The notes under the pieces are model-generated. The model was not told where the DNA came from and did not search any database. It was given only the letters and a program-made list of their open reading frames with translations. 64,000 nucleotides of DNA from Mesorhizobium sp. B2-3-12 (GTDB taxonomy: Bacteria > Pseudomonadota > Alphaproteobacteria > Rhizobiales > Rhizobiaceae), in contig NZ_VFVR01000005.1 in NCBI RefSeq assembly GCF_006442205.1, positions 248,001-312,000 of the forward strand, written 5' to 3'. Positions 1 through 64,000 of this stretch are shown piece after piece. Position numbers and translations under genes: made by a program. Position 1 is the stretch's first letter. Each line of letters opens with the position of its first letter.

Positions 1-99
1 CAGTGCGGCGCGGCGCGCCGAACGGGGGCCAAGTCCCGGCACCTTGGCCAGGAGCTGGATCAGGCGTTCGATCTCGGGACCGGCGATTCGCTTGGACAT
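1..99 (-). CDS. recR: Recombination protein RecR, N-terminal part
   Basis: RecR works with RecFO in loading RecA at gaps. Only the first 33 codons are in the window; the rest lies beyond the left edge. The reading starts [20 protein letters not shown] and continues [13 protein letters not shown], which is the helix-hairpin-helix start of RecR. The ATG complement is at 97-99. It is downstream of dnaX and ybaB on the same strand, the classical dnaX-ybaB-recR order, though here a hydrolase gene and a small hypothetical are inserted between ybaB and recR. Confidence 0.9.
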
Positions 100-189
100 C
101 GCTCTGATCTAGGATTTTTCAGAGCGCTTTGAAACATCCCGCATCGGTGCGGATAAGCCATACTGACACGGCCGCTATCGATGTGCGGA

Positions 190-1197
190 TCAATTGGTTT
201 CGAGCGGACGACCCTGGCTGACGATCATCGCGCCGATGGCGTCGGTGTTCTCGGGCGTCGACTGGAAGCCCATCGCCGCTTCCTGCGGCGCGCCCTCAAC
301 CGAGGAGATGACCCTTTTGTTCGAGGTTCCGCTGTTCAGGGTTCCGCCGAAACGGGCGGCATCCGGTTCTTCCATCGGCTCCTGCATGGCAACTTCCACC
401 GGCTTCGCCGAAACCCGCGCCGACTTTGCCGTCGGCGCCGCGGCTGCCGTCACATAGGTCTGCTCGGCCGGAGCGGTGCGGGCGGCCTTGCCGGGAGGTA
501 CCGGCTCCGCCGCGGCGGTCATGTAGACCTGCTGAGCTGGAGCGGTGCGAGCGGAAGTCTTGGCCACGGATACGGGCTCGGCGGAAGCGACACGCGTCGC
601 GGATACTCCCGGCAACGCAGCCGGCTGCTCGGCCGAGGCAACCATCGGCTCATCGGGAAGCGGCTGCCAGTTGCGGCCGCGCTTTTCGTAGAAGGCGTTG
701 CCGCCGGCAACCATGGTGTAGTGCATGTTCTTGTAGGGGAAGCGGAGGCCCGCGGTGTGGAAATACATCGTGTTCTTCAGCTTGGCCTTGCGCTCGCCCT
801 TGAGCACCGCGTCGGCGGCCTCCTCGACATCGGGCATCGCGCGCGAATTCATCGATCTGGTCATGACGCCTGGCGCGAACTGCCCGGGCTCACCCACGAC
901 TTCGCAGATGGTGCTGCCATGATTGCCGGAGCGCAGCCGGTTCATCACCACCGTGCCGACGGCGATCATGCCGTCGCGGCTCGACCGGTTGGATTCGAAG
1001 AACATCGCCCGTTCCAGACATTCCCTGTCCTTCGGCGTGTGGCTATAGGCGCGCGAACTCAGGAAACTCGGCGTGATGGCGTCGGTCAGGCTGGCGACGG
1101 ACATGCCATGCGAGGTGGTCTGGCTGCAAGCGGCCAAGAAAAGGGGAGACGTGACGACGCCGAGCAACAGCGGCGTCTTCCATCGCATGGCAATCAA
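190..1197 (-). CDS. SleB-family cell-wall hydrolase, lipoprotein
   Basis: A 335-residue predicted exported peptidoglycan hydrolase. The N-terminus is a hydrophobic leader ending in the lipobox LAAC (Cys about 24), so it is probably membrane-anchored. Residues about 55-165 match the Hydrolase_2/SleB catalytic fold: a Glu in the AMFFESNRSS motif near its start, and the later NTMYFHTAGL and GGNAFYEK motifs. The C-terminal half is low-complexity, rich in Ala, Pro and Val, with degenerate repeats of the type TAPAxQxYxTAAA. A start at the second Met (1188) is equally possible. It sits between ybaB/hypothetical and recR on the same strand but with 231 bp upstream, so it is probably transcribed on its own. 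Confidence 0.85.
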   Translation of the reverse strand: MIAMRWKTPLLLGVVTSPLFLAACSQTTSHGMSVASLTDAITPSFLSSRAYSHTPKDRECLERAMFFESNRSSRDGMIAVGTVVMNRLRSGNHGSTICEVVGEPGQFAPGVMTRSMNSRAMPDVEEAADAVLKGERKAKLKNTMYFHTAGLRFPYKNMHYTMVAGGNAFYEKRGRNWQPLPDEPMVASAEQPAALPGVSATRVASAEPVSVAKTSARTAPAQQVYMTAAAEPVPPGKAARTAPAEQTYVTAAAAPTAKSARVSAKPVEVAMQEPMEEPDAARFGGTLNSGTSNKRVISSVEGAPQEAAMGFQSTPENTDAIGAMIVSQGRPLETN

Positions 1198-1428
1198 CAG
1201 GTAACCCTCTCACTTCAATGCCCGCCCCCAGGCTGCGGCAAGAATGAGACACTTTCGGGCAAAATGATGGCCAAAACGTTATTAACCACGTACTGTTGCC
1301 AAATTGCCACAAAATTGAGGCTTTCCAGATAGTTCGGCCGGCCGTTTCACACAGTTGATGACCGCTCTCTCTTTGTTTCGCCGCAATTCCCCTACGGAAA
1401 TCCGCACGACGCCTTTTTTGGAACAGGC

Positions 1429-1836
1429 CTACCGCCCAGCCGCGATTGGTGCCGGCTGACCAGGGTCGAGCTCTTCAACCTTTTCCGAAAACAGGCCACG
1501 TCTAAGGAACAATGCGCGCGCCTCCCTTGCCATCGGCGCGATCTTGCCTGGCCAGTCGCTGTCGATGAACTCGGCCTTGGTGAAGTCAGGATTGGTTTCG
1601 GAGGCCGCCTCCAGGAATTCGGCGATTTCCAGCACGATCGCACGCTCGTCCTTCGAAAGCGCCGACGTGCCGGCCTCGATCGACGGGCGGTGCACGAAAT
1701 CCTCGAACAGGTTGAAGTAGCCCTTGATGCCGACGAGATCGACCCCCGCATCGCAATCGGCGAGGATTTCCAGGATCTCGTAGATCCTGTTGCGGATGCG
1801 CTGCTCGATCAGTCTTTCCGAGGGCTCGTCGGCCAT
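1429..1836 (-). CDS. Conserved hypothetical protein downstream of ybaB
   Basis: A 135-residue soluble, acidic, mostly helical protein. I do not recognise a family. The start is 16 bp after the ybaB stop, on the same strand, so it is probably co-transcribed with dnaX-ybaB. No signal peptide, membrane segment, Cys cluster or catalytic motif is visible. Coding is supported by the codon pattern, the tight spacing and an uninterrupted frame; two overlapping frames in the same stretch look like shadows, being Arg/Ser/Pro-rich. Confidence 0.65.
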   Translation of the reverse strand: MADEPSERLIEQRIRNRIYEILEILADCDAGVDLVGIKGYFNLFEDFVHRPSIEAGTSALSKDERAIVLEIAEFLEAASETNPDFTKAEFIDSDWPGKIAPMAREARALFLRRGLFSEKVEELDPGQPAPIAAGR

Positions 1837-1852
1837 GGGCGCGCACCGAACG

Positions 1853-2176
1853 CTAGAACGGCAGTTTCATTCCCGGCGGTATGGGCAGGCCCGATGTCAG
1901 CGCCTTGGTCTTTTCCTGCATGATCTGCTCGACCTTGGCCTTGGCGTCATTGTGGGCGGCAAGGATCAAATCCTCGAGGATCTCGACATCGTCTTCCTTG
2001 AACAGGGACGGGTCGATCTTCAGCGACTTCATGTCGAATTTTCCGCTCAGCGTGACATTGACCAGGCCGCCGCCGGCTTGGCCTGAGGCTTCGACCGTGG
2101 CGATCTCATCCTGCATGGCCTGGAACTTGGCCTGCATTTCCTTCGCCTTGCCCATCAGGCCGAGAAGATCTTTCAT
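1853..2176 (-). CDS. ybaB: YbaB/EbfC nucleoid-associated protein
   Basis: A 107-residue small DNA-binding protein of the YbaB/EbfC family, which binds DNA as a dimer. The sequence starts [20 protein letters not shown] and has the family core with [19 protein letters not shown] and the helical end [20 protein letters not shown]. Length is normal for the family. It is 31 bp downstream of dnaX on the same strand, the usual pairing. Confidence 0.95.
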
Positions 2177-2207
2177 GGTCCGATCCTTTGCGGATTAGTG
2201 CTGGATA

Positions 2208-4052
2208 TCAGGGTTCGTCGTCATCGGATGGCGGCTCGACCGGCATTTCGGCCTCGGTCGTGTCGGCATCCGGTGTCTCGGGTATGCGCACATCGATGAT
2301 CTTTGCGCCGGGAAAGCGCGCCAGGATGGCGGCGACCGTCGGGTCGCTCCTGGCATCGAGAAAGGCGTTTTCACGCTTCGTCGATTCCATTTCGGCCAGC
2401 GTCTGGCCGCCCTCTTCCTTAGACAGCGACACCAGCCAGCTGCGGCCGGTCCAGGCGCGCAGTTTGGTGGTCAGGTCGTTGAGCAGCATCTTGGGCGCGT
2501 CATCGGTCAGGCCGACATCGATGCGGCCGGGCTCGATGCGCACCAGGCGGATACAGCTCTTGATCAGGACCTTGAAGGCGATGTCGCGCTTGGCGTCGGC
2601 AAGGGCAACGATGTCGGCCAGCGATTTCAACGGTACGGCTTGCGTCTCCGGCGCCGGCTGCGGGGGCGCGACGAAGGCGGCAGGCGCGGGCGTGGCCTCG
2701 ACCAGCCGCATGGTCTGCGCGCCGCCCGAGCCGCCAGGCATGCGCGCCTGCGCCATGGCGCTGGCGCCATTGCCGCCAGCACCGCCATTGCCGGGGCTCA
2801 CGGGGCCGGGATTCACGGGCGCACCATTCGGGCGCGGCGTGGCGCCGGTTGCCGCGGCCCCACTCTCCAGCGATCTTAGCGCCTCGTCCAATGTCGGCAG
2901 GTCGGCGGCGTGGGCCAGCCGGATCAGCACCATTTCGGCGGCACTGACCGGCCGGTTGGAGGACTGTACCTCGGGAATGCCCTTGAGCAGCATCTGCCAG
3001 GTCCGCGACAGCACGCGAACCGACAGCGCGCTGGCGAAATCGGCGCCACGCTGGCGCTCGTCCTGCGACAGCGAGGCATCGTCCATGGCGGTCGGCACGA
3101 AACGCAGCCGGGTGACGAGATGGTTGAACTCGGCCAGATCGGTGAGCACGGCGGCCGGATCGGCGCCGGTGTCGTATTGGGCGCGGAATTCGGCGAGCGC
3201 CGCCGCCACATCGCCCTTCATCACATATTCGAACAGATCGACGATGCGGGCACGGTCGGCAAGGCCGAGCATCGCCCGCACGGCCTCGGCGCCGACGGAG
3301 CCGGCGCCGTGGGCGATCGCCTGGTCAAGGATGGAGAGCGAGTCGCGGGCGGAGCCTTCAGCCGCGCGCGCGATCATCGCCAGCGCGTCGTCGTCGACCG
3401 AAATGCCTTCCTTGCCGGCGATCGAGGTGAGATGCGCGACCAGCGCGCCGGCGTCGATGCGCCTCAGGTCGAAACGCTGGCAGCGCGACAGGACGGTGAT
3501 CGGAACCTTGCGGATTTCGGTGGTGGCGAAGATGAATTTGACGTGCGGCGGCGGCTCTTCCAGCGTCTTCAGCAGGCCGTTGAAGGCCTGCGTCGACAGC
3601 ATGTGCACTTCGTCGATGATGTAAACCTTGTAGCGGGCAGAGACCGGCGCATAGCGAACGCGCTCGATAATGTCCCTGATGTCGTCGATGCCGGTGTGCG
3701 AGGCGGCGTCCATCTCGATGACGTCGACATGGCGGCCTTCCATGATCGCCTGGCAATGCTCGCCGAGCACGGCGAGATCGACCGATGGCTGATCGGTATC
3801 GGCGGTCTTGTAGTTCAGGGCCCGCGCCAGGATGCGCGCGGTTGTGGTCTTGCCGACACCGCGCACGCCGGTGAGCATCCAGGCTTGGGCAATACGGCCG
3901 GTGGCGAAGGCGTTGGTGAGGGTGCGCACCATCGGCTCCTGGCCGACCAACTCGGAGAAATTCGACGGACGGTATTTGCGCGCCAGCACCCGATAGGCGC
4001 CGGCCTTGCCATGCTCCAGGCTTTTCGGTCCCGAATTTCCGGCTTCGCTCAT
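2208..4052 (-). CDS. dnaX: DNA polymerase III subunit gamma/tau
   Basis: Clamp-loader ATPase of the replicative polymerase, 614 residues. Walker A GVRGVGKT is at 62-69 and Walker B with DEVH at 147-150; an SRC motif (LSRCQRF) follows. The C-terminal part has a Pro/Gly/Ala-rich linker and a tau-like tail. The Met at 4052 (MSEAGNSG) was chosen because the longer frame to 4172 would run toward the SRP RNA gene and reads as non-protein sequence. Oddity: the small zinc-binding module between Walker A and B keeps only one of four cysteines (C100 in GEHCQAI), so zinc binding is probably lost. It heads the dnaX-ybaB operon. Confidence 0.95.
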   Translation of the reverse strand: MSEAGNSGPKSLEHGKAGAYRVLARKYRPSNFSELVGQEPMVRTLTNAFATGRIAQAWMLTGVRGVGKTTTARILARALNYKTADTDQPSVDLAVLGEHCQAIMEGRHVDVIEMDAASHTGIDDIRDIIERVRYAPVSARYKVYIIDEVHMLSTQAFNGLLKTLEEPPPHVKFIFATTEIRKVPITVLSRCQRFDLRRIDAGALVAHLTSIAGKEGISVDDDALAMIARAAEGSARDSLSILDQAIAHGAGSVGAEAVRAMLGLADRARIVDLFEYVMKGDVAAALAEFRAQYDTGADPAAVLTDLAEFNHLVTRLRFVPTAMDDASLSQDERQRGADFASALSVRVLSRTWQMLLKGIPEVQSSNRPVSAAEMVLIRLAHAADLPTLDEALRSLESGAAATGATPRPNGAPVNPGPVSPGNGGAGGNGASAMAQARMPGGSGGAQTMRLVEATPAPAAFVAPPQPAPETQAVPLKSLADIVALADAKRDIAFKVLIKSCIRLVRIEPGRIDVGLTDDAPKMLLNDLTTKLRAWTGRSWLVSLSKEEGGQTLAEMESTKRENAFLDARSDPTVAAILARFPGAKIIDVRIPETPDADTTEAEMPVEPPSDDDEP

Positions 4053-4156
4053 TCGCCCGTTAAGCTCCAAAAGGCCGCGCCAAAGGCGCCGATTCCTGCG
4101 CATAGTCTCGCCCGCGCTGCAATGCGTCGTCAATGTCGCGAGGAGGGCCGATGAGG

Positions 4157-4254
4157 TGGGAGGCTGGAACAATGACCCGTTCCGGGCTCGTTAGGGCTGC
4201 TTCCTTCCGGACCTGACCCGGTTGGCGAGTGGATCGTCCACCACCAACCTCCCG
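4157..4254 (-). ncRNA. ffs: Signal recognition particle RNA, small bacterial type
   Basis: On the minus strand the invariant SRP helix-8 tip GTCAGGTCCGGAAGGAAGCA is present exactly (complement near 4198-4217). The ends pair: GGGAGG at 4253-4248 with CCTCCC at 4163-4158, giving a rod of about 98 nt, the usual alphaproteobacterial size. The RNA guides Ffh to ribosomes for co-translational targeting. It is just upstream of dnaX on the same strand. The ends are estimated from the pairing. Confidence 0.93.
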
Positions 4255-4396
4255 CTGTCCATATCGGCAATTGCGGGACGAAATGCAAGTGCGCAGGCAA
4301 ATCGGCAGCGAAACCCAAGAGATTCGCTTGCAGCCCCGGTGCAGCCGCTCTAGCGTCCATGGTCTGAGGAAACCAAGAAAAGCAGGGGAAACGCCG

Positions 4397-4816
4397 ATGC
4401 TGCCGGGCCTGAAGGCCGGATTCACGCTGGATGCCCGGCTGGAGGCTGACAGCGAGCAGTTGATGTGGCTGGGGCTCTGCGAATTGCGGGTGATGAACGA
4501 CCGCCGCTGGCCATGGCTGCTCCTGGTGCCGCAGCGGCCGGGCGCGGAGGAAATTCACGACATGACGCCGCTCGACCAGGCGATGCTCACCTTCGAGACC
4601 AATATGGTGGCGCAGGCGCTGAAGAAGGTGAGCGGCTGCACCAAGATCAACACCGGCGCGCTCGGCAACATCGTGCGCCAGCTGCATATCCATATCATCG
4701 CGCGGTCCGAGGGCGATCCCGGCTGGCCCGGCCCGGTATGGGGGCATGGCCTGCGCGAGCCCTATCAGCGTTCCGACCTGCGCCGGTTTGCCGAAACGAT
4801 CAGGGCAGCGCTATAA
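4397..4816 (+). CDS. HIT-family (histidine triad) protein
   Basis: A 139-residue HIT-fold nucleotide-binding protein, expected to act on AMP-linked or dinucleotide substrates. The triad region reads RQLHIHIIAR: His97 and His99 are present but the first triad position is Gln95. The usual upstream KINTGALGN segment is intact. The ATG at 4397 follows an AGGGGAA purine stretch; the frame is open further upstream to 4229 but that part is Arg-rich and overlaps the SRP RNA flank. It is followed 68 bp later by nudC. Confidence 0.88.
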   Translation: MLPGLKAGFTLDARLEADSEQLMWLGLCELRVMNDRRWPWLLLVPQRPGAEEIHDMTPLDQAMLTFETNMVAQALKKVSGCTKINTGALGNIVRQLHIHIIARSEGDPGWPGPVWGHGLREPYQRSDLRRFAETIRAAL

Positions 4817-4884
4817 GCCTCCCCTGTGTTCATTCAAAAACACGTCCATCCCAAGCATGTCCATCCCAAAGCACCAGAGTCCAT

Positions 4885-5826
4885 ATGAGCTTCCGCCTGT
4901 TTGACGCGCCCCTGCGCGAGCCGAGCCAGTTCGTCGGCTTTGCCGGCAACACGATCGACCGGCAATCCGAGAACCGCACCGACGATTCGGTCGACAAGAC
5001 GCTGTCAGATCCGACGACGCGACTGCTTTTGATGAATGGCGGGCGGCTCTATCTGAAACTCTCGGATGGCGGTTTCGACCCCTGGTACCGCGTCGCCGAG
5101 AGCCAGCCTTTCGAGCCTTCCTTCGACCAGGGCGTGCTGCTCGGCTTTTCCGAACAGGGGCCGGTGCTGGCGGTGCTGGCCGGCATCGACGCCGAACGGT
5201 TGCCCGAAACCGTCAAGGCGATCGACTACCGCTCGGTCTACATGCAAGGGCTGATCGACGAGGCCGCCGCCGGCGCGATGGCGCAGGGCGCGGCCCTGCT
5301 CGCCTGGCACGCCAGCCACCGCTTCTGCAGCAAATGCGGCAGCGAGTCACAGATGCGGGCCGGCGGCTACAAACGCCATTGCCCGAATTGCGGCACCGAG
5401 CACTTTCCACGCACCGACCCGGTGGCGATCATGCTGACGGCGACGCGGGAGAAATGCCTGCTGGGGCGTGGCCGGCACTTCGCTCCCGGCATGTATTCAG
5501 CACTTGCCGGCTTCATCGAACCGGGCGAGACGATCGAGGCGGCGGTGCGCCGCGAAACGCTTGAAGAGGCCGGCATCCGGCTCGGCCGGGTCGTCTACCA
5601 TGCGAGCCAGCCCTGGCCCTTCCCCTATTCGCTGATGATCGGATGCTTCGGCGAACCGCTCAACGAGGACATCCAGGCCGATCTCACCGAATTGGAGGAT
5701 TGCCGCTGGTTCTTGCGCGACGAGGTGCGCCTGATGCTGGACCGGACGCACCCCGACACCCTGGTCACGCCGCCGAAAGGCGCCATCGCGCACCATCTCA
5801 TCCGCGCCTGGATCGACAGCGAATAG
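4885..5826 (+). CDS. nudC: NADH pyrophosphatase NudC (Nudix hydrolase)
   Basis: Hydrolyses NAD(H) to NMN(H) and AMP, and in some bacteria removes NAD caps from RNA. 313 residues with three parts: an N-terminal NUDIX-like domain, a zinc ribbon with C148, C151, C166 and C169 (FCSKCG and HCPNCG), and a Nudix box beginning [20 protein letters not shown] at about 209. The ATG at 4885 was chosen over the longer upstream frame because that portion overlaps the HIT gene in another frame. Confidence 0.93.
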
Positions 5827-5857
5827 CGAACACCGAAAGACATCGCAGGAGAGGCAA

Positions 5858-6157
5858 ATGATCCGTCACACCGTCGTCTTCACGCTGAAGCATCCGCCGC
5901 ACTCGCTGGAGGAAAAGCGGTTCCTCGTCGACGCCAGGAAGATTCTCACCGCGATCCGGGGCGTCACGCATTTCGAGCAATTGCGGCAGATCAGCCCAAA
6001 GAACGACTATCAGTTCGGCTTCTCGATGGAGTTCGCCGACCAGGCCGCCTACACCAGGTACAACGACCATCCCGACCATGTCGCCTTCGTGCGCGACCGC
6101 TGGGTGCCGGAGGTCGAGAAATTTCTCGAGATCGATTACGTGCCGCTGGGCTGGTAG
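5858..6157 (+). CDS. Dabb (stress-responsive A/B barrel) domain protein
   Basis: A 99-residue single-domain protein of the dimeric alpha/beta barrel type. It starts [12 protein letters not shown], typical for the family, and ends with [20 protein letters not shown]. Dabb proteins are small dimers of varied or unknown function, so no reaction is assigned. An AGGAGAGG Shine-Dalgarno lies just before the ATG. The stop is 1 bp from the end of the convergent pheA. Confidence 0.88.
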
Positions 6158-6158
6158 C

Positions 6159-7022
6159 TCAGTCCGCAACCTTCCACTGCTCGCGCGACTCGCTGGCCGG
6201 ATAGACGCCGAGAATCCGTACCTCGCGCGAGAAGAACCGCAGTTCGTCCAGCGCCAGCTTGACCAGCGGATCGTCGGGATGGCCCTCGATATCGGCGTAA
6301 AACAGCGTCGCCGTGAAGGCGCCGAGCTGGTAGCTTTCCAGCTTGGTCATGTTGATGCCGTTGGTGGCGAAGCCGCCCATCGCCTTGTAGAGCGCGGCCG
6401 GCACGTTGCGGACGCGAAAGATGAAAGTCGTCATCATCTTGACGTCGGGCGACGGCCGCTCGGCCCATTGCTTGCTCTTGGTCAGGACGACGAAGCGGGT
6501 GACGTTGCTGTCGGTGTCCTCGACATTCTCCTCGATGATATCGAGCCCATAGAGCGCTGCTGCCAGCGCCGGCGACAATGCCGCCATGGTGCGGTCCTTC
6601 ACCTCGGAGACCATTTTGGCGGCGCCCGCCGTGTCCCCCGCGACTACTCCCTTCCAGCCGTTCTTGCGGATGTATTTGCGGCACTGGCCAAGCGCGTGGA
6701 TGTGGGTGTGCACGGTCTTGATCTCGTCGCGCTTGACGCCCGGCAGCACCATCAGCTGGAAATGGATCGGCAGGAAATATTCGCCGACGATGTGCAGTTT
6801 CGATTCCGGCAGAAGGTGGTGGATGTCCGCGACGCGCCCGGCGATGGTGTTCTCGATCGGGATCATGGCAAGATCGGCCTTGCCGGTCTCGACGGCATTG
6901 AACGCGTCTTCGAAGGTCGGGCACGGCAACGGCTCCATCGAGGGATAGACGTTGCGGCTGGCTGTGTCGGAATTGGCGCCGGGCTCGCCCTGGAAGGATA
7001 TTCTGTTGGTCTTTTCAGGCAT
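6159..7022 (-). CDS. pheA: Prephenate dehydratase
   Basis: Converts prephenate to phenylpyruvate in phenylalanine synthesis. 287 residues, the usual monofunctional size: an N-terminal dehydratase domain starting with ISFQGEPGANSDTA, the catalytic TRF motif (NVTRFVVL), and a C-terminal ACT regulatory domain (FRVRNVPAALYKAMGGFA, then NMTKLES) that normally senses phenylalanine. It lies 9 bp downstream of kdsB on the same strand, so the two are probably co-transcribed. Confidence 0.95.
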   Translation of the reverse strand: MPEKTNRISFQGEPGANSDTASRNVYPSMEPLPCPTFEDAFNAVETGKADLAMIPIENTIAGRVADIHHLLPESKLHIVGEYFLPIHFQLMVLPGVKRDEIKTVHTHIHALGQCRKYIRKNGWKGVVAGDTAGAAKMVSEVKDRTMAALSPALAAALYGLDIIEENVEDTDSNVTRFVVLTKSKQWAERPSPDVKMMTTFIFRVRNVPAALYKAMGGFATNGINMTKLESYQLGAFTATLFYADIEGHPDDPLVKLALDELRFFSREVRILGVYPASESREQWKVAD

Positions 7023-7031
7023 GCTGATATC

Positions 7032-7760
7032 TCAGTTTGAAAGGATTTGCCTGGCCCGGTCCAGGTCTTCAGGCGTGTCGACGCCGAGCGGCAGCGACTG
7101 GACGATCTCGGCGTCCATGCGCATGCCGGCTTCCAGCGCCCGCAACTGCTCCAGCCGTTCGCGGCGCTCCAGCGGCGACGGCTTCAGCGCGACAAAACGC
7201 TCGAGTGCCGCGCGTCGATAGGCGTAAAGGCCGACATGGTGATAAAGCGGCCCCTCGCCCCAGGGTGCCGTGGCGCGGGTGAAGTAAAGCGCCCGCAACC
7301 GTGTGCCGGAGAGCGGCGACCCGACGATCTTTACGACGTTGGGATTGGTCTTTTCCGCCTCGCGCACGATCTCGACGCCGAGCGTGGCGATATCCACCGA
7401 GATGTCCTCGAACGGCCTGAGCGAGGCGGCGATGATGGCTGGATCGATGGTCGGCAGGTCGCCCTGCACATTGACGATCATTTCGACCTCGCCCCGGGGG
7501 TCGAGTGTCAACAGCGCCTCGTGGATGCGGTCGGAACCGGATTCATGGTCGATACGCGTCATGACGGCCTCGAAACCATGCGCGCGCACCGCGTCGCCCA
7601 CGCTTTGCGTGTCGGTCGCCACCACCACCCGGCCCAGCCCGGCTTCGGTGGCGCGGCGCGCGACATGGACGATCATCGGCGCGCCGGCGAGATCGGCCAG
7701 CGGCTTGCCCGGCAGGCGGGTCGAGGCCATGCGGGCCGGTATCAGGATCAAGGTGGACAT
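7032..7760 (-). CDS. kdsB: 3-deoxy-manno-octulosonate cytidylyltransferase
   Basis: Activates KDO with CTP for lipopolysaccharide core synthesis. 242 residues. The nucleotide-binding start [20 protein letters not shown] is diagnostic, followed by the metal/substrate region [14 protein letters not shown]. The Met at 7760 places this motif at the usual N-terminal position; a longer frame to 7814 adds an unlikely leader. It is divergent from cycM, with a shared 194-bp promoter region. Confidence 0.95.
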
Positions 7761-7954
7761 CGGTCTGGCAAGGAGTTCGAAAAGAGGACAAGGAAAAGTG
7801 GCAAAAGGTCTCACTGGAAGCGCCCTTATAGGTGTTGCAACGCTGGAGCAAAAGACCTAGTTTCCGCCCGATTTGACCGGCTCTGGAGGGCAGGTCTCGA
7901 TACCGACGGACGGAGTGGACGGATCAGTCCGCCGGAAAAGGGAGCAAGGGGCGT

Positions 7955-8647
7955 ATGGATTCCAACGAAGTCAACAAGCTGCTCGCCGGATTGCTCGGAA
8001 CCGTTTTCGTCGTCTTCTCGGTCGGACTGGTGTCGGATGCGCTGTTTGCCTCGCCCGCGCCGGAAAAGCCCGGCTTCGCCATTGAGGCCGCGGAACCCGC
8101 CGAAGGCGGCGCCGCCGCGCCGGCGGCCGAGGCCAAGCCGATCGCCGATCTCCTCCAGAGCGCCAATGCCGAGGCCGGTGCTGCCGTGTTCAAGAAGTGC
8201 CAGGCCTGCCATTCCGGCGAAAAGGGCGGCCCCAACAAGGTCGGCCCGGATCTGTGGGACCTCGTCGACCGCCCCGTCGCCGAACATGAAGGCTTCGCCT
8301 ATTCGGCCGGCATGAAGGAATTCTCAAAGGGCGGCACCGAGAAGTGGACCTACGACAACATCAACCACTTCATCACCTCGCCGAAGAAATTCGTGAAGGG
8401 AACGGCCATGGGCTTTGCCGGCCTGCCCAAGGACGAGGACCGCGCCAACGTCATCGCCTATCTGCGCACGCTTTCGGACAATCCCAAGCCGCTGCCGGCA
8501 CCGGGTGCCGCCGCGGATGCTTCCGCGCCCGCGAAGCCGGCCGACGGCGCGGCTCCCGCGAAACCGGCCGACGGCGCGGCACCTGCCAAGCCCGCGGCGC
8601 CAGCCGCTCCGGCAGCGCCAGCTCCCGCACCGGCGCCTGCCCAATAA
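7955..8647 (+). CDS. cycM: Membrane-anchored cytochrome c (CycM type)
   Basis: An electron carrier probably feeding a terminal oxidase from the periplasmic face. 230 residues: an uncleaved N-terminal anchor (about 9-30, [20 protein letters not shown]), a Pro/Ala linker, and a class I cytochrome c domain with heme motif C82-Q-A-C85-H86 and probable axial Met152 (GTAMGF). The tail is unusual, with two perfect 9-residue repeats KPADGAAPA and then an Ala-Pro run. A strong terminator follows. Confidence 0.9.
8532..8590 (+). repeat. 27-bp tandem repeat in the cycM tail
   Basis: Two adjacent near-identical 27-bp units encode KPADGAAPA twice, followed by shorter Pro-Ala units. It is an in-frame coding repeat, so copy number could vary without breaking the gene. 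Confidence 0.7.
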
Positions 8648-8672
8648 CCAGACTGTTATCTCGACGATCTTG

Positions 8673-8700
8673 AAAAAGCCGGGTTCAGCCCGGCTTTTTT
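8673..8700 (+). terminator. Rho-independent terminator after cycM
   Basis: An 11-bp perfect stem, AAAAAGCCGGG with CCCGGCTTTTT, around a 5-nt loop and ending in a T run. It lies 25 bp after the cycM stop. With an A run on one side and a T run on the other it could work in both directions. Confidence 0.9.
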
Positions 8701-8816
8701 GTTGGGAAAATGCCTGATGCGGCGACAAAGCCGGCGCATTGCGGTTTTCATGAGCGCCAAATCATCTAGGATCGCCCTTCAGGATGTTCTGGCGCGCATC
8801 GCGAAGAGGATAGTGC

Positions 8817-10694
8817 ATGACGGTTGGCCGAGCGCTTCTTAAATCGTTGCTGGCGGCGGCCCTGCTGGCGGCGGGATTGCAGGCGAGCCAAGCCGACGAA
8901 TGGCGAACCACCTCATCGCTGATCGGCGAATCCAAATACGGCGACAATTTCCAACATTACGACTACGTCAATCCGAATGCGCCCAAAGGTGGCACCTTCA
9001 ATTCGGTGCTGCTCGGCACCTATGACAGCTTCAATCCCTATGTCGTCCAGGGATCACCAGCGGCGGGCCTGGTCGGCTTCGGCGGCGGCCTGCTCTACGA
9101 CACGCTGATGGAGCAAGCGACCGATGAGGGCAGCGTCAGCCATCCTCTGATCGCCGACGCCTACAAATACCCGGCCGATTATTCCTCGGCGACTTACCGG
9201 CTCGACCCGCGCGCCAAATGGCATGACGGCCAGCCGATCACCGTGGACGACGTGATCTGGTCGTTCCAGGTGCTGAAGGCGAACAGCCCGCAATACAGCC
9301 GCTATTTCGAGAACGTCACCGATGCGGTGGCGATCTCCGACCGCGAGGTCGAATTCCATTTCAACCAGAAGGGCAACCGGGAACTGCCGAAGATCCTTGG
9401 CGATCTTGCCGTGCTGCCGAAACATTGGTGGGAAGGCACGGACGCCAACGGCAAGAAGCGCGACGTCACCAGGCCGACGCTGGAAATTCCGCTCGGCTCG
9501 GCCGCCTACAAGATTGCCAGCTTCAAACCGGGATCGGAAATCGTATGGCAGCGCGTGCCCGATTATTGGGCGGCCAAGCTGCCGGTGAAGATCGGTCGCG
9601 AGAATTTCGACACGCGCCGATACACCTACATTCTCGACGACAATGCCGCTTGGCTTGCCTTCACCAAGGGCGGGCTGGAAGACGTCAACCGCGAATACAG
9701 CTCTCGCAAATGGGCGACAGCCTATAATTTCCCGGCCGTCCAGGCCGGCGACGTCATCAAGAAGGACTTCCAGACCAAATCGCCACAGCCGATGCAGGGC
9801 TTTGTGCTCAACCAGAGGCGGCCGCTGTTCCAGGACCGGCTGGTCCGCCAGGCACTGACCATCCCGTTCGATTTCGAAAGCATGAATCGCACCCTGTTCT
9901 TCGGCTTCAACACCCGCACATCGAGCTATTTCCAGGGTACCGAACTGGCGTCCAGCGGATTGCCGCAAGGCAAGGAACTGGAAATCCTAGAAAAATACCG
10001 CGACAAGCTGCCGCCGGAACTGTTCACACAGGAATTCAAGCTACCCGTCTACGACTCGCCGCAAGCGGAGCGAAAATATCTGAAGCAGGCCGTCGACCTG
10101 TTCGCCAAGGCCGGATGGGTCATCAAAGGCGGCAAGATGGTCAACGCCAAGACAGGCGCGCCGTTCAAGTTCGAGATCCTCGGCTGGAACGAGACCGACC
10201 AGGTGATCGCCAGTCCCTATGTTGCCAACCTGCGCAAGATCGGCGTCGACGCCACCCTGCGCATCATCGATCAGACGCAGTACATCAACCGCGTCAACAA
10301 TTTCGATTTCGATGTCGTGACGGGTCTGTTCGGCCAGTCGGAGTCGCCTGGCAATGAGCAGCGCGATTTCTGGAGTTCGAAGGCCGCCGACGTGCCCGGT
10401 TCGCGCAACCTGATGGGCATCAAGGATCCAATCGTCGACGCACTGGTCGATCGCATCATTTTCGCCACCGATCGCGATGATCTGGTCGCGGCCACACACG
10501 CACTCGACCGCATCCTGCTGTGGAACTTCTACGTCGTGCCGCAATATTACCGCTCGGCCGTCTGGTTGGCCTATTGGAACAAGTTCAAGTTCCCCGACAA
10601 GCAGCCTGCCTATGTCGGCGCCGACATCGATTCCTGGTGGATCGATCTCGACAAGGAAAAGGCCCTGGCGGCCAAGTACAAGGGCGGTAATTGA
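8817..10694 (+). CDS. yejA: Peptide ABC transporter substrate-binding protein, first YejA paralogue
   Basis: Periplasmic binding component of a Yej-type oligopeptide/microcin C-like importer. 625 residues with a Sec signal peptide (about 1-26, cleavage after ASQA) and an SBP_bac_5 fold: HYDYVNPNAPKGGTFN near the N-terminus, the LDPRAKWHDGQPITVDDVIW motif and NQRRPLFQDRLVRQALT later. It heads a same-strand operon yejA-yejA-yejB-yejE-yejF. The stop overlaps the next start. Confidence 0.92.
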   Translation: MTVGRALLKSLLAAALLAAGLQASQADEWRTTSSLIGESKYGDNFQHYDYVNPNAPKGGTFNSVLLGTYDSFNPYVVQGSPAAGLVGFGGGLLYDTLMEQATDEGSVSHPLIADAYKYPADYSSATYRLDPRAKWHDGQPITVDDVIWSFQVLKANSPQYSRYFENVTDAVAISDREVEFHFNQKGNRELPKILGDLAVLPKHWWEGTDANGKKRDVTRPTLEIPLGSAAYKIASFKPGSEIVWQRVPDYWAAKLPVKIGRENFDTRRYTYILDDNAAWLAFTKGGLEDVNREYSSRKWATAYNFPAVQAGDVIKKDFQTKSPQPMQGFVLNQRRPLFQDRLVRQALTIPFDFESMNRTLFFGFNTRTSSYFQGTELASSGLPQGKELEILEKYRDKLPPELFTQEFKLPVYDSPQAERKYLKQAVDLFAKAGWVIKGGKMVNAKTGAPFKFEILGWNETDQVIASPYVANLRKIGVDATLRIIDQTQYINRVNNFDFDVVTGLFGQSESPGNEQRDFWSSKAADVPGSRNLMGIKDPIVDALVDRIIFATDRDDLVAATHALDRILLWNFYVVPQYYRSAVWLAYWNKFKFPDKQPAYVGADIDSWWIDLDKEKALAAKYKGGN

Positions 10695-12577
10695 TGGGGC
10701 GGCAATCGATGACGGCCCTGCCCCGCCGCGACTTTCTCGCTCTTGGCGCAGCTGCCGCTGCCGCCGCCTTGCTGCCAGGCAGGGCTTTCGCCGCCAACCC
10801 GACCGGCACCAAACTGCACGGTCTCTCGGCCTTTGGCGACCTCAAATACAGGCCGGACTTCATGCATTTCGACTACGTCGACGTCAATGCACCGACCGGA
10901 GGCATCTTCAACTTCGCTCCGCCGAATTGGGATTACAACCAGAGCACGGAGACCTTCAACACGCTGAATGCCTTCACCTTGAAGGGCGATGCGCCACCTC
11001 GCATGGAGATGTGTTTCGACGCGTTGATGGTGGCGGCGCTGGATGAGCCGGACGCCGTCTACGGCCAGCTTGCCGAAAGCGTGACCATTTCGGACGACCG
11101 CAACAGTTTCGAGTTTGCACTTCGGCCCGAAGCCCGCTTCCATGATAGCACACCGCTGACGGCCGAGGATGCGGCCTTCACCTTCAAGCTGTTCAGGGAC
11201 CAGGGCCATCCGAAACTCTCGGTGGCACTGAAGTTCCTTGTCGACGCGGTCGTCGTCGACGTGCACACCTTGCGGCTCATTTTCTCCGGCAAACAATCCG
11301 ACCGCACCGTGCTGAATGTCGTCCAGTTCCCGATCCTGTCGAAGGCCTTCTACACAGCCAATCCCTTCGACAGTTCGCAATTGAACCCGCCTCTCGGGTC
11401 CGGCGCGTACAGGGTTGGGCGCTTCTCGGCCGGGACATCGATCGAGTACGACCGCGTCGCCGACTATTGGGGCCGCGACCTCCCGGTCAATCGCGGCCAG
11501 AACAATTTCGATATTATTCGCATCGAGTTCTACCAAAACCGTACGGCCGCCTTCGAGGCTTTCAAGAAAGGCGAGATCACCTACCGCGAGGAATTTACCT
11601 CACGAGTCTGGGCGACAGCCTATGACTTTCCGGCCTTGGCCGCCGGCAAGGTGATCAAGCACGAATTCCCCGCCGAGAAGCGGCCGTCCATGCAGGCCAC
11701 GGCCGTCAACCAGCGGCGCGAGCAGTTTCGCGATCCCAGGGTGCGGCAGGCGATTGCGCTGTGCTTCGATTTCGAATGGACGCGACGCAACTTCTTCTAC
11801 GGTTCCTACGAGCGCTCGCAATCCTGCTTCGAGAAATCGGATTTTCGCGCAGACGGGCTGCCTTCGCCGCAAGAACTGGCTTTGTTGGAGCCGCTGCGCG
11901 CTCAGCTCCCGGCTGAAGTCTTCGGCACGGCTGTCACTCTGCCCGCGTCCGATGGCTCCGGCCGCGACCGCAAGCTGCTTGGCCAGGCGGCAAAGCTTCT
12001 GGCCGCAGCAGGCTGGAAACGGTCGGGTGACTTCGTTGTCAATGACAAGGGCGGCAGGCTTTCGGCCGAGTTCATGGTCGACGACGATACCTTCGTTCAG
12101 GTCTATTCGCCATGGGTCGCCAACATGAAGGCTATCGGTCTCGACGCCACGATCCGGCTGGTCGATTCGGCGCAATACCAGGCAAGACAGGCGACGTTCG
12201 ATTTCGATCTGCTGTCGGCCGCTTTCTCGTTCAGCGCGACGCCGACGCGCGACGACCTGGAAGTCTTCTTCCATTCGAGCACCGCCGGCGTCTCCGGTTC
12301 CCGTAACTTGCCGGGTATCTCCGATCCCGCCATCGACGCGCTGATCAACGCCGTGGGCGCGGCAAAGGACCGTGAAAACCTGACTGTCGCCATGCGGGCA
12401 CTCGACCGGGTCTTGCGCGCGCGGTGCGATTGGATTCCAAGTTGGTTCCTGGCGAATCACCGAAGCGCCTATTGGGACATGTTCGGCTTTCCTGAGCAAA
12501 AGCCCGATTTCGGCTTTCCGGTCGAGGCGCTATGGTGGTTCGATAAGGGCAAGGCGGCAAAAATTGGCAAAGGCTGA
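10694..12577 (+). CDS. yejA: Peptide ABC transporter substrate-binding protein, second YejA paralogue
   Basis: A second SBP_bac_5 protein of the same subfamily (627 residues), with matching landmarks such as HFDYVDVNAPTGGIFN and VNQRREQFRDPRVRQAIAL. Its leader differs from the first copy: a twin-arginine-like PRRDFLALGAAAAAAALLPG, pointing to Tat export. The ATG at 10694 overlaps the preceding TGA (TGATG), implying translational coupling; ATG at 10709 is an alternative. A palindromic element separates it from yejB. Confidence 0.9.
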   Translation: MGRQSMTALPRRDFLALGAAAAAAALLPGRAFAANPTGTKLHGLSAFGDLKYRPDFMHFDYVDVNAPTGGIFNFAPPNWDYNQSTETFNTLNAFTLKGDAPPRMEMCFDALMVAALDEPDAVYGQLAESVTISDDRNSFEFALRPEARFHDSTPLTAEDAAFTFKLFRDQGHPKLSVALKFLVDAVVVDVHTLRLIFSGKQSDRTVLNVVQFPILSKAFYTANPFDSSQLNPPLGSGAYRVGRFSAGTSIEYDRVADYWGRDLPVNRGQNNFDIIRIEFYQNRTAAFEAFKKGEITYREEFTSRVWATAYDFPALAAGKVIKHEFPAEKRPSMQATAVNQRREQFRDPRVRQAIALCFDFEWTRRNFFYGSYERSQSCFEKSDFRADGLPSPQELALLEPLRAQLPAEVFGTAVTLPASDGSGRDRKLLGQAAKLLAAAGWKRSGDFVVNDKGGRLSAEFMVDDDTFVQVYSPWVANMKAIGLDATIRLVDSAQYQARQATFDFDLLSAAFSFSATPTRDDLEVFFHSSTAGVSGSRNLPGISDPAIDALINAVGAAKDRENLTVAMRALDRVLRARCDWIPSWFLANHRSAYWDMFGFPEQKPDFGFPVEALWWFDKGKAAKIGKG

Positions 12578-12599
12578 ATTTCTTGCGGGCGTTGGCGCT

Positions 12600-12771
12600 G
12601 CCCCTCACCTGCCTGCCGGCATCCTCTCCCCGTATAGGGACGGGGAGAGGGGTGCTCTAATCAGTGATTTCGCCAACTACAAGCGTCGGGATAAGAGCGC
12701 CGAGACTATGGCCAGCCCCTTTCTCCCCGTCCCTATACGGGGAGAAATGTCCGGCAGGACAATGAGGGGCG
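12600..12771. repeat. Paired-palindrome intergenic element, copy A
   Basis: Two large inverted arms face each other. The left arm contains CTCCCCGTATAGGGACGGGG and the right arm its reverse complement, and the outer ends carry the GCCGG..A and TGTCCGGCAGGAC boxes seen in copies B-D. The inner stem differs from B-D, so this is a divergent subtype. It lies between yejA2 and yejB inside the operon, and the RNA could fold into strong hairpins that tune expression downstream. Confidence 0.85.
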
Positions 12772-12856
12772 GCGGCGGCGGCGACAATTGGCCTGAAGCG
12801 ACTGCCTTGGGGGTGCCACCAGACACGGTGGCTCTCCCTAAGGAGGATACCATCTG

Positions 12857-13951
12857 ATGGGCGCCTATATACTGCGCCGTATCCTTTTGATGATCCCGAC
12901 CCTGTTCGGCATCATGGCGATATCCTTCGCCGTCATCCAGTTCGCGCCCGGCGGTCCGGTCGAGCAGGTCATCGCCAAGCTGACCAACCAGGGCGGCAGC
13001 GACCGCCTCGGGGGTGGCGGCGGCGATGCGGGTGGTTCCAATTTCGATGCCGCCGGCGACGTCGGTTCTAAATATCGCGGCGCCCAGGGGCTCGATCCGG
13101 AATTCATCAAGAAGCTGGAGAAGCAGTTCGGTTTCGACAAGCCGCCGCTCGAGCGCTTCGGCATGATGCTGTGGAACTATGCCCGCTTCGATTTCGGCAA
13201 CAGCTATTTCCGCGATATCTCGGTGCTCGACCTGATCCTTGAGAAAATGCCCGTTTCGATTTCGATCGGGCTCTGGATCACGCTGTTGTCCTATCTGATC
13301 TCGATCCCGCTCGGCATCCGCAAGGCGGTGAAGGACGGGACCCCCTTCGACATCTGGACCAGCGGCGTCGTCATCGTCGGCTATGCCGTTCCGGGCTTCC
13401 TCTTCGGCATCATGCTGATGGTGCTGTTCGCCGGTGGCTCTTTCTGGGATTGGTTCCCGTTGCGCGGCATCGTCTCGGACAATTGGGACCAGCTGTCGTG
13501 GCCGGCCAAGATCGCCGATTATTTCTGGCATATGACGTTGCCGCTGACGGCGTTGGTGCTGTCGGCCTTCGCCACGACCACGCTTTTGACCAAGAACTCC
13601 TTCCTGGAGGAAATCCGCAAGCAGTATGTGGTGACGGCGCGCGCCAAGGGCCTGTCGGAACGGCAGGTGCTCTACGGCCATGTCTTCCGCAATGCCATGC
13701 TGATCGTCATCGCCGGCTTCCCGGGCGCCTTCATCTCGGCCTTCTTCACCGGATCGCTGCTGATCGAGAACATCTTTTCGCTCGATGGCCTCGGCCTGCT
13801 CGGCTTCCGATCGGTGGTCGAGCGCGATTACCCGGTGGTGTTCGCCAACCTCTACATCTTCTCGCTCCTCGGCCTGTTCGTCGGACTGTTGTCCGACCTC
13901 ATCTACACCTGGGTCGATCCGCGCATCGATTTCGAGCGGAGAGACATCTGA
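12857..13951 (+). CDS. yejB: Peptide ABC transporter permease YejB
   Basis: Inner-membrane permease of the Yej importer, 364 residues, with an N-terminal membrane helix ([20 protein letters not shown]) and the family loop about residues 30-75 that is Gly-rich here ([10 protein letters not shown]). The permease EAA-type loop is visible as [20 protein letters not shown]. An AAGGAGG Shine-Dalgarno lies before the ATG. The stop overlaps the yejE start (TGATG). Confidence 0.95.
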
Positions 13952-15096
13952 TGTCGGAGGCAAGCGTTACCGCCGGGGCGGTGCCGGTGCGGATCCCGCG
14001 GCCGTTCCTGTCGCCGCTCAACAAGCGCCGCCTGCAGAACTTCGAGGCCAACCGGCGCGGCTACTGGTCGCTGTGGATTTTCCTCGTCCTGTTCGTGCTG
14101 TCGCTGTTTGCCGAATTCATCGCCAACGACAAGCCGATCATCGCTTCCTACAAGGGCGAAATCCTTTTCCCGGTGCTGGTCGCCTACCCCGAGGAAAAAT
14201 TCGGCGGTTTCTATGCCGTCACCGATTACCGGGACCCGGTGATCCAGGACGAGATCAACGCCCATGGCTGGATGATCTGGCCGCCGATCCGCTACTCCTA
14301 CCAGACCGTCAACAATGCCATTCCCGAAGCGGCACCGGCCAAGCCGTCGTGGGAATATGACGCCAAGACGCGCTGCAACCAGTATCCGCAGGGAGCCGAT
14401 GACCCGGCCTGCAATGTCGGCAATTGGAACTGGCTCGGCACCGACGACCAGGCGCGCGACGTGCTGGCGCGCGTCATCTACGGTTTCCGCATTTCGGTGC
14501 TGTTCGGCCTGATCCTGACCATCGGCTCGGCGCTGATCGGCGTCGCCGCTGGTGCCTTGCAGGGCTATTTCGGCGGTTGGACCGATCTGCTGTTCCAGCG
14601 TTTCATCGAGATCTGGTCGGCCATTCCCGTGCTCTACCTGCTGCTCATCGTCGCCGCCATCCTGCCGCCTGGCTTCTTCATCCTGCTTGGCCTGATGCTG
14701 TTGTTTTCCTGGGTGGCGCTGGTCGGCGTGGTGCGGGCCGAGTTCCTGCGCGCCCGCAACTTCGAATATGTCAACGCGGCCCGCGCGCTCGGCGTGCCCA
14801 ACCGCACCATCATGTTCCGGCACCTGTTGCCCAATGCCATGGTGGCGACATTGACCTTCCTGCCCTTCCTGCTCTCGGGCTCGATCTCGACCCTGACCTC
14901 GCTCGATTATCTCGGCTTCGGCCTGCCGCCGGGTTCGGCCTCGCTCGGCGAATTGCTCAAGCAGGCGCAGCGCAACCTCAACGCGCCATGGCTCGGCATA
15001 TCGGGCTTCGTCGTCATCTCGCTGATGCTGTCGCTGCTGGTCTTCGTCGGCGAGGCGACGCGCGACGCCTTCGATCCGCGCAAGACGTTCAAATGA
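13951..15096 (+). CDS. yejE: Peptide ABC transporter permease YejE
   Basis: Second permease of the Yej system, 381 residues. A cytosolic N-terminus (about 1-35) precedes membrane helices, and a long periplasmic loop contains WPPIRYSYQTVNNAIPEAAP, as in this subfamily. The LGTDDQARDVLARVIYGFRI segment and the EAA loop NAARALGVPNRTIMFRHLLP are present. Start and stop overlap the neighbours by 1 and 4 bp, so yejB, yejE and yejF are translationally coupled. Confidence 0.95.
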   Translation: MSEASVTAGAVPVRIPRPFLSPLNKRRLQNFEANRRGYWSLWIFLVLFVLSLFAEFIANDKPIIASYKGEILFPVLVAYPEEKFGGFYAVTDYRDPVIQDEINAHGWMIWPPIRYSYQTVNNAIPEAAPAKPSWEYDAKTRCNQYPQGADDPACNVGNWNWLGTDDQARDVLARVIYGFRISVLFGLILTIGSALIGVAAGALQGYFGGWTDLLFQRFIEIWSAIPVLYLLLIVAAILPPGFFILLGLMLLFSWVALVGVVRAEFLRARNFEYVNAARALGVPNRTIMFRHLLPNAMVATLTFLPFLLSGSISTLTSLDYLGFGLPPGSASLGELLKQAQRNLNAPWLGISGFVVISLMLSLLVFVGEATRDAFDPRKTFK

Positions 15097-16724
15097 GCGA
15101 AGTCCCCTTGCTCAGCGTGCAGGACCTCAGCGTCGCCTTCAACCAGGGCGCCGGCCAGTCCGTTGCCGTCGACCATATCTCGTTCGACATCGCCAAGGGC
15201 GAGACGGTGGCGCTGGTCGGTGAATCCGGTTCCGGCAAATCGGTCTCGGCGCTATCGGTGCTGAAGCTGCTGCCCTACCCCAGCGCCAGCCATCCGTCGG
15301 GCAAGATCCTGTTCCAGGGCGCCGACCTGCTCGCCATGAGCGAGAAGCAATTGCGCCAGGTGCGCGGCAACAAGATCACCATGATCTTCCAGGAGCCGAT
15401 GACCTCGCTCAATCCGTTGCACACGATCGAGCATCAGATCGTCGAAATTCTGAAGCTGCATCAGGGTATGGGCGACCGTCCGGCCAAGGCGCGCACGCTG
15501 GCTCTGCTCAACGAAGTCGGCATTCGCGATCCGCAAAAGCGGCTCGACGCCTATCCGCATCAGCTTTCGGGCGGCCAGCGCCAGCGTGTCATGATCGCCA
15601 TGGCGCTCGCCAACGAGCCGGAGCTGCTGATCGCCGACGAGCCGACGACGGCGCTCGACGTCACCGTCCAGGCGCAGATCCTCGAACTGCTCGCGGGCCT
15701 GAAAAGCCGCAAGGGCATGTCGATGCTGTTCATCACCCATGACCTCGGCATCGTGCGCAAGATCGCCGACCGGGTCTGCGTCATGACCAAGGGCAAGATC
15801 GTCGAGACCGGGCCGACCAAGGACATTTTCGCCAACCCGCAGCACCCCTATACGCGCCATCTTCTCGCCGCCGAGCCGAAAGGCAAGCCGCCGGCCGCCA
15901 ATGCCGATGCCAGGCCGGTCATGACCGGCAACGACATCAAGGTCTGGTTCCCGATCAAGCAGGGCTTCTTCCGGCGCACGGTCGATCATGTGAAAGCGGT
16001 CGACGGCATCGATGTCACGGTGCGCGCCGGCCAGACGCTCGGCGTGGTCGGCGAATCCGGCTCCGGCAAGACGACGCTCGGCCTGGCGTTGGCGCGCATG
16101 ATCTCGTCGACCGGGACCATCCAGTTCAATGGTCGCGACATCAACCAGCTGTCCTTCAACGCCATGCGGCCGCTCAGACGCGAATTGCAGATCGTCTTCC
16201 AGGATCCGTTCGGTTCGCTCAGCCCGCGCATGTCGATCGCCGAGATCATCGAGGAAGGCCTCAGGATTCACGAGCCAAGGCTGTCGCCGGACGAGCGCGA
16301 CGACAAGGTCGTCGCCGTGCTGAAGGAAGTCGGCCTCGACCCGGCGACCCGCAACCGCTATCCGCACGAGTTTTCCGGCGGCCAGCGCCAGCGTGTCGCC
16401 ATCGCACGCGCCATGGTGCTCAACCCACGCTTCGTCATGCTGGACGAGCCGACATCGGCGCTCGACATGAGTGTGCAGGCGCAGGTCGTCGATCTCCTGC
16501 GCAATTTGCAGGCCAAGCACGACCTCGCCTATCTCTTCATCAGCCATGACCTCAAGGTCATCCGGGCGCTGGCCAACGACGTCATCGTCATGCGCAACGG
16601 CCAGATCGTCGAAACCGGCCCTTCCCAGCAGATTTTTGAAAATCCGCAAACCGACTATACTCGGGCGCTGATCTCGGCCGCCTTCAAGATCGAGACGGCG
16701 CCGACAGGCGTGGTCAGCGAGTGA
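15093..16724 (+). CDS. yejF: Peptide ABC transporter dual ATPase YejF
   Basis: ATPase of the Yej importer, 543 residues with two complete ABC domains in one chain. Walker A motifs GESGSGKS and GESGSGKT occur in the first and second halves; the signatures LSGGQRQRV and FSGGQRQRV and Walker B LLIADEP and VMLDEP are all intact. Between the domains lies the oligopeptide-type linker ([15 protein letters not shown]). The ATG overlaps the yejE stop (ATGA). It ends the operon; the next gene starts 29 bp on. Confidence 0.96.
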
Positions 16725-16753
16725 TCGCACTAGGAAGGACTGAACGAACCGCG

Positions 16754-17695
16754 ATGGAAAAAGGCCGTATCCTGCTTGCCGTCACCGGCTTTCATCCGCA
16801 ACGCTGGCGCGACCTCTTGTCGGCCGAGCGCGAGGTGGTGCTGGAGCCGGACGGCGCCAAGGATCCCTCGATCACCTACGCGGTGGTGTGGAAGCACAAG
16901 CCCAATTTGATGTCGTCGCTGCCCAATCTGCGCGCCATCTTCTCGATCGGCGCCGGCGTCGACCATATCTTCGCCGACCCCGGCCTGCCCGACGTGCCGA
17001 TCGTCAAGGTCGTCGCCGACAACCTCACCCAGTACATGACGGAGTATGTCGTCTGGCGGGTGCTCGACCATCATCGCCAGGGCCTGCTTTACCGGTCGCA
17101 GCAGTTGAAGAAGACCTGGCACGAGCCGCTGCAGCGGCCAGCCGGCGACATTTCCGTCGGCATCATGGGTCTCGGCAGTCTCGGCCGGGCCGCGGCCTCG
17201 GTGCTTCTGTCGCTCGGCTTCGCCGTCAATGGCTGGTCGCGCGGCGAGCGGCCGATGAAGGGCGTGGCGACCTATTCCGGCGAAGCTGGCCTGATCCCGT
17301 TTCTCAATGCCACCGACATTATGGTCGTGCTTCTGCCGCTGACACCCGACACGCAAGGCATCATCAACTACAGCGTGCTGAAGGAGTTGCGCAAGCGCAA
17401 CGGCCTTGGCGGCTCGGTGCTGATCAATGCCGGGCGTGGGCGCCTGCAGAAGGACGCCGACATTTTGCGCGCATTGGACGACGGGACGCTGAAGGAGGCG
17501 AGCCTCGACGTGTTCGAGGTCGAGCCGCTGCCGAAGACCAGCCCGCTGTGGGGGCATGCGAAAGTATTCGTGACGCCGCATGCCGCGGCGACCTCCGATC
17601 CCGTGCACCTGGCGCCGACCATGCTGCGCCAGATGGATGCTTTCGAGCGCGGCGAAAAGCTCGATAATCTGGTGGACCGCAAGGCGGGATACTAG
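16754..17695 (+). CDS. D-2-hydroxyacid dehydrogenase, GhrA-like
   Basis: A 313-residue NAD(P)-dependent reductase, most like glyoxylate/hydroxypyruvate reductase A. The Rossmann motif is VGIMGLGSLGRAAA. The catalytic set is visible: Arg in LINAGRGRLQKDAD, Glu in DVFEVEPLP and His in VTPHAAA. The ATG at 16754 is preceded by AGGAAGGA; a GTG at 16721 overlapping the yejF stop is an alternative. It may be read from the yej operon, but the function is not obviously linked. Confidence 0.88.
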   Translation: MEKGRILLAVTGFHPQRWRDLLSAEREVVLEPDGAKDPSITYAVVWKHKPNLMSSLPNLRAIFSIGAGVDHIFADPGLPDVPIVKVVADNLTQYMTEYVVWRVLDHHRQGLLYRSQQLKKTWHEPLQRPAGDISVGIMGLGSLGRAAASVLLSLGFAVNGWSRGERPMKGVATYSGEAGLIPFLNATDIMVVLLPLTPDTQGIINYSVLKELRKRNGLGGSVLINAGRGRLQKDADILRALDDGTLKEASLDVFEVEPLPKTSPLWGHAKVFVTPHAAATSDPVHLAPTMLRQMDAFERGEKLDNLVDRKAGY

Positions 17696-17746
17696 AGCGG
17701 TTCAGAGTTTGATAGAATCTCTGACCCGCTCTAACTTTTTGTTTTT
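17694..17746 (+). terminator. Large hairpin terminator after the dehydrogenase
   Basis: A 14-bp stem, AGAGCGGTTCAGAG with CTCTGACCCGCTCT (one mismatch), with an 11-nt loop, followed by AACTTTTTGTTTTT. The stem starts inside the stop codon of the gene. It likely closes the yej/dehydrogenase unit. Confidence 0.8.
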
Positions 17747-17800
17747 ACGTAATTCCCAAGGGGAAGCGCTACGCGCTTCTCCGGGAAAACCGCTACGCAC

Positions 17801-17817
17801 TTTTCCTGGAATTGCTC
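17801..17817 (+). repeat. Short dispersed repeat, copy 1
   Basis: The 17-mer TTTTCCTGGAATTGCTC recurs identically at 22819-22835, both times directly downstream of a gene and on the same strand. Just upstream is a small palindrome, GAAGCGCTACGCGCTTC. The role is unknown; it may be part of a dispersed intergenic repeat. Confidence 0.6.
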
Positions 17818-17833
17818 AAGCCGGGCATCACGC

Positions 17834-18361
17834 TCATCTGGCCAACTCCCATTCCCGGAAGCATTCCTTGATTGCCCGGACCGACGACAGTTGCAGCTTC
17901 GGCAGATCGATCCGCTCGAACATTGTCCGGTATCTCTCGCGGTTTTTCGGCGTCGCCACGGCGATGTGGTGGATCATGTCCCATTTGACGCTGTCGCGCC
18001 CGCCTTCCAAGCCACCACGCCTTTCCCTCTCGAACAGGGTTCGCCTGAAATAGCGCAGCAGACTTGCGGAGGTTGAGATGTCGAGCAGGATCAGTCCCGT
18101 CGCGCGCTGGAAGCGCTGCGGCATGCAAACCGAATAATTTCCGTCCATCACCCACCGCTCGCCGGCGATCGCAGCGTCATGCAAGGCGATGAACTCGTCC
18201 CTCGGACGCTGCACCCAATCCGTGTTGGGCAGGTGAAAGAGCAGATCGAGATGGATGGGCGTCAGGCCACGCTTGCGCGCGATCGCGTCGGCGAGCGTCG
18301 ACTTGCCGCTGTTGGACGGCCCCAGGATACAGATGCGGTCGCCGAGGTTCGAGAGGTTCAC
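17834..18361 (-). CDS. P-loop nucleoside/nucleotide kinase-like protein
   Basis: A 175-residue single-domain protein with Walker A GPSNSGKST near residues 14-22 and an adenylate-kinase-like layout (HLDLLFHLPNTDW, then WVMDGNYS). It resembles proteins labelled FlaR-like topology modulation or AAA family kinases, whose substrate is usually unknown. Monocistronic by position: the next upstream gene ends 54 bp away. Confidence 0.75.
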   Translation of the reverse strand: MNLSNLGDRICILGPSNSGKSTLADAIARKRGLTPIHLDLLFHLPNTDWVQRPRDEFIALHDAAIAGERWVMDGNYSVCMPQRFQRATGLILLDISTSASLLRYFRRTLFERERRGGLEGGRDSVKWDMIHHIAVATPKNRERYRTMFERIDLPKLQLSSVRAIKECFREWELAR

Positions 18362-18415
18362 CGGATGGAGCCTTGCAAGATGAACGATGGGAACCGGGGT
18401 TTCGGACGAGATGCA

Positions 18416-18775
18416 TCAGCCAGGCAGGGCAAACTTCTTCTGCTTGTCCGGCTTGCCGCAGTCGCGGCGGTCGATGGACCGGTTCATGGCGTCGATATCG
18501 CCCGACGCCTTGTCGCTGTCGCGCTGGGCCTTGGAGCGCATGTCGGGCGTGAACGGACCGAAGCCCATGGCGGGATTGGAGAAGGTCGGCTTGGCGGTCG
18601 TCGGAAGATTGTATTGCTGCGCCAATCCGTTGCGCTGCGCCAGCAACTGGTCGCATCGCACGCTGTCATACTGCAGCGAGGACTCGATGTTGGCATCCTG
18701 ACGCTCGGACGCAGAATTGCCGACGCAGCCGGTGGTTGCCAGGCAAGACGCCAAGATCATCATGTTCCAGCGCAT
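18416..18775 (-). CDS. Small predicted lipoprotein
   Basis: A 119-residue protein starting MRWNMMILASCLATTGC; the Cys at 17 follows a lipobox-like ATTG, so it is probably lipid-anchored. The mature part is hydrophilic and helical, with YDSVRCDQLLAQRNGLAQQY and a DRRDCGKPDKQKK end. I do not recognise a family. The start was chosen because it gives a lipoprotein signal; the open frame continues upstream to 19348 but overlaps the methyltransferase. Confidence 0.7.
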   Translation of the reverse strand: MRWNMMILASCLATTGCVGNSASERQDANIESSLQYDSVRCDQLLAQRNGLAQQYNLPTTAKPTFSNPAMGFGPFTPDMRSKAQRDSDKASGDIDAMNRSIDRRDCGKPDKQKKFALPG

Positions 18776-18882
18776 CGAACTGCTCCTCCTGGTATCCCGC
18801 CCTGATGCGACCAGATCGCAAATATCAGTCGCGCACGCAAATCGGACTTTTTCGCAGCAGGGCAAAGAAGCGCCCTCGCAAC

Positions 18883-19800
18883 TCACACGACATGAGCTTT
18901 CCGCGCCACGACGGCCAGGCCTTTGACAGGCTCGCGGCGATCCCAGCGGATGGTCGTCGGTTCCAGCGCGACGATCGAGAGACCGTTGGCCTCGAGGGTC
19001 CGTATGACATAGCCATCCGAATGGGCATAGCGCCGCGACGGCTGCAGCGCGAAGTCGCCGCCCTCCGCCAGGCTCTCGACGGAAAAGGCAAACAGGCCGC
19101 CCTCGGCGAGCAGGCCGGCAACCGTTGCCGCCAAACCTTCGAGCCCGCCAACATAGATCAGCACGTCGGCCGAGGTGACCAGATCGGGGTTTTCGCCCGA
19201 ATAGGCAAAATCCTGCAAATCCGCTTTTGTCAGCACGTCGTAGATGCCTTTTGCCCGCGCCTTCCTCAGCATCCTTGCCGAGATATCGAACCCCTCCAGC
19301 CGGTCGACGATCGGCCTCAGCCTCTCGCCCATCAATCCAGTGCCGCAACCCAGGTCGAGCGCCAGGCGGAAGCGGCCCGGCCTTGCCTTGCGGATAGCGG
19401 CGTCGAGCACCTCGGGCAGCCTATAGTCGAGCTTGCCGACCAGCATCTCCTCGAATGTCTCGGCATAGTGGTCGAACAGCGTTTCGACAAAGGCGCTGGG
19501 CGGCGCCGTGGAGACCGGACCTTTGCCGATCAGCTGCAGTTTGAGGGCCGCGCCCTGGCGATCGGCCGGATCGAGTTTCAGCGACGTCGTCCAGGCCTGC
19601 GCCGCCAGGTCGAGCCTGCCCGATGCCTCCTGCATCTCGCCGAGCCGAAACCAGCCCATTGCCCATTGCGGCGCCAGTTCCAGCGCGCCGAGCAGCAACT
19701 CGGCCGCGGCGGTGTGATCGCCGGAGGCAAAGAGCATTTCGGCATAGTCCGCACGGCGATCGGCGTTCGGGTCGCCCGACGAGGTCTGAAGCGGTTTCAT
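18883..19800 (-). CDS. TPR-containing SAM-dependent methyltransferase
   Basis: 305 residues: an N-terminal tetratricopeptide-like region (about 10-90, DYAEMLFASGDHTAAAELLL and WFRLGEMQEASGRLDLAAQA) followed by a class I methyltransferase domain with the SAM motif LALDLGCGTGLMGERLR. The substrate is unknown. The Met at 19800 gives the conventional start; a longer frame to 19854 exists. It is divergent from the exonuclease gene. Confidence 0.85.
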   Translation of the reverse strand: MKPLQTSSGDPNADRRADYAEMLFASGDHTAAAELLLGALELAPQWAMGWFRLGEMQEASGRLDLAAQAWTTSLKLDPADRQGAALKLQLIGKGPVSTAPPSAFVETLFDHYAETFEEMLVGKLDYRLPEVLDAAIRKARPGRFRLALDLGCGTGLMGERLRPIVDRLEGFDISARMLRKARAKGIYDVLTKADLQDFAYSGENPDLVTSADVLIYVGGLEGLAATVAGLLAEGGLFAFSVESLAEGGDFALQPSRRYAHSDGYVIRTLEANGLSIVALEPTTIRWDRREPVKGLAVVARKAHVV

Positions 19801-19948
19801 GATGATGGTTCCACCGGCAGGGTAGCCGGCCGCAATCTCTGTAGAGCAAAGCATGCCGAAGCTGAACCGAATTGAGCAGGCTTGCCCGGGAGTCAGCAGT
19901 CTAGGGCAGCAGGCTTCCCGCGACGGAATTATATCCTATCTTGAGGGC

Positions 19949-20959
19949 ATGCGCGCCAGCGACCTGCTTCATCCCCGGCCCGAGGGCCTCTACTGCCCGC
20001 CGGGCGATTTCTTCATCGACCCTGTGCGGCCGGTGAACCGGGCGCTGATCACGCACGGCCATTCCGACCATGCGCGTTCCGGCCACGGCTCGGTGCTTGC
20101 GACACGGCAGACGCTCGACATCATGGCACTGCGCTATGGCGAGGATTTTGCCGGGACGACGCAGGCAGCCATGCTCGGCGAGACGATTTCGCTCGACGGC
20201 GTCAGCGTCAGCTTCCACCCGGCCGGCCATGTGCTGGGGTCGGCGCAGATCGCGGTCGAACACCAGGGCAGGCGCGTCGTCGCCTCCGGCGACTACAAAC
20301 GGCAGAAGGATGCGACCTGCGCGCCGTTCGAGCCGATCCGCTGCGACGTCTTCATCACCGAGGCAACCTTCGGCCTGCCGGTGTTTCGCCATCCGCCCGA
20401 CACGGAAGAGATCGCCCGTCTGCTGAAATCGGCGGGGCAATTTCCCGAGCGCTCGCATCTGGTCGGCGCCTATGCGCTCGGCAAGGCGCAGCGGGTGATG
20501 CGGCTGTTGCGCGACGCCGGCTACGACAAGCCGCTCTACATCCATGGCGCGCTGGCCAAGCTCAGCGAATATTACCAGAGCCAGGGCATCGATCTTGGCG
20601 AACTCGAGCCGGCGACGGTGGAGAGCGGCGGCAAGCAGGATTTCGCCGGCGCCATAGTGGTCGGTCCGCCATCGGCTTTCGCCGACCGCTGGGCACGGCG
20701 CTTTCCCGATCCGATCTCGTGCTTCGCGTCGGGCTGGATGCGCATCCGCCAGCGCGCCAAGCAAGGCGGCGTCGAGCTGCCGCTGATCATCTCGGACCAT
20801 GCCGACTGGGACGAACTCACCGCCACCATCAAGGAGACCGGCGCCGGGGAGATCTGGGTCACGCACGGCCGCGAGGAAGCCCTGGTGCGCTGGTGCGAGC
20901 TGGAAGGGATAGCGGCCAGGCCGCTGCATCTGGTGGGCTATGAGGACGAGGGCGATTGA
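19949..20959 (+). CDS. DNA ligase-associated exonuclease (metallo-beta-lactamase fold)
   Basis: 336-residue enzyme of the mRNA-3'-processing-factor/SNM1-like group that is found next to bacterial ATP-dependent ligases. The metal motif HGHSDHA is at about residues 38-44, and FHPAGHVLGSAQI and DHADWDEL supply later metal and beta-CASP positions. The Met at 19949 (MRASDLLHPRPEGLY) fits the family start. It is followed by the ligase after a 241-bp gap that contains palindromic copy B. Presumed role: end processing in DNA repair together with the ligase. Confidence 0.88.
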   Translation: MRASDLLHPRPEGLYCPPGDFFIDPVRPVNRALITHGHSDHARSGHGSVLATRQTLDIMALRYGEDFAGTTQAAMLGETISLDGVSVSFHPAGHVLGSAQIAVEHQGRRVVASGDYKRQKDATCAPFEPIRCDVFITEATFGLPVFRHPPDTEEIARLLKSAGQFPERSHLVGAYALGKAQRVMRLLRDAGYDKPLYIHGALAKLSEYYQSQGIDLGELEPATVESGGKQDFAGAIVVGPPSAFADRWARRFPDPISCFASGWMRIRQRAKQGGVELPLIISDHADWDELTATIKETGAGEIWVTHGREEALVRWCELEGIAARPLHLVGYEDEGD

Positions 20960-21000
20960 GCATGGCGATGGGTCCGTCAATCACCGGAGTCGCGCTCTAC

Positions 21001-21162
21001 GGCGCCCCCCTCTGTCCTGCCGGACATCTCCCCCACGAGGGGGGAGATTGGCAATTTCAGTGCCGGCGCATCTCTTTCGACCTTGGAGAGTGGCGAAAGC
21101 CGACGCGACATCCAATCTCCCCCCTCGTGGGGGAGATGCCCGGCAGGGCAGAGGGGGGCGCC
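21001..21162. repeat. Paired-palindrome intergenic element, copy B
   Basis: Outer arms GCGCCCCCCTCTGTCCTGCC and its near-complement at the right end, inner arms ATCTCCCCCACGAGGGGGGA and its complement. Total about 160 bp. It lies between the exonuclease and ligase genes, inside what is normally a tight operon. Confidence 0.88.
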
Positions 21163-21200
21163 GCGCGCCGGCTTTCGCTGCTGGCGTGGTGCATCCAGCC

Positions 21201-22802
21201 ATGAACCGCTTCGCCGAGCTTCTCGACTGCCTGGTGCTGACGCCGTCGCGCAACGGCAAGCTGACGCTGCTGGTCGACTATTTTCGCACTGTGGAAGACC
21301 CGGACCGCGGCCTGGCGCTGGCCGCGATCACCGGCGATCTCAAAATCGCCGCCGTCAAGCCGGCCATGCTGCGCACCCTGGTCACCGAGCGCATGGACCC
21401 GGTGCTGTTCGGCTATTCCTACGACTATGTCGGCGACCTCGCCGAGACGGTGTCGCTGGTCTGGCCGCAAACGCCGGGCAGGATCGCCAACCGCGAGCCG
21501 ACGCTCGGCGAGGTGGTGGCCAAGCTGCAGGCGGCAAGCCGCTCCGACGGGCCGAAGGTGCTGACGGGGCTGCTCGACAGCGCCGGCATCTCGGCGCGCT
21601 TTGCCATCATCAAGCTGGTCACCGGCGGCCTGCGCATCGGCGTCTCGGCGCGGCTCGCCAAACAGGCGCTGGCGGATTTCGGCAAGGTCGACGTCGCCGA
21701 GATCGAAGAACTCTGGCATGGGCTGTCGCCACCCTACACGGCCCTGTTCGCCTGGCTGGAAGGCAAGGCCGAAAAACCGCGCAACACGGCGCTCGCGCTG
21801 TTTCGCCCGGTCATGCTGTCGAACCCGGTCGGCGACGGCGATCTCGAAAAGCTCGATCCCGCCGACTATGCGGCGGAATGGAAATGGGACGGGATCCGCG
21901 TCCAGGCGGTGGCCGAAGGCGGCATTCGCAGGCTCTATTCGCGCACCGGCGACGATGTCTCCGGCGCCTTTCCGGATCTCGCCGACGCCATGCACTTTTC
22001 CGCCGCACTCGACGGCGAATTGCTTGTCGGCGATCCGCGCGAGGCGACAGGGACCTTCTCGGACCTGCAGCAGCGGCTGAACCGCAAGACGGTGACGCCG
22101 AAGATGCAGCAGCAATACCCCGCCTTCATGCGCTGTTACGACCTGCTGCAGATCGGCGAAGAAGATCTGCGCGGACTGTCCTTCCGCGAGCGGCGCGGCC
22201 GCCTCGAAGCCTTCATCGGAACGCTTGACCCCAGCCGCTTCGATCTCTCCCCCTTCGTCGACTTCGCCAACTGGCAGGCGCTCGAGGATTTGCGCCGCGC
22301 GCCGCCGCATCCGATCATCGAAGGGGTGATGCTGAAGCGCTGGGATTCGCCCTATGTCGCCGGCCGGCCGAAGGGTCCGTGGTTCAAATGGAAGCGCGAT
22401 CCGCACACGGTGGACGCCGTGCTGATGTACGCCCAGCGCGGCCATGGCAAGCGTTCGAGCTTCTATTCCGACTATACGTTCGGCGTCTGGTCCGGGCCCG
22501 AGGGCGCGGAGGAGCTGGTGCCGGTCGGCAAGGCCTATTTCGGCTTCACCGACGAGGAACTGAAGCAGATCGACAAATATGTCAGGGACAACACCGTCGA
22601 GCGCTTCGGACCGGTGCGCTCGGTGCGCGCCGATCGCGACAATGGCCTGGTGCTGGAAGTCGCCTTCGAGGGGCTGAACCGCTCGACCCGGCACAAATCG
22701 GGCGTGGCCATGCGTTTCCCCAGGATTTCACGGCTGCGCTGGGACAAGCCGGCCAACGAGGCCGACCGCATCGAGACGCTGCAGGCGCTGCTCGACCGTT
22801 AG
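21201..22802 (+). CDS. ATP-dependent DNA ligase
   Basis: 533 residues. The adenylation motif EWKWDGIRV places the nucleophilic lysine at about K228, after an N-terminal DNA-binding domain; later ligase motifs DGELLVGD, EGVMLKRW and GPWFKWKRD are intact. This is the stand-alone ligase that accompanies the exonuclease upstream. In other bacteria the module also has a Lhr-like helicase and a phosphoesterase; neither is present here on either side. The ATG at 21201 was chosen because the upstream extension runs through repeat copy B. Confidence 0.93.
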   Translation: MNRFAELLDCLVLTPSRNGKLTLLVDYFRTVEDPDRGLALAAITGDLKIAAVKPAMLRTLVTERMDPVLFGYSYDYVGDLAETVSLVWPQTPGRIANREPTLGEVVAKLQAASRSDGPKVLTGLLDSAGISARFAIIKLVTGGLRIGVSARLAKQALADFGKVDVAEIEELWHGLSPPYTALFAWLEGKAEKPRNTALALFRPVMLSNPVGDGDLEKLDPADYAAEWKWDGIRVQAVAEGGIRRLYSRTGDDVSGAFPDLADAMHFSAALDGELLVGDPREATGTFSDLQQRLNRKTVTPKMQQQYPAFMRCYDLLQIGEEDLRGLSFRERRGRLEAFIGTLDPSRFDLSPFVDFANWQALEDLRRAPPHPIIEGVMLKRWDSPYVAGRPKGPWFKWKRDPHTVDAVLMYAQRGHGKRSSFYSDYTFGVWSGPEGAEELVPVGKAYFGFTDEELKQIDKYVRDNTVERFGPVRSVRADRDNGLVLEVAFEGLNRSTRHKSGVAMRFPRISRLRWDKPANEADRIETLQALLDR

Positions 22803-22818
22803 AGCAAGCGTGTAACGG

Positions 22819-22835
22819 TTTTCCTGGAATTGCTC
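22819..22835 (+). repeat. Short dispersed repeat, copy 2
   Basis: Identical 17-mer to 17801-17817 (TTTTCCTGGAATTGCTC), here directly after the ligase stop. It overlaps the stop codon of the convergent gene by two bases. Confidence 0.6.
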
Positions 22836-24108
22836 ACGGCTCGATCGAAACGCGGATCTCGTAGACGTTGACCGCCTTGCCCTGCTTGTCGAAGTCGGAA
22901 TTGATGGCGATGGTGCCGGCAGAGCCCGGACGCTTGTCGGGAAACTTCACGTCAAACAGATATTCGTTTCTCTGCTGGCCGACCGCGTAGCGCTTGCGGC
23001 CGCAGTCGCCGAGTTCACCAAAATTGCAGTCGACGGAGATCTGCGTGTCCTTGCCGTCCTCGGCGCGCGCGATGATGTCGAACACGGCGTGCTTGCCGGC
23101 GAGCTTTTCCAGCACGCCCTGGCCAACGTCAAAGGCGATCGCCGAGCCGGAGGCGCCGGACTGGATGCGCAGGAACGATCCGGCGTCGTCCTTCATCACT
23201 TCGGCCTTGGCGTCCGACGGGGCGGCGACATGGGTCGGGTCGGCCGGCGAGAACACGTTGATCCAGTCGCGCGACTGGTCCGCGGCGCCGGGCTTGGCGG
23301 GCGCGTTGGCGCCGTCTGCCGGGGTGAAATCGTCGTCCTCGACGGTCGGCGGCGCTTCCGGCGGCGCGGTATTAAGCTCGGCCGCCGACTTGAACACACC
23401 GGTCTGCACGGCAAAAAACAGGCCGATGCCAACCGCCGCGAGCAGCGTGACCGTGAGGAAAATGGCGGTCAGCGGCAGGCGCCGGCCGCGAATGCGGCGC
23501 TCATCGCGGTCTGGCGCCACTTCCGTCGCGGCTCCCGGCGCGGCGGCAGCCGACATGTCGATGGCTGGTGCGCCCGGAAGCGTGGCGTCCGGCATGATAT
23601 CGGGAACGACCGGCAGCACGCGCGAACGCGGCGCGCCGGAGGCGGCCTGCACGGGACCGTCGACGGTGACGGCGGGCGATGGCACCGACGGGGCCTTGGG
23701 GCCGGCCTCGACCGCGGGTGCCGCGCCAGCCGCGGTCTCGGCCGCCGGGGCGTCAATCGCGTCAATCCGGGGGGCGACGCCAGGCACGGCCGGCAGGAAC
23801 TCGGATTCGATTTCGGTGATTTTTTCCTGAATAGCCTTGCGGCGCTTGATGGCGACTTCCACGGTCACGCCGGGATTGGCCTGGAGCGCGCGGTCGAGCG
23901 CGGCGAAGGCCGACCGATAGACCCTCTCGCGGAACGCCCGGTCCTCGGCATTGCCCTTTTCCAAGGCGTTCCGGATCGCTTTTTCGATCGCGTCCAAGCG
24001 AGATCCCTCTGCAAATTGCCCCAAGCTTTCATGATGGTTAGCCGCAGGCGACCAATCAATCAACGGGCGGGCAGCGCATTCTGCCTCCACGGGCCGTCCA
24101 AAGTCCAT
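22834..24108 (-). CDS. Conserved single-pass membrane protein, function unknown
   Basis: 424 residues as the longest frame. Order: a helical cytosolic segment (LDAIEKAIRNALEKGNAEDR then YRSAFAALDRALQANPGVTV), an Ala/Pro-rich linker, one membrane helix near residue 210-230 (TAIFLTVTLLAAVGIGLFFAV), then a periplasmic domain with DCNFGELGDCGRKRY, which has two Cys that may pair. I do not recognise a function. A TTG at 23997 has a good AGAGGGAT Shine-Dalgarno and begins exactly at the helical segment, so it may be the true start. Confidence 0.75.
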   Translation of the reverse strand: MDFGRPVEAECAARPLIDWSPAANHHESLGQFAEGSRLDAIEKAIRNALEKGNAEDRAFRERVYRSAFAALDRALQANPGVTVEVAIKRRKAIQEKITEIESEFLPAVPGVAPRIDAIDAPAAETAAGAAPAVEAGPKAPSVPSPAVTVDGPVQAASGAPRSRVLPVVPDIMPDATLPGAPAIDMSAAAAPGAATEVAPDRDERRIRGRRLPLTAIFLTVTLLAAVGIGLFFAVQTGVFKSAAELNTAPPEAPPTVEDDDFTPADGANAPAKPGAADQSRDWINVFSPADPTHVAAPSDAKAEVMKDDAGSFLRIQSGASGSAIAFDVGQGVLEKLAGKHAVFDIIARAEDGKDTQISVDCNFGELGDCGRKRYAVGQQRNEYLFDVKFPDKRPGSAGTIAINSDFDKQGKAVNVYEIRVSIEP

Positions 24109-24284
24109 CTTCGCGATGTTCCGGCAAAGAAAATCGGGCTTTGCGAGCGATTATCGTGCGTAAGGACCGAGGAGGCCTGCCTCAGATCCTGACGGACGCC
24201 CTTGCAGAATTGCCAAGTCGCATCTTGAATTCGCCGCCGGTTGAGTCTATCACCCAGCCCATCTTGGAGGCCTCGGCCTCCCGG

Positions 24285-24360
24285 GCCGCTTTAGCTCAGT
24301 TGGTAGAGCACATCATTCGTAATGATGGGGTCAGGTGTTCGAGTCACCTAAGCGGCACCA
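24285..24360 (+). tRNA. tRNA-Thr (CGT anticodon)
   Basis: A 76-nt cloverleaf including encoded CCA. Acceptor GCCGCTT pairs with AAGCGGC at 24350-24356. The D arm contains AGCTCAGTTGGTAGAGC. The anticodon stem-loop is CATCATTCGTAATGATG with CGT at 24318-24320. The T arm reads CAGGTGTTCGAGTCACCT. No integrase or attachment duplication is seen nearby. Confidence 0.96.
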
Positions 24361-24536
24361 GTTTTCCCACAAGTCAGGTCATCGTGCGGCTTGCAACGTG
24401 CCGCGCAAATCACGTGACAGTCCGGGATTTTTCGAACCTCAACAACAAATGATGGAAATGGCGTTTTAATTTTTTCGGAACAGATAGTTGGGGTCGCACA
24501 TTTCCTGCCGTGGTTTCACGGACAGGAGGTTTCGAA

Positions 24537-24749
24537 TTGCAAAGGCGTGTCGACAAGGAAAAACTGGCAAGAGCGGACCGTGAGGCGAGGCTGGTGCTGG
24601 ATGCCGAGCGCCACGCCAGAATTGCCAAGACAACCCGCCTGAGGGAGCAGAGACTGCAGCAGGAGGCATTGGCACAAGACAAGCCCGAGCCGGCGCGACG
24701 GCGAGAGCCGGCCGGCAGACCGGCGCGGCGCGTGATCGAGGTGGATTGA
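24537..24749 (+). CDS. Small basic helical hypothetical protein
   Basis: 70 residues, very rich in Arg, Lys, Glu and Ala (KEKLARADREARLVLDAERH), predicted as one long charged helix with a Pro/Arg-rich tail. The start is chosen as TTG at 24537 because a perfect AGGAGG lies 7 bases ahead (24524-24529). I do not recognise a family. It could be an RNA- or DNA-binding small protein, but that is only composition-based. Confidence 0.55.
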   Translation: MQRRVDKEKLARADREARLVLDAERHARIAKTTRLREQRLQQEALAQDKPEPARRREPAGRPARRVIEVD

Positions 24750-24887
24750 TCGCTGGAGCAGCTCCGGACGCCTCGTTTGCGACGCCCTCGGATCGCCACA
24801 TAAGACAATGGACCGGAAGGCCCATCCGCCATTGTCGGGACCCCGGTTTTGGTATGAAATACCGGCCTCAGCATGGGAGGTCCGAAA

Positions 24888-25076
24888 ATGCCCAACACTT
24901 TCAAGACCGGAGACGTCGTCAAGCTGAAGTCGGGAGGCCCGAGGATGACGGTCAGCGACGGCGCCGCTTCCGGCATGTATCTGTGCCACTGGTTCAACAA
25001 AGAGGGCGATGTGTGGACCCCGCAGCACGCGGGCTTCAAATCGGATCAGCTGGTGGAAGCCGACCAATCGACGTAA
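24888..25076 (+). CDS. YodC-like DUF2158 small protein
   Basis: 62 residues, a single beta-rich domain with the family signature FKTGDVVKLKSGGPRMTV followed by a W-F pair (CHWFNKEG). Function unknown. GGGAGGT lies 6 bases ahead of the ATG, which decides this start over the upstream in-frame ATG at 24873. Confidence 0.85.
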   Translation: MPNTFKTGDVVKLKSGGPRMTVSDGAASGMYLCHWFNKEGDVWTPQHAGFKSDQLVEADQST

Positions 25077-25289
25077 GGCTCGCCTTCGCGACGGGTTTGC
25101 CGGCCGGCGTGAATTTCAGCCCCGCCGGATAAGATGCCGTGCCGCCCTCTCCCAGGGCACGAGACACGGCATCCGGGCAATCGGCGTGATCGGCAGGGCC
25201 GACCGACGGATTTCTCAGGTCGCGACGTTTAACGGTTGAAGCGTGACCTCGGCATTGGGTCCGGGACGCGCCAACCGGAGACGTGAAGC

Positions 25290-25736
25290 ATGATACGCCG
25301 TTCGATCCTTGCCGCTGCCTTGGGCCTGCTGACCACGGCGGCCCTCGCCCAGACGGCGACACAGCCACCGGCCGCGACGCCACCTGCCTCTACGTCGCCC
25401 GCCGCCCCTACTGCCCCATCGCCGACTGGCAAGTCCGACATCAGCCTGGCCAAGTTCCAGAAGCGGCGCGAGAAGGCGATCATGGCCGCCGACACGGACG
25501 GCGACGGCAAGATCAGCCTCGTGGAGTGGGAGGCCTTCCAGGCCAAGCGCAACATCAAGGGCGATCCCGCCAAATCCTTCGCGCGCATCGATTCCAATCA
25601 TGACGGCTTCATCGACCGGGCCGAGCTCGACGCGTTCTTCGCCAAGCGCTTCGCCAAGCTGGACAAGAACGGCGACGGCATTCTGACGGCCGACGAGATG
25701 CCGGGCCACAAATCCGCTCCCAAGCCGGAGCAATGA
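25290..25736 (+). CDS. Periplasmic EF-hand protein
   Basis: 148 residues with a Sec signal (about 1-20, ending TTAALAQ), a Pro/Ala/Thr linker, then three EF-hand loops: DTDGDGKISLVE, DSNHDGFIDRAE and DKNGDGILTADE. All three keep the Asp and Gly positions needed for calcium. It lies 45 bp before an ECF sigma gene, so the pair may form a metal- or envelope-responsive unit. Confidence 0.88.
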   Translation: MIRRSILAAALGLLTTAALAQTATQPPAATPPASTSPAAPTAPSPTGKSDISLAKFQKRREKAIMAADTDGDGKISLVEWEAFQAKRNIKGDPAKSFARIDSNHDGFIDRAELDAFFAKRFAKLDKNGDGILTADEMPGHKSAPKPEQ

Positions 25737-25781
25737 CCGAGAGGCTATGACGTGTGATGGACATCGGGAGTGCGCCAGCCG

Positions 25782-26318
25782 ATGAGCGCCGACCCGGACG
25801 AGGAGTTGGTTCGCCGGGTCGGTGCCGGCGAGCCGGAGGCGGTGCGGACGCTCGTCGCGCGCAAGCTGCCGCGCATCCTGGCGTTGGCCGCGCGCATGCT
25901 GGGCGACGCGGCGGAGGCCGAGGATGTCGCCCAAGAAACCTTTGTGCGCATCTGGCGTCATGCATCCGGCTGGCGGCGCGGCAATGCACGCTTCGACAGC
26001 TGGATCCACCGCGTCACGCTCAATCTGTGCTACGACCGGCTACGTCGGCGCCGCGAATGGGTGACCGACGAGGTTCCCGACATTGTCGATCCCGCCCCGC
26101 TTCCCGATGCCCGCGAAGAGCCGCACCGGGTCGAGCAGGCCTTGCAGGCAATCGCGCCGCGCCAGCGCGAGGCGATCATCCTGGTCTACTATCAGGAGAT
26201 GTCCAACATAGAGGCGGCCGCGACCCTGGAGATCAGTGTCGATGCCCTGGAAAGCCTGCTTTCGCGCGGCCGGCGGGCCTTGCAGATGATCCTGGCCAGG
26301 GAGGGTGTCCATGAGTGA
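25782..26318 (+). CDS. ECF-type RNA polymerase sigma factor
   Basis: 178 residues, region 2 (AARMLGDAAEAEDVAQETFV then FDSWIHRVTLNLCYDRLRRR) and region 4 (ALQAIAPRQREAIILVYYQE then ALESLLSRGRRAL). No extra C-terminal domain. The ATG at 25782 is the usual position for the family; an in-frame GTG at 25770 is an alternative. Followed by a small membrane protein and a periplasmic helical protein, which probably control it. Confidence 0.92.
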   Translation: MSADPDEELVRRVGAGEPEAVRTLVARKLPRILALAARMLGDAAEAEDVAQETFVRIWRHASGWRRGNARFDSWIHRVTLNLCYDRLRRRREWVTDEVPDIVDPAPLPDAREEPHRVEQALQAIAPRQREAIILVYYQEMSNIEAAATLEISVDALESLLSRGRRALQMILAREGVHE

Positions 26319-26421
26319 GAAAGGGCGGCAATGATTGCGAAGCGTTCACCGTATTTCGCGAGCGCCCGGCGAGGTCCCGGGAATCCGTCCGGATACGTGC
26401 CAACCGGCAAAGGACAAAGTG

Positions 26422-26874
26422 ATGTCTGATGGGTCCAGGAACGAGCCGGCAATGGATGCCGAGCGCTTCGCGGCTCTGGCGGCGGCCTATGGCGGCGATT
26501 TGCGGCGGTGGCCGCAGGCCGACCGCGCGGCCGGGGCGATGTTCGCCGCGAGCGAGACAGGCGCGGCCTTATTGGGACACGCCGGGAAACTCGACGCCTT
26601 GCTCGACAGCTACGAGGTCACGGCGCCCGGCGCGGCGCTGCACGGCGGCATCCTACGGATCGCCGACCGGCATCTCGTCCAGCGCCGGCGCCGGCGGGTC
26701 TGGTGGCTGAGTCTGGGGCTGGCCGGCATTGGCCTGGCCGGCGCGGTGGCCGGATTGGCCATGGTGAGCATCGTTACCCCAGAGGTTCCGTCCGACCATT
26801 ATGTGCTCGATGCCAATGCGACGGCGTTCGGCGACGCCGGGCCCGATGGCGAGACGATCGAGGAGGACTTATGA
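26422..26874 (+). CDS. Probable membrane-bound anti-sigma factor
   Basis: 150 residues. The cytosolic N-terminus has DAERFAALAAAYGGDLRRWP, a motif common in short proteins encoded after ECF sigma genes. One membrane helix at about 93-116 (WWLSLGLAGIGLAGAVAGLA) is followed by a short acidic periplasmic tail. No zinc-binding HXXXCXXC is present, so the assignment as anti-sigma rests on context and topology. Stop and next start overlap (ATGA). Confidence 0.7.
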   Translation: MSDGSRNEPAMDAERFAALAAAYGGDLRRWPQADRAAGAMFAASETGAALLGHAGKLDALLDSYEVTAPGAALHGGILRIADRHLVQRRRRRVWWLSLGLAGIGLAGAVAGLAMVSIVTPEVPSDHYVLDANATAFGDAGPDGETIEEDL

Positions 26875-27326
26875 GTACAGGCCGCAACCTCACCATCGCG
26901 TCGGTGGTGCTGAATGTCTTCCTGGCCGGCGCGCTTGCCGGCGGCGCCGTCTGGATAAGAAGCGGCAAGCCGGCCCAGGGCTATTCGCTGGAAGCGGCCG
27001 GCGGCCGTCTTCCCGACAAGCAGCGCATGCTGTTCCGCAAGGCGCTGCGCGAGGTGCGCCGCGAGTCGCGCGACATTATTCTCGACGGCCAGAAGGCCAG
27101 GCGCGAGGCGGCGGATCTGTTGCGGCAACCCGTCCTCGACGCGGCGGCGCTGGCGGCGGCCCTGGAGCGGGCCCGCAATGCCGACATCACCCTGCGCACG
27201 CGGCTTGAGCAGCGCATCGTCGAGTACGCGGCGTCGGGTTCCGCAGGGGATCGCGCCGTGCTGGCGGACGGGCTGGCCAGGCGCGCCGGGCCTGTGCCGG
27301 CGGCAGAGCCAAAAAAATCGCCGTGA
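26871..27326 (+). CDS. Periplasmic heavy-metal sensor-like (ZraP/CpxP-type) protein
   Basis: 151 residues: an N-terminal membrane anchor or signal (SVVLNVFLAGALAGGAVWI) and a helical periplasmic part with LFRKALREVRRESRDIILDG, typical of the Metal_resist/CpxP-like group. No His-rich tail is visible. It is translationally coupled to the preceding membrane protein and probably completes the sigma/anti-sigma regulatory group. Confidence 0.72.
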   Translation: MSTGRNLTIASVVLNVFLAGALAGGAVWIRSGKPAQGYSLEAAGGRLPDKQRMLFRKALREVRRESRDIILDGQKARREAADLLRQPVLDAAALAAALERARNADITLRTRLEQRIVEYAASGSAGDRAVLADGLARRAGPVPAAEPKKSP

Positions 27327-27434
27327 CGAGCGACGGAAAACGCCGGCGGGGCCGTTTAACCAGGAGAAGGGCAGCCTGCCGGACCAATCGGCACGGACAG
27401 GTTTTCATTCTCGGAGAACATTCGGAGTATCGTC

Positions 27435-27716
27435 ATGAACCGTCTGACACAGCATGCGGCAGCAGCCGTCCTCGCCTTGACCGGAACCGCGGCAACCGTC
27501 GCGACCTCCACCGCCATGCCGATGATGGCGCAACCGGCCGCCCCGGCGCTGATCGAGCATGTGGCCTGGGGTTGCGGACCCGGCTGGCACCCCAACCCGT
27601 GGGGACGCTGCGTTCCCAACCGTGTCGTGGTGTATCCGCGCTACCACTACTGGCATGGCCCGGCATTCTATGTCGGGCATCCGCACCGTCACTGGCACCG
27701 CTGGCACCACTGGTAA
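27435..27716 (+). CDS. Secreted His-rich GCG-CRPN-type peptide
   Basis: 93 residues with a signal peptide (about 1-32), then the motif GCGPGWHPNPWGRCVPN, which matches the small GCG_CRPN-type domain seen in rhizobial secreted proteins, and a tail ending HPHRHWHRWHHW. The His/Trp tail suggests metal binding, which is inferred. It lies 108 bp after the metal-sensor-like gene. Confidence 0.75.
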   Translation: MNRLTQHAAAAVLALTGTAATVATSTAMPMMAQPAAPALIEHVAWGCGPGWHPNPWGRCVPNRVVVYPRYHYWHGPAFYVGHPHRHWHRWHHW

Positions 27717-27729
27717 GCGTGCGGAACAG

Positions 27730-27754
27730 CCGGGCGGGCACCCCGCCTGCCCGG
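27730..27754 (+). terminator. Hairpin after the His-rich peptide gene
   Basis: Stem CCGGGCGGGC with GCCTGCCCGG (one G-T wobble) and loop ACCCC, 13 bp after the stop. There is no long T run, so it may be a weak terminator or an mRNA-stabilising hairpin. Confidence 0.5.
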
Positions 27755-27838
27755 TTCCCGTCGCCGGTTTGAGCGTTCAGGAAACAGCCCAATCGGGCGT
27801 CGCGCATCGAGCGTGTGATCCAACCATGGAGAGCCGAC

Positions 27839-29371
27839 ATGGCCATCCCGGCTAAAGGCTCCGTGCCGCCAGATCCCGTCCTCGTCATTTTCAACCGTTT
27901 CGGGCTTGGAGCCCGCCCGGGCGACCGCGACAGAATGGCCGGCGATCCGCGCGGCTATCTCAAGGCGGAACTTCGGCAGCCCGACATCGCCATGATCGCC
28001 TATGACGATCCGGCCTATGCCGATCTCCTGGGCAGCACGCCGGCGATCCAGGCCAGCATGGCGGCCGGTTTCCAGCGCAAGCTCGACAGAGGCCTGGCGA
28101 AGGCGGCCGCGCAGCCAGCGAAGGCGAAGGCCCCGGCAGCGACGGGTGCCGCCTCGCCCATATCGACTGCTCCGGCCATGCCGAGCGCGGCCGTGAAGGC
28201 GAGCGCGCCGGCCGGCTCGCCGCAGGCGGTACCCGCCAAGCCAACCCCGGCGACACCACCTGTTGAAGCCACCCTGTACCGGGCCGAAGCCCAGGCCCGT
28301 TTCGACAAGGCCTTGCGGGCGGAGGTCGGCTTCGTCGAGCGTCTCGTCTATTTCTGGTCGAACCATTTCTGCGTCTCCGTGGCCAAGGACAACATCGTGC
28401 GCGCCAGCGCCGGCGCCTTCGAACGCGAAGCCATCCGGCCCTTCGTGCTCGGGCGCTTCGCCGACATGCTGATGGCGGTGGAGCGGCATCCGGCCATGCT
28501 GTTCTATCTCGACAACCAGCAGTCGGTCGGCCCCGACTCCCGCGCCGGGAAGAACCGGCAGCGCGGCCTCAACGAGAACCTCGCCCGCGAAATCCTGGAA
28601 CTGCATACGCTCGGCGTCGGCAGCGGCTACACCCAGGCCGACGTCACCAGCTTCGCGCGTATCATGACCGGTTGGACGATGGCCGGGCGGGAAGGACGGC
28701 TGGGCGAACCGGGCAGTTCCGTCTTCAACGCCAACGCCCATGAACCGGGCGACGCGGTGCTGCTCGGCAAGACCTATCCGGCCGGCGGCGTGGGCCAGGC
28801 GGAGGCCGCGCTCAACGACATCGCCATTCATCCGGCGACCGCGCAACACATCGCCACGCAACTCGCCCGCCATTTTATTTCGGACGATCCGCCGGCGGCG
28901 GCGGTCGCGCGTCTCGCCAAGGTGTTCCTCAAGAACAGCGGCAATCTGAGGGCGCTGGCGGCGGCGCTCATCGGCATGCCGGAGGCATGGTCGACGCCCC
29001 TGGCCAAGATGCGCTCGCCCTTCGATTATGTCGCCGCCATCAGGCGGGCGGGCGGCCCGGGACCGAACGATCCCGGCCAGTCGCTCAACTGGCTGAACGC
29101 GCTGGGCGAGCCGCTCTGGCAGCCGCCGGGACCGAACGGCTTTTCCGACCAGGGGGACAATTGGGCGTCGGCGGAAGGCATGAAAATCCGCCTCGACATC
29201 GCCTGGCAGGCTGCCCAGCAAGTGAAGGATATCGGCAACCCCAACGACATGCTCGACGCGGTCATCGGGCCTTCCGCCTCGCCGGAAACGCGTCAGGCGG
29301 TCAGCCGCGCCGAGTCCAAGCAGCAAGGCCTGGCGCTGCTGCTGATGGCGCCCGAATTCCAGCGACGATAG
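27839..29371 (+). CDS. DUF1800 family protein
   Basis: 510 residues. Family landmarks are FNRFGLGARPGDRDRM at the start, RLVYFWSNHFCVS, GLNENLAREILELHTLGVG and YTQADVTSFARIMTGWT. An Ala/Pro-rich insert lies at about 85-140. The biochemical role of DUF1800 proteins is not established; they are consistently paired with DUF1501 proteins, as here. The ATG at 27839 follows a GGAGAG motif. Confidence 0.9.
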   Translation: MAIPAKGSVPPDPVLVIFNRFGLGARPGDRDRMAGDPRGYLKAELRQPDIAMIAYDDPAYADLLGSTPAIQASMAAGFQRKLDRGLAKAAAQPAKAKAPAATGAASPISTAPAMPSAAVKASAPAGSPQAVPAKPTPATPPVEATLYRAEAQARFDKALRAEVGFVERLVYFWSNHFCVSVAKDNIVRASAGAFEREAIRPFVLGRFADMLMAVERHPAMLFYLDNQQSVGPDSRAGKNRQRGLNENLAREILELHTLGVGSGYTQADVTSFARIMTGWTMAGREGRLGEPGSSVFNANAHEPGDAVLLGKTYPAGGVGQAEAALNDIAIHPATAQHIATQLARHFISDDPPAAAVARLAKVFLKNSGNLRALAAALIGMPEAWSTPLAKMRSPFDYVAAIRRAGGPGPNDPGQSLNWLNALGEPLWQPPGPNGFSDQGDNWASAEGMKIRLDIAWQAAQQVKDIGNPNDMLDAVIGPSASPETRQAVSRAESKQQGLALLLMAPEFQRR

Positions 29372-29417
29372 TTCGAGCGACAGATCCGGCGCCGACAACT
29401 CCCGTGGAGACCACCTC

Positions 29418-30656
29418 ATGAGCCTGCTATGTGAAACCCCTCACCCTTCCCGCCGCGCCGTGCTGATGACCGGCGGCGCGCTGTTTGCCTGGGCCTATCT
29501 GCCGCGCTTCGCCCGGGCCACCGACAATCGCGACCCGCGCCTGATCGTCATCGTGCTGCGCGGCGCGCTCGACGGCCTGTCGGCGGTCGGCCCGGTCGGC
29601 GATCCAGACTATGCCGGCCTGCATGGCGACATTGCGCTCTCGCTCTCCGGCCCGCACGCAGCGCTGCCGCTCGATGGTTTCTTTGCCGTCAATCCGGCGA
29701 TGCCGGCGTTCGCCCGGCTGTTCAAGGCCAACCAGGCGGCGGTCGTGCACGCTGCCGCGACGGGCTATCGCGAGCGCTCGCATTTCGACGGGCAGGATGT
29801 TCTGGAAAGCGGCTTTGCCGGCCCCGGCCATGTCGCCACCGGCTGGCTCAACCGGGCGCTCGAAAGCCTGCCGGCGGGCGACCGCGTGGCAACGCTCGGC
29901 GGCCTGGCCGTCGGCCCGTCGACGCCACTGGTGATCCGTGGCGCGGCCCCTGTGCTCGGCTGGGCGCCGCAATCGCTGCCGGCGCCGTCCGGCGACCTCC
30001 CGGCGCGCGTTCTCGATCTTTACCAGCATCGCGACCCGGTGCTGGCGGTGGCGCTGCAAAAGGGCCTCGACGCCGACAGGATGGCGCTCGACGACCAGAT
30101 GGGCGCCAAGGCAATGAAACCGAGGAGCGGCCTCGACAGCGCCGCCGGCATGCGGCAGGCCGCGCAGGGCGCGGCCAGGCTGATCGCCGCCGATGACGGG
30201 CCGCGCGTCGCGGCGCTGGCCTTCGACGGCTGGGACACACATGTCAACGAAGGCGGCGCGACCGGCCGGCTCGCCACCTTGCTCGGCGGCCTCGACGGCG
30301 CGTTCGAGGAATTCGAAAAAGGTCTCGGCGAGCGCTGGAAGGATACGGCGATCATCGCCATCACGGAATTCGGCCGAACGGCGCGGATCAATGGCACGGT
30401 CGGCACCGATCACGGCACCGGCACGGTCGTGCTGCTCGCCGGCGGTGCGATCAAGGGCGGCCGCGTCATCGCCGACTGGCCGGGATTGAAGCCAGCGCAA
30501 CTCTACCAGCAGCGCGACCTGGCGCCGACCAGCGATGTCAGGGCGGTTCTGAAAGGCCTGCTCGCCGAGCAGTTCGGACTTTCGGCCGCGGTGCTCGGCG
30601 ACAAGGTGTTTCCGGATTCAGGAGCGGTGAAGCCGATGATGAACCTGGTTGTCTGA
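29418..30656 (+). CDS. DUF1501 family protein
   Basis: 412 residues with a twin-arginine-like leader (PSRRAVLMTGGALFAWAYL) and the alkaline-phosphatase-like DUF1501 fold: RDPRLIVIVLRGALDGLSAV near residue 36, HAAATGYRERSHFDGQDVLE, and EFGRTARINGTVGTDHGTG near the C-terminus. It is the usual partner of DUF1800; both are thought to be exported, and their function is unknown. It starts 46 bp after the DUF1800 stop. Confidence 0.9.
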   Translation: MSLLCETPHPSRRAVLMTGGALFAWAYLPRFARATDNRDPRLIVIVLRGALDGLSAVGPVGDPDYAGLHGDIALSLSGPHAALPLDGFFAVNPAMPAFARLFKANQAAVVHAAATGYRERSHFDGQDVLESGFAGPGHVATGWLNRALESLPAGDRVATLGGLAVGPSTPLVIRGAAPVLGWAPQSLPAPSGDLPARVLDLYQHRDPVLAVALQKGLDADRMALDDQMGAKAMKPRSGLDSAAGMRQAAQGAARLIAADDGPRVAALAFDGWDTHVNEGGATGRLATLLGGLDGAFEEFEKGLGERWKDTAIIAITEFGRTARINGTVGTDHGTGTVVLLAGGAIKGGRVIADWPGLKPAQLYQQRDLAPTSDVRAVLKGLLAEQFGLSAAVLGDKVFPDSGAVKPMMNLVV

Positions 30657-30665
30657 ACCAAGCAG

Positions 30666-30689
30666 GACGCCGCGATGAATCGCGGCGTC
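30666..30689. terminator. Hairpin between convergent DUF1501 and aas genes
   Basis: A perfect 10-bp stem, GACGCCGCGA with TCGCGGCGTC, around a TGAA loop, 9 bp after the DUF1501 stop and 20 bp before the aas stop. No T run; it is placed to serve both convergent genes. Confidence 0.6.
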
Positions 30690-30708
30690 GTCTCGCCGCT
30701 GTCGGAGA

Positions 30709-33700
30709 TCAGGCGGCCTCGACCTTGGCGGTTTCAAGGGCTTCGCCGCGTACCAGCCTGGTCACGCCGACGAAGTCGATCTTGCCCGAGCCGAGCACCG
30801 GCACATGCGCCACGACGCGCACTTCGGCAGGCACCATCAGGTCCATCGCCCCGTTTGCCTTGGCAAAGGCCAGAAACTCGGCGCGCGTCGCTTTTTCGGC
30901 TTCGGTGATGAGCACCAGTTTTTCGCCCTTGCGCGGATCCGGCACGGTCGCGACCGCCGACAGCGAGCCTTTCCACAATTCGCCCGCCAACGCTTCCACG
31001 GCAGCCAGCGAAATCATCTCGCCGCCGATCTTGGCAAAGCGTTTGGCGCGGCCGCGAATGCTGACGAAGCCGGCATCGTCGATGCTAACGATGTCGCCGG
31101 TGTCGTGCCAACCGTCCTGCAGCGGTTCGAGCACACCAGGCTTTTCGGCCCTGAGATAGCCGGCCATGACGTTGGGGCCGCGCACGAACAGCCGCCCGCC
31201 ACCCTCGACGCCGATCACCGGTTCCAGGCGGTATTCCATGCCGGGCATGATTTTTCCGACCGTGCCCGACTTGTTGTACATCGGCGTGTTGATGGAGATG
31301 ACCGGCGCCGTCTCGGTAACGCCGTAGCCTTCGAGAATGCGCAGGCCGAACTTCTCCATATAGGTTTCGCGGGTCGAGGCCTTGACCGGCTCGGCGCCGG
31401 AAAAGCAGTAGCGCACCGAGCGGAAATCATAGGGATGCGCGGTGCGCGCGTAGCCGCTGAGGAAGGTGTCGGTGCCGAAGATGATGGTCGCGTTCGAGGC
31501 ATAAACCAGTTCCGGCACGATGCGGTAATGCAGTGGCGACGGGTAGAAATAGACGGGAACGCCTGAAACCAGCGGCAGCACCGTGCCCGCCGTCAAGCCG
31601 AACGAATGGAAGATCGGCAGCACGTTGAACACCTTGTCGCCCGAATGGAAATCGATGCGCGAGGCGGCCTGTGCCGCATTGGCCAGGATGTTGCGGTGGG
31701 TGAGCACGACCCCCTTGGGCGTGCCTTCGGAGCCCGAGGTGAACAGGATCACGGCCGGGTCGGTGGCCTTGCGGGCAACCCTGGGCGTGGCCTTGCGCAA
31801 CAGGCCAAGCAGCTTGTCCTTGAGGCCGATGGTTGCGCGCAGATCGTCCAGCCAGACGATGTTGACCGACCGGCCAACCTCCTCGACGATTGCGCCGAGC
31901 TTGGCCTGCTCGACAAAGGCTCGCGAGGTCAAAATGGTGGTTACCCGCGCCGCCTTGCAGGCGGACAGGATGTTGGCGGCACCGGCGGTGAAATTGATCA
32001 TCGCCGGGACCTTGCCGGCGGACATGACGCCGAGCAGAGCTGCACAGGCGCCATTGGCGTTGGGTAGCATGATGCCGAGCGTGTCCTGTCCGGCATAGAG
32101 CGTTTCGAATTTCTCGCCGAGCACCGCGGCACCCGTGAGCAGCTTGCCGTAGCTCAGCGAACCGGAGACCGGATCCTGCACGGCGAGTTGCTTCATGCCA
32201 CGCTCGGTCGCCGTCTCGATGACCCTTTCGAGCACGGTCTTGTCGATGTGCTGGGTCTGGAAGACGAGATCGGACATCACCTGGTAGAGCGCGGCACCAG
32301 CGGCGGCCCTGCGCTTGCGCCCCTTCAGCTCCTCGGCGACCTTGAGCCTGACCGGTGGCAGTATGGTCACCTTGACCTTCGGGAACAGGCGGCGGCGCAC
32401 GTGCTGCGCCGTCAGCCGCGAGAACGGGCTTTTTTCCAACCCCTCGATGCGGATCGGCACCACCATCGAGCCGGTCTTGTCGGCCACCATGGCGGCGCCG
32501 TCATAGACCTTCATCAGCCCGCCGGTGACGGTGATGCGGCCCTCGGGAAAGATGACCAGTGGATCGCCGTTCTGCACGATCTTGATCAGCGTGCGCGTCG
32601 ACATCGGCTTGGCCGGATTGAGCGGCAGGGCGCGGGTCAGTTTCAGGAACGGCTTCATCCACCACGCCTGGGCGATCGTGTAGTCGATGGCGAAGACCGG
32701 CTCTTCATCGGTCAGCGTCAGCGCCAGCGGACCGTCGAGAAAGCTGACATGGTTGAGCGCCAGGATGGGCGCCGGACCAGCCGCCTTGAGGTTGTCCAGG
32801 CCTTCCACTTCCAGCCGATGGAAGGCGCGGAAGAGGATGGAGACGAAGTCGCGGAAGGCGTTGGTCGGCAGATATTTCAGCATCAGCCAGGCGGCCACGG
32901 CATTGAAGGCGGCAAGCCCGAACAGCACGGTGGCGATGGAGACGCCCGCCGCCTGGATGGCGGCGACAAGGATGCCGCCCAATGTCATGAAGCCGGCATT
33001 GACGATGCTGACCGCGGCGACGACGCGCGCGCGGCGCGCCTCGGGCGACCAGGCCTGCACGGCGGCGAAGGTCGGCACCACCAGAAAGGCGCTGGAAATG
33101 GCCATGCCGGCAAGGTCGATCGCAACACGGATCGTGTTTGGCCCGGCGAAGAAGAGGCCAAGGGTTTCGGCCTTGGGCGAGGGCTGCATGCTCCAGATCG
33201 TCCATGCAAGGTGCAGGCCGAATAGCGCCAGCAGGGCCGTGCCGACCGGCGCGGGAAGGAGCACTATGCGGCCCTGCGACATCCAGGCGGCGATCGCCGA
33301 GCCGATGGCGATGGAAACGGCGAACACCGCGAGATAGGCGGTGACCGCGATCTCGTTGCCGCCAAGCTGATCCTTGATGAGCGTGGGCAGGATCGAAAGA
33401 ACGATGGCGCCGATCAGCCAGAACCACGAGGTCATCAATCCGGCGCGCCAGATGCGCGTGTCGGTGCGCAATTCACTGACCTGGCGCCATGTCGAGCGGA
33501 AGATATTCCAGTCGATGACAAGGTTCGGCGCGGCCGAACCGGTCGAGGGGATATAGCGGCTGACGAACCAGCAGCCGACCGCCAGGATCATCATCATCGG
33601 GCCGAAGACGGCGACACCAATGCCGTCAGCGGAGACGACACCGCCCACGATCGTGCCGCCAAGGATGGCGGCGAAGGTCGCCGATTCGATCCAGGCGTTG

Positions 33701-34119
33701 GCGCGGGGCAATTCCTTGCGCTCGAGATGATCGGGCAGGATGCCGTATTTGATCGGCCCGAACAGTGCCGAGATGACGCCGAACATCAACAGCGCGGTCA
33801 TCAGCACGGGAATGGAGGACAGCGCGATGCCGACGACCGCGACGGCAGCGGCGCCGATCTCGGCGAATTTCAGCCGGCGGGCGATGAGCGCCTTGTCGAA
33901 GCGGTCGGCGATTTCACCGCCGAGCGCCGACAGCAACAGGAAAGGAGCCATGAACACGGCACCGGCCAAGGTGACCAGCGAGGCCGCCTGACCGGCGGCG
34001 AGCGTGAAAAGGATCAGGAACACCAGCGTGTTCTTGAGGAAATTGTCGTTGAAAGCAGACAGGAACTGCGTCCAGAAAAGGGGTGCAAAACGTCGCGACA
34101 GCATCAGATGCGTGGTCAT
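30709..34119 (-). CDS. aas: Fused lysophospholipid transporter/acyltransferase/acyl-ACP synthetase (LplT-Aas)
   Basis: 1136 residues that join three activities of lysophospholipid repair. Residues 1-410 form an MFS-type transporter like LplT (FWTQFLSAFNDNFLKNTLVF). Then comes a PlsC-like acyltransferase with NHVSFLD and PEGRIT, and a C-terminal AMP-forming acyl-ACP synthetase with LFTSGSEGTPKGVVLTH and GYGVTETAP. Enterobacteria have lplT and aas as separate genes; here they are one chain. The Met at 34119 fits the start of the transporter; one at 34131 is possible. Controlled by a promoter with three operators. Confidence 0.93.
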   Translation of the reverse strand: MTTHLMLSRRFAPLFWTQFLSAFNDNFLKNTLVFLILFTLAAGQAASLVTLAGAVFMAPFLLLSALGGEIADRFDKALIARRLKFAEIGAAAVAVVGIALSSIPVLMTALLMFGVISALFGPIKYGILPDHLERKELPRANAWIESATFAAILGGTIVGGVVSADGIGVAVFGPMMMILAVGCWFVSRYIPSTGSAAPNLVIDWNIFRSTWRQVSELRTDTRIWRAGLMTSWFWLIGAIVLSILPTLIKDQLGGNEIAVTAYLAVFAVSIAIGSAIAAWMSQGRIVLLPAPVGTALLALFGLHLAWTIWSMQPSPKAETLGLFFAGPNTIRVAIDLAGMAISSAFLVVPTFAAVQAWSPEARRARVVAAVSIVNAGFMTLGGILVAAIQAAGVSIATVLFGLAAFNAVAAWLMLKYLPTNAFRDFVSILFRAFHRLEVEGLDNLKAAGPAPILALNHVSFLDGPLALTLTDEEPVFAIDYTIAQAWWMKPFLKLTRALPLNPAKPMSTRTLIKIVQNGDPLVIFPEGRITVTGGLMKVYDGAAMVADKTGSMVVPIRIEGLEKSPFSRLTAQHVRRRLFPKVKVTILPPVRLKVAEELKGRKRRAAAGAALYQVMSDLVFQTQHIDKTVLERVIETATERGMKQLAVQDPVSGSLSYGKLLTGAAVLGEKFETLYAGQDTLGIMLPNANGACAALLGVMSAGKVPAMINFTAGAANILSACKAARVTTILTSRAFVEQAKLGAIVEEVGRSVNIVWLDDLRATIGLKDKLLGLLRKATPRVARKATDPAVILFTSGSEGTPKGVVLTHRNILANAAQAASRIDFHSGDKVFNVLPIFHSFGLTAGTVLPLVSGVPVYFYPSPLHYRIVPELVYASNATIIFGTDTFLSGYARTAHPYDFRSVRYCFSGAEPVKASTRETYMEKFGLRILEGYGVTETAPVISINTPMYNKSGTVGKIMPGMEYRLEPVIGVEGGGRLFVRGPNVMAGYLRAEKPGVLEPLQDGWHDTGDIVSIDDAGFVSIRGRAKRFAKIGGEMISLAAVEALAGELWKGSLSAVATVPDPRKGEKLVLITEAEKATRAEFLAFAKANGAMDLMVPAEVRVVAHVPVLGSGKIDFVGVTRLVRGEALETAKVEAA

Positions 34120-34294
34120 GGCGATTTCCATTGGCGAAACCCAACCGGCAATATGCCTTTGGCCTCGCGGTTGCGCGCACTGTTTCAATCCCGTTGATAA
34201 CAGTGAGCTGGTTAAACTTCCTTGCTGCGTCTTGTCGTCTTCAGTGATGGCGGCGGCGGAGCCTCCAGTCGTCCCATGACAGGCTGACCACAGC

Positions 34295-34365
34295 ATGAAC
34301 GGTGTTCATTTCTGCAGCATATCATTTAATGAACAATGTTCAAGTTGAAAATGAACGATGTTCAT
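34295..34365. promoter_or_regulatory. Three palindromic operators TGAAC-N3-GTTCA upstream of aas
   Basis: Exact 13-bp inverted repeats at 34296-34308 (centre GGT), 34330-34342 (AAT) and 34352-34364 (GAT). Two of them extend to ATGAAC-N3-GTTCAT. Centres are 34 and 22 bp apart. The form fits a dimeric repressor of the TetR or similar family. The middle site covers the -35 box of the promoter called below and the first lies at its start point, so repression is expected. Confidence 0.75.
34316..34343 (-). promoter_or_regulatory. Predicted sigma-70-type promoter of aas
   Basis: On the minus strand TTGAAC (34343-34338), a 16-bp spacer and TATGCT (34321-34316). It lies about 200 bp upstream of the aas start. 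Close match to consensus for a high-GC genome and embedded in the three operators. Confidence 0.55.
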
Positions 34366-34611
34366 AACTTTTCAGGAGATCCTCCGAACCGGGAATACGC
34401 CCTTGCCACCCCTTTGCGGCCGTTTGGAAAGACGCGCCGACCAAGCAGCACTATTGAGGCCGACTGATGACGCCTTCCGTCGTTCGACAAGGTTGCGGAG
34501 GCAAGCCCAAGGGCGGCCCAGTATCGCGGAATTAACGTTAAATTCACTATGTGTTTGTTCTGGCGGTGCAATTAATCGAAGAGTTTCCCAAAATTATGCT
34601 GAGTCCTATCC
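34366..34611. other. Intergenic region between aas control region and the sulfatase gene
   Basis: About 246 bp with lower GC than its surroundings near the right end. I see no convincing gene, RNA or terminator here; the 85-residue frame from 34358 is low-quality. It probably holds the promoter of the plus-strand sulfatase gene. Confidence 0.4.
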
Positions 34612-36564
34612 ATGAGAAAACCTTTAGCTCAGCTTCAGAAGCTTTTGCGGCTGCTATGCCATCCGTTGATGCTGGTTGTAGTCAGCCTTGCCGGCATTCT
34701 CGCTGCCGGCAGGGTCGAGCATGAATGGCTGTCGGTGCCGTTCTCGCTGGCGCTGGTGGCGGTCGTCGCGGGCATCCTGTTCCTGGCCACGTCGCGACTC
34801 GCCTTTTCCGCCTATCTCGCCTGGATGACCGTCGGCGTCCTGACGCTGATTTCAGCGATCAAGTTCCGCATGAAGGGCTTTTCGCTGCACTTCTACGACA
34901 CCGTCTTCGTCTCCAGGGATCCGGAAGTGTATCGCTTCATCGTCGGCTCCTATCTCCATCTCATCCTGCCGGTTGTCATGGCACTGGCGCTTGGCATCGC
35001 CGCTGCGATCCTGATCTTTCGCGCCGACCGGAAGCTTGGCTGGCCCGTATCGGTGCGCGCCGTGGTTCTGGCTGTGCTGGTCACCCTGGTGCCCCTGACC
35101 TTTCCAGCCGAGGCGTCGAAGGACCGTTATTTCTACTATATGCAAGGCCGGCACATGTCGGCCTTCTTTGTCTCGCTAATGGATCTGCGCAATCTGGTCG
35201 TCGAGCCGGCTTTCGAGCAGCGACTGCAGGCCGTCGTGCCGCAGCCGCCCTTCGCCGATACGGTGGACTGCGGTGACCGGGCCACGCTTCCCGACATCTT
35301 CTTCGTGCTCAGCGAAAGCCAGTCCGATCCCGCCAACTTCCCCCAGATCGCCAGGGGTGCGGGATTTCTACAGCGCTTCGCCCCCAAAGCAGGCGAAGCG
35401 CACCCGATGCAGGTCGAAACCTTCGGCGGCGGCACCTGGATCACCAATTTGTCACTGATGACCGGCCTTTCTGCCACCGATTTCGGCTGGCGAAGTCCTT
35501 ATCTGACAATCACGCTGCAGGACAAGGTCGCCGGCGCGTTGCCGGAGATTCTGGCGCGATGCGGCTACCGTACCGCTGTGATGACGCCGATGGATTTTAC
35601 CTTCGTCAATGAAGGGCCCTTCCTGAAATCGATCGGCTTCGAGACCATCCTGGACATCAAGGATATCGCCGCGCCGTTCTACCATCTGCGCGACGACTTC
35701 TACTATCACGCGGCCGAGGCATTCATCGCAAAGCACCGGCAGGAAGACGCACGGCCATTGTTCCTCGAAATCGAGACCATGTTCCCGCACTCCCCCTATG
35801 AGGGGCGGATGGAACCGGAGTTGAAGGTGGAAGGTGAACCCTTCTCCGACGATTTCCAGGCCGGCGAATATCTGCGCCGCATGGCGATCGCACGCGGAGA
35901 TTTACAAGCATTCCTGGAACGCCGGGAAGCGGAAGCCGGCAAACGCGGCGCCGTGGTGCTCGAATTCGGCGATCATCAGTCGTCGGCGACAAAGCCGCTC
36001 GTCGATGCCATTGCCGGCGAGGACGCGCTGGCAAGACCGGATTCACTTGCCTATCGCACCTTCTACACGCTCTCGACCATCAATTACCCGCTTCGCCATC
36101 CAATACCTGACACGGCGCCGCTCGATGTCGCTTTCCTCAGCGCGAGCCTGCTCGATGCGGCGGGCCTACCGATCTCGCCTATGATGGCTGATCTCGTGCG
36201 GCTGCGCGATCATTGCAGCGGCCGGTTCCATGGCTGCCCGGACCGGGCCGCGGTGGATGCGCATCTGCGCAAGCGCCTCGATTCGGGATTGCTGAACCTG
36301 TTCCCGCAGGCGGCGCCGCTTCATGTCCATGCGGAACGGCTCCAATTGTCTAAAACCAGGACGGGACCTCAGGTGACGGGAGATGATCCCAGCGTCGCCA
36401 CGGTCTTCAGCGCGCCGTCGAGCATGTCGCCCTTCTCGTCCTTCAGCGCCGCCTCGCGCAGGCGCCGGATCCAGTCGGCGGCGTCGGGCCTGCCCTTGAG
36501 CAGATCCAGCGCCGACAGCACACGGTCGAATTTCGACTGGGCGCGCGCATGCGTGTCGCTGTAG
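34612..36564 (+). CDS. LtaS/OpgB-like membrane sulfatase-fold protein with an antisense tail
   Basis: 650 residues as read. About five membrane helices lie in residues 1-180, followed by a periplasmic alkaline-phosphatase-type domain: FFVLSESQSDP (metal Glu), FGGGTWITNLSLMTG (probable nucleophilic Thr) and EFGDHQSS (Asp-His metal pair). Such enzymes transfer glycerophosphate or ethanolamine phosphate to glycans or lipids; the substrate here is unknown. The family domain ends near residue 575. The last about 65 residues (from 36369) are antisense to iorB, Ser/Arg-rich and look non-native, so the true stop may have been lost. Confidence 0.75.
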   Translation: MRKPLAQLQKLLRLLCHPLMLVVVSLAGILAAGRVEHEWLSVPFSLALVAVVAGILFLATSRLAFSAYLAWMTVGVLTLISAIKFRMKGFSLHFYDTVFVSRDPEVYRFIVGSYLHLILPVVMALALGIAAAILIFRADRKLGWPVSVRAVVLAVLVTLVPLTFPAEASKDRYFYYMQGRHMSAFFVSLMDLRNLVVEPAFEQRLQAVVPQPPFADTVDCGDRATLPDIFFVLSESQSDPANFPQIARGAGFLQRFAPKAGEAHPMQVETFGGGTWITNLSLMTGLSATDFGWRSPYLTITLQDKVAGALPEILARCGYRTAVMTPMDFTFVNEGPFLKSIGFETILDIKDIAAPFYHLRDDFYYHAAEAFIAKHRQEDARPLFLEIETMFPHSPYEGRMEPELKVEGEPFSDDFQAGEYLRRMAIARGDLQAFLERREAEAGKRGAVVLEFGDHQSSATKPLVDAIAGEDALARPDSLAYRTFYTLSTINYPLRHPIPDTAPLDVAFLSASLLDAAGLPISPMMADLVRLRDHCSGRFHGCPDRAAVDAHLRKRLDSGLLNLFPQAAPLHVHAERLQLSKTRTGPQVTGDDPSVATVFSAPSSMSPFSSFSAASRRRRIQSAASGLPLSRSSADSTRSNFDWARACVSL

Positions 36565-37952
36565 CCCTTGATCAGCCGGCGGCAGTTGAGGATCTCGACG
36601 GCAAGCGCATAGTCCTGCGGCACGTGGCTGAGCGCCAAGGAATACCAGCGTTCCATATGCGCCATTTCGACCTCGTGGCGCAGCAGGCGGCGGCGCCAGC
36701 GGCGCAGGCCGCCGATGAACCACAGAGCGGCAAAGCCGACAAAACTGTCGGTGCGGATGCGGCGGCCACGGTTGATGCGGCGGTCGAGGAAGCCGGCGAG
36801 CTTGGGCCGGTTCTCGATATAGCTGCCGAGCCCCGCCGGCAGCGTGCCGCAGAACTCCTCGATGCGCGGATGGAAGTACTCGGTCACCTGCAGGACCGAG
36901 CCGTCCTTGACGCCAACCTCCTTGCGCACCCGCCTGTCGCGGGTCGAGCGCGTCTTGAGATCGGCGACGCGGATCATGTCGTCGTAGCACATGGCGTTGG
37001 CCAGATGCTTGGCGGCGGCGATGGACAGGGCGTGGCCGTGGCCGGCGCTGTCCATGGCCACGGCCTTGTCCAGCCGGTCGAGATAATCGCGCCCATAGGC
37101 GATGTCCTGATAATCGACGACCTTTCTCAGGCCGCGAAGCGCCATGTCGCGCACCGCGATCGGCATCAGATCGATGCGGGCGGCGAGAGCCTGCCATCCC
37201 TGCAGCAGATTTTGCGGGCCGCTCACACGCCCGGCACTCAATGCGGATTCGACAATCGCCGGCTCGGCCGGCTTTGGCGAAGGTGCTGCCGCCGCGCCGC
37301 GTGCGCGGTCGAAGGCTGCGCCGAAGGCGGCAAGGCTGGCCTTCACGCCACGGCCGCCGGCACTGACCGCCTGTTCGTAGCTTTCGCGTGTGAACGGCAG
37401 CGCGTCCGATCCAGCCAGCGCGCCAAGCAGGCTGGCCGAGATCATCGAGCCATTGTCGGCGGCGATCTTTTCCATGTCGAAGGCAATGAAGCGCTTGGAG
37501 GCGGCCTCGGCCGTCGCATGCACCTTCGATGACGACGCCCTGCCGTCGCCCGGTTCGATCTTTTCCGACACTGCGGCGATGCGGTGCGAGGAGGTGATCA
37601 GCGTGGTGCGATCGGGCGTGACAAAGCCACGGATGATGGCGCGGCCGGCCTCCATCAGTTCCGCCGCGATCAGGATATCAACGTCGCCCTGCGAGGGTGA
37701 CAGTGCGAAGATCGGCAGGCGGCCGGTGTCGCGGGCCATCTCGATATAATAAATGGTGGCGCCGGTGCGCTGGGCGACGCCGGCGACGGAGGTCGACTGC
37801 GCGACATAGCCGTTGCGTTCGGCGACATCGGTGATCCAGTCGGCCAACACGCCGCCGCCCTGGCCGCCGACGGCCAGCACGGCGAGCTTGATCACCGACT
37901 CATTGTCAGCGGCACCGGATTTCGGGCGCAGGGGCGAGTTCTGGTCAAGCAT
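36369..37952 (-). CDS. iorB: Indolepyruvate oxidoreductase subunit beta, long form
   Basis: 527 residues. The N-terminal about 200 residues are the gamma-type domain of 2-oxoacid:ferredoxin oxidoreductases (LAVLAVGGQGGGVLADWITD, then TGATIYYIEMA). Classical archaeal IorB stops there; the remaining about 300 residues (for example FADRY-less segment with YGRDYLDRLDKAVAMDSAG) form the extension seen in proteobacterial long forms. With IorA it oxidatively decarboxylates aryl pyruvates to aryl-acetyl-CoA. The start overlaps the iorA end by 8 bp. Confidence 0.88.
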   Translation of the reverse strand: MLDQNSPLRPKSGAADNESVIKLAVLAVGGQGGGVLADWITDVAERNGYVAQSTSVAGVAQRTGATIYYIEMARDTGRLPIFALSPSQGDVDILIAAELMEAGRAIIRGFVTPDRTTLITSSHRIAAVSEKIEPGDGRASSSKVHATAEAASKRFIAFDMEKIAADNGSMISASLLGALAGSDALPFTRESYEQAVSAGGRGVKASLAAFGAAFDRARGAAAAPSPKPAEPAIVESALSAGRVSGPQNLLQGWQALAARIDLMPIAVRDMALRGLRKVVDYQDIAYGRDYLDRLDKAVAMDSAGHGHALSIAAAKHLANAMCYDDMIRVADLKTRSTRDRRVRKEVGVKDGSVLQVTEYFHPRIEEFCGTLPAGLGSYIENRPKLAGFLDRRINRGRRIRTDSFVGFAALWFIGGLRRWRRRLLRHEVEMAHMERWYSLALSHVPQDYALAVEILNCRRLIKGYSDTHARAQSKFDRVLSALDLLKGRPDAADWIRRLREAALKDEKGDMLDGALKTVATLGSSPVT

Positions 37953-40098
37953 CGGCGAACGTCAGACGGCGGCTCTCGCGGCGGCGCTGCATCAGGCTGA
38001 TTACAGTGCGGCGCGCGCTTTGCAGGAAACGATCCCAACGGCCGGGATTGTGCACGACATCGGCGCGGTAGAAGGAGGGGCAAAGCACCGCGGCGTCCGC
38101 CACCTCGCCGCAATTGCCGCAGCCGACGCAGTTCTGGTCGATCGACGCCACCGGATCGTCGCGCAGCGGATCGTCGAGCGACTTGACCGACAGCGATGGA
38201 CAGCCGGACAGCCGCATGCAGGCATGGTCGCCGGTGCAGATGTCCTCGTCGACGCCGAACTTCGGCTTGACCACCCGCTCGCCGCCCTTGATCGCCTTGT
38301 CGACCAGCGGCTTTTCGCGGCGCTGGCGATTGAGCATGCACTCCGACGAAGCCACGATGACCTTCGGCCCCTTCTCTTCGGTGGTCAGTGCCTCGCGCAA
38401 CGTGTCCTGCATCTTGCCGACGTCGTAGGTGCGGTCGACATGGCGCAGCCATTTGACGCCCATGCCCTTCACCGCTTCGGTGATGGGGTGCTTGGTCGAC
38501 TTGGTCTTGTTGCCCGCGCGCGATGACAGGATGTCCTGCCCACCCGTGGCGGCCGAGTAGAAATTATCGACGATGACGATGACGCCGTCATTCTTGTTGA
38601 ACACCGCGTTGCCGATCGAGGAGGTCAGGCCGTTGTGCCAGAAGCCGCCGTCGCCGACGAAGGAGATCGAGCGGCGCTTGGCGTCGGGCGAATTGAACGC
38701 CGAGGCCGAGGCCGGCCCGAGCCCGTAGCCCATCGTCGTGGCGCCAAGTTCGAAAGGCGGCATGATCGAGAACAAATGGCAGCCGATGTCGGAGGCGATG
38801 TGGTGCTTGCCGAGCTCCTGTTCGACCAGCTTCGTCGCGGCGAAAATCGGCCGCTCCGGACAGCCGATGCAGAAACCGGGCGGTCGTCCTGGAACGACAT
38901 TGATCAGATCGGCCGTGTCGACGCCGTTGCCGACCTTGTTCGGTGCGCGCACTTCACCGGGCAAGAGATGCGGTGCCTCGGCGCGCAGGAAGGCGCCGAT
39001 GCCGTCGAGCATGACCTGGCCGGTATATTCGCCGGCCATCGGCAGATGCTCCTTGCCGACCAGACGGGTGCCACGCCCGGCCTTGTGCAGCATGGCGGCA
39101 AAGGCCTGCTCGATATAGTTGGGCTGCCCCTCCTCGACGACCAGCACGGACTGCTTGCCCTCGCAGAAGGCGAGGAATTCGTCATGGATCAGCGGATAAA
39201 CGGCGTTGAGCACGTAGAGCGGCACATCGGTCTCGCCATAGGTGTCGGCAAGGCCAAGACGCTGCAGCGCGCGGATGACGGAATTGTACATGCCGCCCTG
39301 CATGACGATGCCGACCGAACCGTGGTCCGAGCCGAAGAACTCATTGATCTTGTTCTTGGCGATGAAATCCACCGCCGCCGGCCAGCGTTTTTGCACCTTC
39401 TCCTTCTCGTGCAGGAAGGAGGCGGGCGGCAGCACGATGCGGCCGGTGTCGCGACGTGGAGCGTCCAGTGCATCGGCGACCGTCATCGGTGGGCGCTTGT
39501 TGTCTTTGGCGATGAAATGGCCATGCACATGGCAGCAACGGATGCGCACCTGCAGCATGACAGGCGTGTTGGAAATCTCGGACAGCTCAAAGCCGTCCTC
39601 CACCGCCTTGACGATCGACGGCAGGTTCGGACGCGGGTCGAGCAGCCAGACCTGGCTTTTCATGGCGAAGGCATGACTGCGCTCCTGCATGATCGAGGAG
39701 CCCTCGCCATAGTCCTCGCCGACGATGATCAGCGCGCCGCCGGTGACGCCACCAGAAGCAAGATTGGCCAGTGCGTCGGAGGCGACATTGGTGCCGACGG
39801 TCGATTTGAAGGTCGCGGCACCGCGGATCGGATAGTGCACCGAGGCAGCCAGCATGGCGGTGGCCGTGGCTTCCGAGGCGCTCGCCTCGAAATGCACGCC
39901 GAGCTCACCCAGAATGTCCTGCGCGTCGGCCAGCACGTCCATCAGATGGCTGATCGGCGCGCCCTGGTAGCCGCCGACATAGCCGACGCCGCATTGCAGC
40001 AGCGCCTTGGTGATGGCGAGGATGCCCTCGCCGGCGAATTCCTCGCCGGCGCCGAGCCTCAGTTTTTCGACTTCCTTGGCAAAAGACCGTTCGGCCAT
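37945..40098 (-). CDS. iorA: Indolepyruvate ferredoxin oxidoreductase subunit alpha
   Basis: 717 residues: an N-terminal pyrimidine-binding part (SHLMDVLADAQDILGELGVH), a TPP domain (SFVGDGGFWHNGLTSSIGNA, then DNFYSAATGGQ) and a C-terminal ferredoxin-like segment with DQNCVGCGNCGEVADAAVLC. The start Met at 40098 has AGGAGG 6 bases ahead; the frame extends upstream to 40158 without a better start. Together with iorB it makes aryl-acetyl-CoA from aryl pyruvates such as indolepyruvate. It follows marR by 60 bp in the same operon. Confidence 0.92.
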   Translation of the reverse strand: MAERSFAKEVEKLRLGAGEEFAGEGILAITKALLQCGVGYVGGYQGAPISHLMDVLADAQDILGELGVHFEASASEATATAMLAASVHYPIRGAATFKSTVGTNVASDALANLASGGVTGGALIIVGEDYGEGSSIMQERSHAFAMKSQVWLLDPRPNLPSIVKAVEDGFELSEISNTPVMLQVRIRCCHVHGHFIAKDNKRPPMTVADALDAPRRDTGRIVLPPASFLHEKEKVQKRWPAAVDFIAKNKINEFFGSDHGSVGIVMQGGMYNSVIRALQRLGLADTYGETDVPLYVLNAVYPLIHDEFLAFCEGKQSVLVVEEGQPNYIEQAFAAMLHKAGRGTRLVGKEHLPMAGEYTGQVMLDGIGAFLRAEAPHLLPGEVRAPNKVGNGVDTADLINVVPGRPPGFCIGCPERPIFAATKLVEQELGKHHIASDIGCHLFSIMPPFELGATTMGYGLGPASASAFNSPDAKRRSISFVGDGGFWHNGLTSSIGNAVFNKNDGVIVIVDNFYSAATGGQDILSSRAGNKTKSTKHPITEAVKGMGVKWLRHVDRTYDVGKMQDTLREALTTEEKGPKVIVASSECMLNRQRREKPLVDKAIKGGERVVKPKFGVDEDICTGDHACMRLSGCPSLSVKSLDDPLRDDPVASIDQNCVGCGNCGEVADAAVLCPSFYRADVVHNPGRWDRFLQSARRTVISLMQRRRESRRLTFADA

Positions 40099-40158
40099 TT
40101 TTGGCCTCCTTCCGTTGCCGCCCGGCCCGTATTCGCCCGGCATTGGCGGCGCGTACAT

Positions 40159-40641
40159 CTAGATGTCGTGCTTGCGAATGTTCTTGAGCATCTTCAAAAG
40201 TGTGGCGATCAGTGCCGCATATTCCGCATCGTCGATATCGTCGAACATCGCCTCGAATGCGTCATGCATGGCCGGCCAGGCGCGGGTGAACTCTGCGCGG
40301 CCCTCGTCGGTCAGGAACACATGGCGGATGCGGCTGTCGCTCACGCCCTGCTCGCGCCGCACGAAGCCTTGCCCCTCCAGCGTGTCGAGCGTGCGGCTCA
40401 GGGTCGACTGTTCGATCACGGTGTAGACCGAGAGGTCGTTGACGGTGACGCCGTCGGTGACCGACAGCACGGCCAGCGTGCGGACCTGCGAAATGGTCAA
40501 GCCCTGCTTGCGGAAATCGTCGCGCAAGGTGGCGTTGTAGCGGCCCATGATGCGGTTCATCAGATAGGGCGCGAATTGCTGCAGGCCGATCTGACCGAGG
40601 GTCGAAATGCGCTTGCGTTTTTCGGCGACCTTCTGTTCCAT
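40159..40641 (-). CDS. MarR-family transcriptional regulator (iorAB operon)
   Basis: 160 residues with a winged helix: LTISQVRTLAVLSVTDGVTV, recognition region YTVIEQSTLSRTLDTLEGQG and wing DSRIRHVFLTDEG. The ATG overlaps the stop of the upstream flavoprotein gene (TAATG), so they are translationally coupled. MarR proteins usually sense small aromatic ligands. It is one of two candidates to bind the TTTYAAGCWTRAAA palindromes found in this region. Confidence 0.92.
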   Translation of the reverse strand: MEQKVAEKRKRISTLGQIGLQQFAPYLMNRIMGRYNATLRDDFRKQGLTISQVRTLAVLSVTDGVTVNDLSVYTVIEQSTLSRTLDTLEGQGFVRREQGVSDSRIRHVFLTDEGRAEFTRAWPAMHDAFEAMFDDIDDAEYAALIATLLKMLKNIRKHDI

Positions 40642-42212
40642 TAGAGCTTCCCCGCCAAGAGAAAGCCGGAGCCGCCGCCGAGACCGGCACCGGGATGGGT
40701 CGAGGCGCCGATATGATAGAGGCCCTTGATGCCTGTCTGGTGGTTGCGGCTGGTCTTGAACGGCCGCCACAGGAAGGCCTGGTCGATGGTCGAGGAGCCG
40801 CCATAGGGATCGCCGCCGACCAGGTTGATGTTCATCGCCTCGAGATCGGCCGGCGAATAGGCGCGGCGCGCGATCACGCTGTCCTTGAAGCCGTCGATAT
40901 GGCTGGCGAGGATCGCTTCGGCGCGATCTGCATAGGCCTCGCGCAACGTGTCGGTCCATTGCCCATCAGCCGGTGCCTGCAGCTTGCCGGCGGCGTCGCC
41001 CTTGATCTGGCGAGGCGCCTCGGGCAGTTGCAGCCACAGGATCGCCTTGCCTTCCGGGCAGCGCGACGGGTCGAGCGCATGCGGCTGGCCGACACAGATG
41101 GTCGGCACTTCCGGCAGCATGCCGCGCGCCGCCTCGTTGCAGGCTTTCGAGACGCCATCGAGCCCCGGCGTCAGATGCAGCAGCGCCACCTTGTCCAGGC
41201 CTTCGCCGCGCCAGGACGGCGGCTTGTCGAGAGCGTAATGGATCTGGAAATTGCCCTTGCCGTAGCGGTATTTCCGCGTCGCCTCGACATCGTCCTTCGG
41301 CGCGTCCTTGCCGAGCAGGCGACCGTAGAGCTGCGTCGGCGTGACCGAGCAGATGACGCTCTTGTTCGCCGTGATGGTCTCGCCAGAGACCAGCCGCACG
41401 CCAGAGGCGCGGCCGCCCGTCTGGACGATCGAGGCGACGTCGGCGCTGGTCTGGATGTCGCCGCCGCGTTCCCGGATCAGGGCCTCGAAGGCGGCAAGCA
41501 GGTTCCTCGCGCCGCCCTTGACGATCGGCGCGCCGGCCGCCTCCAGCGCGAAGGCGATCACCTTGGCGATCTGGCCGGAAAAGGCGTCTTCCGGGCCAAG
41601 TCCGGCATGCAGCACCCAGGGCGCCCAGAGCGCGCGGACCGTCTCCGATCGGTAGCTGCTTTCGAGCCAACCCCGCGCCGGCACCAGCGCGTCGCCGAGA
41701 AAGGCGGCGAGCCCGCGCGGACCACGCCGCCAGGCATCGCCGGCCAACAGCTTGGCCGTCGGATAGGACCACAGACTGCCGCCGAGCAGGCCGAACAGCA
41801 GGCCGGCATTGCGTTCGATGCCGCCGACATCTTCCGCGTGGCGGTCACCGTCGCCCGCCGCGATCGCGTTGAGCGCGGCGACGTTGACGGCGCGATCGGT
41901 GGTGAGCACCGCGTGGCTGCCGTCCGGGCGAAGCATGCCGGTCGGGGTACCGGTGTGGCAGAATTCCAGCCCGTGGCGCGCGAGGTCGGCGCCCAGTGCC
42001 GCAAAGGCCGGCGAGGTGATGAACAGCACGAAGGTCGTCGCCATCACGTCATGGAGGAAGCCCGGCGCGGTGATCTCCTCGGTGCGCATGCAGCCGCCGA
42101 TGCGGTCGTTGCGTTCGAGGACGAGCACCCTGGCGCTTTTGCCACCAAGCATCGCGGCGCAGACCAACGCGTTGATGCCGCTGCCGACGATGATGTGGTC
42201 GGGCGCGGTCAT
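40641..42212 (-). CDS. FAD-dependent oxidoreductase, phytoene desaturase/CrtI-like
   Basis: 523 residues. The N-terminal dinucleotide motif IIVGSGINALVCAAMLGGKS is followed by VLVLERNDRIGGCMRTEE, and the C-terminal FAD-closing segment is GLYHIGASTHPGAGLGGGSG. The family includes carotenoid desaturases and retinol saturases, but there are no carotenoid genes here. Its partner at 43426-45000 is a second member. Context (IorAB, MarR, cyclase) suggests a step in aromatic catabolism. Substrate unknown. Confidence 0.88.
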   Translation of the reverse strand: MTAPDHIIVGSGINALVCAAMLGGKSARVLVLERNDRIGGCMRTEEITAPGFLHDVMATTFVLFITSPAFAALGADLARHGLEFCHTGTPTGMLRPDGSHAVLTTDRAVNVAALNAIAAGDGDRHAEDVGGIERNAGLLFGLLGGSLWSYPTAKLLAGDAWRRGPRGLAAFLGDALVPARGWLESSYRSETVRALWAPWVLHAGLGPEDAFSGQIAKVIAFALEAAGAPIVKGGARNLLAAFEALIRERGGDIQTSADVASIVQTGGRASGVRLVSGETITANKSVICSVTPTQLYGRLLGKDAPKDDVEATRKYRYGKGNFQIHYALDKPPSWRGEGLDKVALLHLTPGLDGVSKACNEAARGMLPEVPTICVGQPHALDPSRCPEGKAILWLQLPEAPRQIKGDAAGKLQAPADGQWTDTLREAYADRAEAILASHIDGFKDSVIARRAYSPADLEAMNINLVGGDPYGGSSTIDQAFLWRPFKTSRNHQTGIKGLYHIGASTHPGAGLGGGSGFLLAGKL

Positions 42213-42270
42213 TGGCGGGTGCTCGCCGTCTCTGGGAGATGGCGTTCGATTGCGTGGGCTGGCGCTCTAC

Positions 42271-42430
42271 GGCGCCCCCCTCTGTCCTGCCGGACATCTC
42301 CCCCTCTTGGGGGGAGATCGGCTGTCATCGCGACTTTCGCCACTTGTATACGACGCAGGATTGAGCGGAGTGACGAAGCTGCCAATCTCCCCCCTTGAGG
42401 GGGAGATGTCCGGCAGGACAGAGGGGGGTG
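42271..42430. repeat. Paired-palindrome intergenic element, copy C
   Basis: Outer arms GGCGCCCCCCTCTGTCCTGC and GCAGGACAGAGGGGGG-type, inner arms ATCTCCCCCTCTTGGGGGGA and CTCCCCCCTTGAGGGGGAGA. It fills most of the 302-bp gap between the flavoprotein and cyclase genes; the remaining about 140 bp show no gene. As it sits upstream of the flavoprotein-marR-iorAB operon it may affect that leader. Confidence 0.88.
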
Positions 42431-42514
42431 AGCGCCAGCGCTGCAAGGCTGCCGCTCCCCACCCATCAATCTGACATCGACCGCGACCATGATCTTCTCC
42501 CGAAGACCGCTCCC

Positions 42515-43306
42515 TTATTTCCCCGCCACAAGTGCCAGCGCGCGGATCGGGCTGCCGGTGCCGTGTTCGATCTTGAGCGGCGCCGCAATCAGGATGGCGC
42601 CTTTCGGCGGCAGTTGGTCGAGGTTGCAGAGGCTGGCCAGGCCATAACGGTTAGCCTTGTGCATCAGCGTGTGCGCCGGGAATGGCGGCTCCATGCCATC
42701 GGCCTTGCCGGCATCGGTGCCGATCGTCTCCGAGCCCCAGCCCTTGATGTCCTTGCTGATCAGGAACTGGATGGCTTCGGCCGTCGGGCCGGGCGTGTGC
42801 GGGCCGGTTTCGTTGGCGTTGAGGAACTCGGCTTCCGAGCCGTTGCGCTTGTACCAGTCGGTGCGCATCACCACCCACTCGCGGGGGTTGATCTCGCCAT
42901 GCTTGGCTTCCCATGCCTTGATGTGGTCGACGGTGAGCAGGAAATCGTGATCGGCGGCAGCCTCCTTGGAGCAGTCGATGACATTGACCGGGCCGACAAA
43001 ATTCTGCGCCGGAATGGTGTCGGTAGCGCCGTCCGGATAATCCTTGCCGCTGATCCAATGTTGCGGCGCATCGAAATGCGTGCCCGAATGCTCGCCGAGC
43101 TTCAGCCAGTTCCAGGCCCACCATGGACCGTTCTTGTCGTAGCGGGAGATGTTGTGGATTTCGACCTTCGGCGTGTCTACGGCGAGTTCCGGCGGCAGCT
43201 TGATCAGCGGCGTATCGGGCCCGAGCGGCGCCGACAGGTCGACCACCCTGATGGCGCCCGAAAGCAATTGGCCGGCGACTTCGCCAAGGAGTTTTTGCGT
43301 GTCCAT
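42515..43306 (-). CDS. Cyclase-family metal hydrolase, isatin-hydrolase/kynurenine-formamidase-like
   Basis: 263 residues. The metal motif HSGTHFDAPQHW has His73, His77 and Asp79, the ligands used throughout the family. An aromatic-rich patch (PWWAWNWLKLG) lines the pocket just ahead. Members open amide rings (isatin hydrolase) or cleave formamides. The Met at 43306 gives MDTQKLLGE and a normal length. It is divergent from the flavoprotein gene at 43426, with a MarR-like operator between them. A role in opening an indole-derived ring is an inference. Confidence 0.85.
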   Translation of the reverse strand: MDTQKLLGEVAGQLLSGAIRVVDLSAPLGPDTPLIKLPPELAVDTPKVEIHNISRYDKNGPWWAWNWLKLGEHSGTHFDAPQHWISGKDYPDGATDTIPAQNFVGPVNVIDCSKEAAADHDFLLTVDHIKAWEAKHGEINPREWVVMRTDWYKRNGSEAEFLNANETGPHTPGPTAEAIQFLISKDIKGWGSETIGTDAGKADGMEPPFPAHTLMHKANRYGLASLCNLDQLPPKGAILIAAPLKIEHGTGSPIRALALVAGK

Positions 43307-43395
43307 GGTCTCTGTTCCCTCTTGTCTGACATGATCAAGGCTCGTCTCGGCCCTTAATATACCTACTAGACGAAAACATATGCATCTGCAATTAT

Positions 43396-43409
43396 CTTTA
43401 AGCATAAAG
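43396..43409. promoter_or_regulatory. Putative MarR-type operator, site 1
   Basis: CTTTAAGCATAAAG, inverted arms CTTTA/TAAAG, 17 bp ahead of the GTG at 43426 and within the 119-bp divergent region shared with the cyclase gene. Weakest of the four but clearly the same pattern. Confidence 0.5.
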
Positions 43410-43425
43410 GAAATGGGAACGGGGC

Positions 43426-45000
43426 GTGAGCGAGTTCGACGCCATCTTTGTCGGGGCGGGCCACAACAGTCTGGCATGCGCCGCGCATTTGGCGCTCAAA
43501 GGCTGGAAAACCGGCGTTTTCGAGCGCAACGCAACAATTGGCGGCGCGGTGCAAACCCGCGAATTCACCCTTCCCGGCTTCCGTCACGACTTCGGCGCGA
43601 TGAATCTGAGCCTGTTTGCCGGCTCCGCCTTTCACCGGAAATATGCAAATGAATTGAAAGCGCAGGGACTGGAGTTCGCACCGGTCGCCGATTGTTTCGC
43701 CAGCGCCTTTCCGGATGGGCGCTGGTTCGGCGTCAGCAACGATCTGGAGAAGACCGCCAGCCGCATGGCCGCCTTTTCAACGGCCGACGCCGCGACATGG
43801 CGCAGGCTGGTTGCCGCCTTTCCCGTGGAGGCCGAGCACCTGTTCCGACTGCTGGGATCGCCGATGAGCGCCCGCGCGCTTGCAAGCACAGCCTGGAACT
43901 TGTGGCGCAAGAAGGGCATCGCCGGCGCACTCGATACCGGGCGCCTGCTGTTGTCGTCGCCGCGCGCATGGCTTGAGGAGAACTTCGAGTCGCCGCATGT
44001 TCGGGCAACGCTCGCCACCTGGGGCATGCATCTCGACTTTGCGCCCGACATCGCCGGCGGCGCGGTGTTCCCCTATCTGGAATCGATGGCCAATCAGAGC
44101 TTTGGCATGGTGCTGGGCAAGGGTGGCGCCAACACGATCATCAAGGCGCTGGCCGGCATGGTGACATCGGCCGGCGGCAAGATCGTCACCGGCGCCGACG
44201 TCGCCGAGATCACGGTCTCCAGCGGCAAGGCGACGGGCGTGCGGCTCGCATCCGGCGAAACGCATAGCGCCACCAGGGCGGTCATCGCCGGCGTCGCGCC
44301 CAAGGCGCTGACCGGCAAGCTGCTGCCAAACGGTTCCGGTGACGCCGGCTTCGACACGGCGATGGGGAAATTCCGGTATGCACCGGGCACGATGATGATC
44401 CATCTGGCGCTCGACGGTTTGCCTGACTGGCGCGCCGGGGCAGAGCTGCGTCAGTTCGCCTATGTCCATCTGGCGCCATCGCTCGACCAGATGTCGCGCA
44501 CCTATCAGCAGGCGATGGCAGGCCTGCTGCCGGACGAGCCGGTTCTGGTCGTCGGCCAGCCGACCGCGGTCGATCCGTCGCGGGCGCCCGAGGGCAAGCA
44601 TGTACTGTGGGTGCAGGTGCGCATGCTGCCCGCCGAAATCCTGGGCGACGCCGCGGGCAAGATCGCCCCGGCACATTGGGATCAGGTCAAGGAGGCCTAT
44701 GCCGAGCGCGTGCTCGACATCATCGAAACCTACGCGCCCGGCCTGCGTGCGAAAATCCCCGGTCGCGCGGTGTTTTCGCCGATCGACCTGGAGCACGAGA
44801 ACCCGAACCTGGTCGGTGGCGACCAGATCTGCGGCAGCCATCATCTGGCGCAGAATTTCCTGTTCCGCCCGGCGCGCGGCCATGCCGGCTGGAACACGCC
44901 GGTCCTCAACCTGCATCTGACGGGCGCCGCGACATGGCCCGGCGCCGGCACGGGTGCGGCCTCCGGCTTCATGCTCGCGCAACAGCTTGGCGGGAGGTAG
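43426..45000 (+). CDS. FAD-dependent oxidoreductase, phytoene desaturase/CrtI-like, second copy
   Basis: 524 residues; the dinucleotide motif is FDAIFVGAGHNSLACAAHLA and the FAD-closing end is HLTGAATWPGAGTGAASGFM. It is a paralogue of the 40641-42212 protein. The start is GTG, immediately at the family motif. It is followed 109 bp later by the binding-protein gene of a peptide-type importer. Substrate unknown. Confidence 0.88.
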   Translation: MSEFDAIFVGAGHNSLACAAHLALKGWKTGVFERNATIGGAVQTREFTLPGFRHDFGAMNLSLFAGSAFHRKYANELKAQGLEFAPVADCFASAFPDGRWFGVSNDLEKTASRMAAFSTADAATWRRLVAAFPVEAEHLFRLLGSPMSARALASTAWNLWRKKGIAGALDTGRLLLSSPRAWLEENFESPHVRATLATWGMHLDFAPDIAGGAVFPYLESMANQSFGMVLGKGGANTIIKALAGMVTSAGGKIVTGADVAEITVSSGKATGVRLASGETHSATRAVIAGVAPKALTGKLLPNGSGDAGFDTAMGKFRYAPGTMMIHLALDGLPDWRAGAELRQFAYVHLAPSLDQMSRTYQQAMAGLLPDEPVLVVGQPTAVDPSRAPEGKHVLWVQVRMLPAEILGDAAGKIAPAHWDQVKEAYAERVLDIIETYAPGLRAKIPGRAVFSPIDLEHENPNLVGGDQICGSHHLAQNFLFRPARGHAGWNTPVLNLHLTGAATWPGAGTGAASGFMLAQQLGGR

Positions 45001-45109
45001 GCCCGACGACTTCACAGAGGCGACGAGAGGCAAGCGCTGCTGCCCACGAAGCCTGAATCAATGACCTGACATTGCTGCGCAAAGACAACAAACAACAAGG
45101 GGAACGACC

Positions 45110-46639
45110 ATGACAATCAACAGACGCGAATTGCTGGGATACAGTGCCGCGGCACTTGGCGTGGCGGCCGTCGGCCTGCCAAAGATCGCCAACGCCGCAG
45201 CCGGCGAGCTGACCATCGCCTACAACGTCAACCTGCCGTCCTGGGATCCGACCACCGGACCGTCGGCCGTCAACCCGACCATCCAGGGCCTCTACCAATC
45301 GGTGTTCGACCAATTCATACCGCAGAAGCCGGACCTGTCCTTCGCGCCGGGCCTGCTCACCGAATGGGGCTGGAACGACGACCACACCAAGGTGATGATG
45401 ACGGTGCGCGAAGGCGTGAAATGGCATGACGGCTCGCCCTTCACACCGGAAGACGTCGTCTGGTCGCTGCAGCGCGCGGGCGACGAAAAGACCGGCAACC
45501 CGATCCAGTTCGTCTGGAAGAACGTCAACAATTTCAAGATCGACGGCAACAAGATCACTGGCGACGTGGTGCAGTTCGACCCGGTCTATTTCAAGTGGAT
45601 GTCGTTCCTGACTGGCTACATCCTGCCCAAGGCCTATTACGAGAAGGTCGGCGCGGAGGGCTTCGAAAAGGCGCCGATCGGCACCGGTCCCTACATGGTG
45701 GAAAAATTCGAGCGCAACGCCTTCCTGCGGCTGAAGGCCAACCCGGACTATTGGGGCGGCAAGCCGGCCTTCGACAATGTGACGATCAAGTTCGTCACCG
45801 ACGCCGCAAGCCGCGTCGCCGAGATCGAATCCGGCTCCTCGCAGGTGACGCTCGAAATTCCCTATGAGGAATACGATCGACTGATCGCCAAGGACGGACT
45901 TGCCGGCTCGATCAAGAACGTGTCCGACATCGGCATGATCTTCTTCAACAACAAGGACGCCATGCTGGACAAGAATGTCCGCCAGGCGGCCGTGATGTCC
46001 GTCGACAAGGAGCTACTGGTCAAGCGGCTGCTGCGCGGCTACGGCCAGCCGATCGATACGCTGGAAACGCCGGAATATGCCGCCTACGACCCGTCGATCA
46101 AGGTCGAGCACAATCCGGAAAAGGCCAAGGAATTGCTCAAGGCCTCCGGTTATTCGCCTGAAAAACCGGCCAAGATCACCATCCAGACGACCAAGGGCTT
46201 CAAGCCCAAGGACTATGAGATGGTGCAGGCGATCGTCGGCATGTGGCGCAAGGTCGGCATCGAGGCAACCATCGAAGTCTATGAGATCGCCAAGCACTAT
46301 GAGCTGCGCGCCGCGCACAAGCTGGCGCCGGCGGCCTTCTACAACTGGGGCAACGCCATCGGCGATCCGACGACGTCGACCGGTTTCGCCATGTTCGGCC
46401 CGTCGCCGCACTCGTCGTGGAAGACCGACGACCTCGATGCCAAGATCGGTCCGCTGTGGGGCGAAAAGGACGAGGCCAAGCGCATCGCCGGCTGGAAGGC
46501 GGTCGACAAATACATCGCCGAGCAGGCTTATGTGCTGCCGGTGGTGCAGTTCGCGCAGCCGATCGTGCATGCCAAGGGCGTCAAAGTCGTGCAGCATATT
46601 TCCGGTGCGCTGCTGCCGGCCTTGATGACGCCGGCCTGA
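45110..46639 (+). CDS. Dpp/Opp-type ABC transporter substrate-binding protein
   Basis: 509 residues with a twin-arginine-like leader (NRRELLGYSAAALGVAA) and an SBP_bac_5 body with VREGVKWHDGSPFTPEDVVW and the IGTGPYMVEKFERNAFLRLK segment. It is the first gene of a five-gene importer (binding protein, two permeases, two ATPases). AGGGGAACGACC lies ahead of the ATG. Family members carry peptides, nickel or other small amphipathic compounds; the ligand is unknown, though the context suggests an aromatic metabolite or conjugate. Confidence 0.92.
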   Translation: MTINRRELLGYSAAALGVAAVGLPKIANAAAGELTIAYNVNLPSWDPTTGPSAVNPTIQGLYQSVFDQFIPQKPDLSFAPGLLTEWGWNDDHTKVMMTVREGVKWHDGSPFTPEDVVWSLQRAGDEKTGNPIQFVWKNVNNFKIDGNKITGDVVQFDPVYFKWMSFLTGYILPKAYYEKVGAEGFEKAPIGTGPYMVEKFERNAFLRLKANPDYWGGKPAFDNVTIKFVTDAASRVAEIESGSSQVTLEIPYEEYDRLIAKDGLAGSIKNVSDIGMIFFNNKDAMLDKNVRQAAVMSVDKELLVKRLLRGYGQPIDTLETPEYAAYDPSIKVEHNPEKAKELLKASGYSPEKPAKITIQTTKGFKPKDYEMVQAIVGMWRKVGIEATIEVYEIAKHYELRAAHKLAPAAFYNWGNAIGDPTTSTGFAMFGPSPHSSWKTDDLDAKIGPLWGEKDEAKRIAGWKAVDKYIAEQAYVLPVVQFAQPIVHAKGVKVVQHISGALLPALMTPA

Positions 46640-46657
46640 TATAGGCCTGGAATTGGC

Positions 46658-46683
46658 GCGCGCCGTCGCCAATGACGGCGCGC
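46658..46683 (+). terminator. Hairpin between binding-protein and permease genes
   Basis: A perfect 10-bp stem, GCGCGCCGTC with GACGGCGCGC, and a GCCAAT loop, 18 bp after the stop, without a T run. Such hairpins commonly stabilise the binding-protein mRNA and reduce, not stop, read-through to the permease genes. Confidence 0.65.
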
Positions 46684-46727
46684 ATTTCCATCGGCATACG
46701 AGCCCACGGGCTCCTGCAAAGATTTAG

Positions 46728-47735
46728 ATGCTCCTGCAACGATTCCTGATTCGTCTGCTGACGATGCTGATCACGCTGTTCGGCGTGGCCGTCGTCGTCT
46801 TTGTCGTGATCCGCATCGCGCCCGGCGATCCGATCGCCATGATGCTGCCGCCGGGCGCGACGGATGCCGATATCGGCCGGCTGCGCGCGCTCTACGGGCT
46901 CGACAAGACCATCGTCGAGCAGTTCTTCATATGGCTGTCCGGCGTCGTCAGGGGCGATTTCGGCACCTCGATTTCGCTGCGGCAAGACGTGCTTGGCCTG
47001 GTCTTCAACCGGCTGCCGGCAACGCTGGAGCTCGCCATCGTAGCGCTCCTCATGGCGGTGGCGATCGGCGGCACGACGGCGATCCTTGGCGCCCGCGAGC
47101 GCGGTACGGCGGTCGAAGCCGGCATCGATATCGCCAGCGGCGCCGCCCTTTCCATCCCCGACTTCCTCTGGGGCCTGGTGCTGATCCTGCTGTTCGGCGT
47201 GCTTGTGCCGATCTTCGACATTTCGGGCCGGGTGTCGCCGCAACTCGACCTGCCCTTCGTCACCCAGTTCTACTTCTTCGAGAGCTTGCTGCGGCTGCGC
47301 TTCGACCTGACCTGGGACCTCCTGAAACACATGCTCATGCCGGCCGTCGCATTGGCGCTGCCGCTGGCGGCGATCATCGCGCAGCTTCTCAAACAGTCGC
47401 TGAAGGAAGTGCTCGACCTCGACTATGTCGTGCTGGCGCGGGTCAAGGGGTTTTCGGAAACGCAGGTCATCCTGCGCGAGGCGCTGAAGAACGCCGCGCT
47501 GCCGACACTGACCCTGATCGGCGTGCAGTTCACTTTCCTCATCGGCGGCACCGTCATCGTCGAGCGGCTGTTCTCCTATGAGGGGCTCGGCAACATGGCG
47601 ATCGACGCCGTCATCAACCGCGACCTGCCGTTGATCCAGGGCATCGTGCTGGTCTTCGCGCTGCTGTTCGTGCTGATCAACCTCGTCGTCGACATGATGT
47701 ATGCGCTGCTCAATCCGAGGCTGCGCCATGGATGA
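46728..47735 (+). CDS. Dpp/Opp-type ABC transporter permease, DppB-like
   Basis: 335 residues with an N-terminal helix (FLIRLLTMLITLFGVAVVVF), the DppB motif IRIAPGDPIAMMLPPGATDA, about six membrane segments, and an EAA loop VKGFSETQVILREALKNAAL. The last bases overlap the next permease start. Confidence 0.94.
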   Translation: MLLQRFLIRLLTMLITLFGVAVVVFVVIRIAPGDPIAMMLPPGATDADIGRLRALYGLDKTIVEQFFIWLSGVVRGDFGTSISLRQDVLGLVFNRLPATLELAIVALLMAVAIGGTTAILGARERGTAVEAGIDIASGAALSIPDFLWGLVLILLFGVLVPIFDISGRVSPQLDLPFVTQFYFFESLLRLRFDLTWDLLKHMLMPAVALALPLAAIIAQLLKQSLKEVLDLDYVVLARVKGFSETQVILREALKNAALPTLTLIGVQFTFLIGGTVIVERLFSYEGLGNMAIDAVINRDLPLIQGIVLVFALLFVLINLVVDMMYALLNPRLRHG

Positions 47736-48576
47736 GGCACGCATCATCAGGCGCCGATTGAGCCCGAGACTGTGGCTGGCCGGCGGCTGGCTGCTGCTGG
47801 CACTGCTGGCCGCGATCTTCGCGCCGCTGGTCGCGCCGCAGGATCCGCTGGCGCAGGATCTGATGCTGGAGCGCCTGCCGCCGTTCTGGCTCGATGGCGC
47901 CGAGCCGGGCTATTGGCTTGGCACCGACAGTCTCGGTCGCGATCTCTTGTCCCGGCTGATCTTCGGCGGCCGCATCGCCTTCATCGTCGCCTTTGCAGCG
48001 GCCATCGCGGCGTGCGTCGTCGGTTCGACGCTGGGACTGATCGCGGGCTATTTCGGCGGCTGGGCCGATCGCATCATCTCGCGCATCGTCGACATCTGGA
48101 TGGCGTTTCCGCCGGTGCTGTTCGCCATCCTCCTGGTCGCCGTGCTCGGAACGGGCCTGAGCTCGGTCATCCTCGCCATCGCGATCATCGACTGGACGCG
48201 CTTCTGCCGCGTGATCCGCGCCGAGGCGATGGGGCAGTCACGCATGGACTATGTCGAGAATGCGCGCATCGCCGGCTACGGCCGCATCGGCATCATGCTG
48301 CGCGAAGTGCTGCCCAACGTGGTGCCGTCGATCGTGGCGCTGCTGTCGCTGGAAATGGGCATCGCCGTCATCGTCGAGGCGATCCTATCCTTCGTCAATC
48401 TGTCGATCTCGACCGACGATCCGACCTGGGGCGGCATCATCGCCGAGGGCCGGCTGTCGATCCATCAGGCCTGGTGGGTGCTGGTGTTCCCGCTGATCAC
48501 GCTGATCCTGACCGTGCTGTCGTTCAGCCAGTTCGGCGAGGCGCTGAAGACGCGTTTCGATCCGGTGCTGCGATGA
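47728..48576 (+). CDS. Dpp/Opp-type ABC transporter permease, DppC-like
   Basis: 282 residues. DppC features are YWLGTDSLGRDLLSRLIFGG and the EAA loop ENARIAGYGRIGIMLREVLP. The ATG at 47728 overlaps the previous gene by 8 bp. The stop overlaps the next start (ATGA). Confidence 0.94.
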   Translation: MDEARIIRRRLSPRLWLAGGWLLLALLAAIFAPLVAPQDPLAQDLMLERLPPFWLDGAEPGYWLGTDSLGRDLLSRLIFGGRIAFIVAFAAAIAACVVGSTLGLIAGYFGGWADRIISRIVDIWMAFPPVLFAILLVAVLGTGLSSVILAIAIIDWTRFCRVIRAEAMGQSRMDYVENARIAGYGRIGIMLREVLPNVVPSIVALLSLEMGIAVIVEAILSFVNLSISTDDPTWGGIIAEGRLSIHQAWWVLVFPLITLILTVLSFSQFGEALKTRFDPVLR

Positions 48577-49451
48577 GCGCCTGTCTCGACATCGCCAATC
48601 TGAGCGCCGTGCTGGCCAACGGCCAGCGCGTGCTGCGCTCTGTCTCGCTCACTGTGCAACCCGGCGAAGTGCACGCGCTGGTCGGCGAGAGCGGCGCCGG
48701 CAAGACGATGATCGGCAAGGCGGTGCTTGGCGTTTTGCCGTCGAGCGTACGGATCGTCGAAGGCGATATGAGGCTCGAGGGCGAAGACCTCGGCAAACTC
48801 CCGCCAAAAGCGCGGCGCACGCTGATCGGCGCGCGCACCGCGCTGATCCCGCAGGACCCGCTGACAGCGCTCAACCCGTCGCGCCGCATCGGCCCGCAGA
48901 TGACCGACCGGCTGGTGCGCATCCTGGGCTGGAGTGGCGACAAGGCGGACAAGCGCGTCCGGCAATTGCTGGACGAAGTGCAGATCCGCGATCCCGACCG
49001 CGTGCTGAAGAGCTATCCGCACGAACTGTCCGGCGGCATGCGCCAGCGCGTGCTGATTGCCGCAGCCTTCGCCGCCGAGCCACGGCTGATCGTTGCCGAC
49101 GAGCCAACCACGGCGCTCGACGTCACCGTGCAGAAGCAGATCCTTCGGCTGATCGCCGCGTTGCAGCGCGAGCACGGCACCGCGATCCTGTTCGTCACCC
49201 ATGATCTCGGCGTCGTCGCCAAGATCAGCCAGAAAGTGTCGGTGCTCTATGCCGGCAAGGTGGTGGAAGAGGCCGAGACCGCTGACCTCTTTGCCGCACC
49301 TCGGCATCCCTACACGCGCTCGCTGATGGCCGCGACGCCGCGCTACACCGCCCCCTTCGCGTCGCTGAAACCCGTGGACGAGACGGTGCTGGCCGGACTT
49401 GCGGCCGAGATCGCGGCGGCCGACCAGGCATGGAGGCGCCCGCATGGCTGA
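48573..49451 (+). CDS. Dpp/Opp-type ABC transporter ATPase, DppD-like
   Basis: 292 residues. Walker [10 protein letters not shown]-loop [15 protein letters not shown], signature LSGGMRQRV (Gln to Met at the fifth position, common in this subfamily), Walker B LIVADEP, and the C-terminal oligopeptide motif [14 protein letters not shown]. It overlaps both neighbours. Confidence 0.94.
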
Positions 49452-50274
49452 GCCGCTGTTTTCCGTGCGCGGGCTGAAGGTCGCGCTGCCCGACATGACG
49501 CGCAAGCCGCTGATCGGGCGCGCGCCGCTGGCCGAAATCCTGAAAGGCCTGGACTTCGACCTGCCCAAGGGCTCGGTGACCGGAATCGTTGGCGAATCCG
49601 GGTCGGGCAAATCGACGCTTGGCCGTGCGCTGGTGCGGCTGCTGGAGCCGAGCGCCGGCGAGATTCGTTTCGAAGGCCGTGACATCACCCACCTGCCGGA
49701 GGCCGGGTTGCGGCCTCTGCGCCGCGACCTGCAGATGATTTTTCAGGATCCGATGTCGTCGCTCAACCCGCGCCGCACCATCGCCAGCATCATCGCCGCG
49801 CCGCTGAAGCAGAATGGACTTGGCGACAATCTGAAAGCGCGCGTCGCCGAGGCACTGCAACGCGTCGGCCTGCCGCAGAGCTTCGCCAGCCGCTACCGCC
49901 ACCAACTGTCGGGCGGCCAGCGCCAGCGCGTCGGCATTGCACGCGCCCTGGCGCTGTCGCCGAAATTCGTGCTGGCCGACGAGATCGTCTCCGGGCTCGA
50001 CGTCTCGACGCAGGCGCAGATCCTCACCTTGCTGGAGAAGCTCGCGGCGGAGATGGGCCTGACGATCGCCTTCATCAGCCACGATCTGTCGGTCATCCGG
50101 CGGCTTTGCCAACAGGTGATCGTCATGCGCGAGGGCAGCATCGTCGAAGCGAGCGACACCGATGCGCTGTTCGACAATCCCAGGGAGACTTACACGCGAG
50201 ACCTGCTTGCCGCCATTCCGCTTCCCGAGATCGACGCGGACTGGCTGCGGCCGCCCGAGAAGGCGCCGGCCTAA
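49444..50274 (+). CDS. Dpp/Opp-type ABC transporter ATPase, DppF-like
   Basis: 276 residues. Walker [10 protein letters not shown]-loop IFQDPMSSLNPRRTI, signature LSGGQRQRV and Walker B FVLADE; the C-terminus has NPRETYTRDLLAAIP. It completes the importer started at 45110. A VOC protein follows 77 bp later. Confidence 0.94.
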   Translation: MAEPLFSVRGLKVALPDMTRKPLIGRAPLAEILKGLDFDLPKGSVTGIVGESGSGKSTLGRALVRLLEPSAGEIRFEGRDITHLPEAGLRPLRRDLQMIFQDPMSSLNPRRTIASIIAAPLKQNGLGDNLKARVAEALQRVGLPQSFASRYRHQLSGGQRQRVGIARALALSPKFVLADEIVSGLDVSTQAQILTLLEKLAAEMGLTIAFISHDLSVIRRLCQQVIVMREGSIVEASDTDALFDNPRETYTRDLLAAIPLPEIDADWLRPPEKAPA

Positions 50275-50351
50275 GACTGTTCATCCCGCACGCCGAAGAG
50301 CGGGCCTCGGACGTGCATGGGGGCGAAATCAGCCCGCGAACGGAGGGTAAC

Positions 50352-50951
50352 ATGAACTACGCAACCCGCGGCACGATGATTGCCGCGATCCTGTTGGGCT
50401 CGATGGGAGCGGCCTCGGCGGATTCGATCCCTGGCATGCGCGGCCACGACCATACCGGCATCACGGTCCCCGACATGAAGCAGGCGGTCGATTTCTTCAC
50501 CGAAGTGGTCGGCTGCAAGAAGGCGATGTCGTTCGGCCCGTTCGCCGACGACAAGGGCACTTTCATGCAGGACCTGCTCGGCGTCGATCCGAAGGCTGTC
50601 ATAGAGCAGGTCACCATGGTGCGCTGCGGCTATGGATCGAACATCGAGCTGTTCAAATACACCGCGCCCGACCAGAAGGATCTGACACCGAAGAACAGCG
50701 ACATTGGCGGCTTCCATATCGCCCTTTACGTCGATGACGTCGCCGCCGCCAAAGCCTATCTCGATGGCAAGGGCGTCAAGACGAGATTGGGGCCGCTGCC
50801 GGTCAAGGAAGGGCCCGCCGCCGGCCAGACCATCCTTTATTTCCAGGCGCCGTGGGGATTGCAGCTGGAAGCGATCAGCTATCCCTCTGGCATGGCCTAT
50901 GAGAAGGGTGCCGAAACGGTGCTGTGGAGCCCGAAGAACCCGGAGAAATGA
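50352..50951 (+). CDS. Exported VOC-superfamily (glyoxalase-like) protein
   Basis: 199 residues: a signal peptide (about 1-23, ending ASADS) and two VOC repeats. Metal positions are visible as His in RGHDHTGIT, Glu in SNIELFKY, His in GGFHIALYV and Glu in GLQLEAISY, so a metal site is plausible. Glyoxalase-fold proteins usually act in the cytosol, so a periplasmic one in a transport operon is unusual. Possible role: binding or ring-cleaving the imported compound. GGAGGG precedes the ATG. Confidence 0.8.
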   Translation: MNYATRGTMIAAILLGSMGAASADSIPGMRGHDHTGITVPDMKQAVDFFTEVVGCKKAMSFGPFADDKGTFMQDLLGVDPKAVIEQVTMVRCGYGSNIELFKYTAPDQKDLTPKNSDIGGFHIALYVDDVAAAKAYLDGKGVKTRLGPLPVKEGPAAGQTILYFQAPWGLQLEAISYPSGMAYEKGAETVLWSPKNPEK

Positions 50952-50957
50952 TCTCCC

Positions 50958-50994
50958 GTGGCGCGCTTGCAGGGATGTCACGCAAGCGCGCCAC
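50958..50994 (+). terminator. Long hairpin after the VOC gene
   Basis: A perfect 13-bp stem, GTGGCGCGCTTGC with GCAAGCGCGCCAC, and an 11-nt loop, starting 6 bp after the stop. No T run. Probably closes the dpp-VOC operon. Confidence 0.65.
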
Positions 50995-51025
50995 GCAATC
51001 CCCGCCTAATCATTTCGACATAAAA

Positions 51026-51039
51026 CTTTAAGCTTGAAA
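51026..51039. promoter_or_regulatory. Putative MarR-type operator, site 2
   Basis: CTTTAAGCTTGAAA, a near-perfect palindrome 55 bp ahead of the 51095 start. It controls the fused monooxygenase/SDR/marR/hydratase operon if functional. Confidence 0.65.
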
Positions 51040-51094
51040 TATCATACCTCCGGCGCGATACTGAGGCATAGCAAGCGAAGAGGAGATCGCACGG

Positions 51095-53389
51095 ATGAGG
51101 GTTGCGGTTCTCGGCGGCGGACCAGCCGGCCTCTACTTTGCCATTTCGATGAAACTGAGGGACGCCGCGCACGACGTGACGGTGTTCGAGCGCAATCGCG
51201 CCGACGACACGTTCGGCTGGGGCGTGGTGCTGTCGGCCGAGACGCTCGATAATCTCGCTGAGAATGATCCGGTCAGCGCCGTCTGGATCAAGAAGCATTT
51301 CGCCTATTGGGACGACATCGCCGTCATCCATGACGGCGTGCGGACGGTCTCATCGGGCCACGGTTTCTGCGGCATTGGCCGCAAGCGGCTGCTGGTCCTC
51401 TTGCAGCGGCGCGCGCGCGAACTTGGCGTCAAACTGATGTTCGAAACCGACATCGCCGACCCAAAACCCTATATGGAGACGCATGACCTCGTCGTCGCCG
51501 CCGATGGGCTGAACTCCAGGGCGCGCAACAGCTTCGTCGACATCTTCAAGCCCGACATCGACACGCGCAAATGCAAGTTCGTCTGGCTCGGCACCAACCA
51601 GAAATTCGACGATGCCTTCACCTTCATATTCGAGAAGACCGAGCATGGCTGGGTGTGGGCGCACGCCTACCAGTTCGACAGCGAGACCGCGACCTTCATC
51701 GTCGAATGCAGCGAACAGACCTGGACCGCCTTCGGCTTCGGCGCGATGTCGCAGCAGGAGTCCATCGCGGTGTGCGAGCGCATCTTCGCCAAACATCTTG
51801 GCGGCCATGCGCTGATGACCAATGCCAACCACATCAGGGGCTCGGCCTGGATCAATTTCCCGCGCGTGCTGTGCGAGCGCTGGTCCTACAAGAATCTGGC
51901 GCTGATGGGCGACGCGGCGGCCTCGGCGCATTTCTCGATCGGTTCCGGCACCAAGCTCGCCTTGGAAAGCGCGGTGGCGCTGGCCGAATATGTCGAAACC
52001 GAACCGGACCTCGAGGCCGCGTTCCGCAAATATGAGGATGCGCGCCGCACCGAGGTGCTGAAGCTGCAATCGGCGGCACGCAATTCGCTGGAATGGTTCG
52101 AGGAGGTCGAGCGCTATCTCGGCCTGGATCCGGTGCAGTTCAACTATTCGCTCTTGACCCGTTCGCAACGCATCAGCCACGAGAATTTGCGGCTGCGCGA
52201 TGCCGAATGGCTTGAAAGCGCGGAAGAGTGGTTTCAGCGCCAGGCCGGTGCCGGCGGCAACAGGCTGCGCCGGGCGCCGATGTTCGCGCCCTTCAAGCTG
52301 CGCGACCTCAGGCTCAACAACCGCGTCGTCGTCTCGCCGATGGCGCAGTACAAGGCCGTCGACGGGTGCCCGACCGACTGGCATTTCACCCACTATGCCG
52401 AGCGCGCCAAGGGCGGCGCGGGCCTCGTCTATATCGAGATGACCTGCGTCAGCCCGGAAGGGCGGATCACGCCGGGCTGCCCCGGCTTCTACGCGCCCGA
52501 GCATGAGGTGGCGTGGAAGCGGCTGGTCGATTTCGTCCATACCGAAACCGAGGCCAGGATCTGCGCCCAGATCGGCCATTCCGGCGCCAAGGGTTCGACC
52601 CGTGTCGGCTGGGAAGGCACCGACGTGCCGCTCGCCTCGGGCAACTGGCCTGTCATGGCGGCATCGGCCGTCGCGTGGTCGCCGCAGAATCAGGTGCCGA
52701 AGGCGATGGACCGCGCCGACATGGATTTGGTGCGCGACCAGTTCGTGGCCTCCGCCGAAATGGCTCATCGCTGCGGCTTCGACATGCTGGAGATCCATGC
52801 CGCGCACGGCTATCTCCTGTCGTCCTTCATCACGCCGGTAACCAACCGGCGCACGGACGCCTATGGCGGTTCGCTGGAAAATCGCATGCGCTATCCCCTC
52901 GAAATCTTCCATGCGGTGCGCGCCGCCTGGCCGGCGGGAAAACCGATCTCGGTGCGCATTTCGGCCAATGACTGGGTCGGCATCGAAGGCGTCACGCCCG
53001 CCGATGCCGTCGAGATCGCAAAGCTGCTGCATGAGGCCGGCGTCGATATCTGCGACGTCTCGGCCGGCCAAACGTCGGTTGCCGCCAAGCCGGTCTACGG
53101 CCGCATGTTCCAGACGCCGTTTTCCGACCGCATCCGCAACGAGGTCGGCATGGCGACGATGGCTGTCGGCAACATCTACGAGCCCGACCATGTCAATTCG
53201 ATCCTGATGGCCGGCCGCGCCGATCTGGTCGCGCTGGCGCGGCCGCATCTCGCCGATCCCTACTGGACGCTGCATGCGGCGGTGACACTCGGCGACCGAG
53301 GCGTCAAATGGCCGGATCCCTATTTGCCCGGACGCGACCAAATCTACCGGCTAGCCGAGCGCGATGCGGCGGCGGGGCTGAAAGTATGA
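51095..53389 (+). CDS. Bifunctional FAD monooxygenase/OYE reductase (salicylyl-CoA 5-hydroxylase or 2-aminobenzoyl-CoA monooxygenase type)
   Basis: 764 residues in two enzyme domains. Residues 1-385 form an aromatic-ring FAD monooxygenase ([16 protein letters not shown]; the second FAD motif is [20 protein letters not shown]). From residue 396 ([20 protein letters not shown]) begins an Old-Yellow-Enzyme-type flavin reductase with [27 protein letters not shown] and [13 protein letters not shown]. This fusion is known for 2-aminobenzoyl-CoA monooxygenase/reductase and is annotated elsewhere as salicylyl-CoA 5-hydroxylase. It hydroxylates and reduces an aryl-CoA. It heads an operon; the stop overlaps the SDR start. 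Confidence 0.92.
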
Positions 53390-54159
53390 CGGTGGCAGCG
53401 ACGATCCCCGGCAAGCACGCGCTGGTCACCGGCGGTGGATCCGGCGTCGGCCGGGCCATCGCGCTGACACTGGCCGAGGCTGGTGTCGATGTGACCATAT
53501 GTGGGCGTCGCGAAGCTGAACTCGCCAAGGTGGCGGGCGAGAACGCTCGCATCCATGGCATTGCCGCCGACGTCACCAATGAGGCGGCGATGGCCGGGCT
53601 CTACATCCAGGCGGAGGCCGCGCGCGGACCGTTCGACATCGTCGTCGCCAATGCCGGCATGGCCGGCAGCACGCCTGCGCACAAGACTACGCTTGCCGAC
53701 TGGCAGCGGACGCTCGACGTCAATTTGACCGGAGCCTTCCTGACGGTGAAGCCGGCGCTGGCCGGCATGGCCGCGCGGAAATCGGGGCGGATCGTCTTCA
53801 TCGCCTCGACCGCCGGTCTGAAAGGCTACGCCTATGTCGCGCCCTACGTGGCGGCCAAGCATGGCGTCATCGGGTTGATGCGGGCGCTGGCCGCCGAGAC
53901 GGCGAAATCCGGGGTCACCGTCAATGCGGTGTGTCCGGGCTTCGTCGAGACCGACATGTTGGAGGAATCCATCCAGCGCATCGTCGAAAAGACCGGACGC
54001 TCCGCAGAACAGGCAAGAGCGAGCCTTGCCTCGACCAACCCGCAGGGCCGTTTCATCCAGCCGCTGGAAATTGCCGAAGCCGTGCTTTGGCTGTGCGGCG
54101 ACGCGGCGCAATCGATCACCGGACAGGCGATTTCGATCTCGGGAGGTGAAACATGGTAG
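53386..54159 (+). CDS. Short-chain dehydrogenase/reductase
   Basis: 257 residues. Cofactor motif [15 protein letters not shown], then NAGMAG; the catalytic set is Ser in IASTAGL, Tyr and Lys in YVAAKHG. The C-terminus [19 protein letters not shown] is typical of FabG-like members. Probably oxidises a 3-hydroxyacyl-CoA or alicyclic CoA formed by the upstream enzyme. The ATG overlaps the previous stop, and its last 7 bases overlap marR. Confidence 0.93.
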
Positions 54160-54623
54160 CCGGCCCCCTGCCCATGCCATCGGGGCCCGGCAAGGACCGG
54201 CTGCGCCTGTGGATCAGGCTGCTGCGCGCCTCACGCACGATCGAGGCCGAACTGCGCGAGCGCCTGAAGAAGGAATTCGACACGACGCTGCCGCGCTTCG
54301 ACGTGATGGCGGCACTTTACCGGGCGCCGGAGGGCATGCTGATGAGCGACCTGTCGCGCTTCCTGCTGGTCTCCAACGGCAATGTCACCGGCATCGTCGA
54401 CCGGCTGGTTTCGGAAGGACTGGTGGCGCGCGCACGCCGCAACGGCGACCGCCGCACCTCGATGGTTAGGTTGACCGAGGAGGGCACGAAGTCCTTTGCC
54501 ACCATCGCCGCCGCGCATGAGGGCTGGATCGGTGAATTGCTGGGCAAGGTCAGCGAGGAGGATGCCCGCCGGCTGACCGGCATGCTGACCTCGTTCCGCA
54601 GCAATTGGGAGGGACGCGAATGA
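54153..54623 (+). CDS. MarR-family transcriptional regulator (aryl-CoA operon)
   Basis: 156 residues. [23 protein letters not shown] and [20 protein letters not shown], with wing [17 protein letters not shown]. It lies inside the operon it likely controls. The operator site 55 bp ahead of the operon is a good candidate target; the homologue at 40159 is the other possibility. Confidence 0.92.
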
Positions 54624-55432
54624 CTGCAATGGCCGGCCTCAAGCCGAAGCATTTCCTGTGGGAGGTCGAGGGTAGGATTGCCAAGGTCCGGCTTGACCGG
54701 CCGGAGCGCAAGAACCCGCTGACCTTCGACAGCTATGCCGAGCTGCGCGACACATTCCGCGACCTCGTCTATGCCGACGACGTCGACGCCGTGGTGTTCC
54801 TGTCCAATGGCGGCAATTTCTGCTCGGGCGGCGACGTCCACGACATCATCGGCCCGCTGGTCAAGATGGACATGAAGCAGCTCCTGGCCTTCACCCGCAT
54901 GACCGGCGATTTCGTCAAGGCGATGCTGAATTGCGGCAAGCCGATCATCGCCGCGGTCGATGGGGTGGCGGTCGGCGCTGGCGCCATCATCGCCATGAGT
55001 TCCGACATCCGCATCGCCACGCCGGAGGCCAAGACCGCCTTCCTGTTCACCCGCGTCGGTCTTGCCGGCTGCGACATGGGCGCCTGCGCGATCCTGCCGC
55101 GCATCATCGGCCAGGGCCGCGCCGCCGAACTGCTCTACACCGGCCGAACCATGACGGCGACGGAAGGCGAGCGCTGGGGCTTCTACAACAGGCTGGTCGA
55201 CGCCGCGGCGCTCGAGGCCGACGCGCTCGACATGGCGGCCCGCATCGTCTCCGGCCCGACCTTCGCACACGGCATCACCAAGACGCAGATCAACCAGGAA
55301 TGGTCGATGGGCCTCGACCAGGCTATCGAGGCGGAAGCGCAGGCGCAGGCGATCTGCATGCAGACGCGGGATTTCGAACGGGCGTATCGGGCATTCGTGG
55401 CCAAGGAAAAGCCGGTGTTCGAGGGGAATTGA
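54620..55432 (+). CDS. Enoyl-CoA hydratase/isomerase family protein
   Basis: 270 residues. The oxyanion-hole segments are [13 protein letters not shown] and [20 protein letters not shown]. Fits a hydration or ring-opening hydrolysis step in aryl-CoA breakdown. The ATG overlaps the marR stop (ATGA). Repeat copy D follows 33 bp later. Confidence 0.92.
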
Positions 55433-55465
55433 GATGAGCGCTTCTTTGGAGACGCTGGCGGGACA

Positions 55466-55625
55466 GCGCCCCCCTCTGTCCTGCCGGACATCTCCCCCTC
55501 TAGGGGGGAGATCGGCTGTCATCGCCGCTTTCGCCAATCGCCAGCACCGCAGGACGGGGTCCGGCGCGCAAGCTGCCAATCTCCCCCCTAGAGGGGGAGA
55601 TGTCCGGCAGGACAGAGGGGGGCGC
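55466..55625. repeat. Paired-palindrome intergenic element, copy D
   Basis: Inner arms CTCCCCCTCTAGGGGGGAGA and its near-exact complement about 80 bp away, with outer arms GCCCCCCTCTGTCCTGCCGG type. Same size, arms and interior TCATCGC..CTTTCGCCA as copy C. It lies between the hydratase and acyl-CoA dehydrogenase genes, within the operon. Confidence 0.9.
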
Positions 55626-55662
55626 CGTAGAGTGCAGACCTCGCAGAATTGCGGAGGTATCC

Positions 55663-56811
55663 ATGCCTGACCGCTCTTTCCTCAACTGGCCGTTCTTCGA
55701 AGACCGCCATCGCGAGCTCGCAGAACACCTCGACACCTGGTGCGCGAAAAACCTGCCCGTCGATCATCACGACGTCGATGCCGCGTGCCGCGAGCTGGTG
55801 GCCATGCTTGGCCGGGACGGCTGGCTGAAGCCGACGGCGCTCGACACCGGCAATCCGCGACCACTCGATGTGCGCACGCTCTGCATCACCCGCGAGACGC
55901 TGGCGCGCCATGATGGGCTCGCCGACTTCGCTTTTGCCATGCAGGGGCTCGGCACCGGCGCGCTCAGCCTGTTCGGCACGCCGGACCAGCAGCAATGGCT
56001 GGCAAAGACCCGCGCCGGCAAGGCGATCTCCGCCTTTGCCCTGTCGGAGCCGCGCTCCGGGTCTGACGTTGCCAATACCGAGATGACGGCGACCCGCGAT
56101 GGCGACAGCTATGTTTTGTCCGGCGAAAAAACCTGGATTTCGAATGGTGGCATCGCCGATTTCTATGTCGTCTTTGCCCGCACCGGCGAAGCGCCGGGCG
56201 CCAAGGGCCTCTCGGCCTTCATCGTGCCGGGCGATGCCAAGGGCCTCGGCATTGCCGAGCGACTGGAAGTGATCGCGCCGCACCCGCTGGCCAGGCTATC
56301 CTTCGACCAGGTCCGGCTGCCGGCCTCGGCACTGATCGGCAGGCCGGGCGATGGGTTCCGCATCGCCATGTCGGTGCTCGACGTGTTCCGCTCGACCGTC
56401 GGCGCAGCGGCTCTCGGCTTTGCCCGCCGGGCGCTCGATGAAAGCATCAACAGAGTCGCCGAGCGCAAACTGTTCGGCGCGCCGATGGCCGAATTGCAGA
56501 TGGTGCAGGGCCACATCGCCGACATGGCGCTCGACGTCGATGCGGCGGCGCTGCTGGTCTACCGCGCCGCCTGGACCAAGGACATGGGCGCCGCGCGGGT
56601 GACGCGCGAGGCGGCGATGGCCAAGCTGTTCGCCACCGACAAGGCGCAGGAGGTGATCGACAACGCGGTGCAACTGCATGGCGGCGACGGCGTCCGCAAG
56701 GGCCACATCATCGAGAGCCTGTATCGCGAGATCCGCGCGCTGCGCATTTATGAGGGCGCTTCGGACGTGCAGAAGGTGGTGATCGCGCGGCAAGTGATGG
56801 GCGCGGCCTGA
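55663..56811 (+). CDS. Acyl-CoA dehydrogenase family protein
   Basis: 382 residues. Landmarks: [20 protein letters not shown] (FAD/substrate loop), KTWISNGG, and the C-terminal [11 protein letters not shown] then [10 protein letters not shown], whose Glu is the usual catalytic base. Probably forms a double bond in an acyl-CoA intermediate. GCGGAGG precedes the ATG. A downstream RidA gene follows 70 bp later. Confidence 0.92.
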
Positions 56812-56881
56812 ACAGGTCGCGACCACGGAATTTTTCGACACGGATATTGCGGACCCGATATTGGACAGGCGGAGAGACGAC

Positions 56882-57277
56882 ATGCACGAGATCCTGCAGC
56901 CGGAAGGCTGGGCAAAACCGGTCGGCTACGCCAATGGCGTGGCGGCGCGCGGCAGGCTCGTCTTCGTCGGCGGACAGGTCGGCTGGAACGGGCAATGCCA
57001 GTTCGAGACTGACGACTTCGCCGGCCAGGTGCGCCAGACGCTCCAGAACATCGTCGCGGTGCTGGCCGAGGCCGGCGCGGAACCACGGCACATCACCTCG
57101 ATGACCTGGTATTTTACCGACAAGACCGAATATCTCGGCAACCTCAAGGGGATCGGCGAAGCTTATCGCGACGTGATCGGCAGGCATTTTCCAGCAATGG
57201 CCGCCATGCAGGTGATGGCGCTGGTCGAGGATCGCGCCAAGGTGGAGATCCAGGCGACTGCCGTTATTCCGGAATAA
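56882..57277 (+). CDS. RidA/YjgF family protein
   Basis: 131 residues. The family core is ARGRLVFVGGQVGWNGQCQF with the C-terminal AMQVMALVEDRAKVEIQATA. The usual Arg in the C-terminal substrate motif is represented by the Arg in EDRAKVEI. RidA proteins hydrolyse reactive imines or enamines, or, as RutC, related intermediates. GCGGAGAG precedes the ATG. It is convergent with a RutA-like gene. Confidence 0.9.
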   Translation: MHEILQPEGWAKPVGYANGVAARGRLVFVGGQVGWNGQCQFETDDFAGQVRQTLQNIVAVLAEAGAEPRHITSMTWYFTDKTEYLGNLKGIGEAYRDVIGRHFPAMAAMQVMALVEDRAKVEIQATAVIPE

Positions 57278-57301
57278 AGAATTCGCTTTCCCCGGAATAT
57301 C

Positions 57302-58393
57302 TTATTCGCGAAGCCCGGCCTGCCTCAGCAGCGGCAGCACGTGATCGCAGAAATAGGGTAGCTCCTGCGTGTAGTTGACGAAGGACAGGGCGATGCCCTG
57401 ATAGCCGTGCTTTGATATGGCGGCCATGTCGGCGGCAATCGTTTGCGGCGTCCCAATCAGCGGATAGGTGCCGGCGCCGCCGGCGAAACGCTGGCGGTAG
57501 GCGTCATAGGCATGCGGGTCGTGCGACTGCGAGAATTCCTTTTTTCCCGCCATATGCGCATCGACCGCCTCGTGATCGGCAAGATCGACGGCATATCTTT
57601 TATAATATGCCTGCGCCTCTTCCATGGTCGGGCGGCAGACGACATGCGCCACGGTGTAGACGCCGACCTCCCGGCCAACCTTGTCGGCCCGCTCGCTGAT
57701 GTCGGCGACATGCTTGCCGGCATCGCTCATCTCGGAAAAAGTCGTGAACAGATAATCGCATCTGGCGGCGGCGAAATCGCGGCCCGGGCCGCCGAAAGCG
57801 GCGTTCATGGTCACCGGGCGCGGAAGCTGCAGGCTGGCCGGCCGGCTGACCGCCTCCTTGAGGTGATAATAGGTGCCGTCATAGTCAAGCGGCTCCGCCG
57901 ACGCGTAGAGCTTCTCGAGGATCTCGATCCATTCGGCTGCTTGGTCGTAACCCTTCTCGACCAGCGGCGTGCCGAACATGCCGAATTCCTTCGGGTTCCA
58001 GCCGCAGACGATGTTCAACCCGGCACGGCCCTGGCTGATGTGGTCGACGGTCGCCAGCGCCTTGGCGGCATAGAGCGGATGCACAAGCGGCACGTGCACG
58101 GTCATGAACAGACCGATGCGGTCGGTGGCCACGCTGAGCGCCGCCGCCCAGGTGAAGGTCTCGAAAGACATTTCCCTGACCTTGTTGCGGCCGCCAAAGC
58201 CACGCCAGCGTGCGATCGGCAACATGAACTCCAGCCCGGCCCGGTCGGCGATCTGGGCGGCCGTCAGATTGTCCTGCCAGCTTGCCGTCCAGCGTTCAGG
58301 CACATCCGATATGGCAAGGCCGCCATCGGCGTTGGTCGAGAAGACGCCAAGCTTGAGTTTGTTGGTGCCTTGCAACGGATGTGCTTTGTTCAT
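57302..58393 (-). CDS. LLM-class flavin-dependent monooxygenase, RutA/SsuD-like
   Basis: 363 residues of the luciferase-like family. RutA-like features are FMLPIARWRGFGGRNKVR and AALSVATDRIGLFMTVHVPL, NIVCGWNPKEFGMFG and the end VNYTQELPYFCDHVLPLL. Such enzymes hydroxylate or cleave rings using FMNH2. The Met at 58393 has GGGAGG ahead; the longer upstream frame is antisense to the aldolase. Neighbouring RidA protein recalls RutA-RutC. Substrate unknown. Confidence 0.88.
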   Translation of the reverse strand: MNKAHPLQGTNKLKLGVFSTNADGGLAISDVPERWTASWQDNLTAAQIADRAGLEFMLPIARWRGFGGRNKVREMSFETFTWAAALSVATDRIGLFMTVHVPLVHPLYAAKALATVDHISQGRAGLNIVCGWNPKEFGMFGTPLVEKGYDQAAEWIEILEKLYASAEPLDYDGTYYHLKEAVSRPASLQLPRPVTMNAAFGGPGRDFAAARCDYLFTTFSEMSDAGKHVADISERADKVGREVGVYTVAHVVCRPTMEEAQAYYKRYAVDLADHEAVDAHMAGKKEFSQSHDPHAYDAYRQRFAGGAGTYPLIGTPQTIAADMAAISKHGYQGIALSFVNYTQELPYFCDHVLPLLRQAGLRE

Positions 58394-58440
58394 GTCGCGA
58401 CCTCCCGGCGAAGATCGCACGCTACGGCTCCGCGAAAATA

Positions 58441-58454
58441 TTTCAAGCATGAAA
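58441..58454. promoter_or_regulatory. Putative MarR-type operator, site 3
   Basis: TTTCAAGCATGAAA, with perfect 5-bp arms, centred between the divergent RutA-like and aldolase genes (120 bp apart). It can control both. Confidence 0.65.
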
Positions 58455-58513
58455 CAGCTTCGCCTCGCACTGGTTTGCCGATATGAATTTGGCGGGATGA
58501 GAAAGGGATTGGC

Positions 58514-59290
58514 ATGAGCGAGTTTCGCCAGAAGTGTATCGGCAAGGCCAAGCTCGTCGGCTCCTTCGCCGCCATCCCGCATCCCGTCGCGGTCGAGGTG
58601 ATGGCGCTGTCCGGTCTCGACTTCCTCTGCATCGACTGGGAGCATGCCCAGATCTCGCGCGACATGATCGAGGCCATGGTGCGGGCGGCCGATGTCCACC
58701 GCGTGCCGGCGATGGTGCGCGTTCCCGGCCATGCGCCCGAAGCCATCCACGCGGCGCTGGACAGCGGCGCGCAGGGCGTGCTGGTGCCACGCGTCTCGAC
58801 CGCGGCCCAAGCTGAGATGGCGGTGACGGCTTCGCGCTATCCGCCGCTGGGCGAGCGCGGCGTCGGACCCGGCCGCGCGGCCGGCTATGGCTATCGCATT
58901 CCGCAATATCTGGCCGGCGCCAATGACAGGATCGTCGTCGCTGTCCAGGTCGAGACCGCCGAGGGGTTGGCCAACATCGAGGCGATCGCCGATGTCGACG
59001 GCGTCGACGTGATCTTCGTCGGGCCCGGCGATCTCTCCGTATCGATCAATGCGATCGGACCGAAGGGCGCAGACAAGCTCACGGATGCGATCAGCAGGAT
59101 CATTGGCGTGACGATCGCGCACGGCAAGACCTCCGGCATATTCTGCGCCAGCCCGCAGACCGTCGGCCAGTGGGCAGCCTTCGGCGCCAGCTTTTTCGTC
59201 CTGGCCAGCGACACGATGTTTCTCGGCGCGGGCGCCGCGGCCAATTATGGCGCCGCCCACGCCGAACTGGAGCAGGAAGGCCCCCGCTAG
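58514..59290 (+). CDS. HpcH/HpaI-type aldolase
   Basis: 258 residues. The metal site is Glu in AVQVETAEGL and Asp in IFVGPGDLSV; the catalytic His-Arg region is FLCIDWEHAQIS with VPRVSTAAQ. These enzymes cleave 4-hydroxy-2-oxo acids to pyruvate plus an aldehyde, typically the last step of aromatic catabolism. Monocistronic by layout, divergent from the RutA-like gene. Confidence 0.92.
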   Translation: MSEFRQKCIGKAKLVGSFAAIPHPVAVEVMALSGLDFLCIDWEHAQISRDMIEAMVRAADVHRVPAMVRVPGHAPEAIHAALDSGAQGVLVPRVSTAAQAEMAVTASRYPPLGERGVGPGRAAGYGYRIPQYLAGANDRIVVAVQVETAEGLANIEAIADVDGVDVIFVGPGDLSVSINAIGPKGADKLTDAISRIIGVTIAHGKTSGIFCASPQTVGQWAAFGASFFVLASDTMFLGAGAAANYGAAHAELEQEGPR

Positions 59291-59320
59291 CGCCCGGTCG
59301 AGCGGGCAGCCGAGAAACTT

Positions 59321-59350
59321 TTTTAAGCTTAAAACTTTTACCTTGAAAAG
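59321..59350. promoter_or_regulatory. Putative MarR-type operators, tandem sites 4a and 4b
   Basis: TTTTAAGCTTAAAA (59321-59334) is a perfect palindrome; TTTTACCTTGAAAA (59336-59349) is a degenerate second copy, 15 bp on. They follow the aldolase gene and precede the amino acid transporter by 361 bp. The tandem arrangement suggests cooperative binding. Confidence 0.55.
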
Positions 59351-59623
59351 CGCGGCGCTTTGGATAGCATTCAAAGTCGATGCCGACTGTCGGGCTGGAG
59401 GGTTTCCCGGCAGTTCGTCGCGGTGCTCCGGGTGGGAGGGGTTTCAGTCCTTTGTCGTTTGTGCTGCCCCAGTCATCGTCCAGCGCGCTATGCTTTCGAT
59501 GGCGTACGCGCCCAGATCCGCGACCTGCATATCGATACCATCGCCAATTTCAGCGTGAATGCGCATGCGACCAGGACCAGATCGCGGCCGCGCCCGTGCG
59601 CATGGTCGCCACCATGAATTGAC
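59351..59623. other. Gap between operators and leader, no convincing gene
   Basis: 273 bp. Short frames exist (for example from 59360) but none resembles a known protein or has a good ribosome site. It may contain the promoter of the binding-protein operon or a worn gene remnant. Confidence 0.4.
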
Positions 59624-59671
59624 GCCCCGCTGGGAGGCGGGACGGCAACAAACCGTGCGGGGCAGCCCGCC
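59624..59671 (+). promoter_or_regulatory. Possible compact pseudoknot leader (riboswitch-like)
   Basis: P1: GCCCCGC (59624-59630) with GCGGGGC (59657-59663). P2: ACGG (59642-59645) with CCGT (59653-59656) around a 7-nt A-rich loop. The segment GGCGGG (59636-59641) inside P1 can pair with CCCGCC (59666-59671) outside it, giving an H-type pseudoknot 39 bp ahead of the binding-protein start. It matches no family I can name from memory. Confidence 0.4.
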
Positions 59672-59710
59672 CGATCAACAACCAGAGGGAACACCCCAGA
59701 GGGACCACCA

Positions 59711-60508
59711 ATGAAGCTCAACCGTCGCAATCTCATCCTTTTCGCCGCGGCGATCGGCATCGCCGCCGGACCGGCAACCGCCTTTGCCGCCGATGTGCTC
59801 AATGTCGGCGCCTACCCGACCAACCCACCCTTCGAATACAAGAACGAGAGCGGCACGTTCGAGGGTTTTGAGATCGACATCGTCAACGAAGCGGCAAAGC
59901 GCATCGGCATGACCACCGACATCGCCGATCTCGGCTTCCAGGCGCTGTTCGCCGCGACCACCTCGAAGCGCATCGACGTCGCCATCTCCTCGATCACCAT
60001 CACGCCGGAGCGGTTGAAGTCGCAATCCTTCACCCAGCCCTATTATGATTCCGACATGGGCATCGCCACCAAGTCCGACAGCGCGATCAATGCCGAAGCC
60101 GACCTCAAGGGCAAGATCGTCGGCGTGCTCTCGGGCTCGACCGGCGAGACCTGGGTCAAGGCGCATCAGGAAGCCGACGGCTTCAGCGACGTGAAGGGCT
60201 ATGACACGCAGCAGAACCTTTTGCTCGACCTTAGCGCCGGCCGTATCGATGCCGCTGTCAGCGACATTCCCGGCATGGAATATTCCTTTACGAAGATGAA
60301 GGACCTGAAGGTCAAGCAGCGCATCAAGACCGGCGAGCAGTACGGCCTGATGCTGACCAAGGATCATCCGCTGCTCGGCAAACTCAACGACGCGCTGACG
60401 GCGATGAAGAAGGACGGCACGTTGGCGGCGATCCATAAAAAGTGGTTCGGCAGTGACGCCCCAGCAGATTCCTCGACCGTCAAGGAAATGCCGCTGCCCA
60501 AGGCCTGA
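59711..60508 (+). CDS. Polar amino acid-type ABC transporter substrate-binding protein
   Basis: 265 residues, family 3 periplasmic binding protein. Signal peptide about 1-26 (ending TAFAA), then VGAYPTNPPFEYKNESGTFE, the family signature GFEIDIVNEAAKRIG and LTKDHPLLGKLNDALTAMKK. A double-basic RR in the leader suggests possible Tat use. It probably binds an amino acid or amine. Confidence 0.93.
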   Translation: MKLNRRNLILFAAAIGIAAGPATAFAADVLNVGAYPTNPPFEYKNESGTFEGFEIDIVNEAAKRIGMTTDIADLGFQALFAATTSKRIDVAISSITITPERLKSQSFTQPYYDSDMGIATKSDSAINAEADLKGKIVGVLSGSTGETWVKAHQEADGFSDVKGYDTQQNLLLDLSAGRIDAAVSDIPGMEYSFTKMKDLKVKQRIKTGEQYGLMLTKDHPLLGKLNDALTAMKKDGTLAAIHKKWFGSDAPADSSTVKEMPLPKA

Positions 60509-60520
60509 GCGGCGGCCAAC

Positions 60521-60566
60521 GGACGGAAGGCGTGCGGGCCCCAAGGGGTCGGCACGTCCCGTTTTT
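60521..60566 (+). terminator. Attenuating terminator after the binding-protein gene
   Basis: A long imperfect stem with GGAC...CGTGC and GCACG...TCC arms and a CCCC-AA-GGGG tip, followed by GTTTTT. It lies between the binding-protein and permease genes, so it probably lowers permease expression relative to binding protein. Confidence 0.65.
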
Positions 60567-60671
60567 CACGCATAACCTTCCCGGGACCGGCATCCGTTCG
60601 GCAAAGCCGATCTTGGTATTCCGGGTCGGGCTCTGGCGTCAGATGACGCAACACCGTTCGGGAATGCCCTG

Positions 60672-61346
60672 ATGTCGCTGATCGACACTTTCTTTAACGC
60701 CGACGTCATCGCGTCGAGCCTGCCGGCGCTGCTGCGCGGCTTCCTGAACACGCTGCTGCTCGGCCTGCTCAGCATCGGCATCGGCATTCCCATCGGCCTG
60801 GTGATCAGCCTGTTGCGGCTCTATGCGCCGAAGCCGCTGCGCTGGCTGGCGGTCGGCTACACCGACATTTTTCGCGCGCTGCCGGTGCTGGTGGTGCTGA
60901 TCCTGATCTATTACGCGCTGCCTTTTCTCGGCATACGCCTGTCGTCCTGGGCGTCCGCCGTGACGGCATTCGCCATCATCATGTCGGCCTATTCCGCCGA
61001 AGTGTTCCGCTCCGGCATAGAGAGCATTCCGCGCGGCCAGTTCGAGGCCTCGCAGGCGCTCGGCCTGCCGTTCCTTTTGACCTTGCGCAAGGTGGTGCTG
61101 CCGCAGGCGGTGCGCGTGGTCATCCCGCCGATGACCAGCAACTGCGTCTCGATGTTCAAGGACACGTCGCTGGCCTCCACCGTGGCGCTGCCGGAACTCT
61201 TGAAGGAAGCGACCAACGCCCAGTCGCTCTACGCCAATCCCTCGCCGCTGATCGGCGCCGCACTGGTCTATCTCATTTTCCTTTGGCCGATGGTCCGCCT
61301 CGTCAGCCTGCTTGAAGCCCGCTTCAAGACCGAGAAGACACGCTGA
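60672..61346 (+). CDS. Amino acid ABC transporter permease
   Basis: 224 residues, HisM/GlnP type: LPALLRGFLNTLLLGLLSIG at the start, TDIFRALPVLVVLILIYYAL and the EAA loop EASQALGLPFLLTLRKVVLP. There is no matching amino acid-type ATPase in the window; the nearby ATPases are of the Dpp type. The operon is binding protein, permease, PLP enzyme. Confidence 0.93.
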   Translation: MSLIDTFFNADVIASSLPALLRGFLNTLLLGLLSIGIGIPIGLVISLLRLYAPKPLRWLAVGYTDIFRALPVLVVLILIYYALPFLGIRLSSWASAVTAFAIIMSAYSAEVFRSGIESIPRGQFEASQALGLPFLLTLRKVVLPQAVRVVIPPMTSNCVSMFKDTSLASTVALPELLKEATNAQSLYANPSPLIGAALVYLIFLWPMVRLVSLLEARFKTEKTR

Positions 61347-61394
61347 CCTCGCAAACCAATCCGAACCGCCAAGTCCTTTGTAGGAGCCTGCCCC

Positions 61395-62669
61395 ATGAAC
61401 AAGCATCAAACCGACACAGCGAACGCCTCAGCGTTCCCCGTCGACACCATTCGCGCCATGTTTCCCGCTCTGCAGCGGGCCGGCGATTTCATCTTCATGG
61501 ACAACGCCGCCGGGGCGCAGATCCCGCAGAGCGTGCTCGACGCGGTGACCAACCATCTGGTTTCGCACAATGTGCAGCGCGGCGGCCGCTATGGCCGCAG
61601 CGTCACCGTCGACCAGTCGGTCGCCGACGCCCGGACCAGCGTCGCCTTGCTGATCAACGCATACAACCCGTCCGAAATCTGCTTCGGCATGAACGCCACC
61701 TCCTTCATCCGCCTGGTCAGCCTCGGAATCGGCCAGATGCTCTCTGAACGCGATGAGATCGTCGTCACCGACATGGACCATGACGCCAACATCGCCACCT
61801 GGCTGGCGCTGGAATCGGCCGGCGCCAAGTTCAAGTGGTGGCGCATGCGCGAGGATGGCAATCTGCATGTCGACGATCTCAGGCCGCTGGTTTCGGACCG
61901 CACCCGGCTGGTCGCCTGCACGGTGACGGCGCATTCGATCGGCTCGATCGTCGATGTCGCGTCCGTCGCTGACATCGCGCATGCAGCAGGCGCCGAAGTC
62001 TTTCTCGACTGCGTGCATTACGGACCGCACGGGCTGATCGACGTGCAGGCTTGGGATTGCGACTATCTCGTCTGCTCCGGCTACAAGAACTTCTCGCCGC
62101 ATATGGGCTTCCTCTGGGGCCGCTTCGAGACGCTGAAGCGGCTGCCGACCTTCCGGGAGGATTTCATTCCGGACGAGCCGCCCTACAAGGTCGAGGCCGG
62201 CACTTTCATCTACGAGAACGTATCGGGCATGGATGCCGCCGTGCAGTATCTGGAACTGATCGGCCGCAATCTGGCACCGTCCAACAACCGTTCACGGCGC
62301 GAGAACATCGTCGCCGGCATGGGCGCCATCCGCGAATATGAGTTGCTGCTGGCGCGCGAGATGATGGGCGTGCTGAAGGGCTGCGGCGCGACCATCTACG
62401 GCGTCGCCGACGAGGCTCGTATCCATGAGCGCGTACCGACCTTCTGCTTCAACATCGGCAAGCTGTCGCCGCAGCGGATCGTCGAGGAAATGGCCGAGCT
62501 GCAGATCGGCATCCGCGACGGCCATATGTACGCGCCCCGCCTGATGAAACGCCTCAACCTGAGCATGGACAGCGGCGCCATCCGCGCCTCGCTGGTGCAT
62601 TACAACACGGTCGAGGAGATCCACAAATTCGGCGAGGCGCTGCGCGCTATCATCGCCAAGCTGTCGTAA
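61395..62669 (+). CDS. Cysteine desulfurase-like aminotransferase class V protein
   Basis: 424 residues. PLP lysine is in [13 protein letters not shown] (about K233), and the preceding DCVHYGPHG holds the Asp and His that contact PLP. The catalytic Cys loop of true desulfurases is not visible, so it may be a lyase or aminotransferase. Fits the cysteine desulfurase-like subfamily of longer proteins. It follows the permease by 48 bp and could process the imported compound. Confidence 0.88.
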
Positions 62670-62682
62670 CCGGATGGGCCGT

Positions 62683-62712
62683 GCCTGACCTTCGGGTCAG
62701 GCCGCCTTTTTC
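62683..62712 (+). terminator. Terminator after the class V gene
   Basis: Stem GCCTGACC with GGTCAGGC around TTCG, then CGCCTTTTTC. It overlaps the stop codon of the convergent ATPase gene. Confidence 0.8.
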
Positions 62713-63527
62713 TTCGCCAGCCTTGCCTTGATCGAGGCCACGTCGGCGCGAGGTGTGGCGGCGAACAGCGTCCTGGTGTAGCTGTGCTTGGGGTCCGAAA
62801 AGACCTCGTCGCGGGAGCCGTATTCGACGGCCTCGCCGAAATACATCACCATCACATCGTCGGCAATGTAGCGCACGACCGACAGATCGTGGCTGATGAA
62901 GACATAGGTCAGCTGGAACTCGTCCTGCAGGTCGGCGAGCAGGTTGAGCACCTGCGCCTGCACCGACAGGTCGAGTGCGGACACCGGCTCGTCGAGCACC
63001 AGCAGGCTCGGGTTCAGCATCAGCGCGCGGGCAATGGCGATGCGTTGGCGCTGGCCGCCCGAGAACATGTGCGGATAGCGATTGTAGTGCTCATGGCCAA
63101 GGCCGACCTTCTTCAGCATCTTCATGGCGAGGTCGCGCCGCTCGGCCGCCGGCTTGTCGGTGTTGATGAGCAGCGGCTCGCCCAGCACGTCGCCGATCTT
63201 CTGGCGCGGATTGAGCGAGCCGTAGGGGTTCTGGAAGACGATCTGCACCTTGCGGCGCATCTCCCTGGTCAATCCGCCTTTGGCGATATCGACCTTGTTG
63301 CCGTCGATGAAGAGCTCGCCCGACGTCGCGGGATCGATCAAGGTGATGATGCGGGCGAGCGTGGACTTACCGCAACCGCTTTCGCCGACGATGGCCAGCG
63401 TCTTGCCCTTGTCCACGGTGAAGGAGACGCCCTTGACCGCATGCACCGTGCGCGGCCCGGTGAACAGTCCGCCGCCGATGTGGTAGTCGCGAACGATGTT
63501 CTTGCCTTCGAGGACCGTGGTGCTCAT
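62697..63527 (-). CDS. Dpp/Opp-type ABC transporter ATPase, DppF-like
   Basis: 276 residues. Walker A GESGCGKST, Q-loop VFQNPYGSLNPRQKI, signature FSGGQRQRI and Walker B LLVLDEP; it ends with a KKKAA tail. The start overlaps the next gene upstream by 4 bp. Its partner permeases and binding protein lie beyond the right edge. Confidence 0.94.
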   Translation of the reverse strand: MSTTVLEGKNIVRDYHIGGGLFTGPRTVHAVKGVSFTVDKGKTLAIVGESGCGKSTLARIITLIDPATSGELFIDGNKVDIAKGGLTREMRRKVQIVFQNPYGSLNPRQKIGDVLGEPLLINTDKPAAERRDLAMKMLKKVGLGHEHYNRYPHMFSGGQRQRIAIARALMLNPSLLVLDEPVSALDLSVQAQVLNLLADLQDEFQLTYVFISHDLSVVRYIADDVMVMYFGEAVEYGSRDEVFSDPKHSYTRTLFAATPRADVASIKARLAKKKAA

Positions 63528-64000
63528 GCCGAGGCTCCCGCCACAGAGGGCGCCGGCTCGAACAGCATGTCGGAAACGGTCGGCAGCCGGTCGCCGACGG
63601 CGTTTTCCGGCAAGGCCGAGAGCAGCGCGCGCGTGTAATTGCTCTTGGGCTGCTCAAACAGCGACAGCACGTCGGCCTCTTCCATCTTGCGGCCCTTGTA
63701 CTGGACGATGACGCGGTCGGCGGTCTCGGCCACGACGCCCATATTGTGGGTGATCATGATCAGGCCCATGCCGTATTTGGCCTGCAGCGAGACGAGCAGA
63801 TCGAGGATCTGCTTCTGGATGGTGACGTCGAGCGCCGTCGTCGGCTCGTCGGCGATCAAGAGCTTCGGATTGCAGGCAATGGCGATGGCGATCATGACGC
63901 GCTGGCACTGGCCGCCCGACATCTGATGCGGAAACGAGCTCAGCCGATCCTCGGGATCGGCGATGCCGACCAGCTTCATCAGTTCGATGGCGCGCGCGCG
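63524..64000 (-). CDS. Dpp/Opp-type ABC transporter ATPase, DppD-like, C-terminal part
   Basis: The gene is cut by the right edge; about 159 C-terminal codons are visible. Signature MSGGQCQRV (Arg to Cys just after SGGQ), Walker B LLIADEP, H-loop MITHNMGVV and the oligopeptide-type end [20 protein letters not shown]. The visible reading continues upstream of the Met at 63979 with RARAIEL, so that Met is internal. Confidence 0.92.

Follow-up and report, generated by a model that had tools for sequence, protein, structure and literature searches.

The window analyzed here, 64,000 nucleotides of Mesorhizobium sp. B2-3-12 on contig C31, encodes two MarR-family regulators, both of which are above the cut-off of PF12802/PF01047. 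MarR1 (40159..40641, minus strand), a relative of B. japonicum IadR (7kym), stands in a minus-strand run with an isatin-hydrolase-like cyclase (42515..43306; match to 4j0n, isatin hydrolase B, E of 9e-126), the flavin amine-oxidase-like FAD1 (40641..42212) and, downstream of MarR1, the indolepyruvate oxidoreductase-like subunits iorA/iorB (36369..40158). A second flavin amine-oxidase-like gene, FAD2 (43426..45000, plus strand), diverges from the cyclase gene. MarR2 (54153..54623, plus strand; Pfam MarR) lies within the SalCoA operon. The operon is headed by SalCoA (51095..53389, plus strand), a fused salicylyl-CoA 5-hydroxylase/oxidoreductase of the 2-aminobenzoyl-CoA monooxygenase/reductase type (NCBIfam NF006101, 1268.7 bits, cut-off 1078). 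It continues on the same strand with an SDR dehydrogenase (53389..54159), MarR2, an enoyl-CoA hydratase family protein (54605..55432; PRK08258, 480.5 bits, cut-off 330) and probably an acyl-CoA dehydrogenase (55600..56811) and a RidA-like protein (Endoribonuclease L-PSP; 56861..57277). Further on are a luciferase-like flavin monooxygenase (57302..58390, minus strand), which is SfnG/RutA-like and under both cut-offs, an HpcH/HpaI aldolase (58514..59290, plus strand) and an amino-acid ABC importer binding protein (59711..60508, plus strand).

The initial annotation had noticed a 14-bp palindrome, here called motif A, at 43396-43409, 51026-51039, 58441-58454 and 59321-59334, and all of these coordinates were correct. 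Site 1 (43394..43411, core CTTTAAGCATAAAG) lies in the divergent promoter of the cyclase and FAD2, site 2 (51024..51041, core CTTTAAGCTTGAAA) in the SalCoA operon promoter, site 3 (58439..58456, core TTTCAAGCATGAAA) in the divergent promoter of the RutA-like and aldolase genes, and site 4a (59319..59336, core TTTTAAGCTTAAAA) in the gap between the aldolase gene and the importer. The degenerate tandem copy placed at 59336 exists, but in register it starts one base to the left. This site 4b (59333..59350; core 59335-59348, CTTTTACCTTGAAA) has three mismatches, follows its neighbor by exactly 14 bp and is the true second site of the tandem, which also lies upstream of the importer gene.

A distance of 55-75 bp to the gene starts holds for sites 2 and 3, where 51039 is 55 bp ahead of the start at 51095 and 58454 is 59 bp ahead of 58514, and does not hold for several others. 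On the minus strand, 58441 is 50 bp ahead of the start at 58390; at site 1, just 16 bp separate 43409 from the GTG at 43426, and the minus-strand ATG at 43306 follows 43396 at a distance of 89 bp; and at site 4a, 59334 is 376 bp ahead of 59711. As had been stated, no copy with ≤3 mismatches precedes iorAB or the dpp genes in the window. Since iorAB is downstream of cyclase-FAD1-MarR1 on the same strand, the site at 43396 may reach it; in some other genomes, motif A sites are found ahead of dppA and iorA. A search for an RNA element in the importer leader was negative, as Rfam at gathering thresholds gave only tRNA and SRP RNA in the window.

Frequency and conservation of motif A

At ≤3 mismatches, the window holds 15 matches against 6.56 expected, a weak excess equaled in 2 of 100 shuffles. 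At ≤2 mismatches, the whole genome holds 33/28 matches against 30/29 for the reversed-pattern control, i.e., equal numbers. An 18-bp pattern drawn from the sites and allowed ≤1 mismatch, however, occurs only at the four window sites in the 6.2-Mb genome. A genome-wide excess is therefore confined to the best matches, and judged from the sequence the strength of motif A lies in these and in conservation, not in raw counts. With a matrix trained on SalCoA promoters, site 2 scored 27.9 bits, site 3 24.4, site 4a 19.5 and site 4b alone 5.7, while site 1, with 11.2 bits, fell below a background site at 12.0. Near the Rieske genes of the genome the best score was 11.8 bits (L304), below the control level.

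In 58 close loci, sites 1, 2, 3 and 4a were present in 54/54, 57/57, 27/27 and 27/27 orthologous promoters, respectively, the count for site 3 referring to loci with both genes mapped. The same loci gave 11 further matches, all at homologous positions, and the 1.19 Mb of reversed sequence gave none. The sites form conserved islands in alignments of five to six genomes: site 1 is invariant in 6/6, and CTTTYRCCTTGAAAAG of site 4b is kept in 5/5. The 14-bp step recurs in 14 of the 15 tandem SalCoA promoters.

Blind motif discovery on 43 SalCoA promoters returned TATTTYAAGCTTRAAATA. This set had been picked after a first site scan and excluded near-duplicates and L191, which has scant upstream DNA. 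At 14-bp width, the one width for which shuffles were made, this palindromic search reached a log-likelihood of 374 against 18.5, 20.5 and 25.3 for three shuffles that preserved base composition only. When each promoter was left out in turn, 42 of 43 exceeded 13.7, the highest score among the reversed controls, L217 barely so (13.8). The same threshold was passed by 110 of 113 promoters when all fetched SalCoA promoters were scored unselected, with some genomes counted twice. The three siteless promoters (L213, L214 and L219, the last two failing only in the unselected scoring) belong to SalCoA genes at about 83% identity; MarR2 was mapped in L213 and L214 despite the missing site, and L214 and L219 carry a motif A site farther away, near iorA. 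Of 30 promoters inspected in other classes and phyla-wide, five did not reach 13.7; a relative of MarR2 stands beside four of these.

The motif thus recurs at several promoters, conserved and beyond chance, as expected of a single regulon; the palindromes are real and very probably operators. The proposal that one regulator acts through one shared operator on scattered operons is strongly supported at the sequence level by the alignments, the promoter counts, the blind discovery and the fifth target described below.

A predicted fifth target on another contig

Motif A predicted a further target on contig C1, the promoter of an anthranilate-CoA-ligase-like gene (19.7 bits). The site was kept in all 30 promoters examined out of 47 ligase matches. 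The best solved relative of the C1 ligase is the anthranilate-CoA ligase 4wv3 (302 bits), and its score against TIGR02262 (benzoate/anthranilate-CoA ligase), 368.6 bits, is just below the cut-off of 375.25. It is 82.6-87.2% identical to the ligases in 22 named SalCoA loci. Among the genomes of the genus, the ligase was found in 47 of 71 with SalCoA and 0 of 10 without it; in the other 24 of the 71, no match was obtained at E ≤ 1e-100. A gene located by the motif would thus supply a missing step of the pathway. The divergent hydrolase at this site was considered as a kynurenine formamidase, a reading dropped because its NCBIfam name is hormone-sensitive-lipase-like. The other match outside the window at one mismatch, C12:950230, was discarded: it scored 5.8 bits and lies inside an ORF.

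A second motif accompanying MarR1

A different element, motif B (GATAATTGCAGATGCATA; 43379..43396, minus strand), abuts motif A site 1 and is a candidate operator of MarR1. It was found blind in 25/25 cyclase promoters, all above the highest control, and TAWTTGCANWTGCATA has its only exact match in the genome at this site. In most of these 25 promoters the best motif A score was low although motif B was present, and wherever motif A occurs near MarR1, motif B adjoins it. The isatin-hydrolase promoter of the window bears both. In L059 and L062, MarR1 is directly ahead of iorA. Its structure matches were 3cjn (137.4 bits), 7kym (81.5 bits) and 3cdh (47.4 bits). An iadDE-type oxygenase accompanying MarR1 was not found on C31; the five PF00848 matches of the genome are on C1, C12 and C34.

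Candidate binder of the palindrome

The initial annotation had pointed out two MarR genes in the region and suggested that one regulator probably controls the scattered operons. Of the two, MarR2 tracks the palindrome, and MarR1 tracks another, unrelated operator. Relatives of MarR2 occur in 99 of 297 genomes of the order, and for 40 of the 42 SalCoA promoters from other genomes (41 of 43 with our own) a MarR2 gene was located on the same piece of sequence. In the remaining two pieces, L129 and L131, no MarR2 was mapped; it was found on another contig of the genome of L129 and in a piece adjoining that of L131 (L065). Where MarR2 stands apart from the operon, a site above 13.7 precedes it in 3 of 11 loci and none does in 8, giving partial support to a possible autoregulation by stand-alone MarR2. 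The recognition-helix stretch reads VS(N/A)GNxTGxxxRL in our MarR2 and 18/18 relatives, and its counterpart EQSTxSRxLD in our MarR1 and 6/6 others. Judging from co-occurrence, MarR2 and not MarR1 is the likely binder.

Three other explanations were weighed. If MarR1 bound the palindrome, motif B would have to belong to the promoter itself or be bound by a third protein. Such a role would fit the place of MarR1 in the gene run behind site 1 and the location of a motif A site between MarR1 and iorA in L059 and L062. We nevertheless rejected it as improbable, because 13 genomes with the SalCoA site and MarR2 fall outside the 41 of 297 that have a MarR1 match at E ≤ 1e-20, and because the cyclase promoters that go with MarR1 have in common motif B, which adjoins motif A near MarR1, and mostly score low for motif A. 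That a regulator encoded outside the window, such as a further MarR or a protein of the GntR/LysR type, binds the palindrome and MarR2 is a passenger of the operon is unlikely, though less so than binding by MarR1. It would explain why the site is kept in L129 and L131 with MarR2 elsewhere and why several stand-alone MarR2 genes have no site of their own. In 40 of 42 loci from other genomes, however, MarR2 is the only regulator noted alongside the operon in an unsystematic look at neighboring regulators, and a perfect palindrome of 14-18 bp suits a MarR dimer; both speak against this explanation.

The palindromes might also be A+T-rich promoter elements or chance repeats rather than operators. 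Their chance frequency genome-wide at ≤2 mismatches agrees with this, as does the right half of site 2, TTGAAA, which is usable as a −35 element with the −10-like hexamer GATACT 17 bp on. Among 24 spacers, 17 gave the best mean match to TATAAT, but that signal is weak, with 7 of 42 promoters reaching 4/6, and the explanation was rejected. It is contradicted by the two-fold symmetry across 18 bp, the tandem 14-bp steps, the position-specific conservation with no stray matches, the remote target of matching function, and the blind motif together with the leave-one-out and all-promoter scoring; we regard it as extremely improbable.

Proposed control circuit

The motif A sites with their conservation, motif B, the target on C1 and the co-occurrence with MarR2 are read directly from the sequence. 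Binding, repression, ligand and two-input control we infer as follows. The full-form palindrome TATTTYAAGCTTRAAATA would be the operator of MarR2, and a MarR2 dimer bound there, covering or flanking the −35 element, would repress transcription. It would act on the operon that encodes it (SalCoA-SDR-MarR2-ECH-ACAD-RidA), on the isatin-hydrolase/FAD2 promoter and on the RutA-like/aldolase pair, and probably also on the amino-acid importer; its predicted target on the other contig is the anthranilate-CoA-ligase-like gene with the divergent hydrolase. The enzymes encoded would convert isatin or other indole-derived compounds to anthranilate, then to its CoA ester and on to central metabolism. The enzymes of the operon point to a CoA thioester as the releasing ligand of MarR2, presumably an early intermediate and most likely 2-aminobenzoyl-CoA. 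MarR1 would be a second repressor with the operator TTGCAnATGCATA at the isatin-hydrolase promoter only, which would place that promoter under both repressors. Taken as a whole, with MarR2 repressing five promoters through the palindrome, release by a CoA ester and MarR1 as second repressor, we consider this model, built from sequence comparison, quite probable. It looks like a solid, testable control circuit and not a new kind of system.

Comparison with known systems

In the Variovorax iad auxin locus, the MarR-family repressor IadR (MarR_73) controls a pathway via isatin to anthranilate and has a single DNA site of 24 bp, which precedes the iorA-type gene iadA (PMC9613470). MarR1 resembles it in matching B. 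japonicum IadR (7kym) and in preceding iorA in L059 and L062. It differs in that its top structure match, 3cjn, is not an IAA-binding IadR and in that the contig of the window lacks an iadDE-type oxygenase. Such loci have a second MarR, IadR2 (MarR_50, MarR_Bj2), which does not bind IAA; deleting it speeds the loss of IAA, RNA-seq in Variovorax ties MarR_50 mainly to gene 51, and the authors found neither a ligand nor a DNA site for it (PMC9613470), nor did the literature searched give one. MarR2 fills a matching role and may be an IadR2, the two being likened by role. A fuller reading, in which MarR2 belongs to the IadR2 class with TATTTYAAGCTTRAAATA as operator and a lower-pathway CoA ester as ligand and forms a two-key gate with MarR1, is tentative and somewhat doubtful. 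In this reading the operator, often a tandem at a 14-bp step, is the one that SalCoA promoters of several proteobacterial classes have in common, and the upper isatin-producing or -consuming genes would open only when the substrate from upstream coincides with the CoA intermediate from downstream. Such a gate would keep anthranilate from being released outside or staying unprocessed. Since the two MarRs are told apart by their putative operators, the role of the second, non-auxin-binding MarR in auxin-degradation loci, a question raised by the Variovorax study (PMC9613470), could be tested directly.

MarR2 is also comparable to the aryl-CoA-sensing CouR type, whose members repress a CoA-dependent aromatic operon and are released by the CoA thioester of the pathway (PMC4737184). 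Like them, MarR2 is a predicted MarR repressor within a CoA-dependent aromatic operon; the difference is that its putative operator recurs at five promoters, occurs in tandem 14-bp arrays and is accompanied by a second MarR. No account of the motif A operator was found by text and exact-core-string searches, which left subscription literature mostly uncovered, and the literature searched gave no published regulation of 2-aminobenzoyl-CoA clusters. According to work on Azoarcus, the clusters for anthranilate degradation via 2-aminobenzoyl-CoA reportedly comprise a CoA ligase, the fused monooxygenase/reductase, a dehydrogenase and a hydratase. The enzyme set here is the same, with the ligase split off to another contig. 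A repeat spotted by hand has become a defined putative operator: it has a consensus, MarR2 as candidate binder, a ligand class that can be predicted and five predicted targets, including one on a different contig to which nothing but the motif led. In many Pseudomonadota, the motif A matrix could serve for annotating CoA-dependent anthranilate regulons.

Conservation and specificity of the palindrome

The palindrome shared by several control regions (motif A) lies at 43396-43409, 51026-51039, 58441-58454 and 59321-59334, as the initial annotation had placed it; the degenerate neighbour that it also reported is present, but one base further left (59335-59348). It is near certain that these palindromes are operators of one regulon. 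Copies in the window are in modest excess (15, against 6.56 in shuffles). The initial annotation had made the regulon depend on a frequency above chance across the genome, and this holds only in part: with up to two mismatches the count equals that of the reversed control, but the best 18-bp matches stand apart. With an 18-bp pattern derived from the window sites themselves and at most one mismatch, the four sites are the sole matches in 6,203,973 bases.

Aligned across five or six genomes, the palindromes of all four regions form conserved islands amid diverged DNA. In the promoter of SalCoA (51095..53389, + strand), the fused aryl-CoA monooxygenase/oxidoreductase, the site is constant and the majority of flanking columns vary. 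The best protein relatives of SalCoA are found in Mesorhizobium, and the close set comprised the 58 of 80 named loci with a SalCoA identity of at least 86% (57 from Mesorhizobium and one Hyphomicrobiales MAG). A site with at most one mismatch was present in the gap between the isatin-hydrolase-like cyclase and the flavin amine-oxidase-like FAD2 (54/54), in the SalCoA promoter (57/57), between the RutA-like monooxygenase and the HpcH/HpaI aldolase (27/27), and between the aldolase and the amino-acid ABC importer (27/27). Beyond those promoters, 11 further matches occurred in 1,189,950 bases of close loci, compared with none in the same sequences reversed. Eight of them come from four loci with no mapped HpcH gene, where they correspond to the aldolase-flanking pair, two lie upstream of the importer in loci without mapped RutA or HpcH, and one is a SalCoA site left uncounted because it is too close to a contig end. 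In three loci (L152, L153 and L157), the aldolase-flanking palindromes are 93 bp apart, both sites being kept with the aldolase gene missing between them.

Because the 43 SalCoA promoters used for motif discovery were picked after a first look, every fetched SalCoA promoter (n = 113) was also scored. An expectation-maximization search of the 43, constrained only to be palindromic, yielded TTTYAAGCTTRAAA for a width of 14 bp (log-likelihood 374, against 18.5 to 25.3 in three shuffles) and TATTTYAAGCTTRAAATA for 18 bp. When each promoter was left out in turn, 42 of the 43 exceeded the highest reversed control (13.7 bits), L217 marginally (13.8); L213 fell below it. At the same threshold, 63 of 63 close and 47 of 50 distant promoters scored above, the exceptions being L213, L214 and L219. 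In a phylum-wide sample, SalCoA was found in 42 of 299 genomes, and 25 of the 30 loci returned scored at least 13.7, including 12 of 17 outside the order; 11 of these 17 exceeded the sample's own highest reversed control (17.2). Four of the five loci below 13.7 carry a relative of the regulator MarR2.

A second motif A site occurs in 15 of the 43 SalCoA promoters, at a step of 14 bp in 14 and 15 bp in one. The degenerate copy at 59335-59348 likewise stands at a 14-bp step from its neighbour, and its sequence, CTTTYRCCTTGAAAAG, is unchanged in five aligned genomes; it is therefore a real second half of a predicted composite operator.

In other genera (L060, L066, L117, L128 and L132), motif A is located upstream of dppA, aaSBP or HpcH, or between hydrolase and ligase genes; these sites extend the regulon to a peptide-type importer.

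A predicted remote ligase target

Two places outside the window lie within one mismatch of the motif. One of them, on contig C1, separates an acyl-CoA ligase gene from a divergently oriented alpha/beta hydrolase gene. Among solved structures, the best relative of this ligase is the anthranilate-CoA ligase 4wv3 (302 bits), and its score against the benzoate-CoA ligase model was slightly below the cut-off. Its identity is 82.6-87.2% with the ligases of 22 named SalCoA loci and 56.9-82.1% with those of 28 loci from the order. Many of these 28 have the ligase gene after the acyl-CoA dehydrogenase; the SalCoA operon of the window has no such ligase. Motif A was present in all 30 ligase promoters examined, out of 47 ligase-bearing genomes. 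Among 81 genomes of the genus, the ligase occurs in 47 of 71 with SalCoA and in none of 10 without it, counts that are inflated by shared ancestry. SalCoA without a ligase match at E ≤ 1e-100 was seen in G105 and 23 other genus genomes, and in L236 and L252 (genomes G351 and G209) a single in-frame TAG interrupts the ligase match.

Two regulators and two proposed operators

MarR1 (40159..40641, − strand) and MarR2 (54153..54623, + strand) both belong to palindrome-headed operons, so the window alone cannot tell which of them binds motif A. Across the order, 41 of 297 genomes carry a relative of MarR1 and 99 a relative of MarR2, and 13 genomes of the promoter set that are outside those 41 have both the site and MarR2. 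In operons that carry MarR2, the palindrome lies upstream of SalCoA or SDR; where MarR2 is separate from the operon, it has a site upstream in 3 of 11 loci. The putative recognition helix, placed as in MarR proteins generally, is near-constant in 18 MarR2 relatives and differs in the MarR1 proteins. Together, these patterns point to MarR2 as the likely binder of motif A.

In distant genomes, the isatin-hydrolase promoter frequently lacks motif A. Unsupervised motif discovery on 25 isatin-hydrolase promoters yielded sites of the type TTGCA-WW-TGCA (motif B), the 14-bp palindrome reaching 167.6 against 20.3 and 24.2 in shuffles, and motif B exceeded the highest control in all 25. MarR1 was mapped in 21 of 24 pieces from other genomes that carry this promoter, and was absent from the fetched pieces L193, L195 and L206. 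Motif B of the window (43379-43396) lies at a distance of 15 bp from the palindrome, and no further exact match occurs in the genome; in L059 and L062, motifs A and B are adjacent, 13 bp apart, between MarR1 and iorA. By the same reasoning that pairs MarR2 with motif A, MarR1 would pair with motif B as its candidate operator.

Proposed mechanism and pathway

In six aligned genomes, a 17-bp spacer separates the right half-site at SalCoA, TTGAAA, from a downstream GATACT or GATATT. This arrangement fits an operator overlying the −35 element, with repression through blocked polymerase; across 42 promoters, the −35/−10 arrangement has modest support. As in other members of its family, MarR2 may be a repressor that is released by a CoA ester. 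The ligand and a two-key logic are proposals. This kind of system is already known, and in the literature searched we found no description of the specific operator, of two MarRs divided over two operators, or of the tandem step.

The window's cyclase is isatin-hydrolase-like (4j0n, E = 9e-126), and the enzyme set includes the anthranilate-type ligase on C1 and SalCoA. According to PMC9613470, the Variovorax iad route reaches anthranilic acid by way of isatin and isatinic acid. No Rieske oxygenase of the iad route is encoded on the window contig.

At 59411-59480, within the 376-bp leader upstream of the importer gene, a G-rich block (GGGTGGGAGGGGTTTCAGTCCTTTGTCGTT...) is conserved in the aligned genomes; it matched no Rfam family at the gathering threshold. 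Rfam matches in the window were a tRNA (24285-24357, + strand) and a bacterial small SRP RNA (4156-4252, − strand).
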